Both the position numbers and the translations under genes were made by a program. From Sipunculus nudus (Eukaryota > Annelida > Sipuncula > Golfingiida > Sipunculidae), in assembly GCA_026874595.1 (NCBI GenBank), contig CM049307.1:36436862-36500861 (forward strand): a stretch of 64,000 nt of DNA. Direction: 5' to 3'. The number at the start of each line of letters is the position of its first letter. The first letter of the stretch is position 1. The notes under the pieces are model-generated. The model was not told the DNA's origin. It saw only the letters and a program-made list of their open reading frames with translations, and made no database searches. Below, piece by piece: positions 1-64,000 of the stretch.

Positions 1-10074
<10,074 letters not shown>

Positions 10075-13000
10075 GCGTTTATTTTCAAAATGGAGGTAAG
10101 TATCAGATATGACTGCAATGACATAGCGTTTCACAAAGTGAGGTTTAAGCGCTGTGCTGATGACATTGTGTATGAGATGACTTGTAATGATAGAATCTGC
10201 ACTGAATATTCAGACCAAGTTCTAGTCTAAATGTGCTGTAATTATGGTAAGACTTTACCCCAGAAGGTGAAAGATGTGTGATGATAAAACAAACAAACAA
10301 AAAAAAAAGAGTGCAAACGTGAACCATATGTAATGATATATCTACATGTGTATTGTTCAACTTGTTGTCTCAAACTCTTCAATATCAGGGATTCAGCTTA
10401 TAAAGGTGCATTCTGAATTCTTTTTAGAGTTAGATAATATATAAACACATGTTATAGCTGTAGCCTTGGGTGTGATTTTAACATATATTATTATAAGATG
10501 TCGTCACTGGCTGTATTAATATTCGTGAGAACCACTCATACTTATAATATTCTCCACAAGGTGTATGGTAAAATTAAGGGATATTGAAAATAACTAAATG
10601 TTTAAAATGCCTAGAAACACAAGCTTAGATATCATGCAGTGGCTCCTTGACTATGTGTACCCAAATTTCTGAGATTTCACCAGATAATGTTAATGGCATT
10701 TGATGGATTATTGTAAGTCCAGTTTTAGTAAATTTTCTTTGCACAAAAGTGGGTTCATATGTAAAACCTGAGTATTGGAAATATGGAATATATGAAAAGT
10801 ATCATTTTGGAAGTACAGGAGGGTATTATATAAATGTGGGAAAGTTAAATATCTTCATGAATATTAGATGTACTCCTTCCCTTTTGCTGTTGACTTTGAT
10901 CAGGTACAGCACCTTATGATGTTGTATTTCTCATATATGATACCTGTTTTAAAACTGTAATGACATGAGTGTGTATTTACTGACTTGTATTTACGAGAAG
11001 TGATCTCAGTCCCACAGTCTTTATGTTATATTTAAATCACCTATTGGGGCTTAAGAGAAATGTGTTCACCTTTTTGTGATTTATTCTCGTTATTGATTTA
11101 CAAACATGGTACTTAAGGTGTGCAGGACATTATTTATATACACTATAATATTAATGGGCACAATAGATTAATTAGACAGAAATTGATGTGTCTTCTCAGA
11201 GGTGGTTGCATGTTTGTTTCTCCTGTGTTGTTTGACATGTTAACTTAATATTTGGGTCGATGTTTTCTCAAACTGGATAGGTTTTTATGTTGGGAGGCAG
11301 GTTTTACCTCTCATAATACATATTTTTTTCATATTTTATCAAGCTAACAGTGTCTGAATTTGGTTGGAAAAAATGTTTTACAACAATCATTGAGGGACCA
11401 GAAAAAATGCAGTGGTGCAGCTCAAATGATCAGACATAAAATCAGATCCTGAGGAACAGATGTTGTATTATTATCATATTATTAAATCATTATTTGTTTG
11501 AATTGACTGGTGCTGCCACCTGTTGAGCAGGATCATAGATATCAGAACCTGGATCCCTGATGAAAGATGCTGGGTAAGGCTGGTTCTGAGAAGACAAGTT
11601 ATGAATTATTCAGATAATGTGAATATGCTTTTTACTCAGATTTAGGGTTCCTTTTTCTAACAACAAGAATATTTGAATGATATGTGGTGATAAAAGAACA
11701 AAAAGTTGTGTGAAAAGCACAAAGTGTACTTGGAGACTTGACCATCAGTGACAGTACAAAAAAATGTAGGATCCCCAACATTTGGTGCTTGACAAGCCTT
11801 GTTTGATGCATTAACTGATTCAAACTATCATAGGAGGTCATTTATGTATATGTTGCACAAGGAATCTTCTCTTTCATAATGATCTGTGTGGTATACATAC
11901 ATCCCTGTTACGGGATTGCAAAACTGATGCCCCTGGTGGTGTGGTTGGACACTACAGGAATGAAATGTCCATATTTTAAAAAGTCTGGCCCTGTCAGTGA
12001 TCTGATGAGGAGACCATAATTTTGAAAGCAGACTTTCAAAAAAATGAAACCTTGATATGTGTAACAAACATGCCTGCATATTAAGAAGTTTCTATCATTT
12101 CCATGACACTTTTTGAGCTTTTAAAAACATATATTTTAAACTTGTCTCAGTAAGGTAACTCATTGTAATCATTTATTCTCAGAAGTATAATTCTCAGATT
12201 TTGTTCATGTTACCACAAGAAAGAAACTTTACAGAATATTTTGCCATAAAATGTGTGTGTGATGTGCTGTTATGACTTACCTTGGACATAGGCATGTCCA
12301 GATGTTACTCATATTAATCAATACTTTATAGAACTTCAAATCTCTTTTTAGGGGCACCACTGTCTCAGGGTGTCTGATGGCATTTACTTCAGGTTTTTAT
12401 TGCTAAATAACAAAAAGAATTGCCTGAATTGGCAGTACCACTGCTTTACCAATAACCTTTGAGAGAGATGAATTCCACCATATGTTTGATTCTTTGTGTA
12501 TGTTTGTCTAATATATCTTAAACCTTAGTATAGAAAGGATCCTTAAAACAGATATTTAGCTAAAAGATCTCATTGTAAGGATTATACCTTAGAGTGTAAT
12601 AGTTTTCAGATCACGTTTAAGCTTGATTATGTCATTGAGGGGTTGTCATTTTGTGTGTGCATAGGATCACCTCACCTCTGATGTCTGATTAAAGGACCTA
12701 TCTATTGGCACTGCTGAAGGGCCAAATATGTTTCGTTTACTGCAAAGAATTCAGTGTAATTCTCCATGTGTGGCATAAATCCAAATCATTGTAATTTTTG
12801 GGTTTATTACTGTAAAATTCACCCAGTCAAAAGATTCAACTGATATAATTAGACCAATTTCCATTGGTTGAAAATGAGGAGATTTATGTTTGTTGTGATG
12901 CTATTGAATTTAAAATATAGGTTAAATAGAACACTGATACAACATAGATTGATGTTATGTGAGTGAAGAGTCAATGGTATATGTTTGTTTATTGGAAATT

Positions 13001-13330
13001 TTTGTGGTAATTTTGCAGTGGCCCAGGACACTCTAGCTGCTGATGTTTTAGGCAGAGATTTTCAAGGATTAGTATTTCAGTCTAGTTTATAACATAAAGA
13101 ATATTAATTCAGCTCATTCCTGACTAAAGAGTTGTTATCACTGAGATCAATATAATGCATGGGAAAGACAAGTAAAGAACTGCAATCAGCTCTGCAGCCA
13201 AAGTGTCCTAGTCCAAAATATAATAGGCTTACACACAGTGGCCAAAAGCTCTATGTGCCCTCAGGATTGTAAAAGTAGGGATGTAAATAAAAGTGAGAAA
13301 ATAAAATATAGAAAAATAAATATTCATCCA
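10075..13330 (+). other. TMEM184B: TMEM184 3' UTR, probable
   Basis: No further coding sequence follows the stop. The stretch is AT-rich and non-repetitive. A strong donor-like GAG|GTAAGT lies at 10093-10100, just after the stop. The first cluster of canonical AATAAA signals is near 13284-13320, so the UTR may extend to about 13.3 kb if unspliced. The end is inferred, not seen. Confidence 0.45.
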
Positions 13331-13382
13331 GTGATGGTAAATGCACACTCAACACACAGTTGTTATACACTGAGTCATCCCA

Positions 13383-13710
13383 GATCTCCCTGCCTATAAT
13401 ACAGCTTTGGAAAGCAAGGTTTTCTGGGTTTGACCACCAGAGAGCACAGAATTTTAATCAGACCACTTAGAGCGTTTTATCGCGCACCAGCTCCAAATTT
13501 TAAACATGCATCATGTGCTGTTTGTCTGATTATGCCAGCTCTGGCACAGGGCCAAGAATTAGACCAACATGTCTAAATTTTTTGAGCTGGATGCACAATG
13601 CCATATCACACTCTCATTGATCTGATTAGAATTCTTTTCTCTGTGCCATCTCTGGTGGTCAGACCAAGAAAACCTTGCTCTGCAAAGAAGCAGTTATAGC
13701 CACTGAGATC
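13383..13710. mobile_element. Palindromic MITE (~320 bp)
   Basis: The left half (CTATAATACAGCTTTG, AGCAAGGTTTTCTGGG, TTTGACCACCAGAGAGCACA) recurs inverted in the right half (TGTGCCATCTCTGGTGGTCA, AAGAAAACCTTGCTCTGCAA, AGCAGTTATAG). The two halves pair over most of their length around 13540, so the element is a long imperfect hairpin. No ORF and no clear target duplication were seen. Confidence 0.65.
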
Positions 13711-16700
13711 TGCTACGACTGCATTGTATAGCCATTCGGTGTAGAACGTGTGGTATGTTTTGTTCCTATTTTATGCAACAGCTGCACAGAAGGTGCACAG
13801 AGATTCATGTATATACAATACGTAGACATTTATTTGATGTTGTAATAGTCTGATAAGATGATTTTGGTGCTTGTTCAGGATATATTGTATATTTCCATTT
13901 CTGGTCACTGTACTTATTTAATCACATACATATCAATTAGTCCGCTACAACTATTTATTATTTAAAGCACAAATATTACAGTGAATAACATCAAATATTA
14001 TTAGCAGTCCAGTTAATAATATATTTAGGGCAATTATTTTGAATTTATTAATTACATTATTTAATTTTTAGAATACTCATTCATTGCATTACGTCAGGAA
14101 CAGCTGAAGTCATATTTAAGAAAAATAGATAATATATTTATGCACACATTCTTTTTCAATTTGAAATCTTTTGTTGGGGGGATGGTTATTTTGCATTTAA
14201 CTACTACCATTTTCTCCAGGCAAAGACTTGTACTCAATTGGGACTGCAGAAACTTGACAAAGCAAAACAGGTTAAGGGTATGTGTAATTCCTGGAAGTTT
14301 GTTTAACAGAATTCCATGAACTATCTTTTAAAGTACAAACTTTGTTTGATTTTTAAACTGTTATTTGCAAGGTTTTTGAGAATTTTTACTGAAAGTTTTT
14401 TTATACATGTTGTTCAAGCTAGTATTTAATTTTACCAGTTTCTCAACTTTTAGTCAAAACTTTATTATATTTATTGATAAGGTAAAGTTTCTTTTGTAAC
14501 CACATTATTTGTCACTTATATTCAGTGGCAAATTTCTGGTCTTGAAAATAGAGAGATCTATCTTTAAAACAAATTAGAGATGCTTGAAAATGGAAATTTT
14601 GGAAGGTAAGTATGAAATGAATCTGAAAATAGCAAACAAATTCTATATGCAAGCTGAAACTACCATAATATAACATACCAAGTAATATAACACCAATACA
14701 AGGAAAGCACAGGGAACAATCCAAAAAGATCAGCTACAAACACTGCTTATGTACACATTACACAACTAGACATTTGTTAAATAGCTTATAGGTATTAAAA
14801 CTTTTATTGTTTATAGTAATATTTTGTCAATGATTACGTTGTTAGCATAAAATGTTTGAGGACCACTGATTGTATATGCACTGATTTCACCAGTGATCAG
14901 GCTCAATGGAATGAGGTGTAATGATCAAAGGTAATTTGTGAATATAAAGCATCTCGTTTACTGAAGCTCAGGATAAAAAAGCTCTCCACACAAGCTGTTT
15001 CACCTTGTACATCGTATGTGTAAGGACTGACCACCGGCAGCTCTCATGTAAAACTTTTATAATTAGTTTATTTTCTTAAAACAGGGTTTTCATTCAGCAT
15101 TTGTTTGCTTTGTTTTCCCGTTGGTAATGAGTTTTCATGTAAATCAAACAGCATTAATAAGACAACTGCATTACGGTTAATACAATGCATTATAATAATC
15201 AAGTGAGAGTGTGGATCATTTATAGTTCTCATTATAAGCAGTAGATGGCAGCACTTGCTTTCTGTCAGTTACTGTAAGTGCATTTCCAAAGTTATGACGA
15301 GTGTGCAAAGTTTTTAAATGATGTTTTTGAGAGTTTGTTGTTTAGTTGCTTCCTCTAACAACAGGGGGCATAACAACCAGCTTGTCTCGATAGAAGTAAT
15401 TAATATTTATACAAAAACTACTTCTAATGAAAAACATTCAGCGTCTCTTGGTCCTCTTGTATTTAAGACGAACCAGTAGGTTTCACAAGAAGATGATTTG
15501 CAGGTTGACCACAAAGTGTTAACGCCGTTAACAGCGAAAACAAATCATGCCTGCTAATAGGTATACTTCAAGCATACAAAGTCGTTTGATTTTTTTAAGT
15601 CACCATCATTCTTTCTTAAAGCTGGTACAAAGATAAAAAAAAAATTATGTCATCACCAGAGAAATTAGTGACTGACTGCATTTTGTGGTTTTGTATGCCA
15701 TAAAACATTGTACCCGTAAAGAATCTTGCAACGCAAACGGCCTCAGTTCTGGGCATTTTTTTTTTTTTTTTTTGCTTTTGCATAGTTAACGGTATATGTA
15801 GTTTACTTAGCGTAGACTTAGAGTAACCGTTATATATGTGTATGGATAAAGGGTACTGTTTTGCTGGTGTAGGAGGGGAGGATGTTGTGAGACGTAGTAT
15901 ACATACACTAGCCGTGGTAGTGCAGACCAGTCGATGTGACATTACAATGTTGTATTCATGGTGGTGAAGTAGTTACAAAGAAATGCACATATATTTTTGT
16001 ATATATATCCACCCAACCCGACAATGGGGTGCTCCCATTAACGAGAGATCACAAGGAAATGGGTATTTATTTTTGTATACTGAACATACAGCATACATAT
16101 GTTGCACACCGCGTACTAAAATATGCTGCTAATGCTATTAGAATCTGTAATCCATTTACTTTCAAGAATTTGCTCTCAGAAAATCAAAGCTTTTTAAATA
16201 CCAGTTGCATGATTATGACATATGTACATTCAAATGAGTATCTTTCTCAACTTTATATAGGAACAGCTGTGTTCTCGCGTGAACACTCGCGTGCTTGATT
16301 ATGTATATACTAAAACACGGACAGACTGCAGATTTCACACATAATCATTAAATTATGGACAGATGGGATCCATTTTAAAAAGAATGTGTGTAAAAATATT
16401 GTACAGTTGTTGTTTGTATGAAAATGTGTAAATAAGTGTGATGAATAAATTGTTGCCAATATCATCCGTGTTAATTTTGCCATGTCAATGCGTGTAAGCT
16501 GGTTGCATGTATGTCTGAGGTGACACACAGGAACCCTTGCCAAAGACCACTTGTAAAGATCAACCCCAACCCTAATTTAAAAACTCGGACTTTATTGAAA
16601 TAACAACCAGTTGCATGTGCATACTGAAATTACATCCAAGATAATAACATTTCCGCAGTTGGGGGTGTACACTGGAAGTCAGGTAATTGGTTACACCACC

Positions 16701-16732
16701 ACCCATGATTTCGCTATTTTTTTATTTTACAA
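13711..16732 (+). other. Intergenic or distal 3' UTR sequence
   Basis: AT-rich DNA without convincing exons. An acceptor-like TTTTCTCCAG at 14210-14219 could pair with the donor at 10096. A T-run occurs at 15758-15774. AATAAA occurs at 16444. Nothing else was recognised. Confidence 0.5.
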
Positions 16733-17462
16733 TGTAGTAATAAAAATATGTAGTATTTATATAGCGCCATTTCTCCGATTATCGGACTCACATCACAATT
16801 CACATACCCACATACAATTTCATGTAAGTCTACGGCGGTAATCAAAAACAGCAGTTTTGTATTGCACGCGGTACTTGACGGTAAGCCAATGGAGCTGTTT
16901 GAGCAGCGGCGTTATTCTGGACCATCTGTAGCCGCGAGACTTGCTCTGCCGTCAACCCAGCAAGAACTGTGGCGCAAATGAGCCGACAGAACGCATTTGT
17001 AGAGGGAAAACGCCGGATGGAAGCTATAAGGCGAAGCTCGAGAAAGGCCGCACGACATATACTATTGATTTAATCATGCATTGAAAGATTACGATCAATC
17101 TTAACACCTATAAATATACTTCATTGAATTTTGTAAAGGAACAGTGCAGCCCCCAGTGCTAATGGACTCACTGTCACTCGTCCTTAGAAGGGGCTCAGAT
17201 GCGACAGGCATGATTTCAGTCTTGTAAGTATTCAATTTATGTTAGTTGCTGGTCATCCATATAGAACATCCTCAATATGTTTGCTAAACTGGACAGAACT
17301 GAACTCACCTTGTAGACTACTTTTTGACAGTTCAGTGTCATCAGCATACTTATGAAAGGAAACATCAAGTGCAGATATTATGTGAGATACGGTTGTGAAT
17401 ATAAAATGTACAATTTAGGTCCTAACACGGATCCTTGGGGAACTCCGTACATGTGCTTATAA
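16733..17462 (-). mobile_element. CR1/L2-type LINE fragment, reverse transcriptase 3' half
   Basis: On the minus strand 17417-17446 reads GVPQGSVLGP, the RT motif of non-LTR elements. It is followed at 17337-17348 by YADD in the context KYADDTELS, then by INSICRAAFLELR, STNAFCRLICATVLAG and LTAEQVSRLQMVQNNAA, the usual CR1/Jockey-group C-terminal region. The copy ends with GGCGCTATATAAATACTACA, typical of the 3' tail of such elements. It is 5' truncated, carries stops and at least one frameshift (GVPQG and YADD are in different frames), and is therefore dead. It is the only retroelement recognised with certainty. Confidence 0.85.
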
Positions 17463-19440
17463 TCTCCCGTTCCCCGTGTGTGCTTACCCTTTTACTGTTG
17501 GTAAAAATAAAATGTGCGTATAAATAACCGTTTTCGTTCAGCGTGTACAAAATTCATGTTATACATAACCTTGTAAATACCCGTTTCGTGTAAAAAGCTC
17601 CATGTGCAAAAGAAGGGATAATATCTACAAATATGCTGTTTTTATACAAGACCCTGCATTTTTATCCTGATAATGTAAGAGTTGCCCTCTCGGGCGCATT
17701 CGATGGTAGAGTGAAGCGACATCTGGTGGATTCTAGGTTAGTGACAAAGTGCGGAAGCAGCAGTCGAACACTGGATACATGCTTTACAGTTCGTGGGTAA
17801 CATTTACCATGAATGCACACAGAAGGCATTAATATTGACCTGGCAAGCCTAACTTGAGTCGTGATACAAGCCATGTGGGTAAATGTACTGCAACGGCCAC
17901 CTAATATGCTGCTTTGATATCGTGGTAAACAACCGATGACCTTACCATCAGGCTACGAGTAAAGAATTAACACAAAAACTACATTTGCACTCACAAACGT
18001 ATCTCAAATCTGGCACGAGTCGCTCATTTCCTGTATCGCCTGCGAGTTGGCTGCCATTTAATAACCCGTGCAAGGCATACTTGTATTCATGCGGTCAGAA
18101 ATTCAACAAACATTCAGAGGCCGAGGGATTCTCCAATATGCTAAGTTAAAACGGAATTTTTCTCGCACAATGTAGGTATGAAAATGTACTTAAAAAACTA
18201 ACGATATGTCTGGTTTATGTCAAGTGACAAGATACTTGTGGGCCATGATGCGTAAAAAATGACTAAAATATTTGCATCCTCATTATGGTCCTCTTTGCAA
18301 GATGCAAAGGTACGCTGACGCTAAAACGCTGGGCGCAGACTATATAATGTCAGAGGGCCGCAACAGCGCCAGGGAAACATTGAATGTGATCTTAATTTGA
18401 TGTATATAAATATTGTTATCAGCCATTAACTTGCCTATAAATGTAGAGAAAAATTTTTCATTAATAAAAATTGAAATGCAACAAATAAAGATGAGAATGG
18501 CAAGAACCGATCTGAAAGATGCCAACTTCGTTGTGCTGGTGTACAATCAACCACAACTTTAATCTCTTTTTAACACAAGGCTGGTTTAACATCAAGGTTT
18601 CTACGATGATTCACCGACCACTTTTAGGGGAACGGCAAGCACGTAGAGTGACGTCATTGACCTCTGTGATGTCACGACTCGCATTCCAAAGATGGTCATA
18701 CGCTTCGTCCTAGTGTAAAAAAATGTGTTATGAAAACCCATAAAACTCTCATTGCGGGGTCATTTACGACAAACTTTAATCACTTCGACATTTTCGATTT
18801 ACCATCCTATATGATTTATTCCAATAATATTCGTGAAACCTTCTTCAGATATCTTGCAGGTACACACACATGCAGAATCGAGTGAGACAATAACCCTCTG
18901 CTAAGCGCAAGGTTAATAAAAGAACCAATGTTTGAACCGAATGAGCGTTGTTTTCTATTTTGTCCGGTTGAAAGTATATCAGAACTTGTCCTAAGAATCT
19001 TTAAAAATACAGGTATATGTTCGGTATGATTCACTAAGACACGTCACTCTCACTTATTCGTGGAAAGACTGTTGTTAATCTGTGAAAGTTAATATTGTGG
19101 CTTATTCACAGGTCGGGATTACAAGAGCTAAATTATAGGTGTGTGTGTGTGTGATAAAATGCACATGCATTCCCTATGTACTGATATATCGAAACGCATA
19201 TGCCTACCACTGTATAATAGAATGATTTAGATTTAAATTTCACTGTGAACGAGTAAAATAAAAATGAGATTAGTTAACTTGTCTTGAATAGCACAAGCCC
19301 TTTTTTCGGTTGTCTGAAAGGAACTGCAGATCATTTGAAGTTATCACTTGTAACAATATTATTTAATCACTCATACCCTATGAGAAAAGTAAAAATTGCT
19401 TAATTTTCTACTCAAGTTGTTTTCTTCACATATTATTAGT
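17463..19440. other. Intergenic, nothing recognised
   Basis: Single-copy-looking AT-rich DNA. Short open frames show no family signature. A GTGTGTGTGTGTG run occurs near 19140 and a TGACGTCA at 18650. No gene or element was identified. Confidence 0.6.
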
Positions 19441-19539
19441 ACCCAGACAAAGTCGGGATACTATGGTTTAAGCACGGTCGCGCCGCGGCCGCGGAGATTT
19501 CTTTTGGAGGCGATTACTCAAAAAATATTTCACGGATCT

Positions 19540-21165
19540 TTACCGAACTTGCCATTTGCATACATATTGGTGAGAGAAAGAAGTCTTTTTAAAATGGGGT
19601 CATGACCTTTATTAAGAGAGTGACCTTGACCTTGAATAGGTCCGGGGGGGGGGGGGGGGGGGTCACACAAATTCTTAAATATCTCAAGAAATCTTGCATT
19701 GATTGATCCCAAAATCAACTTCATCGAAGATCTTGGGTAGTGTTGTCATGTACCGGAAACTGGTGGCGCCACCTTTTATCCCTTTCTTGTTTTCGTGCCG
19801 TTTAATATCCCCATCATTGCCACTTGACAGTATTGTGAGAATTATAAGTAAAAAAAACTAATGGACAGATTTTCATATTATGAATTTTCATAGACATGGG
19901 TCATGACCTTTCCTATGAGAGTGGCCTTGACCTTGCCATATATGGTGAAAATCACACAAAATCATAAATATTTCAATAAGGGATGCATGGATTGGTCCAA
20001 AAAATCGAACTGACTGGAGATCTTGGATAGCTTGGTCTTCTGCGGAAGACAGGTGGCGTTACCTTCTGCCCTTATCTTGTTTTCGCGCCTTTCAATGCCC
20101 AATCATTGCCACTTGACAGTATTGTGAGCATTATAAGTCTAAAACTAATGGACAGGTTGGACTAAAATTATGCATGTCCATTGATTTTGTATACCTCCAT
20201 CTCGTATTCAAGACAGGTGGGGCTCTCTCCAATATTTATTGTGTGACGTCCATCCGTACGTTTAATTTCGGTGAAAATTGTTTATCTCTCCGGAGTTGAT
20301 CAAGGTATTGGCCTAAAATTTGGCATGTCCATCCACCTTGGAAATCTCCTCCATTTTGTACTCAGGTCTGGTGGCGACATCTCAATTAATCGTATTGCAA
20401 GGTATTGAGCTTAAACTTGGGATTTCTATCCATTTCGGAATATTTTCTCGTAAACCAGACATGTGGCGCCACCTTCCTAGCCGTAGAATCAATTATTGCC
20501 CTTTATTAGGAGAAGTGTGCTTTATTGGTGTGAAACGTGTGGCGTCCATCCGTTCATTTGTTTTAGGTGAAAATTGCTCATTTCTCCGGAGTGGTTCAAA
20601 GTATTGGTCTAAAATTTGGCATTTCTATCCATCTTGGAAACTCCTCCTTTTTGTACTCAAGACTGGTGGCGACATCTGCAATCGTATTTCAAGGTATTGG
20701 GCTTAAATTTTGGATGTCCATCCATTTCGGAAAATTTTCTCGTAAATCAGACAGGTGGCGCCACCTACCTCCCCGTAGAATTAATTAATGCTCTTTTATC
20801 AGGAGTGGTGTGCTCTATTGGTCTGAAACGTGTGGCGTCACTCCGTTCATTTGTTTTAGGTGAAAATTGCTCATATATGAGGAGTCGTTCATTGTGTTGG
20901 TCTGCAATTTGGCATGTACATCCATCTTGGAGAGTTTTCTCGTCTATTAGACCGGTGGCGCCACCTACCTTACCAATGTTAAATTACAAAATCAATCCCC
21001 TTTTCTCAAAAGTGATTCACCGTATTGGCCCCCATATTTGGTGAAAAATATTGTTTCTCAAGTTGTTAGATGGAAGAAACCATATTCGCTTGCCAAGTGT
21101 CGGTATATGCTGCTGAAGAATGGGGGCCTATTCTTAAAGGGGTGGGGGGGGGGGGGGGGGGGGAA
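19540..21165 (+). repeat. ~295-bp tandem repeat block bounded by G runs
   Basis: Repeats carry GTATTGGTCTAAAATTTGGC near 20305, 20600 and (diverged) 20895, spaced 295 bp, plus GAAAATTTTCTCGTAA and GGTGGCGCCACC (19762, 20754, 20954; degenerate at 20050, 20465). A more diverged pair at 19580-19830 and 19890-20140 shares ATGACCTTT..GAGAGTG.CCTTGACCTTG. Long G runs flank the block at 19643-19662 and 21143-21162. This resembles core arrays of HINE-like elements, but no terminus was defined. Confidence 0.6.
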
Positions 21166-21628
21166 TTAATTGCCTTGGGATACTATGGCACCTGCGGTGG
21201 CAAGAAATATCTAGTCTGATATATATTTATTAACCTCTGCCATTTATCGTTTATTTTATATTATTGTCAAATTGACATTTTTTTACGACTATTGCATTCA
21301 GATGAATCGTTTAAGTGCAGTAGACGTTCTATGCACAACTAACCTATTATAGGTACATAATGCAAATGTCGCACAAATTAAGACTGTTCTATGCTGTTTC
21401 AATTTAACGGAATCATCTTACAAGAAATCAAAGAAATTACTGTACAGGCCGGAATGTTATTTTCAGTTCATTACATTTGGCCACGTTCTAGAAACAATAT
21501 TCTCCCTAAACTTCAACTACAAACAAACAAAAATCACTGAAACACAGAATGAGCAAATCAGATAATATTTGCACTGTATTTCGATTCATATATTGAGACC
21601 CTTTTAAAAAGATGAATTAAGTTCCTTC

Positions 21629-22094
21629 CAGGTTAGAGGGATCTATTTCCAGGTCCGGTCAAGGTCGGCCCATTTTGTCGCAGGCATTATATATTATAGG
21701 GCAGCAGAGAATGTTAGGCATTAAATGTATGAGGAAAATATATTGTTTCTAGATGAGGGGAGACAGGGGACTTTTAATGATATTTTTATTCTTAGAGGTA
21801 GTCATTATTTTTTGTGCTGTTTGAGGAGATTGAATGTGTCAGTGCTGTCGGTGAAGGCATGGCTCGGCAGGTGGCGACATCTATGGTGCACTATAGTAAA
21901 CTTCAGATGCTGGTCTCTAGCGGAAAAACGATACACTAAACCCCCTGTTTTTCTGGAATAAAATAAAATTTCAGGTGTTGATCTTGAGTTTGATGTATAA
22001 CATGATGCCAAACTCTCGATAGAAAAACTCTTCCAGTGAACCAAACATGTGCACCTTATATGATAATAGGAAATACGTCCCTCTAACCTCCACG
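21629..22094. mobile_element. Possible MITE with ~22-bp inverted ends
   Basis: AGGTTAGAGGGATCTATTTC at 21630-21649 is found inverted at 22073-22092 with a few mismatches (GAGGTTAGAGGGACGTATTT on the minus strand). The 0.47-kb interior has no family signature. There is no obvious target duplication, so the pair could be coincidental. Confidence 0.35.
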
Positions 22095-22109
22095 ACACAC
22101 AAACAGTCG

Positions 22110-22340
22110 CGTAATGACGTCATCGTGTCATTTTGACGTCATCATTACTTGTTTAGATTTTATAAATGTGTTTACACTTCTCCTTCCATAAAAGAATATA
22201 TGCCCTAATTAATATATTTCACTTAACATTATAAGCGACGATAATTCATGCTCCCCACCTGTCAATCATGCGTAATCAGTTGTCCAATCAGATAACGTTA
22301 TTTATTAAGTGATCCCCATGCGATGAGTGTCCGCCATATT
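22110..22340 (+). promoter_or_regulatory. Candidate CRE/CCAAT promoter
   Basis: Two perfect CRE palindromes TGACGTCA lie at 22115-22122 and 22134-22141, 19 bp apart. A CCAAT box in the context GTCCAATCAGA lies at 22283-22293. A YY1-like CCGCCATATTG lies at 22331-22341. This cluster directly precedes a stretch ending in a strong splice donor. CREB and NF-Y sites of this form are typical of TATA-less metazoan promoters. Direction is inferred from the downstream donor. Confidence 0.5.
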
Positions 22341-22498
22341 GTCTCACAAACAAACATCAAGCCTCGCTTTGGGGCACGCTCCGAAAGACTGAGGTTACTG
22401 TCTAATCACCGGTGGATCAAGGCGTTTGGGAGGCCGCACAGCCAGTTGAACGTTGCCAGGATTAACAAGCACAACTGCACAAAGCTGTCTGCTCAACG
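22323..22498 (+). CDS. Candidate first exon of an unidentified plus-strand gene
   Basis: From ATG at 22323 an open frame of 58 codons plus two bases runs to CG|GTGAGT, a near-consensus donor. It starts MSVRHIVSQTNIKPRFG and continues basic (RSERLRLLSNHRW, GRPHSQLNVARINKHN). I do not recognise the family. The YY1-like motif at 22331 may mark the transcription start, in which case the ATG is outside the mRNA and this is a non-coding 5' UTR exon. The next exon is not visible, so a gene starting here would run antisense across the collagen gene or splice over it. Confidence 0.35.
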
Positions 22499-24017
22499 GT
22501 GAGTATAGTTAACTATCACTTTTTTCCCCATATTTCCACTTAAATTCTGAGAAAATTTCCGGTATTTTTCTAAGCGGCTGTCATAGCTCCATCTTTCAGA
22601 ATTTACATGGATAGCCCAAGAACCAGAAATAGAAGTATGCTATAGTCCGTTTCATCCCTTCATGTCCACCTGTTTTTTGCTATGAAATTTTTTATTAGTT
22701 ACATTTCAAGGGAAACAATTACAGGGTAGAGCAGAGAATTAAAGAACCTAATTTTTTAACAAGGTAACTAAATACCTTCTTTATACCTTATTTGAGAAAA
22801 AGAATTTTCTGAAAATATGAGAAATCAGTCTACATTTTACAACATATCAGACCTACTTATGGCAGTCAAGGTCATTGGTCACATGCAAAAAACAGCCTCA
22901 AATGACAGCTGCTGATTGGATGATCTCATGTAAACACTCTAAAAAATATAACTAGCTAAAACAAAGATGGTTACTTATGGAGACACATCTTATCTGTCAG
23001 ATCATGGTGAAGAGACTAAAATGTTGTGAAACATAAATGGGGGATTTATTGTAAAATTCTTAATTGCCATGTTAGGTTGTCACTTCCATATGTAATTTTC
23101 TAGGAAATAATTGAAAAATATAAACTTTTAAGAAAATTATCAACATAAAACAGGTGGACAGCAGGTGGTGAAATGGACCATAGTGTTTGTAAGGTAGCGT
23201 GTCATGCGTATATACTGACATTACAGACAATACGCTGCGGAACTTGGGCGGGCACCATCCAGATCTGCTCCGACTACTGTGCTCCTTTGCGACGTGCAGA
23301 CACCCAATAACCACTTTTTTTTAAAAATAAATATAGACGTTAAACTTGGTTGGATACAGTTGAATGACAAGGTTATGGGCTTGTACAATTTATTGTCCAC
23401 GATGAACATAGGAAGTTAGTGTCATATATGCGAAGGTGGATCTGCAAAGATTATCTGTCAAATTTGATTTGAAATCGTTTTCTGGGCAGCGAGAACTCTC
23501 CCCGTTAGATGTTCGGATCCTGTACTGGTGAATGAAGGATTGAGAGTGGTTGAATAAGGAGTAGAATTAATATTTTGAGTCCGGAATTTGTCGAGGTAAT
23601 GTACAGGGAGAGGTCCCCAGACGTCATCGGAAAAGTGGGGAACCTTAACGTGATCAGTTTGGTGCCAAATAATACATCCGTTCGTTATTGATGCCAAGGT
23701 GTTAGAGGCCAAGATTTAATTTTTGTAAATGGTCTGTCGTCATGCCGCGTTGCACAATCTAATTTATTCCTATTATAACTATGGAGGTAAAATGGTTCGA
23801 GTATTTGGGAGGATGAGATCACATCAGTAGCTGCTGTTGCAATCAAGCAATTGATATCATGCAGTATTCATTTAATAAAAAAATCAGTATTTGCAGGGCC
23901 AGACTGGGACAATCATGCAGCTAATAGTGATAGTTCTGCTCCCTGATCTTGTTAAAGCCGTGTATGAGTTAAATGTATACACGTCAATTTACGAGACACT
24001 TCATTTTAGTGTAACCA
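22499..24017. other. Intergenic or first-intron sequence
   Basis: AT-rich DNA between the candidate plus-strand first exon and the 3' end of the minus-strand collagen gene. Short open frames lack family features. Confidence 0.5.
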
Positions 24018-24962
24018 GGTTTTATTAAAACGAGTGAATGACATGCTTAAATGAAACTTCATGGGAAACGAGTGGCCATTGAAGACTCGTGTTTTGTTAT
24101 ACAACGCCCTAATACATCTAGTTGTCACGAAAATACATATTATAATAGACGTAATCGCTATCTCTCTTAGCATCTGGGGTCTGTTGCAACAACATTTTAC
24201 CGGATTTAAGGCCAGTAGCAAACTTAAATACATTATTCACAATTTTGACGTCAATATGGTTACCAAAGTGATATAAATACGGCCCTAGGCTTAAGCCACC
24301 AAAATGACTTGTGTTACCTTGTTGCAAAAGAACCCTATTCATGTAGGCCTACGTCCAATTGCCCTCTTATTCGGACATTTGGCACAAATCCTATCACCAC
24401 ACAGAGTTAATCTGCCGTTTATCATGGTGATGTTGTCGATGATGATTACATGTTAAGTTATGATTTAATGACGATGAGTTAACGTGCTGGTATATGACTA
24501 TATACATATGCTGGGATGTTTAGCAAGGAATTCTACCTCTAGGAAAGCTCCCTACACACGTCCTAATAGACATAGGAATCGCGCACCCAGCCCTTTCGCC
24601 AACTTATCTAAGGACCGATACAGTCATGTTGTTGAACTAATGATGTCATGGTTTCTCAAAGGGTTGATATGATGCACTTCTCTTTCTGTTCAAATGTACC
24701 GAAATGGTTTAACACGTGCCTTCTCAACGCAAATGTAAGGTATAGGCCTACTCGGTTTCAAAATAGACCCCTGTTCAACATTATCTTTCGATTAAATTAA
24801 TCGGGGCTACTCCAGACGTAATGCAATGTTTTTTTTAACATTGTGCCTCCAAAATATAACACGCACTTCTAGTTCTATACATACAAACTACGATGGATAA
24901 CAGGAGAACCGATACACAAGCCGGGTCAATGCGTGAGTGAAGACTTTTTATGAAAGGTCTGT
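24018..24962 (-). other. Probable 3' UTR of the transmembrane collagen gene
   Basis: The minus strand has no coding sequence after the stop. TTTATT on the plus strand at 24018-24023 gives AATAAA on the minus strand, about 940 bp beyond the stop, and is the nearest canonical signal noticed. The stretch 24100-24420 looks like an interspersed repeat (TTGTTGCAACAGACCCCAG on the minus strand) but was not assigned. Confidence 0.4.
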
Positions 24963-25306
24963 TCAGCAGTAACTTCCCAGCAACCTGTTCATTGGCTGAT
25001 CCAGACGTGTTGGACCGGCCTTGAACAGAGTCCGATTGAGCCCGGTTTCCCGGGGAGGTGGTGAGAAGTCTGACTCAGAGCTTGCCACGGAACTCTCGAT
25101 ATCCGACAGATCCGGCTCATTTCTGGTTCGGATGTTGCGTATTTGCTTATAGACGGTGAAGAACATCCACGACATCAGAAGGCCAGTCAGCACTGACAGA
25201 ACTATAAGCCAGATCAGTACTGTATGGCTCAGTGTAACCGTCCTGGGCATTGATACCGGGATGATCTCCCCACCTTTGTTCAGCATGGTGAGTGGATTGA
25301 AGCCAT
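24963..25306 (-). CDS. Collagen-EGF gene last exon: transmembrane helix and cytoplasmic tail
   Basis: The exon begins after TTGTAG (AG at 25307-25308), completes an Asn codon and reads [15 protein letters not shown], then a helix [20 protein letters not shown], then the basic stop-transfer [11 protein letters not shown]. The tail of about 60 residues contains an acidic Ser-rich stretch ([20 protein letters not shown]) that could be a phosphorylation or adaptor site, and ends GSYC at the TGA (plus-strand TCA 24963-24965). The helix followed by Arg/Lys supports an outside N-terminus. Confidence 0.88.
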
Positions 25307-28300
25307 CTACAACGGAATTTAAAAAAAACTTTTGAGTGTACTTGCACATCATTTGAACTTGATTGTATGAGTACTGGTATAAATAGGAAAATATGTCTAC
25401 ATTACATAAGACCGGCTATGTATGTATTCATTTCTCCCCCCTAAAGCCCAAGGAAATCATACAGATATAGAATAATTTAGGTCATACAGAAAGACAGTTA
25501 TAAAAATGACCTGTATGTCATTACCAAAAAGTTATTGCATATTGCGTTATTCAACTACTTTGCCTTAATATGTTCCAGAGCATTTCATTTGTATTTTCAG
25601 TTAGTTTTTATTATATTTAAATATTGATTATCACATAAAGATAAATATTTTAGACACTACACAATAAATGATCACCTGAGATTCGGGGTAATAAATCATA
25701 ACATGGATTTTTATTTACACGATCACTTAATCTCATAAACCTTTGATATAAAATTATGACAAATTCTACAGTTTTGTCCCGAAATATGGGTATTAGCAAT
25801 ACAAAATAGCATTTTTAATTTGCGCATTTCGCATACTGTCTGAACCTACTTGAATCGAAGCAGTAGAAACTTCCCAATGTATTAATACACATCGAGGACC
25901 CACATGGGTTATTTTCGCACTCGTTCACATCTGAAAATGACAACAGACATCCATTCACTTTGACCCTAGCGGAGGTATATCAGTGTTAATTATTATTAAA
26001 TAGAGTTGTTTGTAGTGTTTAAATTCTTCAATAATTACTACGCCTTTATCATGAAAGTCGTGTTCTGCCGCTCAATCGTAATTGTTTACACAAAATAGTT
26101 GAAACTGACTATTTTTAGACGACGATAAACATAATCCGAACTACGAGACAATGCTAACTAAATTCAGGAAGAAATGGAAAATACTTGAAACGTAAAAGAA
26201 ACATACCAGTTTTTTATGCAGTATATGAAATTTTAGTATATAATGGCTTTACCATAGCAGGCATGACCGTTTGGTCCGAGGGTGTATCCGTCCCGACATG
26301 AACACGTATAGCTGCCATCTGTGTCGGAGCAGTTCTGTTCACAACCACCGTTATTTAACGCACACTCGTCGACGTCTGGATAAAAATGTAGGAAAATTTA
26401 TATTTTTGTTATTATGCAATATTTTTCTGTGGAAACCTATAAAAGGAACCTTGAAATCGGATTTTTGCACTTTTTATTTTCATCACCATGAGATTTGAAA
26501 GCTATATAAATATTAAATATTCTTTAAATATGTATTTATAGAATTCCATAGATTAAATAAGGCAGACACTATTTTAGAAGACAGGCGTACATCAAACGGA
26601 ACAGGAAAAAAAACACCGAGGAAAGTGTAGATAAAATGTACATCAAGAATCTTATTTTGGCTTCGGTCGCAGTAATGTTACTGGTCAAAAAGTAGTGTAC
26701 GCGTTTATGTCTAAATTTTGGCTTCTGTCGAATTTTCATATAGATTTTCGCAGACATACTTTTTTCATATCTTTGGATCATAATGCAACTGAAAATCGAT
26801 GTTTTCATTTTTACTTCCACCATCTTGGATAAATTGCGGCCATATTAAAACCCGGGCTATATATAACTTGAAATTAGCCATTATAGACCGGGGTAACTCG
26901 AGAACAATTTAACAACCCTCAAAAGAAAACTTGACTTATTTGATTATGCGGTAATTCTTCCTGTAGAATCGATTTCAGCTACAAAAAATGTTGTATTGTA
27001 CATATTTAATAAGATAATTTTCATAAATTTGCATTTCAGAATGAATTATTGGAATTGATTTTATGAATAAATCTGATTATTTGGCTGTTTATAGAAAGAG
27101 TGAAGTATTTCATTAACAGAGTATTCAAATCTGATAAGATATAACGTACTTCTGTATAAAATCTTATTTTTTAATTAATAAAATCTATATGAAAATTCGA
27201 CAGAATGACACAACTGCATGTACTAAAGCTTATATTGAATACTGTACTCGGTAAGCAGTTTTTGTAGAACTATACAGAATGAAGATAATACTCACTTATA
27301 CACTCGCTGCCGTTAATTGGGATCACCTGGTTGTTGGTTTTGCAGAAACATTGGTACCCCGCGTCAAAATGCTCTCTGCAGATCAAATCTTCTTCTAAAA
27401 GGTTATAAGAATATCAGCTCTTATTTATTGCACCACAGCTTTGTAAATAATATCTTAAACGTTAGAAATGATTATCCTGGTGACATTCGGCTCCCGTGAC
27501 CATATTTCGTTTTTTAGCCCAATTCACTGAACTATAGGGATGCGTGTTTGTCTGATTTGTGCCCGTTCGTTAACAGGGCACAAATCGTAACTGTAAGGCC
27601 TTGGAAGTGCAATCATCACATACTGACAGGTCTTTATGGGTTCTCTGTGGAAACCTAAAGTAGGGTACTGTGACCTATATTGTCGAAGGTATGGTGATGC
27701 GTTTCAGCACCTCGGATTCCAAGTCTCAAGACAGGAAAAGTTCATAGAAAAGGCCGTTATCTCAGGGACTGTCATAAAAACCTGAAGGTTTATTGATTAT
27801 GAATGATTCCATCCACAAATTTATTTCCGGTTGATAACATCAGTTTATATTGACAGGTTGTTTTCGAACTTGATTTTGTATGGCCTACCACTAAAGAAAG
27901 AACCGTATTCAAATTGATTTTTGAGTGTGGGGGTTACAGGACACACTTAAATTCTTTGAAAAGATTTTGGATGCATTTTTGGCAATTTGTTTTCATCTCA
28001 ATCCTTCTTTATTTCATATTTTGCTCACCTGCCAATAGGGAAACATCCCTTTTGGTTTTCAGGTCACAAGATCAAAGGTCACAGTAACAGGGACCACTTC
28101 TTTAATAAGATTGTGGATGCATTTTAAGCAAAACGTAATCATTCAGTATAAGTATTATATAGCCTAATGGTAGTCTGCATGAGCAAATTGGAACACTTTA
28201 TAGGAAGACCTTAATTTATCAAAATCAGATTATTATTTCGAGAAATATATTACTTTGTAATTACATAATATTTTCCTCCAATTTAATAACCAAATTATTT

Positions 28301-31300
28301 CAACCAAAATGCATATTGAAAACTGGTGACCTTGGTCTTCATGGCCAGTTCTGTAACATGTCGATATATGCCTTACGAAAACGGAGCCTATGGCTCTACG
28401 GTCGGTGTCTAGGGGAATATCGCTACTACGGAATCTGCGATCCTAGAGATGTCTAATTCTGATTTTGTATTTTTTGAATGGCCTAGGACAGTCATTTGCC
28501 ATCCTTATGCAGGATGCAAACAATAGCTGTTAGACCAAGAAAGTTCTACTATATATTCTTTCGGGACAAAGAGATACGTTTTGGTACCTCAGATACTCGG
28601 CAGTCTGACTTTTAGCAGAAAAAAAAATCTGAACATAAAACCTGGAAAGTCCAAACTTCACAAAGTGCGGCCTATTTGATCAAATGACTGGTGCACAGCG
28701 CCGTCTGACCATTGCAGGTCTGATCACATTAGAGTGCTTGCTCGGTTTTGGAGCTGTATATCAGTGATTTGGACGACTTAAGCAACTTTCCGGCGTACCC
28801 CCCCCCCCCCCATCTCAGGATAGTCTGTAAACAGGTTTGGATGTCTGACAATGGACTCACGGTGTTAGAATATTAAACTTAGTTTGACGGTAATCTCTAC
28901 CCTGAGAATATGAAGGTTTTACAGGAGGAGGACAGGGAAATCACTTATTTCTTCAGTAAACTTACATTGTCTTCTTATTACTATATTATCCTGATATATA
29001 TTTAATATTTAAATATTAAACTGTTTAAACTATAAAATTAAAAAAATATATATTTCAGACACATCATCAATAATTTACCTGACTGAAAGTACAAACCTGT
29101 GCAATTATACTGTTCCAGCGGGATAAGCGTGTAACCATTACGACACATGCAGCAGTATCCGTCGTACGTATCAACGCAGATCTGTGAACAGCCGCCATTG
29201 TTGGTCTCGCACTCATTCAAAGCTTGAAGGAAGGAATGAATAAGGTATATCAACAGTGGTTATTTCGGTATCTAGACAGTTTGGTGAATATAGAATTGTT
29301 CATATATTATGAATTTTGCCTAAAACTGTTTTATTTTAATATTTGTATCACATTTAATGTTTCTTGATGTATAATTTTGTGGAGTGAATTAAAAAAAACA
29401 GTGGTAATGTCGTGATGATGAAACTGAACCGGCCTGTCGTCTCGTAGCAAAGGAAGGAAATCTTGTTCATGAGATTTCCCACATGTTCTGGCAATAAACA
29501 GCACTAGCGTTCTCGTACATAAGGTCGGTAGAAGTTTCTGTTTAACAGTATTAAGGACCCTATATAACTAGTATCGTAACCTCTACCTTCTGATGTGTCC
29601 CCCTTAAGATGTTTATTCGAATACAGTTGCCTGAAGCGTTATGCATGGGGTTTTTTATGCAACAACCAACAGATGAAGCCGCTTTTACTGTATACAGGTC
29701 TTTATTATAAACATATCATATACTTAATATCCCCCATATAACGATTTGAGCAACTGGGGTCCTAACAGGTTCCCGACGTCCTTTTCCATGTGCATTAACA
29801 TCAGTGCTCTAGCTAAAGAACTCCGTCATAAATCTAAAGGAGACTTATAAAAAAAACATTTAAAAAACGAATATCTGTGTAAACCTTAGAGTTTCCTTTT
29901 AAAAAGCAGCCGCCCTTTATTCATTCTAGGACGGCCCCATAGTATCGATATATTAAGGACACCAGAATATTATTTTCAGTCAGTTGTTGTGCACTACGTG
30001 CGTTTGAAGGAATCACCAAAGACGAAACCCACATCTATCCTTTTCACAAACGTGTTACCGTGTTACAACTACCGGAAAGGACAAAGGTCTTCCTGAAACC
30101 TACTCTTCAGTCAGATACGATATAGTACCACTCGGTGACGTCATCTCAGAAGTCACATAAGAATCATAACGTCGATTGCTGAAGGTACGAAAAATATTCT
30201 GTGTAGAGCCTGCAGCTGGCGACATGGGTTTGTTCTTAAGTAAAGGAACATTTTAGATCAACCTTTCTGGCGACATTAATATAATCAGCGAAAAGGGTTG
30301 GGCGTGTGTGTGTTTTTTGCTTGCCGGAAATCTTCGATTTCGGCAAGCATATTGCTCAGTTGCGTATGTCTGTTTGTCTGTTTGTTGCTTGCCGGAATCA
30401 AAGATTTCGGCAAGCATATTACTCAGTTGCGTATGTCTGTTTGTTGCTTGCCGGAAATCTTCGATTTCGGCAAGTTGGTTGGTCAGTTGCGTATGTCCAT
30501 TTGTCTGTTTGTTGCTTGCCGGAAGATTTCCGGCAAGCATGTTGGTCAGTTCCGTATGTCCATTTGTTGCTTGCCGGAAATCTTCGATTTCGGCAAGTTG
30601 GTTGGTCAGTTGCGTATGTCCATTTGTCTGTTTGTTTTTTGCTTGCCGGAAATCTTCGATTTCGGCAAGTTGGTTGGTCAGTTGCGTATGTCCATTTGTC
30701 TGTTTGTTTTTTTGTTTTTTTGTTTTTTTGTTTTTTTGTTTTTTTGTGTGTTTGTCTGCGCTCTCCTGGCCACAATTTTGCAGCAATTGACATGACCCTT
30801 ACAGGGTTGATTGACAACCAAACACCCTGGAACCCTATTGTTTTTGGTCAACATTGCTCCAAGGTCAAGGGTCAAGGTCACGACAGGTGTGGTTAACGGT
30901 TTTTGCACTATAACTTCGCCATAAATAGGCTTATCCATTTCGGCAATAGCTCATTTTTTTCGTCATCACCTGGCCTTTCTTTTGATATGTAGCTTACTTA
31001 AATTTGCCGTTACCATGGTTACATTTTTTGGGCAAAAATCATGGAAATTGGAAATAACACGACCATTTTTTTTGTAACTTTGTCAGTTTTTAAGCTAGGC
31101 AGATCTAGTTTTCGGCATTTTGTTCCACATGACCAGCTTGACACGACAGAACTGAAAGTCACGCCAAATCTCGCGCCATATCTCGTCAAACGAGAAAAAA
31201 CGAGACTTCGCGGAAATGCTTATAACTCGGCGACTTTTACAGCTAGACAGGTCTGGTTTTCGGCATTTCGTTCCACCAAACAAGCTTGACACGACAGAGC

Positions 31301-34300
31301 TGCAAGACAGGCCAAATCTCGCACCGTATCTCGTCAAACGAGAAAACACGGGATTTCACGGAAATGCTTATAACTAGGCCAGTTTTACAGCTAGACACGT
31401 CTGGTTTTCGGCATTTAGTTCCACTAGACCAGCTTGACACGACAGATATGCAAGTCTGGCAAAATCTCGCAGCGTATCTCGTCAAACGAGAAAACACGAA
31501 ATTTCACGGAAATGCTTATAACTCGGCCAGTTTTACAGCTAGACACGTCTGGTTTCCGGCATTTCCTTCCACATGACCAGCTTGACACGATAGATGTGCA
31601 AGTCAGGCCAAATCTCGCACCCTATCTCGTCAAACGAGAAAACACGAGATTTCACGGAAATGCTTATAACTCGGCGAGTTTTACAGCTAGACAGGTCTAG
31701 TTTTCGGCATTTTCTTTCACATGACCTGCTGGATATAACAGAACTGAAAGTCAGGCCGAATGTCGCACCGTATCTCGTCAAACGAGAAAACATGAGATTT
31801 CACGGCATTGGTTATAATTCGGCGACTTTTACAGCTAGACAGATGTAGTTTTCGCCATTTCATAACATTTAGAGAGTTTGATATGACAAATCTACAAGAC
31901 TGGCCAAATCCTGCACCATATCTCGTCAAACGAGAAAACACGAGAGTACACGGAAATGCTTATAACTCGGCGACTTTTACAGCTAGACGGATCTAGTTTT
32001 CGCCATTTCGTAACGTTTGGCCGTCTTGACATAATAAAACTGCTCGTCTTGCCAAATCTCGTACTATATCTCGTCAAGCGAGAAAAAAACATGATTTCAC
32101 GTTTTCATGATTCCATTTCCGGCAAGCGCGTGACCTCTGGTCATCTTGTTTGTTTATTTGTGTGTTTGTCTGCGCTCTCCTGGCCACAATTTTGCAGCAA
32201 TCGACATGACCCTTACAGGGTTGATTGACAACCGAACACCCTGGAACCCTATTGTTTTTGGTCAACATTGCTCCAAGGTCAAGGGTCAAGGTCACGACAG
32301 GTGTGGTTAACGGTTTTTGCACTATAACTTCGCCATAAATAGGCTTATCCACTTCTGCAATAGCTCATTTTTTTCGTCATCACCTGGCCTTTCTTTTGAT
32401 ATGTAGCTTACTTAAATTTGCCGTTACCATGGTTACATTTTTTGGGCAAAAATCATGGGAATTGGAAATAACACGACCATTTTTTTGTAACTTTGTCAGT
32501 TTTTAAGCTAGGCAGATCTAGTTTTCGGCATTTTGTTCCACATGACCAGCTTGACACGACAAAACTGAAAGTTACGCCAAATCTCGCGCCATATCTCGTC
32601 AAACGAGAAAAAACGAGACTTCGCGGAAATGCTTATAACTCAGCGACTTTTACAGCTAGACAGGTCTGGTTTTCGGCATTTCGTTCCACCAAACAAGCTT
32701 GACACGACAGAGCTGCAAGACAGGCCAAATCTCGCACCTTATCTTGTCAAACGAGAAAACACGGGATTTCACGGAAATGCTTATAACTGGGCCAGTTTGA
32801 CAGCTAGACACGTCTGGTTTTCGGCATTTAGTTCCACTAGACCAGCTTGACACGACAAATATGCAAGTGCCGTTACCATGGTTACATTTTTTGGGCAAAA
32901 ATCATGGAAATTGGAAATAACACGACCATTTTTTGTAACTTTGTCAATTTTTAAGCTACAGACGTCTGGTTTTGGTCATTATGTACCTTATAGGCAGCTT
33001 GACATGATAAAACTAAAAGTCTCGCCAAATCTCGCACCATTTCTCGTCAAACGAGAGTCTTCGAGATTTCATTAAATATGACCTACAGGTTGCATTTTTT
33101 TAACAATGGCTTTGAAATTGATATATTTTGTGTTATTTATAAATATCTCGAAATCAGTTTTTCATTTTTTGGAAATAGCCACCAGGGGGCGTGGTACCTG
33201 GAACACTGTAACATATCATTTTTCTGCAATATCTAAAATAATTTTAAACATGGCACAATTTTTATCGTTGTATCTTAAACTAGGAACATTGGCTTATTCC
33301 TCCGCACATGTAGCTTTGTGCTGCCGTTACCATGGTTACCAAATTTGTGGGTTAAACTTGACGATCTGAAAATATGCAGTTTTTGGCTTCTATCTCGGTT
33401 AATATTTATGTTTCAAGGGTCTAGCTTTTTGCATGAGGCTGCTTCCCCTTGGTTCTAAGTCATTCAATTGCAAGTCTCGTCAAATTTCGCTCGGTTTATC
33501 GTCAAACGAGAAAAAACGAGATTTCACAGAAATGCTTATAACTCGGCGACTTTTACAGCTACACAGGTCTAGTTTCCTGCATTTCATAACATATGACCAG
33601 CTTGACACGCCAGAAAAGAAACAGGCCAAATCTCGCACCATATCTCGTCAAGCGAGAAAAAAACGAGATATCATGGAAATGCTTATAACTAGGCGACTTT
33701 TACAGCTACTCAGGTCTAGTTTTTGGCATTTGGTAACATTTGGCCAACTTGACATAGTAAAACTGTGATACTTGGCGAAATCTCGCACTATATCTGGTCA
33801 AATGTGGAAAAACGAGATTTCACAGAAATGCATATAAGTCGGCGACTTTCACGGCTAGACAGGTCTAGTTTTTGGCATTCATTAACATTTGGACGGCTTT
33901 ACATGACAAACCTGCAAGACTGGCCAAATCTCGCACCATATCTCGTCAAACGATAAAAAAGGAGATTTCACAGACATGCTAATAACTCGGCGACTTTTAC
34001 AGCTAGACAGATGTAGTTTTCGCCATTTCATAACATTTAGAGAGTTTGATATGACAAATCTACAAGACTGGCCAAATCCTGCACCATATCTCGTCAAACG
34101 AGAAAACACGAGAGTACACGGAAATGCTTATAACTTGGCGACTTTTACAGTTAGACGGATCTAGTTTTTGCCATTTCGTAACGTTTGGCCGTCTTGACAT
34201 AATAAAACTTCTCGTCTTGCCAAATCTCGTACTATATCTCGTCAAGTGAGAAAAAAACATGATTTCACGTAAATGCTGATAACACGGCGACTTTTGCAGC

Positions 34301-37300
34301 TAGACAGGTCTAGTTTCCGGCATTTTGTAATATTTGACAAACCTGACATGACAAAACTGGAAATCTTGCCAAAGCTTGCACCATTTCCCGTCAAACGAGA
34401 AAACACGAGATTTCATGCAAATGCTTATAACTCAGCGGCTTTTATAGCTAGACAGGTCTAGTTTTCGGCATTTCATATCATTTGGCCAGCTTGACATGAC
34501 AAACCTGAAAACGTCTCACTGCTTCTTGTCAAACGAGATTAACGGGATTTCATGAAAAAATTTTGAACTTGGTCCCTTTTACACTAGAAAGATATGCAGC
34601 TGTTAAAGGTCAGCATGCATAAATAAACATATTATCCGTTTCTGCTGCCCCCACAATGTTGCTCATTCATATGACTGTTTCCTACATGCACTCTCTGTCT
34701 ATCTGTCTGTATCATTTCCATTTCCGGCAAGCGCGTGACCTCTGGTCATCTTGTCTGTTTGTTGCTTGCCGGAAGATTTCCGGCAAGCATGTTGGTCAGT
34801 TGCGTATGTCCATTTGTCTGTTTGTTTTTTTGTTTGTTTTTTTGTTTGTTTTTTTGTTTGTTTGTCTGCGCTCTCCTGGCCACAATTTTGCAGCAATCGA
34901 CATGACCCTTACAGGGGTGATTGACAACCGAACACCCTGGAACCCTATTGTTTTTGGTCAACATTGCTCCAAGGTCAAGGGTCAAGGTCACGACAGGTAT
35001 GGTTAACGGTTTTTGCACTATAACTTCGCCATAAATAGGCTTATCCACTTCTGCATTAGCTCATTTTTTTCGTCATCACCTGGCCTTTCTTTTGATATGT
35101 AGCTTACTTAAATTTGCCGTTACCATGGTTACATTTTTTGGGCAAAAATCATGGAAATTGGAAATAACACGACCATTTTTTTGTAACCTTGTCAGTTTTT
35201 AAGCTAGGCAGATCTAGTTTTCGGCATTTTGTTCCACATGACCAGCTTGATACGACAGAACTGAAAGTCACGCCAAATCTCGCGCCATATCTCGTCAAAC
35301 GAGAAAAAACGAGACTTCGCGGAAATGCTAATAACTCGGCGACTTTTACAGCTAGACAGGTCTGGTTTTCGGCATTTCGTTCCACCAAACAAGCTTGACA
35401 CGACAGAGCTCCAAGACAGGCCAAATCTCGCACCGTATCTCGTCAAACGGGAAAACACGGGATTTCACGGAAATGCTTATAACTGGGCCAGTTTTACAGC
35501 TAGACACGTCTGGTTTTCGGCATTTAGTTCCACTAGACCAGCTTGACACGACAGATATGCAAGTCAGGCCAAATCTCGCACCCTATCTCGTCAAACGAGA
35601 AAACACGAGATTTCACGGAAATACTTATAACTCGGCGAGTTTTACAGCTAGACAGGTCTAGTTTTCGGCATTTTCTTTCACATGACCTGCTGGATATGAC
35701 AGAACTGAAAGTCAGGCCGAATGTCGCACCGTATCTCGTCAAACGAGAAAACATGAGATTTCACGGCATTGGTTATAACTCGGCGAGTTTTATAGATAGA
35801 CACGTCTGGTTTTCGGCATTTTGTTCCACTAGACCAGCTTGACACGACAGACATGCATGTCAGGCAAAATCTCGCACCGTATCCCGTCAAACGAGAAAAC
35901 ACGACATTTCGCGGAACTGCAGCTAGACAGGTCTAGTTTTCGGCATTTAGTTCCACATGACCCGCTTGACATGACAGAACTCCAAGTCAGGCACAATCTC
36001 GCACCGTATCTCGTCAAACGAGAAAACACGAGATTTCACCAAAATCCTTTTAACTCGGCGATTTTTACAGGTACGAAGGTCTAGTTTTCGGCATTGTGTC
36101 ACATATGAACTGCTTGATTAGATAAAGCCATAAGTCTGCCCAAATCTCGCACCATATCTTGTGCAACGTGAACAAACGAGATGTCACTGAAATGCTTATA
36201 ACTTGGCGCCTTTTACAACAAAGTAGTTCTAGTTTTCGGCATTTTGTCACATATGAACAGCTTGACATGACAAACCTGAAAACGTCTCACTGCTTCTTTT
36301 CAAACGAGATTAACGGGATTTCAATGAAAAAATATTGAACTTGGTCCCTTTTACACTAGAAAGATATGCAGCTGTTAAAGGTCAGCATGCATAAATAAAC
36401 ATATTATCCGTTTCTGCTGCCCCCACAATGTTGCTCATTCATATGACTGTTTCTACATGCACTCTCTGTCTATCTGTCTGTATCATTTCCATTTCCGGCA
36501 AGCGCGTGACCTCTGGTCATCTTGTTTGTTTGTTTGTTTGTTTGTCTGCACTCTCCTGGCCACAATTTTGCCACAATCACCTTGAAACTTACAGGGATGA
36601 TGGAAAACATAATGTCTAGGTGCCCTATTGTTTTTGGTTAAAATAGGTCAAAGGTCAAAGGTCAAGGTCACGACAGGTATGGTTAACGGTTTTTGCACTA
36701 TAACTTCGCCATAAATAGGCTTATCCACTTCTGCAATAGCTCATTTTTTTCGTCATCACCTGGCCTGTCATCTGGTGTGTAGCTGACTCAAATTTGAAGT
36801 AACCATGGTAACAAATTTTTGGGGAAAAGTCATGATATTCGAAAATAAGGGGTCTTATTTTTGTAACTTTGTCAGTTTTAAAGCTAGAGTGATCTAGTTT
36901 TTTGCATCAGGAAGCATTCAACTAGTACTACAAGATTTTATTACAAGTCTTGCAGTATCTCGTAAAATATCTCGTGAATAGAGATATTTCGAGATTTAAT
37001 TCATCTTGCACCAAAGGCCACATTATTGCAGGAATCTTTTTGAAACTGACATATTATAAGTCCTACACTAGTATCTCGAAATTGTTTTTTCATTTTTTGA
37101 ATAGGGCCACTAGGGGGCGCTGGATGCGAACCTCCCGAACATATCATATTTTGGCCATATCTCCAAAATTATAAGCCTCTATTACATAAACTATAGCTTA
37201 TTTTCTTCCTCTGAGTCTTCTCCATAACCTAGTGTAGTCATCTGGTCACAATTTTGTGACACTTTGTCAGTGTGTCTGTCTGTTTGTCAGTTGTCCTCAA

Positions 37301-40300
37301 ATTCGCCTTCTTGCTCTTGCGTCTCACATATAGCATTCTACAGGCCACAGTTTTGAAAGAATCCTTTTGAAACTATTACATCTTAAGTCTTACACTAATA
37401 TCTCGAAACCAATTTTTCATTTTCCGGATATGGCCGCTAGGGGGCGCTGAACTCGAACCTCTCCCAACATATCATGCTTTGGCAATATCTACAAAACTAT
37501 AAACCTCAGTTACATAAACTGTAGCTTTTTTCTTCCTTTGAGTCTTCTCCTTAACCTGGATTAGTCATCTGGACTCAATCTTGAGTCACTTTGTCAGTGT
37601 TTTCGTCTGTTTGTCAGTTGTCCTCAAATTCGCCTGCTTAATTGTTGGCTCTTGCGTCTCACATGTAGCATTCTATAGGCCATAGTTTTGACGGAATCTT
37701 TTTGAAACTATTACATCTTATGTCTTACACTAATATCTAGAAATAAATTTTTCATTTTCCGGATATGGCCACTAGTGGGCGCTGCACACGACCCTCACAC
37801 ATACCATTATATTGGCCATATCTCTACACCAAAAGCCTCTGTTATATAAACTATAGCTTATTTTCTTCCTTTGAATCTTCTCCATAACCTCATTAAGGCA
37901 TCTGGTTTCAATCTTCTGTCACTTTGTCAGTGTGTCCATCTGTTTGACCGTTATCCTCAAAGTCGCCGGCTTGCTGGTTCTTATGCCTTACATATAGCAT
38001 TCTACAGGCCACGGCTTTGACGGAATCCTTTTAAAACTGGGACATCTCATGTCATACACTAATAATACGAAACGCATTTGTCGTCTTCGGAATATGTCTG
38101 CTAGAGGGCGCTACAGTCGAGCCTCCCAAGTATATCATTAATTCGCCATACCTCCAAAACTATAAATCTAAATTACATAAATTATAACTCATTTTCTTCC
38201 TTTGAATCTTCTCAATAACTAGCTTATGTCATCTGGTGTCAATCTTGTCTCACAAAGTCACTATGTCCCTCTGTTCGTCTTTTGTTGTCAGCTTTGTCTG
38301 CTTGCCTGTTCTTTTGTCTCATATGTCATTCTACGGGCCACATATTCTCAGCAATGTCCCTGAGAGTCATTCCATTAATAGAAAACCGACAATATGTTCT
38401 GTCTGTCCGTCTGTGTTTCACTTCCGAATTCCGGCAAGCGTTCGACCTATGGTCGTCTAGTTTGTTTGTTTGTCTGCACTCTCCTGGCCACAATTTTGCC
38501 ACAATCACCTTGAAACTTACAGGGATGATGAAAAACATAATTTCTAGGTGCCCTATTGTTTTTGGTTAAAATAGGTCAAAGGTCAAAGGTCAAGGTCACG
38601 ACAGGTATGGTTAACGGTTTTTGCACTATAACTTCGCCATAAATAGGCTTATCCACTTCTGCAATAGCTCATTTTTTTCGTCATCACCTGGCCTTTCTTT
38701 TGACATGTAGCTTACTTAAATTTGCTGTTACCATGGTTACGCAAATTGGGGAGAAATCATGGAATTTCGTGATATTTTTCAAATTTGCAGCAATCGTACT
38801 GATTCTGAGATATTTTATGTAACACAAGAATATCTCGAAATTGTTTTTTCAGATTTTGGAAATGGCCGCCAGGGGGCGTTGCAGATGAAAAAACATGAAC
38901 ATTTGTTTTGGTGCTATACCTCCAGAACTATTAAACATTGGGCCATTTCCATCACAGCACCTTCAACTGGGGTCCATGGGCTTATTTTTGCGCATAGGTG
39001 CCAAAGTGCGCTATTGCCAGATTTCTCTACTTTTGGGGTAAAACTTTTGAATTTTGAAAATATGCAGTTTTCAGCTTCTAACTCTGTCAGTTTTTATGCT
39101 GGAGAGGTCAATTTTTTTGCATCTTGTAGCCCTTGGTGAGTTCTCGGTGATCCAATCAAAAATCTTGCAAAATCTCGCACCGTTTCTCGTCAAACGAGAG
39201 TCTTCGACATTTCATTAAATATGACCTACAGGTTGCATTTTATTAACAATGGCTTTGAAATTAATGTATTTTGTGTTATTTATAAATATCTCGAAATTGT
39301 TTTTTCATTTTTTAAAAAAAGCCACCAGGGGGCGTGGTACTGGTAACACTACAACTTATCATTTTTGCACAACATCTTAAAAAATATTAAGCATATAACA
39401 ATTTCTTTTGTCGCATCTAAGACTAGGATCATTGGCTTATTCCTGGGTGCATGTAGCTTTGTGCTGCCGTTACCATGGTAACCAAATTTTGGGGTGAAAC
39501 TTGACAATCTGAAAATAATTAGTTTTTTGCTTTTATCTCTGTTGATATTTATATTTCAAGGGTCTAGTTTTCTGCATGAGGTAGCATTCCTTTGGCTCCA
39601 ATCCAGTCAATTGGAAGTCTCGTAGAATCTCGATCTGTTTTTCCGTCAAACGAGAAATTACGAGATTTCGCAGAAATGCTGATAACTCGATCACGTTTTA
39701 GGTTAAAGAGTATACGGTTTCAGCCTCTGGTAGCCTTTCGGAAGCTTAACATAATAAAACTGCAAATCTCGTCAAATCTCGCATCATCTACCGCCAAACG
39801 AGAATATTCGATATTTTGAACAAAATATTCAACAAATGTCTTTATCTCTTTCAATTTTATGCTAGAGATTTTATTTTTCTACTGTTCAACAATCATTTGA
39901 TTAGTGTTAAGTGATATAAATGAATATCTCGTTATATCTCGCACCATTTGTCGTCAAACGAGAACAGTGGACCATTTAAACAAATGCCTATTATGCTGTC
40001 ATTTTATACCCTACAGACATATAGTTTTTAGCATTTGACAGCGTCTGACACTCTCATTCACATCATGTGATTTTATTGCAATTCTCGTCAAATCTTGCCT
40101 CGTTTTTCATCAAATGATGAAAATACATCCAATTGCCGTGAGCACAAGTGGCTTCAGGGTTGACCGGTAAGTGCCGGCAAGGCTATTACAGTTGCATGTT
40201 GGCGTGCGCGGTCGTCCATGAATCTCACAAAGCAGCATTGAATAGAGGACAAAAGCCGCTAAATGTGGAGGGAACACACCTGTGATTTTTATTGTGCCCC

Positions 40301-43300
40301 CTTGTGCGGCCACTTGTGTTGCCAGGAACCACTGGCAAATCTTTGAAACCAGGGACGGATCCCCGATTTTGTAGTTGGGGGTGTCAAAATATGGGCTGAT
40401 CCCTGGTTAAGCAGTTGGGGGCAGGAGTAAAATTTTAATTATACATCAAATATATATATTAAAATAAAATATCTGGAAATTTATTTTTTTCCTTTTAGAA
40501 AATAGCCCCCAGATGGCGCTGCAGCAATCATTATTGTGCCATATCTCCAAAACTATAGACAGTGTCACAACATTGATTGCAGCTTCTGAAACTATATTTA
40601 ATGCGTTTAACCTCGTTGGGACTCTGTCGTATTCTGTGGGGGTTAAATTTTAATTATACATAAAATATATATAATAAAAATTAAGATATCGCGAAATTAT
40701 TTTTTTTCCCTTTCAGATGGCGCTGCAGCAATCATTATTGTGCCATATCTTCAAAACTATAGACAGTGTCACAACATTGATTGCAGCTTCTGAAACTAGA
40801 TTTAAAGCGTTTAACCTCGTGGGGACTGTCGTATTCCGCGGGGGTTAAAGTTTAATTATACATAAAATATATAAAATTAAAAATAAAACATCTCGAAACT
40901 ATTTTTTTTTCCTTTCAGATGGCGCTGCAGTAATCATTATTGTGCCATATCTCCAAAACTATAGACGGTGTCACAACATTGATTGCAGCTTCTGAACCTA
41001 GATTTAATGCGTTTTCCTCGTGGGGACATTGTCATATTCAGCAGAAGTTTAAATTTAATTATACATCAAATATTTATTATCAAAAAATAAAATATCTCGA
41101 AACTTACTTTTTGTCCTTTTAATAATAGCCGCCAGATGGCACTGCAGCAATCATTTTTTTGCCATATCTATAAAACTAGAGATAGTGTCACAACATTGAT
41201 TGCAGCATCTGAAACTAGATTTAATGGGTTTATCCTCGTGAAGACTTTGTCATATTCTTCCGTTACCATGGGGGCCTAATATAGGTTACAATTAAATTCT
41301 TCTTTTTCCTGAAATTCAAAATATGAAGATTTATTCTAATTGACTGACGCTTATTTTATTCATGCTTTCCATTCTCCATGACAGGAGTACATTGCCTACA
41401 CATGGAGTTATTTTCCGTCTGTCTGTCTACTCATTTGTGGCTATTGAAAATCAGCGAAATCACATAAAAATGTACTTCCATTTTAACCATGATAGCGGTT
41501 GTTCATTTGATCAAATCCAAACGTTCCCTGTCTGCCTGACTAGTAACTGTCCGTCTGTTTTGCTGTCTTATTTCCGGCCATTTCCGGAACTAGCTTTAAT
41601 GCCTTTAACCTCGTGGGGACTCTGTCGTATTCTGCGGGGGTTAAATTTTAATTATACATCAAATATATATAATAAAAAAATAAAATGTCTCGAAACATTT
41701 TTTGCCCTTTTAGAAATAGCCGCCAGATGGCGCTGCAGCAATCATCATTGTGCCATATCTCCAAAACTATAGACAGTGTTATACGTTCCCTGTCTGTCTG
41801 CCTAGTAACTGTCTGTCTGTTTCGCCGTCTTATTACCGGCCATTTCCGGCAAGTGTTCGTCCTTTGGTCGTCTAGTTTTAATGTGTAGTGTTCCCAGGCC
41901 CTGTCAGTCTCTTAAAATAAATCAAGTTATGTTTTCAAGGCCACATTTACGACCTGAAGTCACTCAGGCGAGATCCAGGATTTTTGCGCGGGTTGGGGGG
42001 GGGGGGGGGGGTGGGGGGGGGGGGGGGGTGACGGGTGTCATTGTGTGATTATTCCGAGCAACTTACCTGTCATTGTTTAAAAATGGTCTAAAAAAGGGAA
42101 AGGGTCTGTGATTGACAGGGGGTCTCGAGTCCCCCCCCCCTAGATTCGCGCATGTCACAACAGCTCTGTGCGGATACTGCGCCTAGCCGATGAAATTATG
42201 TCGGGTTAAGTAACCTAGACGGGGACCACTTCACCCGTTCCTTGTCCCCTGGATATCACCAACTTTCTGCTATTTTTAACCCACTGGAATTTCTTAATGA
42301 CAAATTAGTACGCTGATGAATTGATGGTTCAAAAATTTGAAAACTTTTGTACACCTACCGTATGGGATTACTGCTGGACCGGGTTCACCACGTTCTCCCT
42401 TAGGGCCTTGCGGTCCTGTGGCGCCTGTATTACCCATGACCGCTTGGCCTGGCTCACCCCGGTCTCCTTTTGGGCCTTGAGACCCTGTTGCGCCTGTTGA
42501 ACCGGGCGCTCCAGTTGCGCCTGTGGATCCTGTAACTGATGGGCCGGGCGGGCCTGTTGCGCCAGTAGAACCTGTCATACCATCGCGGCCTTGGACGCCT
42601 GGGATAAATGAAAATATGCATGCCATAAAACATAAATGCGACAGCTATTTATTCGTAACTGTTCCTAAAATCCATGTCATCACTTGCTGCACATTTTAAT
42701 TGAATTAATCTGACTAACCCATGATGTCATAACTTAGAAATTTCAAACTAAATTTGAATTTCGAAATAGAAATAATAATGACCTATTACCTGTTGGTCCT
42801 GGAAGTCCAGTAAAACCAATGGGACCAATTGGTCCGGGGAAACCGGTATAACCCTGGAACCCCATTGGCCCAGGTGAGCCTACATGTAAAAAAATATAGT
42901 AAAGTAAACTAGTGCCACAGTAAATGTTATAAATTGTGTCTGTAACAGCTGTATTCTCTTGAATATCTTGGCTGTCTTAAGAATAACATAGTACTATAAT
43001 TTATGAATCGTACTTTTCCCGCCCATTCTTCTTCCCATGCACCCCATTTAATGACGATATGTGTTCAGGATGGACTTAACCATTTGACAATAAGAAGAGA
43101 AATAAAATAATTCGGTACCATGCTGTGCTAATGCGAGCTTGTTATAACCGCTACTATTTGATCGCAACCTTTCGGAATTATAACATCGCATGACCAACCT
43201 GCAGGCCCAGTTGCTCCTGGTGTACCTGGGATTCCATTTTCACCAGCAGGTCCTGTCGGTCCTGTAGCACCTGTGGCGCCACCTGGGCTACCAGGAGGCC

Positions 43301-46300
43301 CAGTAGAACCATCACGTCCGGGTTCTCCGTGCTCTCCCCGTTCTCCCGTAGCCCCTTTGTTTATATAAAACATGTATATTTAGAAGCCACAAATATAAAG
43401 AAGGATGTTTGTTTGCTATTTGTACAAGCTTTTATTTAGAGAATTTTATGCCGATCCAGTTACACTTATCTTATCGCGGCCTTGGGCGCCTCAGACAAAT
43501 GAAAATATACTCGACATAAAATATTAAGACATTTATTAATACTTAAATTTTACATAAACCGATTTCACAATGAGCAGCGACAATTTAATTGAATTAATAC
43601 TCAAAATTCACGATGTCATGAATGAGATCTGTACAATTCAGAAAGAAAAATTACCAATTACCTGTTGGCCCAGGTCCAGTAAGACCAATTGGGCCAACTG
43701 GTCCGGGGAAGCCAGTATAACCTTGGAGCAATAATTTTTTAAAAGTGGCAATGAGTGGTAATATTACTACTATGGTTTCAAGGTCTGACGTCACATCTCA
43801 GACAGCAATATCTTACGTCTTAATGTCATACAAAATGATTGCACATTATTAGTAACATCTTTTAGCATTATCAGAAAGTAAAGGCAAACATGGCGTAAAG
43901 ATTACTTCAGTTTTTTTAAGATTTCTTGGTTACTTTAAATTTGAATTATAAGTTTTTTATCTTAGTGTTTACATTTGCTAAATCAAATACATGTCGCGTA
44001 CCTGTGAAGCCTTGTGGGCCGACGGGACCGGGTTGTCCCGTGAACCCGCGTGGTCCCATCTCACCGGGTTGGCCCGTGAACCCACGTTGTCCCATCTCAC
44101 CGGGCTCTCCCGTGAACCCACGTGGTCCCATCTCACCCGGCTGTCCCGAAAACCCGCGTGGTCCCATCTCACCGGGCTGACCTGTAGCTCCAGTCGGTCC
44201 TGGAATCCCGCTTGTACCAGGTGCACCTGTAAATCCTGGCGGGCCTTGGGACACAAACAATATAATTTAGCACAATCTGTAGCAACGCATTACATTTACC
44301 GCTGTACCAGTACAGCGATTATTGGTACATGGTACATGGATTATTGGTTACATAATAAATTGTACTTTTTTGTGGAATAAATGAATTTTGGCCGTCTTTA
44401 GATTACAATAATGTATCATAAACCCCAACCCACTAGAACGATGTGCGTTCAGAATATGTGTTCAGATATCTGTTTAGAAAAACACAAACATAACATAAAT
44501 TGATTTTCTATCATGATGGCCACGTGAATGCAGTACCCCTGTTGTAAAATTTATTTCACCGCAACGTTTCGGAATTTTAACATCATGACCAACCTGCAGG
44601 CCCAGTTGCTCCTACCGGACCTGAGATGCCATTTTCTCCAGCAGGTCCTGGGCTTCCCCGAGGTCCTGGAGCACCTGTTGGTCCTGTAGCTCCAGTGGCG
44701 CCACCTGGGCTACCGGGGAATCCGGTGGACCCACGTGGTCCCATCGGACCTGGTTGACCTGTTGCTCCTACGGGTCCTGGATTTCCTCTTGGTCCAAGAG
44801 GCCCGGTAGAACCATCACGTCCGGGTTCTCCGTGTTCTCCCGGTTCTCCAGTAGCACCTCCAGGTATATGAAACAAGGAAATATAATAACCGTGTTGCTT
44901 ACAAATAGATACGATTGTTCACTGCATATTTTCAGCTATTCCATGCAGACTTTAAAAAAAGATTATGTTACACTAATAAAGACCCGTGGTGTGTGTGTTA
45001 AATACGTTATGGAATTATATACGTTATTATATGAGTAGATATATGTTTAATGTTAATCTAGTCCTTTATTGATGGTAGCCAAAATCTGAGCAGAAGCTAG
45101 TTACAACACATGCATAATGGGTATTAGTAAAGTTCACCCAATAGTCTTATAAAGTCACTCTGTCTTCAATTCGGGCCATTACAATAATGGGCCATTGCAT
45201 GTTTGATCTTTATATGCAGCATCTAACACCTCATACTGTTATTCCCTTATATGTGATCACATGCCGTACAATATTACATTTCTATTTCTGTATAATATAC
45301 ATAAAGGGTAATGTAATATGCAGAAATCATTCTGCTCTTACACATTACATACAACGACAAGTCAAGTGCAAATTGTTTTGTTTACCCTCTTAGCCATATT
45401 CAAATATTATTGTCTCCCTTAACGTCTTCTTACACTGATATAATGGCACACAGCAGTGACAAAGAGGACTTTCAGAAGAGGCACACAACGGAGGTATGAG
45501 AATTTGGATCAAAGCATCTGATCTCTAAACTAATTCAGATTGAATAGTTAGATAGCTTTGAAAGCCACGGGTGCAAGCATTCGATTTTAATAAAATGAAA
45601 GAAAATTGGACGAATTCTAAAATGCATGATAATACAGTTCTGTTCATGACGGATTTGATAACAATGAACTTCAGCCTCAGCTGCTCCCTAAAATATGTGT
45701 AAACAACAACAAAAAATAAAATAAATAAGTCTGGCCTCATTTTATTTCCATAAAGTATTTGTGACTTGGGATCAGCGCGGCGCGATTTTGAAGTCTTTCA
45801 ATATTGACACTAGGACTTCGTATTTTCCAAAATTGGAAGGTCGTACGTAATGTGTTACTGAAACACACCATTGGTCATTTTCAATGCGGTTTGACGAGGC
45901 ACGTATCGACAGCACCTGCATGAGGGCCCCACTTTTTTTAATAATTATGCCAGCGTAACTTGTTTTATTTTAACTATTTAAGCATCAGAAACAAAGTTTC
46001 ATGAAGGTTTGGTATTTATATCTATTGCAGGTTATATATCAACGTTGGAATACGATTATTAAAATAAAAAAAAATCAAGTTGCAATACGTACAGGACAAT
46101 TTTGCATCTTTCCTGATCTCCGATGGCCTAATCTTTTTTAGTTTTATTTCCTAAACAGATGTATATGGATGTGTATTTTTTTTAATAATCGTATACCACT
46201 TATAATGTGTAACTAGATAAATGTGTAGAGAGCCGGTTTGAAGTAATTTCAGCTATGATTACCATTGTTTAGCATTTGTTCATGCGATAGACACGGTAAT

Positions 46301-48193
46301 CATTAGTGCAGACATTTTGGAATTGTTTCAATAGACTGGGCTTCATCCTTATGTTTGGAGTATTTCGGCATTTCATGTGCGGACAATTTGGTTGGAGGTA
46401 AGTTATCAGACCTATTGATGCCATTCTTTGATTATACCTCCACCAGGTAGCTATTATGTCTTCCTCTTGGTTCATTGGTCCGTTTGTCAGTTAGCAACTT
46501 TACACAAAATGTTGTAAACGGATTTTGATGACATTTAATAGAGGGTTAGGCTATCATCCAAAGGACAATTCATTAAATGTTGGAGGAAATCTAGATTATT
46601 ACGATATATTTCTGATCCAAAGGATAATATACCATTGTGATAATGCGACGAGGATACCTCCATTCAGAGCTTTTAGGGCCAGCTTTCGTCAGGTAACTAG
46701 GCAGTTCTTTTGTCGAGAAACTGAAGGTGCCAACCTAGTAAAAACACATGAAAGCTTGACAAAGGGGTCCTGGCTGGCAAATCCATGTAGTCGTACGACT
46801 ACAGACACCAAGTTCAGAAATCCTATACAGTTGCACCCAGCATTCACAAGGCCCTGGATGATAATTCACAACCAAATCAGGTTGGCACTGAACAATGAAT
46901 AACATTTATGGTTTCGTGTTTATTCACGGCTTTTAACATCAGCATGGCTGAAGGGGACTTTACAATACCTATAAGTTAGATAACATTTGCTCGCGCTATC
47001 GATCATTTCGGAAAGGCACAGTTCAGGTAGACATTTAGCAGGGCATGAAAAAGTGACATGTGCTTTGTCTATATGTAATTGATGGAGTCCTTTACAAAGG
47101 ATAAGACAATGATATGATTGTTCAGCTGCTGCGGTCTAGGAATGGGCTGCTCTGTTTACTTGTTTTGTTTGTATTTTGTTAAATCTTCCCCTGATTCACA
47201 ATGTAAAACGGTTTCGTTTGTCTTTTATTTTGTCATGGCTGTCCGTGCAGACAGCATCAACATCAGTTATTATGTAATCTAAGTTAATGTAAATTCTATG
47301 AATATGGCCAATGAGGTATCCATGGAGCGCTGAAAAAGAGTCCCAGAAAAAAATTATATTCAGTAGCCTTTAAACATTCAGTATTCCTAAATTTAAAATG
47401 TAATAAAACAAATGTTTCCACCGTATTTTGTAAATAAATTTCGCCTTCAACCAGAGGAAGACTCATATTAATCCGCACTCAGAATTTAATTAACCTTTCA
47501 TGTGGAACTATTTCTGCCACTTAGGCCATGCGGCTTCATTTTCTTTTTCCTTTTCACGTTTTGTCCTTTCAGGCACAACCAATTTAAAGGAATCTATTTA
47601 CAGTTACACTCAGAGACAACATGGAAGGAAGCGCATTATATATTTAGAATATTTACATCCATAGAGATTTGAAAAGAAGTCTCTTTGCAAACACACGCAT
47701 CCCTAATTAAACACCTCACGGACATAGTCGATAAGAAAATAAAATGGGTTTGTAAATATTTATATCTGAAAGGGTTTTATTCAAAACACACCTCTAGGTC
47801 CTGTTGCTCCTTGTGTACCAGGGATGCCATTTTCACCAGCAGGTCCTGGGTTTCCCCGTGCTCCTGGAGCACCCGTCGGTCCTGTGGCCCCAGTGGCACC
47901 ACCTGGGCTACCAGGGATCCCGGTAGACCCCTGTGGTCCAGCCGGGCCTGGTTCACCTGTTGCTCCGGCAGGTCCTGGGTTTCCTTGTGGCCCTGGAACA
48001 CCCGTCGGCCCTGTAGCGCCCGTAGCGCCACCTGGGCCACCGGGAGGCCCTGTAGAACCATCGCGTCCGGGTTCTCCGTGCTCGCCCGTTGCTCCAGCAA
48101 CACCTTTGTATATGAGAAGCAAGCATTATATAATTGCCGAAGTATCATGTCAAGACAAAGTATATATAATAGCCCAAATGAATACAAATATAA

Positions 48194-48238
<45 letters not shown>

Positions 48239-49116
48239 AATATATTGTTTAGTATGTTTATTGCATGTAAACAGACTTTCCTGACACGAGTGTGAAGAAG
48301 ATCAGACCGCGTTACTCGAACAGGTAATCTGAAATTTACAAGATTGTAACTAGTAAATGCTTAGCTTGACCACCCTTGAAAATGAGGTTCAATGGTCGAC
48401 AGTATTCTTCTAGTATTCTTCTAGAGTTATATCTTCTCTTGATCGATTATGTTTATCGTTTCTATTTTTTTTACCACGCCACGAATATCATAGCAAACAC
48501 CGTCAGTTATTGTTGTGATGAAAATGAAATTAACATTAATGTTATGAAAATATCAAATGAAAAAAGAAAACGACGTTTAGTTAGGTGTAATTCACGGCAA
48601 ACAAAGCAATATGTGCTTTGTTTGTGCATATAAAAGAACAGTGCCTGCACAAGACGGGAAGCCCATGATATGCTTTCAATGATAATACATATTTCTCATC
48701 ACTCTTACATAAACTTGGATATCATACGGTTTGCCACTTGAGGGTACGTATTTGACTTTATCTTTGCACGGTAATACTCAGGAGCCCGGGGGGGGGGGGC
48801 TATATAACATTTGGACTGTGTTTGCATAAGGGCCCTGCGCGGGTAAAAAATTGAACCCGCACACGCCCCGTATCATGCCCTGTCAGCCTACAGCCCGCCC
48901 CGCAATCAAAGAACAAAAATCAGCCCGCCCCGCCTCGCAGCAACTTTGATTCTTTCAGCCCGCACCCGCACCGCAAATTTTCTTTCAGCCCGCCACGCCC
49001 CGCATTTTTCAAGTTTCCGGCCCGCAGTCCAGCCCGCAAAATAATTTTTAAAAAAGTTTTCAGATCCAAAGGTTTACATATCAAGAATATTTTACAGCAC
49101 ATATATAAGCCACGCT

Positions 49117-49171
<55 letters not shown>

Positions 49172-50739
49172 GTTTGATGATTGGAATGAAAAATTAATTT
49201 TAATATGGTTATGCAATGATTCAAACCATAAATCATGAAATACTTTTAAAAACATGTTTGATTGGTTAAATTGATTTAATATATACATAATATTTTAACA
49301 AACCTTAAATATGTTTTAATATTTTACAGGGGAATTAAAAAAAAGTACAGAAAAAAATCAGATTTCTTCAAAGTAACCATAGTAACCCTTTGGAATAATA
49401 TTGGCTGATCACAAGCCGTCAAACTACTGAAATGTGTTGCTGGTTAAAATCTTTTCAGTCATAATCTGATAATTAGCTTAAACTGTGACCAAACTGGTCA
49501 AGGGAGTAAAGGGGTATTCTGACCGATGTGGCTTTAGGGTCAGGATGTTCATTGAGACAGATATGACCAGAGCAGAGCAGTGTTTCTCAAAGCAGTCGTC
49601 ACCACATTATGAAGTGCCCATACAGGGATTTGACTAGCCGGTGTTTAATGTCAGATACAATTAGACAGCACATGGAGTTACAATTAGTAAGGAGTCCACC
49701 TTAAGCTCTGTAGAGTTATAGGTAAATTAAGTCACCAACAGAGCCAGCTGTAGCAACACGCTCTCTATTACAAGATCAAAGGTAATCAAGCCCTTGCTTC
49801 ACTCCCAGCCATATTATGTAATATGTGAGACCTGACACAAGTGCAGGGTTACAGTCTATACACGCCATCAGGTCAGGTAACTTTATGCAAAATTATGACC
49901 AGCTTCCATTGCAAGGACAATTGTTTAAAATCTAGATTTTAGATTAATGATGCATCGTCTATTTTGTATAACAAATTGACGCTATACCTAGATACATTTG
50001 CATAGTGTTGTTACAACTGTCAGTTTTAGGGGTAAATAGGAATAGAATAAATTTTATTCAAATTTATTCATATTACTATTTTTACAACACCTGAAAACAT
50101 TTTATACAAAAATATCAGTGTTTTCAAATGATAGCTTTTTAAAGTACAATTTTATATTCATGTTCTACTGAACTGCCAGATCATCAACCAGCAGGCCAAC
50201 CCGCCTCGCACAGACTTTAATTCGGCCCTCCCCGCCCCGCACTTTCTTAGATGTAGCCTGCCCAGCCCCGCGAAGAATTCTATGCGGGGGCCCGCGGGGT
50301 CTTGCGGGCTGCGGGTCAAAACCTGCCCCGCACAGGGCCCTAGTTTGCATTCATATATATATTAAGTAAGTTCACTATTTGAATACCTGACACACTTGGA
50401 TATGCGATGGGAATATAAAATGTGTTTTCACACATCTTGTGAAGCAAATAATCGCCTCACCAGCGTATTCGAACGGCTTGAAAACAACAATGCCATTCAA
50501 TAAATCACCGACCTCTAGGTCCTGTTGCTCCTGGTGGACCAGGGATGCCATTTTGCCCAGCAGCTCCTGGGTTTCCTCGTGGTCCTGGAGGACCCGTCGG
50601 TCCTGTAGCACCTGTGGCGCCACCTGGGCTACCTGGAGGACCAGAAGAACCATCACGTCCGGGTTCTCCGGGCTCTCCCCGTTCTCCTGTAGCACCTTTG
50701 TGTATATAAAGAAAACGTATATAATAGCCAAAGTCATAA

Positions 50740-50771
<32 letters not shown>

Positions 50772-52455
50772 TAAATATAATAATAACAGTTCATAAATTG
50801 TATATCTTACATACGTTTCAATGCGATTTACAGCACTAAACATTAAAACATTAGAATGCGTTCAATAGTAAAACATCAAACAAATCTTTTTTATAGGGTA
50901 GATCTATAAATTAATTTTTAAAACAAAATGAAGCCAGAATATTTACACAAACGTCCAGTAAATACCGCTAAATGAGCATCATTTTTACCTCTGGACAATA
51001 ATTTATAATTTCCCTTGTTATTCAGATTTACTACGATACTTTGACCATAAAAGTGAAAACTTAATGGTCTCATCTATATTTTAACATTTAATCATAAAGG
51101 CGCTGCAGGTGCCAGTCTTTGTTTTGCGATGTGTAGAATTATTAGGAACGTAGAACGTTGTCCCTCTTAATGAGCAAAGCTTTTTATATACTGCAAATTT
51201 CTGTGACGGACAATTACAGGTGTATAAACTGATAAATACTGATTAACCTTAAATTACTAAAGCCTAACAAATGGATTTGTGCAGTCAAAATAATACATAG
51301 TAAACGGACAGATTTTTTTTTATTTCCCAAGATTAGATATCTGAAGTGATTACTTAGAAAAACACATATATATATATATATACAGTCGAACCTACCTAAT
51401 GCGAACACCCAAGGGACTGGGCACAAGTGGTCGTAATAGACAGGTGGTCGTATTTGAAAGGTTCTGAACACTTAGGAACTTTACAAATCTAGGTGACATG
51501 TGTGACGGAAATATACATATTATTTTTATGACTAGTAATAAAAACATATTTACAGAAGGGAACGATCTTGAGTTACATGTATTTTGTAATTGTACACAAA
51601 TGTACATGTACTTTTATGTGTACTTTGATTTTAACAAGCCGTTGGATGCCTTGAACTCCTGTCGACCAAGTTTTACTGCAAACGAGCTTTGTCTTGCAGC
51701 ATGGGGCCGGTGACAGGCACGTTCTTGGTACGAACTTTCTGGAACCAGGCCCAGACCAGATCAACAAGTAACGGCAATAGAGTGAAATTTACAGTAAAAT
51801 ATATTATAATGGGCTGTATGTGAGTAAGTCAATGGCTAAACGCATTCTGATAAGGTACTCTTCTTACTTATATTGATTGAGGTTCTTCTTATATGTCGAA
51901 TATGCTTATATGAACGACTCAAAATTGTTTGCTGACGTCACTGGTTTTTATAGGAACATTATAGATTATCCACTCTTTGTAATAAAGCCTTTCATATAAT
52001 GTACTGAATAAATCAAAGACAGATCACAGGGGCACAGATCAAAGATTAACTTCGGGGACCTCAATTCATGTGGATTAATAGGCCAGTCACATTGCCCGCC
52101 GGGGGCTCCAGGCCGAGGGATGGCCCACGGCCCAATTAACACATACCAGTAAACAAACGGAGGACGGTGCAAGTGACCGCAACTTCACGCATGCTCAATC
52201 AACCGACTGGTCAGCGCTGGCCAGTGAGTAGCACAAAGAGTGCCCTCATTAGGCAGGTATTTTAATTAGTAATATGTCATTTTGGTCGGGAAAAACTGCC
52301 CGTAATCCGTAATAGCCAGGTGGTCGTATTTCACAGGTTTTATCTATAGATAATATAACGGAATTTCGAAAGGGACTGGTATCTAGTGGTCGTAATAGCC
52401 AGGTTCCCGTATTTCACAGGTGGTCGTTCATACAGGTTGGACTATATATATATAT

Positions 52456-52509
<54 letters not shown>

Positions 52510-55500
52510 TGAAATCAAAGAATCTCGAGGTTCCCCGTTTATGTCAGCATTAACTTTATATTTTCTATATACAAGCTGTACATACATGCAGGGCAATACG
52601 AATAATTAAAAAAAAAATACATCGTAAATATATACCTAAATGTTTCTTCATATCACGAGGTGCCTTAGTTTTAATAACTCTACAGACAATTCTGTAACAC
52701 TGGATAAACGATACCGCAAATCAACAAAGTTTCTTAATTATTCTAATGTTTCCAACCTTTTGACATCAATTGCGAAATATTCCTTCTGGCAATTTTCATT
52801 CTTAAATATTTAAATGCAAAATGAAAATCTATTCAAATTATCAATATAAAACATGTTAGTAAACACCCACCTGTAGGCCCAGCAGGCCCAGTGGACCCTT
52901 CAGGTCCTGCTACGCCTGGCCTTCCAGTCGCACCTGTCGGTCCCGGATTTCCTTGAGGTCCTGTGGCGCCAGATGGACCAGCGGTGCCAGTAAACCCTTG
53001 CCTTCCGGGTTCACCACGTTCTCCCTGTGGTCCAGTGGCACCTGGAATAAATTGGAAAATAAATATGTTTACATTTCTAACTAGGCCACAACAACATTTT
53101 GTTATATTCGCGTAAAGGAATACCGCGTTAGGTTCTGAAATGACATACTTTCTATTTTTACCCTCGCCTTTTGAATATAAATTCGAACCATACAGCCATT
53201 CTAAAAAAATTCATAGCCTCTATCTAATATTTGATCGAGGTATTCGATTTGTCCAACGATAAATGCGTAACTATATTTTCATATGATTTGACATATTTCT
53301 TATTCACATGAATAGAGTTTCCGAAATATTTACTAAAACTCTATGCGTTTGTTTTCTACATTCTCAATATTAAATATATTATATAGCTTAATAAAGGCGG
53401 GATATGATAGAAAACACCAACCTGTAGGTCCAGGGGGTCCAGTTAACCCTTCAGGCCCTGCTATGCCTGGCCTTCCAGTCGCACCTGTCGGTCCTGGATT
53501 TCCTCGAGGTCCTGTGGCGCCAGACGGACCAGCGGTGCCAGTAAAGCCTTGCCTTCCGGGTTCACCACGCTCTCCTTGTTGTCCCGTGGCACCTTGATTA
53601 AATGGGTTAACAAACATTTTTCACTTTCTAATCGATCTCTACAACACGTTGTAACAGTGGCTGGAATAGAATGTGCCCTAGATATTGAATTGTAATGATT
53701 TTTCTCGTCTTACAGCTTTGGAAATTACAATCAGCCGTTAAACACTACCAAAATATAACCGGACATCAGTTACATTTCAGACAGGTTTTCTGTTTGCTAA
53801 ACGACAAATGTGTAAGGTTCCTAAATTCATCTAATACTTTTAATCCATATGAAAAGACATTTCTAGAAATAGCTATTTTATTTGACGAATTCCTTTCCTG
53901 AAAACGAAAAAACAATGCACAAGAGCCTTATAAAGGCGACACGTGTGCGACAGCACCAACCTGTAGGTCCAGCAGGTCCAGTGGACCCTTCAGGTCCTGC
54001 TACGCCTGGCCGTCCAGTCGCACCTGTCGGTCCCGGATTTCCTTGAGGTCCTGTGGCGCCAGATGGACCAGCGGTGCCAGTAAACCCTAGTCTTCCGGGT
54101 TCACCACGTTCTCCCTGTGGTCCCGTGGCACCTGGAATAATTTGGAAAATAAATATTTTTACACTTCTAACTCAACCTTTTTATCATTTTTGCGTAAAGG
54201 AATACCGCGTTAGGTGCTGAAATGACATGCTTTCCATTTTTATGCTCGTCCTTTGAACATAATATCGAACCATACAACGCTTTTAATACATTCATAGCTT
54301 CTGTCTATTCTTTGATGAAATTCTGTTTACCCAAGGACAAATCCGTAACATTATTTTCATAATTTCATTACAGATTTCTAATTAATAAGAATAAAATTTC
54401 CCGAAATAATGACTTAAACTGTATACATTTGTTTCCTACATTACAAATAATTATTATATTATATAGTTTAACAAAGAAGAGTCCAGTTAAGCCTTGCCTT
54501 CCGGGTTTACCACGTTCTCCCTGTGACCCCGTAGCACATTGAATGAATTAGAAATAAACATCTTTGCATTTTTAATAGATCACAAATTTTCTGTAACACT
54601 TCCTTTGAGGAAAAACGGGTCACAACATGCTTTACCTTGTTGCTTCCGACTTTTGATCATAAGATCGACCTAACGTCCCTTCCAGTACATTTCTCGCGTC
54701 CATCCATTTTCCTGATTCCGGTAATCAAAGGACAAATGCGTACCGGAAGTATCACAGTTCATCTTATATCTACAACCCGTTTAACGTCATTTGCGAAAAG
54801 AAATCGCCATACTAGACAAATTCCTTTCATAAATACAAAATAAAAATCTAAATGAGTTTTATAAAGGCCAATCATGTTAGAAAATACCGACCTGTAGGTC
54901 CAGCAGGTCCAGTAGGTCCAGTTGACCCTTCAAGTCCTGCTACGCCTGGCCTTCCAGTCGCACCTGTCGGTCCCGGATTTCCTTGAGGTCCTGTGGCGCC
55001 AGATGGACCAGCGGTGCCAGTAAACCCTTGCCTTCCGGGTTCACCACGTTCTCCCTGTGGTCCCGTGGCACCTGGAATAATTTGGAAAATAAATATTTTT
55101 ACACTTCTAACTCGACCACAGCAACCTTTTTATCATTTTTGCGTGAAGTAATACCGCGTTAGGTGCTGAAATGACATGCTTCTCATTTTTATGCTTGTCG
55201 TTTGAACATAAAATCGAACCATACAGCTCTTTTAACACATTCATAGCCTCTGTCTATTGTTTGATGGAATTCTGTTTACCCAAGGACAAATCCGTAACAT
55301 TGTTTTCATAATTTCATTAAAGATTTCGAAAAAATATGAATAGAATTTCCTTAAATAATGACTTAAACTGTAAACATTTGTTTCCTACATTACAAATAAT
55401 AATTATATTATAAAGTTTAACAAAGGCGAGTCCAGTAAAGCTTTGCCTTCCGGGTTTACCACGTTCTCCCTGTGACCCCGTAGTACATTGAATGAATTAG

Positions 55501-58500
55501 AAATAAACATCTTTACATTTCTAATCGATCACAACATTTCCTTTGAGGAAAAACGCGTCACAACATGCTTTGTCTTGTTGCTTACGCCTTTTGATCACAA
55601 AATATACCTTGCACCCCTTCCAGTAGATTTCTCGCATCCATCTATTTTGTTGGTTCCGGTAGTCAAAGGACAAATGCGTAACGGATGTATCACAGTTCAA
55701 CTATTATATCTACAAGTTAACGTCATTTGAGAAAATAAATCGCCGTACTAGACAAATTCCTTTCATAAATACAAAATGAAAATCTAAATGAGTTTTATAA
55801 AGACCGATCATGTTAGTAAATGCCGACCTGTAGGTCCTGCAGGTCCAGTAGGTCCAGTTGACCCTTCAAGTCCTGCTACGCCTGGCCTTCCAGTCGCACC
55901 TGTCGGTCCCGGATTTCCTTGAGGTCCTGTGGCGCCAGATGGACCAGCGGTGCCAGTAAACCCTTGCCTTCCGGGTTCACCACGTTCTCCCTGTGGTCCC
56001 GTGGCACCTGGAATAATTTGGAAATTAAATATTTTTACCCTTCTAACTCGACCACAGCAACCTTTTTATCATTTTTGCGTAAAGTAATACCGCGTTAGGT
56101 GCTGAAATGACATGCTTTCCATTCTTATGCTCGTCCTTTGAACATAATATCGAACCATACAGCGCTTTTAATACATTCATAGCCTCTGTCTATTCTTTGA
56201 TGAAATTCTGTTTACCCAAGGACAAATCCGTAACATTATTTTCATAATTTTATTAAAGATTTCTAATTAATAAGAATAAAATTTCCCGAAATAATCACCT
56301 AAACTGTATACATTTGTTTCCTACATTACAAATAATAATTATATTATATAGTTTAACAAAGAAGAGTCCAGTTGAGCCTGACTTCCGGGTTTACCACGTT
56401 CTCCCTGTGACCCCGTAGCACATTGAATGAATTAGAAATAAACATCTTTGCATTTTTAATAGATCACAACATTTCTGTAACACTTCCTTTGAGGAAAAAC
56501 GGGTCACAACATGCTTTACCTTGTTGCTTCCGACTTTTGATCATAAGATCGACCTAACGTCCCTTCCAGTACATTTCTCGCGTCCATCCATTTTCTTGAT
56601 TCCGGTAATCAAAGGACAAATGCGTACCGGAAGTATCACAGTTCATCTTATATCTACAACCCGTTTAACGTCATTTGCGAAAAGAAATCGCCATACTAGA
56701 CAAATTCCTTTCATAAATACAAAATAAAAATCTAAATGAGTTTTATAAAGGCCAATCATGTTAGAAAATACCGACCTGTAGGTCCAGCAGGTCCAGTAGG
56801 TCCAGTTGACCCTTCAAGTCCTGCTACGCCTGGCCTTCCAGTCGCACCTGTCGGTCCCGGATTTCCTTGAGGTCCTGTGGCGCCAGATGGACCAGCGGTG
56901 CCAGTAAACCCTTGCCTTCCGGGTTCACCACGTTCTCCCTGTGGTCCCGTGGCACCTGGAATAATTTGGAAAATAAATATTTTTACACTTCTAACTCGAC
57001 CACAGCAACCTTTTTATCATTTTTGCGTTAAGAAATACCGCGTTAGGTGCTGAAATGACATGCTTCTCATTTTTATGCTTGTCGTTTGAACATAAAATCG
57101 AACCATACAGCTCTTTTAACACATTCATAGCCTCTGTCTATTGTTTGATGGAATTCTGTTTACCCAAGGACAAATCCGTAACATTGTTTTCATAATTTCA
57201 TTAAAGATTTCGAAAAAATATGAATAGAATTTCCTTAAATAATGACTTAAACTGTAAACATTTGTTTCCTACATTACAAATAATAATTATATTATAAAGT
57301 TTAACAAAGGCGAGTCCAGTAAAGCTTTGCCTTCCGGGTTTACCACGTTCTCCCTGTGACCCCGTAGTACATTGAATGAATTAGAAATAAACATCTTTAC
57401 ATTTCTAATCGATCACAACATTTCCTTTGAGGAAAAACGCGTCACAACATGCTTTGTCTTGTTGCTTACGCCTTTTGATCACAAAATATACCTTGCACCC
57501 CTTCCAGTAGATTTCTCGCATCCATCTATTTTGTTGGTTCCGGTAGTCAAAGGACAAATGCGTAACGGAAGTATCACAGTTCAACTATTATATCTACAAG
57601 TTAACGTCATTTGAGAAAATAAATCGCCGTACTAGACAAATTCCTTTCATAAATACAAAATGAAAATCTAAATGAGTTTTATAAAGACCGATCATGTTAG
57701 TAAATGCCGACCTGTAGGTCCTGCAGGTCCAGTAGGTCCAGTTGACCCTTCAAGTCCTGCTACGCCTGGCCTTCCAGTCGCACCTGTCGGTCCCGGATTT
57801 CCTTGAGGTCCTGTGGCGCCAGATGGACCAGCGGTGCCAGTAAACCCTTGCCTTCCGGGTTCACCACGTTCTCCCTGTGGTCCCGTGGCACCTGGAATAA
57901 TTTGGAAATTAAATATTTTTACCCTTCTAACTCGACCACAGCAACCTTTTTATCATTTTTGCGTTAAGTAATACCGCGTTAGGTGCTTTCCATTCTTATG
58001 CTCGTCCTTTGAACATAATATCGAACCATACAGCGCTTTTAATACATTCATAGCCTCTGTCTATTCTTTGATGAAATTCTGTTTACCCAAGGACAAATCC
58101 GTAACATTATTTTCATAATTTTATTAAAGATTTCTAATTAATAAGAATAAAATTTCCCGAAATAATCACTTAAACTGTATACATTTGTTTCCTACATTAC
58201 AAATAATAATTATATTATATAGTTTAACAAAGAAGAGTCCAGTTGAGTTTGACTTCCGGGTTTACCACGTTCTCCCTGTGACCCCGTAGCACATTGAATG
58301 AATTAGAAATAAACATCTTTGCATTTTTAATAGATCACAACATTTCTGTAACACTTCCTTTGAGGAAAAACGGGTCACAACATGCTTTACCTTGTTGCTT
58401 CCGACTTTTGATCATAAGATCGACCTAACGTCCCTTCCAGTACATTTCTCGCGTCCATCCATTTTCTTGATTCCGGTAATCAAAGGACAAATGCGTACCG

Positions 58501-61500
58501 GAAGTATCACAGTTCATCTTATATCTACAACCCGTTTAACGTCATTAGCGAAAAGAAATCGCCATACTAGACAAATTCCTTTCATAAATACAAAATAAAA
58601 ATCTAAATGAGTTTTATATAGGCCAATCATGTTAGAAAATACCGACCTGTAGGTCCAGCAGGTCCAGTAGGTCCAGTTGACCCTTCAAGTCCTGCTACGC
58701 CTGGCCTTCCAGTCGCACCTGTCGGTCCCGGATTTCCTTGAGGTCCTGTGGCGCCAGATGGACCAGCGGTGCCAGTAAACCCTTGCCTTCCGGGTTCACC
58801 ACGTTCTCCCTGTGGTCCCGTGGCACCTGGAATAATTTGGAAAATAAATATTTTTACACTTCTAACTCGACCACAGCAACCTTTTTATCATTTTTGCGTT
58901 AAGTAATACCGCGTTAGGTGCTGAAATGACATGCTTCTCCTTTTTATGCTCGTCGTTTGAACATAAAATCGAACCATACAGCTCTTTCAACACATTCATA
59001 GCCTCTGTCTATTCTTTGATGGAATTCTGTTTACCCAAGGACAAATCCGTAACATTATTTTCATAATTTCATTAAAGATTTCGAAAAAATATGAATAGAA
59101 TTTCCTTAAATAATGACTTAAACTGTAAACATTTGTTTCCTACATTACAAATAATAATTATATTATAAAGTTTAACAAAGGCGAGTCCAGTAAAGCTTTG
59201 CCTTCCGGGTTTACCACGTTCTCCCTGTGACCCCGTAGTACATTGAATGAATTAGAAATAAACATCTTTACATTTCTTATCGATCACAACATTTCCTGTG
59301 AGGAAAAACGCGTCACAACATGCTTTGTCTTGTTGCTTACGCCTTTTGATCACAAAATATACCTTGCACCCCTTCCAGTAGATTTCTCGCATCCATCTAT
59401 TTTGTTGGTTACGGTAATCAAAGGACAAATGCGTAACGGAAGTATCACAGTTCAACTATTATATCTACAAGTTAACGTCATTTGAGAAAATAAATCGCCG
59501 TACTAGACAAATTCCTTTCATAAATACAAAATGAAAATCTAAATGAGTTTTATAAAGACCGATCATGTTAGTAAATGCCGACCTGTAGGTCCTGCAGGTC
59601 CAGTAGGTCCAGTTGACCCTTCAAGTCCTGCTACGCCTGGCCTTCCAGTCGCACCTGTCAGTCCCGGATTTCCTTGAGGTCCTGTGGCGCCAGATGGACC
59701 AGCGGTGCCAGTAAACCCTTGCCTTCCGGGTTCACCACGTTCTCCCTGTGGTCCCGTGGCACCTGGAATAATTTGGAAATTAAATATTTTTACCCTTCTA
59801 ACTCGACCACAGCAACCTTTTTATCATTTTTGCGTAAAGTAATACCGCGTTAGGTGCTGAAATGACATGCTTTCCATTCTTATGCTCGTCCTTTGAACAT
59901 AATATCGAACCATACAGCGCTTTTAATACATTCATAGCCTCTGTCTATTCTTTGATGAAATTCTGTTTACCCAAGGACAAATCCGTAACATTATTTTCAT
60001 AATTTCATTACAGATTTCGAAATAATATGAATAGAATTTCCCGAAATAATGACTTTAACTGTATATATTTGTTTCCTACATTACAAATTGATATTATATT
60101 ATATAGTTTAACAAAGAAGAGTCCAGTTAAGCCTTGCCTTCCGGGTTTACCACGTTCTCCCTGTGACCCCGTAGCACATTGGATGAATTAGAAATAAACA
60201 TCTTTACATTTTTTATAGATCACAACATTTCCGTAACATTTCCTTTGAGGAAAAACGGGTCACAACATGCTTTGCCTTGTTGCTTCCGCCTTTTGAACAT
60301 AAGATCGACCTAACGTCCCTTCCAGTAGATTTCTCGCGTCCATCTATTTTGTTGGTTCCGGTAGTCAAAGGACAAATGCGTAACGGAAGTATCACAGTTC
60401 ATCTTATATCTACAACCTGTTTAACGTCATTTGCGAAAATAAATCGCCATACTAGACAAATTCCTTTCATCAATACAAAATAAAAATCTAAATGAGTTTT
60501 ATAAAGGCCAATCATGTTAGAAAATACCGACCTGTAGGTCCAGCAGGTCCAGTAGGTCCAGTTGACCCTTCAAGTCCTGCTACGCCTGGCCTTCCAGTCG
60601 CACCTGTCGGTCCCGGATTTCCTTGAGGTCCTGTGGCGCCAGATGGACCAGCGGTGCCAGTAAACCCTTGCCTTCCGGGTTCACCACGTCCTCCCTGTGG
60701 TCCCGTGGCACCTGGAATAAATTGGAAAATAAATATGTTTACATTTCTAACTAGGCCACAACAACATTTTGTTATATTCGCGTAAAGGAATACCGCGTTA
60801 GGTTCTGAAATGACATGCTTTCTATTTTTACCCTCGCCTTTTGAACATAAATTCGAACCATACAGCCATTCTAAAAAAATTCATAGCCTCTATCTATTAT
60901 TTGAGGTATTTGATTTGTCCAACGATAGATGCGTAACTATATTTTCATATATTTTGACATATTTCTTATTAACATGAATAGAGTTTCCGAAATATTTACT
61001 AAAACTCTATGCGTTTGTTTTCTACATTCTCAATATTAAATATATTATATAGCTTAATAAAGGCGGGATATGATAGAAAACACCAACCTGTAGGTCCAGG
61101 GGGTCCAGTTAACCCTTCAGGCCCTGCTATGCCTGGCCTTCCAGTCGCACCTGTCGGTCCTGGATTTCCTCGAGGTCCTGTGGCGCCAGACGGACCAGCG
61201 GTGCCAGTAAAGCCTTGCCTTCCGGGTTCACCACGCTCTCCTTGTTGTCCCGTGGCACCTTGATTAAATGGGTTAACAAACATTTTTCACTTTCTTATCG
61301 ATCTCTACAACACGTTGTAACAGTGGCTGGAATAGAATGTGCGCTAGATATTGAATTGTAATGATTTTTCTCGTCTTACAGCTTTGGAAATTACAATCAA
61401 CCGTTAAACACTACCAAAATATAACCGGACATCAGTTACATTTCAGACAGGTTTTCTGTTTGCTTAACGACAAATGTGTAAGGTTCCTAAATTCATCTAA

Positions 61501-64000
61501 TACTTTTAATCCATACGAAAAGACATTTCTAGAAATAGTTATTTTATTTGACGAATTCCTTTCCTGAAAACGAACGAAAAAACAATGCACAAGAGCCTTA
61601 TAAAGGCGACACGTGTGCGACAGCACCAACCTGTAGGTCCAGCAGGTCCAGTGGACCCTTCAGGTCCTGCTACGCCTGGCCGTCCAGTCGCACCTGTCGG
61701 TCCCGGATTTCCTTGAGGTCCTGTGGCGCCAGATGGACCAGCGGTGCCAGTAAACCCTAGTCTTCCGGGTTCACCACGTTCTCCCTGTGGTCCCGTGGCA
61801 CCTGGAATAATTTGGAAAATAAATATTTTTACACTTCTAACTCGACCACAGCAACCTTTTTATCATTTGTGCGTAAAGGAATACCGCGTTAGGTGCTGAA
61901 ATGACATGCTTCTCCTTTTTATGCTCGTCGTTTGAACATAAAATCGAACCATACAGCTCTTTCAACACATTCATAGCCTCTGTCTATTGTTTGATGGAAT
62001 TCTGTTTACCCAAGGACAAATCCGTAACATTATTTTCATAATTTCATTAAAGATTTCGAAAAAATATGAATAGAATTTCCTTAAATAATGACTTAAACTG
62101 TAAACATTTGTTTCCTACATTACAAATAATAATTATATTATAAAGTTTAACAAAGGCGAGTCCAGTAAAGCCTTGCCTTCCGGGTTTACCACGTTCTCCC
62201 TGTGACCCCGTAGTACATTGAATGAATTAGAAATAAACATCTTTACATTTCTAATCGATCACAACATTTCCTTTGAGGAAAAACGCGTCACAACATGCTT
62301 TGTCTTGTTGCTTACGCCTTTTGATCACAAAATATACCTTGCACCCCTTCCAGTAGATTTCTCGCATCCATCTATTTTGTTGGTTACGGTAGTCAAAGGA
62401 CAAATGCGTAACGGAAGTATCACAGTTCAACTATTATATCTACAAGTTAACGTCATTTGAGAAAATAAATCGCCGTACTAGACAAATTCCTTTCATAAAT
62501 ACAAAATGAAAATCTAAATGAGTTTTATAAAGACCGATCATGTTAGTAAATGCCGACCTGTAGGTCCTGCAGGTCCAGTAGGTCCAGTTGACCCTTCAAG
62601 TCCTGCTACGCCTGGCCTTCCAGTCGCACCTGTCAGTCCCGGATTTCCTTGAGGACCTGTGGCGCCAGATGGACCAGCGGTGCCAGTAAACCCTTGCCTT
62701 CCGGGTTCACCACGTTCTCCCTGTGGTCCCGTGGCACCTGGAATAATTTGGAAATTAAATATTTTTACCCTTCTAACTCAACCACAGCAACCTTTTTATC
62801 ATTTTTGCGTAAAGTAATACCGCGTTAGGTGCTGAAATGACATGCTTTCCATTCTTATGCTCGTCCTTTGAACATAATATCGAACCATACAGCGCTTTTA
62901 ATACATTCATAGCCTCTGTCTATTCTTTGATGAAATTCTGTTTACCCAAGGACAAATCCGTAACATTATTTTCATAATTTCATTACAGATTTCGAAATAA
63001 TATGAATAGAATTTCCCGAAATAATGACTTTAACTGTATATATTTGTTTCCTACATTACAAATTGATATTATATTATATAGTTTAACAAAGAAGAGTCCA
63101 GTTAAGCCTTGCCTTCCGGGTTTACCACGTTCTCCCTGTGACCCCGTAGCACATTGGATGAATTAGAAATAAACATCTTTACATTTTTTATAGATCACAA
63201 CATTTCCGTAACATTTCCTTTGAGGAAAAACGGGTCACAACATGCTTTGCCTTGTTGCTTCCGCCTTTTGAACATAAGATCGACCTAACGTCCCTTCCAG
63301 TAGATTTCTCGCGTCCATCTATTTTGTTGGTTCCGGTAGTCAAAGGACAAAAGCGTAACGGAAGTATCACAGTTCATCTTATATCTACAACCTGTTTAAC
63401 GTCATTTGCGAAAATAAATCGCCATACTAGACAAATTCCTTTCATCAATACAAAATAAAAATCTAAATGAGTTTTATAAAGGCCAATCATGTTAGAAAAT
63501 ACCGACCTGTAGGTCCAGCAGGTCCAGTAGGTCCAGTTGACCCTTCAAGTCCTGCTACGCCTGGCCTTCCAGTCGCACCTGTCGGTCCCGGATTTCCTTG
63601 AGGTCCTGTGGCGCCAGATGGACCAGCGGTGCCAGTAAACCCTTGCCTTCCGGGTTCACCACGTCCTCCCTGTGGTCCCGTGGCACCTGGAATAAATTGG
63701 AAAATAAATATGTTTACATTTCTAACTAGGCCACAACAACATTTTGTTATATTCGCGTTAAGGAATACCGCGTTAGGTTCTGAAATGACATGCTTTCTAT
63801 TTTTACCCTCGCCTTTTGAACATAAATTCGAACCATACAGCCATTCTAAAAAAATTCATAGCCTCTATCTATTATTTGAGGTATTTGATTTGTCCAACGA
63901 TAAATGCGTAACTATATTTTCATATATTTTGACATATTTCTTATTCACATGAATAGAGTTTCCGAAATATTTACTAAAACTCTATGCGTTTGTTTTCTAC
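24963..64000 (-). CDS. Transmembrane collagen with EGF modules (gene-level entry; N-terminus outside window)
   Basis: Exons on the minus strand from 63686 down to 24963 join in one frame: at least 21 collagen (Gly-X-Y) exons, four EGF-type exons and a last exon with a transmembrane helix and cytoplasmic tail. All internal exons are phase 1-1, and in the collagen exons the junction splits a Gly codon G|GN. The product would be a cell-surface protein with a long extracellular collagen stalk (about 1,300 Gly-X-Y residues visible), membrane-proximal EGF modules and a ~60-residue tail. Collagens trimerise, so the likely form is a membrane-tethered triple helix. The C-terminal helix with its basic stop-transfer side predicts type I topology, unlike vertebrate MACIT collagens, which are type II. 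A signal peptide should lie beyond 64000. I do not recognise a named orthologue. Confidence 0.88.
25307..25849 (-). other. Collagen-EGF gene intron, nothing recognised
   Basis: AT-rich intron between the membrane exon and the truncated EGF exon. No repeat family or hidden exon was seen. Confidence 0.6.
25850..25930 (-). CDS. Truncated calcium-binding EGF exon
   Basis: An 81-bp phase 1-1 exon between TTTTCAG and A|GTAGGT. It encodes [20 protein letters not shown] followed by SFYCFDS. The start DVNEC and the GSFYC turn are those of cbEGF domains, but only four cysteines are present: the C5-C6 part is missing and the frame passes straight into NGFNPL of the membrane exon. Either this is a genuinely shortened module next to the membrane or a small exon was overlooked. 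Confidence 0.8.
25931..26252 (-). other. Collagen-EGF gene intron, nothing recognised
   Basis: A 322-bp AT-rich intron between two EGF exons with no recognisable element. Confidence 0.6.
26253..26375 (-). CDS. Complete calcium-binding EGF exon
   Basis: A 123-bp phase 1-1 exon. With the split codon it reads [20 protein letters not shown], then [20 protein letters not shown]. All six cysteines, the N-x-D-E calcium ligand motif and the GSY.C.C..GY turn are present, so this is a canonical cbEGF module. In such domains Asp/Asn in [10 protein letters not shown] may be beta-hydroxylated. Confidence 0.92.
26376..27295 (-). other. Collagen-EGF gene intron with an inverted-repeat pair
   Basis: A 920-bp AT-rich intron containing the 25-bp perfect inverted repeat listed separately (26724-27204). 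Confidence 0.6.
26724..27204. mobile_element. Element-like 25-bp perfect inverted repeats, 481 bp span
   Basis: TCTGTCGAATTTTCATATAG plus five more bases at 26724-26748 is exactly reverse-complementary to 27180-27204. The interior has no ORF. A perfect 25-bp match separated by 431 bp suggests a small MITE or foldback insertion, though no target duplication was seen. Confidence 0.5.
27296..27394 (-). CDS. Partial EGF-like exon
   Basis: A 99-bp phase 1-1 exon between TTTTAG and A|GTGAGT. It encodes [20 protein letters not shown] followed by [13 protein letters not shown]. It has four cysteines in the order expected for the C3-C6 half of an EGF module (C..GY.C.C...C). Domain start residues are missing, so it is a half or strongly diverged module joined directly to the canonical cbEGF that follows. 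Confidence 0.8.
27395..29096 (-). other. Collagen-EGF gene intron with inverted HINE-like repeat copy
   Basis: The first part (27550-28110) is repeat-derived. It holds an 11-bp perfect stem GATTTGTGCCC / GGGCACAAATC (27554-27564, 27576-27586) and, on the minus strand, the same core as the 4380-5977 array. A segment AAGATCAAAGGTCACAGTAA at 28070 is a widespread repeat motif. A C run lies at 28799-28810. The remainder is unassigned AT-rich DNA. Confidence 0.55.
29097..29222 (-). CDS. EGF exon with an extra cysteine
   Basis: A 126-bp phase 1-1 exon. It encodes [20 protein letters not shown], then [20 protein letters not shown] and C. The six EGF cysteines are present, and there is a seventh in the usual Y-x-C-x-C turn (YCCMC). 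The first residues LNEC resemble a cbEGF start but with weak calcium ligands. An unpaired cysteine on the surface could link chains of the trimer. This is the first EGF module after the collagen region. Confidence 0.9.
29223..30300 (-). other. Collagen-EGF gene large intron, unique part
   Basis: About 1.1 kb of AT-rich DNA between the first EGF exon and the big tandem array, without recognised exon or element. Confidence 0.6.
30319..30669. repeat. Array of six ~29-bp hairpins, ~65-bp spacing
   Basis: Hairpins at 30319-30348, 30387-30415, 30446-30474, 30514-30538, 30569-30597 and 30641-30669 share the stem GCTTGCCG / CGGCAAGC extended by AAATC / GATTT. The copy at 30514 is a perfect 11-bp stem GCTTGCCGGAA around a GAT loop. 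Spacers are conserved (CAGTTGCGTATGTC, TGTTTGTCTGTTTG), so this is a minisatellite. A seventh copy is at 34764-34788. Confidence 0.85.
30697..30755 (+). repeat. TTTG/T7G microsatellite
   Basis: Runs of T7-8 separated by single G, preceded by TGTTTGTC. Related TTTG runs recur at 34820-34862, 36522-36546 and 38459-38475, each just before the head unit of the composite array. Confidence 0.9.
31080..36300 (+). repeat. 148-bp tandem units in several blocks
   Basis: Blocks 31080-32110, 32490-32870, 33470-34560 and 35185-36300 consist of 148-bp units: ACTTTTACAGCTAGACAGGT, GTTTTCGGCATTT, CCAGCTTGACACGACA, CCAAATCTCGCACCATATCT, CGTCAAACGAGAAAACACGA, GAAATGCTTATAACTCGGC. Blocks are themselves duplicated: 31790-32110 is nearly identical to 33960-34270, and the tail 34500-34760 to 36260-36530. 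This implies recent multi-kilobase tandem duplication. Confidence 0.85.
33176..41738 (+). promoter_or_regulatory. Twelve CTCF-like motifs, one orientation
   Basis: Matches to the CTCF core (CC-x-C-x-AG-x-GGC-x-C) occur at 33176, 37106, 37433, 37768, 38098, 38865, 39321, 40504, 40714, 40916, 41128 and 41719. Best forms are GCCACTAGGGGGCGCTGG and GCCGCCAGATGGCGCTGCAG. CTCF recognises this core across bilaterians, including the AGATGGCGC form in insects. All twelve read on the plus strand. They sit in repeats, and binding is inferred only from motif likeness. Confidence 0.5.
37080..38460 (+). repeat. ~316-bp tandem units (four copies)
   Basis: Four copies share ATATCTCGAAA, TTTTTCATTTTCCGGATATG, GCCACTAGGGGGCGCTG, ACATAAACTATAGCTTATTT, TTCTTCCTTTGAGTCTTCTC and CACTTTGTCAGTGTGTC. 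Their CTAGGGGGCGCTG cores lie at 37106, 37433, 37768 and 38098. Confidence 0.85.
40470..41880 (+). repeat. ~205-bp tandem units (five copies)
   Basis: Copies share TTTAATTATACATCAAATAT, AATATCTCGAAA, GCCGCCAGATGGCGCTGCAG, CAATCATTATTGTGCCATAT, CTCCAAAACTATAGACAGTG and TTAACCTCGTGGGGACT. The GATGGCGCTGCAG cores are spaced about 205 bp (40504, 40714, 40916, 41128) with a fifth at 41719. Confidence 0.85.
41960..42160. mobile_element. Small hAT-like MITE with G-run
   Basis: CAGGCGAGATCCAGGATTTT at 41965 is followed by two G runs (41995-42029). At the far end CCCCCCCCCCTAGATTCGCG is the approximate inverse of the start (GCGAATCTAGGGGGG against GAGATCCAGG...GGGGG). This resembles the widespread CAGGGGCGGATCC-type MITE. 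A diverged relative starts at 40342 (CCAGGGACGGATCCCCGATT). Ends are approximate. Confidence 0.35.
42359..42598 (-). CDS. Last collagen exon before EGF modules
   Basis: A 240-bp phase 1-1 exon between TTATCCCAG and G|GTAGGT. It encodes [20 protein letters not shown], with Gly-X-Y interruptions at SVTGS and QAVMGN, and two KGxRGEPG segments ([20 protein letters not shown]). It ends GPAVIPYG. The loss of strict periodicity near its end suits the end of the triple helix. The KGxRGEP sequences resemble charged pairs that stabilise collagen helices. Confidence 0.9.
42790..42879 (-). CDS. Collagen exon, 10 triplets
   Basis: A 90-bp phase 1-1 exon between CATGTAG and CAG|GTAATA. It encodes [20 protein letters not shown] followed by [10 protein letters not shown], with no interruption. 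Aromatic residues in X or Y positions (GFQ, GYT, GFP) distinguish it from the rest of the stalk. Confidence 0.9.
42880..43198 (-). other. Collagen gene intron, nothing recognised
   Basis: A 319-bp AT-rich intron. Its last 70 bp before 43199 resemble the sequence at 44520-44593, showing that the neighbouring exons were duplicated together with intron. Confidence 0.6.
43199..43354 (-). CDS. Collagen exon with GGAT interruption
   Basis: A 156-bp phase 1-1 exon. It encodes [20 protein letters not shown], then [20 protein letters not shown] and [12 protein letters not shown]. The four-residue GGAT breaks the triplet register. A TTGTTTATAT-type context precedes the acceptor AAAG. Confidence 0.9.
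43465..43735 (-). pseudogene. Decayed duplicate of the 42790 exon region
   Basis: This stretch copies 42590-42885: it starts with a remnant of the preceding exon's edge (ATCGCGGCCTTGGGCGCCT) and contains a 60-bp partial copy of the 10-triplet exon (43662-43721, [16 protein letters not shown], then PGPT). The copy has lost one residue of a triplet and its original 5' part. A chance AAG precedes GTTATACTGG in phase 1, so inclusion cannot be excluded, but the pyrimidine tract is poor. I read it as a pseudo-exon. Confidence 0.6.
44002..44244 (-). CDS. Collagen exon, 27 triplets with internal [12 protein letters not shown] repeat
   Basis: A 243-bp phase 1-1 exon. It encodes [20 protein letters not shown], then four repeats of a 12-residue unit G-Q/E-P-G-E-M-G-P/Q-R-G-F-T/S, then GPVGPQGFT. 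The 36-bp internal repeat indicates recent intra-exon duplication. No interruption of Gly-X-Y. Confidence 0.92.
44245..44593 (-). other. Collagen gene intron, nothing recognised
   Basis: A 349-bp AT-rich intron with a short TTGGTACATGGTACATGG repeat near 44320. Confidence 0.6.
44594..44857 (-). CDS. Collagen exon, 88 residues, GGAT interruption
   Basis: A 264-bp phase 1-1 exon. It encodes [60 protein letters not shown], then [18 protein letters not shown] and [10 protein letters not shown]. One GGAT interruption follows GSP. It is homologous to the exons at 43199, 47792 and 50513, differing by internal triplet insertions. Confidence 0.93.
44858..47791 (-). other. 2.9-kb collagen gene intron
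   Basis: AT-rich intron. Around 46440-46640 a segment on the plus strand (GTCCGTTTGTCAGTTAGC, ACGGATTTTGATGACATTT) resembles a dispersed repeat known from marine invertebrates. An open frame of 125 codons at 46525 on the plus strand has no recognisable family. Nothing else was identified. Confidence 0.55.
47792..48103 (-). CDS. Collagen exon, 104 residues, two GGAT interruptions
   Basis: A 312-bp phase 1-1 exon, the longest in the gene. It encodes [20 protein letters not shown] and twice the block [17 protein letters not shown], each preceded by a GGAT interruption, ending [12 protein letters not shown]. The double block shows an internal duplication of about 129 bp (43 residues, including the interruption). 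It is the largest member of the GGAT exon subfamily. Confidence 0.93.
48190..48236. repeat. (TA)n microsatellite
   Basis: About 23 TA dinucleotides in the intron 5' of the 104-residue collagen exon. Confidence 0.95.
48828..50342. mobile_element. Non-autonomous hAT transposon, 1,515 bp, 8-bp target duplication
   Basis: Ends AAGGGCCCTGCGCGGG and, inverted, TAGGGCCCTGTGCGGG are flanked by a perfect 8-bp direct repeat GTTTGCAT (48820-48827 and 50343-50350). The subterminal 200 bp at both ends are dense in CCCGCCCCGC-type motifs, typical of hAT transposase-binding repeats and strikingly GC-rich against the AT-rich intron. No transposase ORF was seen, so it is non-autonomous. An (AT)n run occupies 49118-49169. 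Confidence 0.88.
49118..49169. repeat. (AT)n microsatellite
   Basis: About 26 AT dinucleotides inside the hAT element. Confidence 0.95.
50513..50695 (-). CDS. Collagen exon, 61 residues, GGAT interruption
   Basis: A 183-bp phase 1-1 exon after ACAAAG. It encodes [40 protein letters not shown], then [20 protein letters not shown] and R. Eight triplets, one GGAT break and eleven triplets. It is the 5'-most member of the GGAT subfamily in the window. Confidence 0.93.
50740..50783. repeat. (TAA)n microsatellite
   Basis: About ten TAA repeats and related AT-rich triplets upstream of the 61-residue collagen exon. Confidence 0.9.
51383..52444. mobile_element. Tc1/mariner (pogo/Tigger-like) non-autonomous element
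   Basis: The left end CAGTCGAACCT and the right end, inverted, TAGTCCAACCTG are each next to TA, the target of this superfamily. Subterminal motifs GTGGTCGTAATAG.CAGGTG and GTGGTCGTATTT occur in both ends. CAGTCGAACCTC-type termini are typical of pogo/Tigger elements. About 1.06 kb, no transposase ORF seen. The flanking TA microsatellites make the exact target duplication uninformative. Confidence 0.65.
52444..52507. repeat. (TA)n microsatellite
   Basis: Interrupted TA dinucleotide run directly beside the mariner-like element. Confidence 0.95.
52871..53041 (-). CDS. Array collagen exon 1 (19 triplets)
   Basis: 171 bp, phase 1-1, acceptor TTCCAG. Encodes [40 protein letters not shown], then [17 protein letters not shown]. 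Gly-X-Y is unbroken. It is the array copy nearest the membrane; its 7.66-kb partner is the 180-bp exon at 60532, which has one more triplet. Confidence 0.93.
53422..53592 (-). CDS. Array collagen exon 2 (19 triplets)
   Basis: 171 bp, phase 1-1, acceptor ATCAAG. Encodes [20 protein letters not shown] and continues [11 protein letters not shown], then [15 protein letters not shown]. The Q, R, I and L substitutions set this exon type apart. It has an identical-protein partner at 61088. Confidence 0.93.
53961..54131 (-). CDS. Array collagen exon 3 (19 triplets, GRL variant)
   Basis: 171 bp, phase 1-1, acceptor TTCCAG. Differs from exon 1 by GRL in place of GRQ (CTA codon, not a stop). Its partner is at 61631 with the same variant. 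Confidence 0.93.
54480..54542 (-). pseudogene. Dead collagen exon remnant, copy 1 of 9
   Basis: The minus strand still reads GTGCTACGGGGTCACAGGGA and onward as [20 protein letters not shown], the first seven triplets of an array exon. The acceptor AG has become AT (TTCAAT|GTGC) and the 3' two thirds, with the donor, is missing. All nine copies share these losses, so decay came before amplification. Confidence 0.8.
54892..55071 (-). CDS. Array collagen exon 4 (20 triplets)
   Basis: 180 bp, phase 1-1. As exon 1 but with an extra GPT triplet and GLE instead of [21 protein letters not shown] at the end. This 20-triplet type makes up nine of the fourteen visible array exons. Confidence 0.93.
55428..55490 (-). 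pseudogene. Dead collagen exon remnant, copy 2 of 9
   Basis: Same truncated remnant as at 54480, with GTACTACGGG at its start and AAAGCTTTACTGGACTC at its end. This B subtype alternates with the A subtype along the array. Confidence 0.8.
55828..56007 (-). CDS. Array collagen exon 5 (20 triplets)
   Basis: 180 bp, phase 1-1. Same peptide as exon 4; a synonymous-looking difference (CTGCAGGTCC in place of CCAGCAGGTCC on the plus strand) marks the B-type unit. Confidence 0.93.
56364..56424 (-). pseudogene. Dead collagen exon remnant, copy 3 of 9
   Basis: A-subtype remnant with a further local deletion relative to copy 1 (GAGCCTGACTTCCGGG on the plus strand). Confidence 0.75.
56776..56955 (-). 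CDS. Array collagen exon 6 (20 triplets)
   Basis: 180 bp, phase 1-1, same peptide as exon 4, 1,884 bp away from it. Confidence 0.93.
57312..57374 (-). pseudogene. Dead collagen exon remnant, copy 4 of 9
   Basis: B-subtype remnant, 1,884 bp from copy 2, practically identical to it. Confidence 0.78.
57712..57891 (-). CDS. Array collagen exon 7 (20 triplets)
   Basis: 180 bp, phase 1-1, B-type unit, same peptide as exon 5. Its 5' intron (higher coordinates) has lost 13 bp (GAAATGACATGCT region near 57987) relative to the neighbouring units, which explains the 1,871-bp instead of 1,884-bp period. Confidence 0.93.
58235..58295 (-). pseudogene. Dead collagen exon remnant, copy 5 of 9
   Basis: A-subtype remnant like copy 3, with one or two further substitutions. 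Confidence 0.75.
58647..58826 (-). CDS. Array collagen exon 8 (20 triplets)
   Basis: 180 bp, phase 1-1, same peptide as exon 4. Confidence 0.93.
59182..59244 (-). pseudogene. Dead collagen exon remnant, copy 6 of 9
   Basis: B-subtype remnant, 1,871 bp from copy 4. Confidence 0.78.
59583..59762 (-). CDS. Array collagen exon 9 (20 triplets, GLT variant)
   Basis: 180 bp, phase 1-1. One substitution changes GPT to GLT after GNP (CTG codon). The variant is shared with the exon at 62558, linking these two copies by descent or gene conversion. Confidence 0.93.
60119..60181 (-). pseudogene. Dead collagen exon remnant, copy 7 of 9
   Basis: A-subtype remnant close to copy 1 (GTTAAGCCTTGCCTTCC on the plus strand) and nearly identical to copy 9. 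Confidence 0.78.
60532..60711 (-). CDS. Array collagen exon 10 (20 triplets, QGG variant)
   Basis: 180 bp, phase 1-1. GPQGER is changed to GPQGGR by one base (GAA-type codon to GGA). The same variant is in exon 14 at 63507, as expected for the 2,975-bp duplication. Its 5' intron resembles that of array exon 1. Confidence 0.93.
61088..61258 (-). CDS. Array collagen exon 11 (19 triplets)
   Basis: 171 bp, phase 1-1, same peptide as array exon 2 with GQQ, GPR, GIA and GLT. Exons and flanks match those at 53422 over more than 700 bp. Confidence 0.93.
61631..61801 (-). CDS. Array collagen exon 12 (19 triplets, GRL variant)
   Basis: 171 bp, phase 1-1, same peptide as array exon 3. Confidence 0.93.
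62158..62220 (-). pseudogene. Dead collagen exon remnant, copy 8 of 9
   Basis: B-subtype remnant with AAAGCCTTGCC instead of AAAGCTTTGCC on the plus strand. Confidence 0.78.
62558..62737 (-). CDS. Array collagen exon 13 (20 triplets, GLT variant)
   Basis: 180 bp, phase 1-1, same GLT variant as array exon 9; the 2,975-bp duplication carries its flanks with it. Confidence 0.93.
63094..63156 (-). pseudogene. Dead collagen exon remnant, copy 9 of 9
   Basis: A-subtype remnant, 2,975 bp from copy 7 and practically identical to it. Confidence 0.78.
63507..63686 (-). CDS. Array collagen exon 14 (20 triplets, QGG variant)
   Basis: 180 bp, phase 1-1, copy of array exon 10 including the GPQGGR change. 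Sequence beyond it (63687-64000) repeats 60712-61025, so another 171-bp exon is expected just outside the window. Confidence 0.93.

Follow-up and report, generated by a model that had tools for sequence, protein, structure and literature searches.

Collagens that combine a triple helix with an EGF domain have been described from the shell of Lingula, where some of the genes are tandem-duplicated (Luo et al. 2015, PMC4595640). The domain list of selected Lingula collagens in a figure legend of that article includes EGF_CA and FXa_inhibition, and COLFI collagens were not detected in the Lingula shell proteome (PMC4595640). A different arrangement is found in the MACIT collagens XIII, XXIII and XXV, which are membrane-anchored and have a mostly collagenous ectodomain; they are type II proteins (cytoplasmic N-terminus) with interrupted helices and were not identified in Mollusca or Annelida by the authors of PMC4678570.

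We analyzed a window of 64,000 nucleotides from Sipunculus nudus (G000:C2:36436862-36500861 of a 1.43-Gb genome) together with 180 kb on its right and 20 kb on its left, giving 264 kb; all positions are window coordinates, extended past 64,000. A splice-aware exon finder applied to the minus strand, which required an open frame, phase 1-1 and at least 80% of the glycine positions kept, returned 191 candidate exons. Seventeen candidates were assigned to an upstream gene and set apart, exons split at Gly-X-Y breaks were joined, and a first, mostly non-collagenous exon was added to the set of the remaining gene (gene 1). Gene 1 thus contained 166 collagen exons coding for 9,712 residues in 3,224 triplets, all 166 with lengths divisible by 3 and 157 with lengths divisible by 9. 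Because the finder demanded open frames and phase 1-1, single exons are to some extent intact by design, and the separate search for broken copies described below serves as the check. Three arrays were distinguished: array A (53 exons) and, upstream of it, arrays B (9 exons) and C (75 exons), with exon-poor stretches at 94.5–97.8, 112–116, 118.5–121.8 and 168.2–170.7 kb. Gene 1 also has a single 2,961-bp collagen exon with internal repeats, which is a second route of lengthening within the gene. The coordinates of these and other features are collected in the table below.

The original prediction had placed fourteen phase 1-1 collagen exons of 171 or 180 bp in nested repeats within the window. 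A repeat finder returned 14 copies on the minus strand at 52,871–63,686, all of them open, in phase 1-1 and flanked by AG/GT (five of 171 bp and nine of 180 bp), and these cassettes join into one open frame, so that added exons keep the frame as proposed. Start-to-start spacings were 551, 539, 940, 936, 948, 936, 935, 936, 949, 547, 543, 936 and 949 bp. The nesting was reproduced by self-alignment, with lags of 940, 1876, 2975 and 7670 bp at 90, 96, 98 and 92% identity, and the variants thought to be shared by distant copies were present in the expected exons, i.e., GRL in 3 and 12, GLT in 9 and 13, and QGG in 10 and 14 (numbered from the low-coordinate end). The closest blocks were 98–99% alike, consistent with the suggested recent and/or homogenized higher-order amplification, and the assignment to a transmembrane collagen gene agrees with an anchor predicted at the C-terminal end. 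The fourteen-exon expansion is therefore real, but its extent had been understated, as it belongs to a set of 166 collagen exons in three arrays, and the proposed limit at 64,000 is only the edge of the window. A decayed exon with nine copies in the window had also been missed.

Gene 1 has the long Gly-X-Y runs that characterize collagens, and the frame of one window exon matched PF01391 (E=8.8e-15). A PF01391 search of the genome at E 1e-8, a cut-off that was too strict, gave no match, and Rfam models at gathering scores had none within the window. Elsewhere in the genome, a very dense collagen locus of about 90 kb (G000:C12:9214549-9304624, minus strand) had open frames of up to 495 aa and may represent a second giant collagen gene. 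Smaller collagen loci were seen at C14:8.95–9.06 Mb and at other places (at least 169 matches, with 150 of 1,538 candidates scored).

The model of gene 1 starts with a candidate signal peptide at 188,225, ends with a stop codon at 24,963 and joins 173 exons in one frame of 10,012 aa; each of its 172 introns was in phase 1 and had AG/GT boundaries. The predicted chain has a mass of 891 kDa and contains 13 lysines and 24 cysteines, none of the latter in the helix. Its Gly-X-Y pattern showed 14 listed breaks, 12 of them internal and two at the ends. The order of parts is predicted to be a signal peptide, a short N-terminal non-collagenous segment, the helix, EGF-type domains, a transmembrane (TM) segment and a tail. 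The signal-peptide exon was the one candidate that a filter left in about 14 kb, and the upstream non-collagenous exon carries two cysteines. In a Pfam scan, the spliced C-terminal end matched FXa_inhibition (3.9e-19) and EGF_CA (4.2e-12). The remaining matches were to EGF-type families, apart from one weak unrelated match; COLFI was not among the six families matched at E up to 1, and no match to the SEA domain was obtained in the scan. The TM segment of gene 1 was recognized by eye, and the TM exon of a paralogue (gene 2) had a best 19-residue hydropathy of 2.64. The hydrophobic segment with its basic cytoplasmic flank suggests that the product of gene 1 is membrane-anchored.

Features of gene 1 and of its surroundings (window coordinates, extended past 64,000)
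Feature	Position	Strand	Remark
Exon of Ost-alpha-type organic solute transporter (PF03619)	9547-10074	+	strand opposite gene 1
TM segment, cytoplasmic tail and stop codon (predicted)	24963..25306	-	
Further EGF-like exon	25850..25930	-	
Calcium-binding EGF exon	26253..26375	-	EGF_CA/FXa_inhibition
Cysteine-containing exon	27296..27394	-	counterpart in gene 2
EGF-like exon	29097..29222	-	FXa_inhibition
Several 148-bp tandem repeat arrays	31088-36272		
Last collagen exon	42359..42598	-	
Collagen exon	42790..42879	-	
Collagen exon	43199..43354	-	interruption
Collagen exon	43662..43721	-	short
Collagen exon	44002..44244	-	internal 36-bp repeat
Collagen exon	44594..44857	-	interruption
Collagen exon	47792..48103	-	interruptions
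Collagen exon	50513..50695	-	one interruption
Array A, whole	52871-94509	-	53 exons (52.9-94.5 kb)
Array A, 3' part, 14 intact exons	52871..64000	-	continues past window to 94509
Array A, exons 1-5	52871-53041, 53422-53592, 53961-54131, 54892-55071, 55828-56007	-	
Array A, exons 6-10	56776-56955, 57712-57891, 58647-58826, 59583-59762, 60532-60711	-	
Array A, exons 11-14	61088-61258, 61631-61801, 62558-62737, 63507-63686	-	
Decayed collagen exon, nine copies	54483..63159	-	in introns
Decayed exon, positions in window	near 54544, 55493, 56428, 57377, 58299, 59248, 60184, 62223, 63159	-	
Array B	97.8-105.6 kb	-	9 exons
Array C	121.8-165.4 kb	-	75 exons
Collagen exon of 2,961 bp, 329 triplets	176376-179336	-	locus L020; internal repeats, including 189 and 279 bp
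Tandem paralogue (gene 2)	200190-215194	-	loci L022-L024

Directly upstream of gene 1 lies this tandem paralogue, which has similar N-terminal, EGF and TM exons; a rough model of it gives 17 exons for a helix of about 906 residues. Its presence, together with the differences in exon type among the arrays and the exon-poor stretches between them, might indicate that the arrays are divided among at least two neighboring collagen genes. We regard this as quite unlikely, since the exons form one frame and agree in strand and phase, and since a search of the region of 42–185 kb at E 0.1 found no further exon of the N-terminal, EGF or TM type of this family. Within the 264 kb, these exons found matches only in gene 1 and the upstream paralogue, except for one weak N-terminal match (E 0.036) that lies on the opposite strand and contains a stop. 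The TM tail had two matches in the genome, in gene 1 and the paralogue, at E up to 0.1 among four candidates scored. Judged from its sequence, the locus is very probably one gene of 163 kb whose product is a giant collagen anchored in the membrane in type I orientation, with the 3' part of the gene in the window. Such a gene would presumably be transcribed as a single mRNA, and its product would have the corresponding membrane topology.

The arrays consist of repeated blocks of several exons with their introns. In transcript order, the exon classes of array A read fDeEebEbcdedddebcadebcadebcaebcaebcaebcaebcaedededbcx. Its best self-matches covered 10,268 bp at a lag of 6,178 (98.5%), 8,947 bp at 3,916 (98.7%) and 4,498 bp at 2,975 (98.4%), and the others had 90–97% identity. 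The closest blocks, partly past the window edge, thus align over 4.5–10 kb at 98.4–98.7%, which excludes chance. Array C matched itself over 25.8 kb at a lag of 3,494 (98.2%). In its main block, identity was 98.2% between units one step apart and had dropped to 93.5% for those six steps apart, as would be expected from local unequal exchange; as an exception, the block at 158–164 kb was 96.8% like one located 15.3 kb away, above nearer pairs inside the main block. Array A showed no clean trend with distance (mean divergence 0.0131, 0.0074, 0.0161, 0.0148 and 0.0223 at lags 1–5). Each block adds 120, 234 (ebca) or 294 residues in array A and 240 in array C. The D-period of fibrillar collagens is also 234 residues. 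We considered a match between this period and the ebca block, which is probably due to chance given the 240-residue blocks of array C and the 120- and 294-residue blocks of array A.

One tandem match of array A was exact over 6,805 bp at the lag of 6,178 (60253.. = 66431.., within 60,253–73,235 on the minus strand and partly outside the window). It reflects either an extremely young duplication or a mistake in the assembly, and because of it no part of the assembly is less certain than the copy number in this region. The match exceeds its own lag, which speaks for an assembly in which haplotypes of different length were joined and the array was inflated above its true copy number. Such inflation appears improbable, as the 264 kb contain no N, the blocks bear distinct variants, and the exact repeats that rank next in length among those listed (1,593 bp in A, 800 bp in C and 303 bp in B) are shorter than usual long reads. 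Even without the 6.2-kb block, which holds 8 exons, 158 of the 166 collagen exons would be left.

We compared exons and introns of the repeated units in arrays A and C. In array C (8 units, one truncated), divergence was 5.2% in introns and 1.9% in exons, with a pN/pS of 0.41; the corresponding values for array A (6 units) were 1.54%, 0.39% and 0.31. Introns thus diverged 2.8 times (C) and 3.9 times (A) as much as exons, which refutes the earlier view that they are as alike as exons. Variable columns gave the same picture (exon 35/648 versus intron 360/2385 in C, Fisher p=2.6e-12; exon 5/702 versus intron 68/2273 in A, Fisher p=2e-4), with Fisher's test assuming independent columns. For the four exon classes with at least two members inside the window, exon identity was 0.996–1.000 and intron identity 0.984–0.997. 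Indel events in the array C blocks numbered 46 in introns and one in exons, which make up 648 of the 3,033 compared columns. No glycine position was lost among 2,969 in exons of length 9n, for which the finder required at least 80%. Searches with 164 of the 166 exons (two of more than 500 bp were omitted) found no full-length broken exon copy in the 264 kb at E 1e-6; exon-like stretches outside modelled exons comprised 35 rows at 33 places, were 43–55 bp long and all fell at copies of the decayed exon. The excess of intron divergence together with a pN/pS of 0.31–0.41 means that the array exons look selected, and they may be under purifying selection. A point on the other side is that synonymous divergence was lower than intron divergence (ratio 0.49–0.60).

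These values bear on two further possibilities. The array might be a non-functional expansion whose junk copies are open by chance. Young copies could keep open frames for a while without selection, and the indels of array A (two in introns, one in exons) are too few to be informative. However, the pN/pS values, the higher intron divergence and the indel distribution in array C make this explanation highly improbable. Alternatively, the array might serve as a pool of alternative cassettes, with splicing setting the length of the helix. Phase 1-1 exons are interchangeable, and alternative splicing of collagenous exons is known in MACIT collagens (PMC4678570). The better conservation of exons than introns in both A and C argues against such a pool, none of the data analyzed point to exon skipping, and we consider the pool unlikely.

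The decayed collagen exon found in introns of array A has lost its acceptor (AG to AT, with AAT in 34 of 34 copies), and its likeness to an exon disappears after about 52 nt. This dead exon was duplicated along with the rest; therefore, blocks of genomic DNA were copied rather than exons alone. Decayed exons were tried as a neutral control and dropped because the results were mixed: variation per site was 0.078 in decayed versus 0.048 in functional exons over all copies, but lower in the decayed ones at 60–81 kb (0.032 versus 0.051). The functional set was composed of mixed exon classes, and the decayed exons thus offer no clean neutral yardstick.

Taken with the rest of the locus, these observations are consistent with a helix that grew as exon and intron blocks were duplicated in tandem in three or more separate arrays, most simply by unequal crossing-over between similar introns. 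As the cassettes are phase 1-1 and mostly of 9n bp, each block would add whole triplets and leave frame and register intact. Exons would then be held by purifying selection, while introns drift and the dead exon is carried along.

The helix is unusual in composition compared to a stretch of 432 residues of alpha-2(I) collagen taken from a PDB alignment. Threonine occupied 32.0% of Y positions in gene 1 (38.7% in the fourteen window exons) versus 4.3% in the alpha-2(I) stretch, and only 6 lysines occurred in 9,712 residues versus 14 in that single stretch. The rise of a collagen triple helix is 0.286 nm per residue, at which about 9,700 residues of near-continuous Gly-X-Y would correspond to about 2.8 micrometres. 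The product may thus be a stiff, probably glycosylated rod of this length. More speculatively, it could act at the cell surface as a long and stiff rod, or else as a fibre precursor, and its stability could come from threonine at Y positions, which is probably glycosylated, instead of from lysine cross-links.

A threonine-rich helix of 3,224 triplets is also what would be seen in a collagen of the annelid cuticle type, i.e., a very long helix with glycosylated Y-position threonine that is secreted or shed. Annelid cuticle collagens have very long helices, and that of Riftia is stabilized by glycosylated threonine, according to a review (PMC11766948). A weak argument on the other side comes from phosphagen kinases. 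Two of the top kinase matches in the genome scored best with taurocyamine and arginine kinases and lower with the annelid-type lombricine and glycocyamine kinases, a weakly mollusc-like pattern, in a comparison of kinases other than those clustered on C9 and at C5:17.9 Mb. The annelid globin-linker family PF16915 gave no match, but its control was silent too. We find the cuticle-type interpretation rather doubtful. Phosphagen kinase exons were themselves repeated at G000:C16:44157300-44530205 (minus strand), about every 6.3 kb; 24 matches with near-equal scores were listed in 44.158–44.222 and 44.453–44.530 Mb, with more clusters on C5 and C9. One C16 copy was of the arginine/taurocyamine kinase type. 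PF14830 gave no match, and its control was silent.

If the gene model holds, gene 1 codes for a 10,012-residue membrane collagen, and the locus shows how exon cassettes with their introns can grow a rod tenfold relative to its neighbor while staying in register. It also poses a testable question, namely whether individuals of one species differ in triple-helix length, as they do for a coding VNTR, and whether this changes a tissue.

Among known systems, gene 1 lacks the C-terminal COLFI propeptide of fibrillar collagens. The Lingula shell collagens, compared by description rather than by alignment, resemble it in having collagen and EGF-type domains without COLFI, and by domain content they appear to be the nearest published kin found; the TM segment, the 9,700-residue helix and the exon arrays are features of gene 1 that the consulted description of those proteins does not include (PMC4595640). 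MACIT collagens are likewise membrane-anchored, with a type II orientation and the TM segment near the N-terminus (PMC4678570); gene 1 has a candidate signal peptide at this end and is predicted to be a type I protein with its TM segment at the C-terminus and 12 internal Gly-X-Y breaks. Annelid cuticle collagens, known here from a review, share the very long helix and, in Riftia, the richness in threonine (PMC11766948). In titles and abstract openings of the open-licence literature, we found no description of a gene such as gene 1. In transmembrane mucins with coding VNTRs, a Thr-rich repeat that varies in size is followed by juxtamembrane EGF domains and a single TM segment. Gene 1 differs from them in that its repeat is triple-helical Gly-X-Y and split by introns, and the Pfam scan showed no SEA domain. 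We tentatively propose that it might be the collagen equivalent of such a mucin: a tethered triple-helical rod of micrometre length, decorated with threonine and nearly free of lysine, whose length evolves fast and may differ among individuals by whole exon blocks (120, 234 or 294 residues in array A). Introns would be the substrate of recombination, phase 1-1 exons of 9n bp would keep the register, and the paralogue of about 906 residues could represent the unexpanded state.
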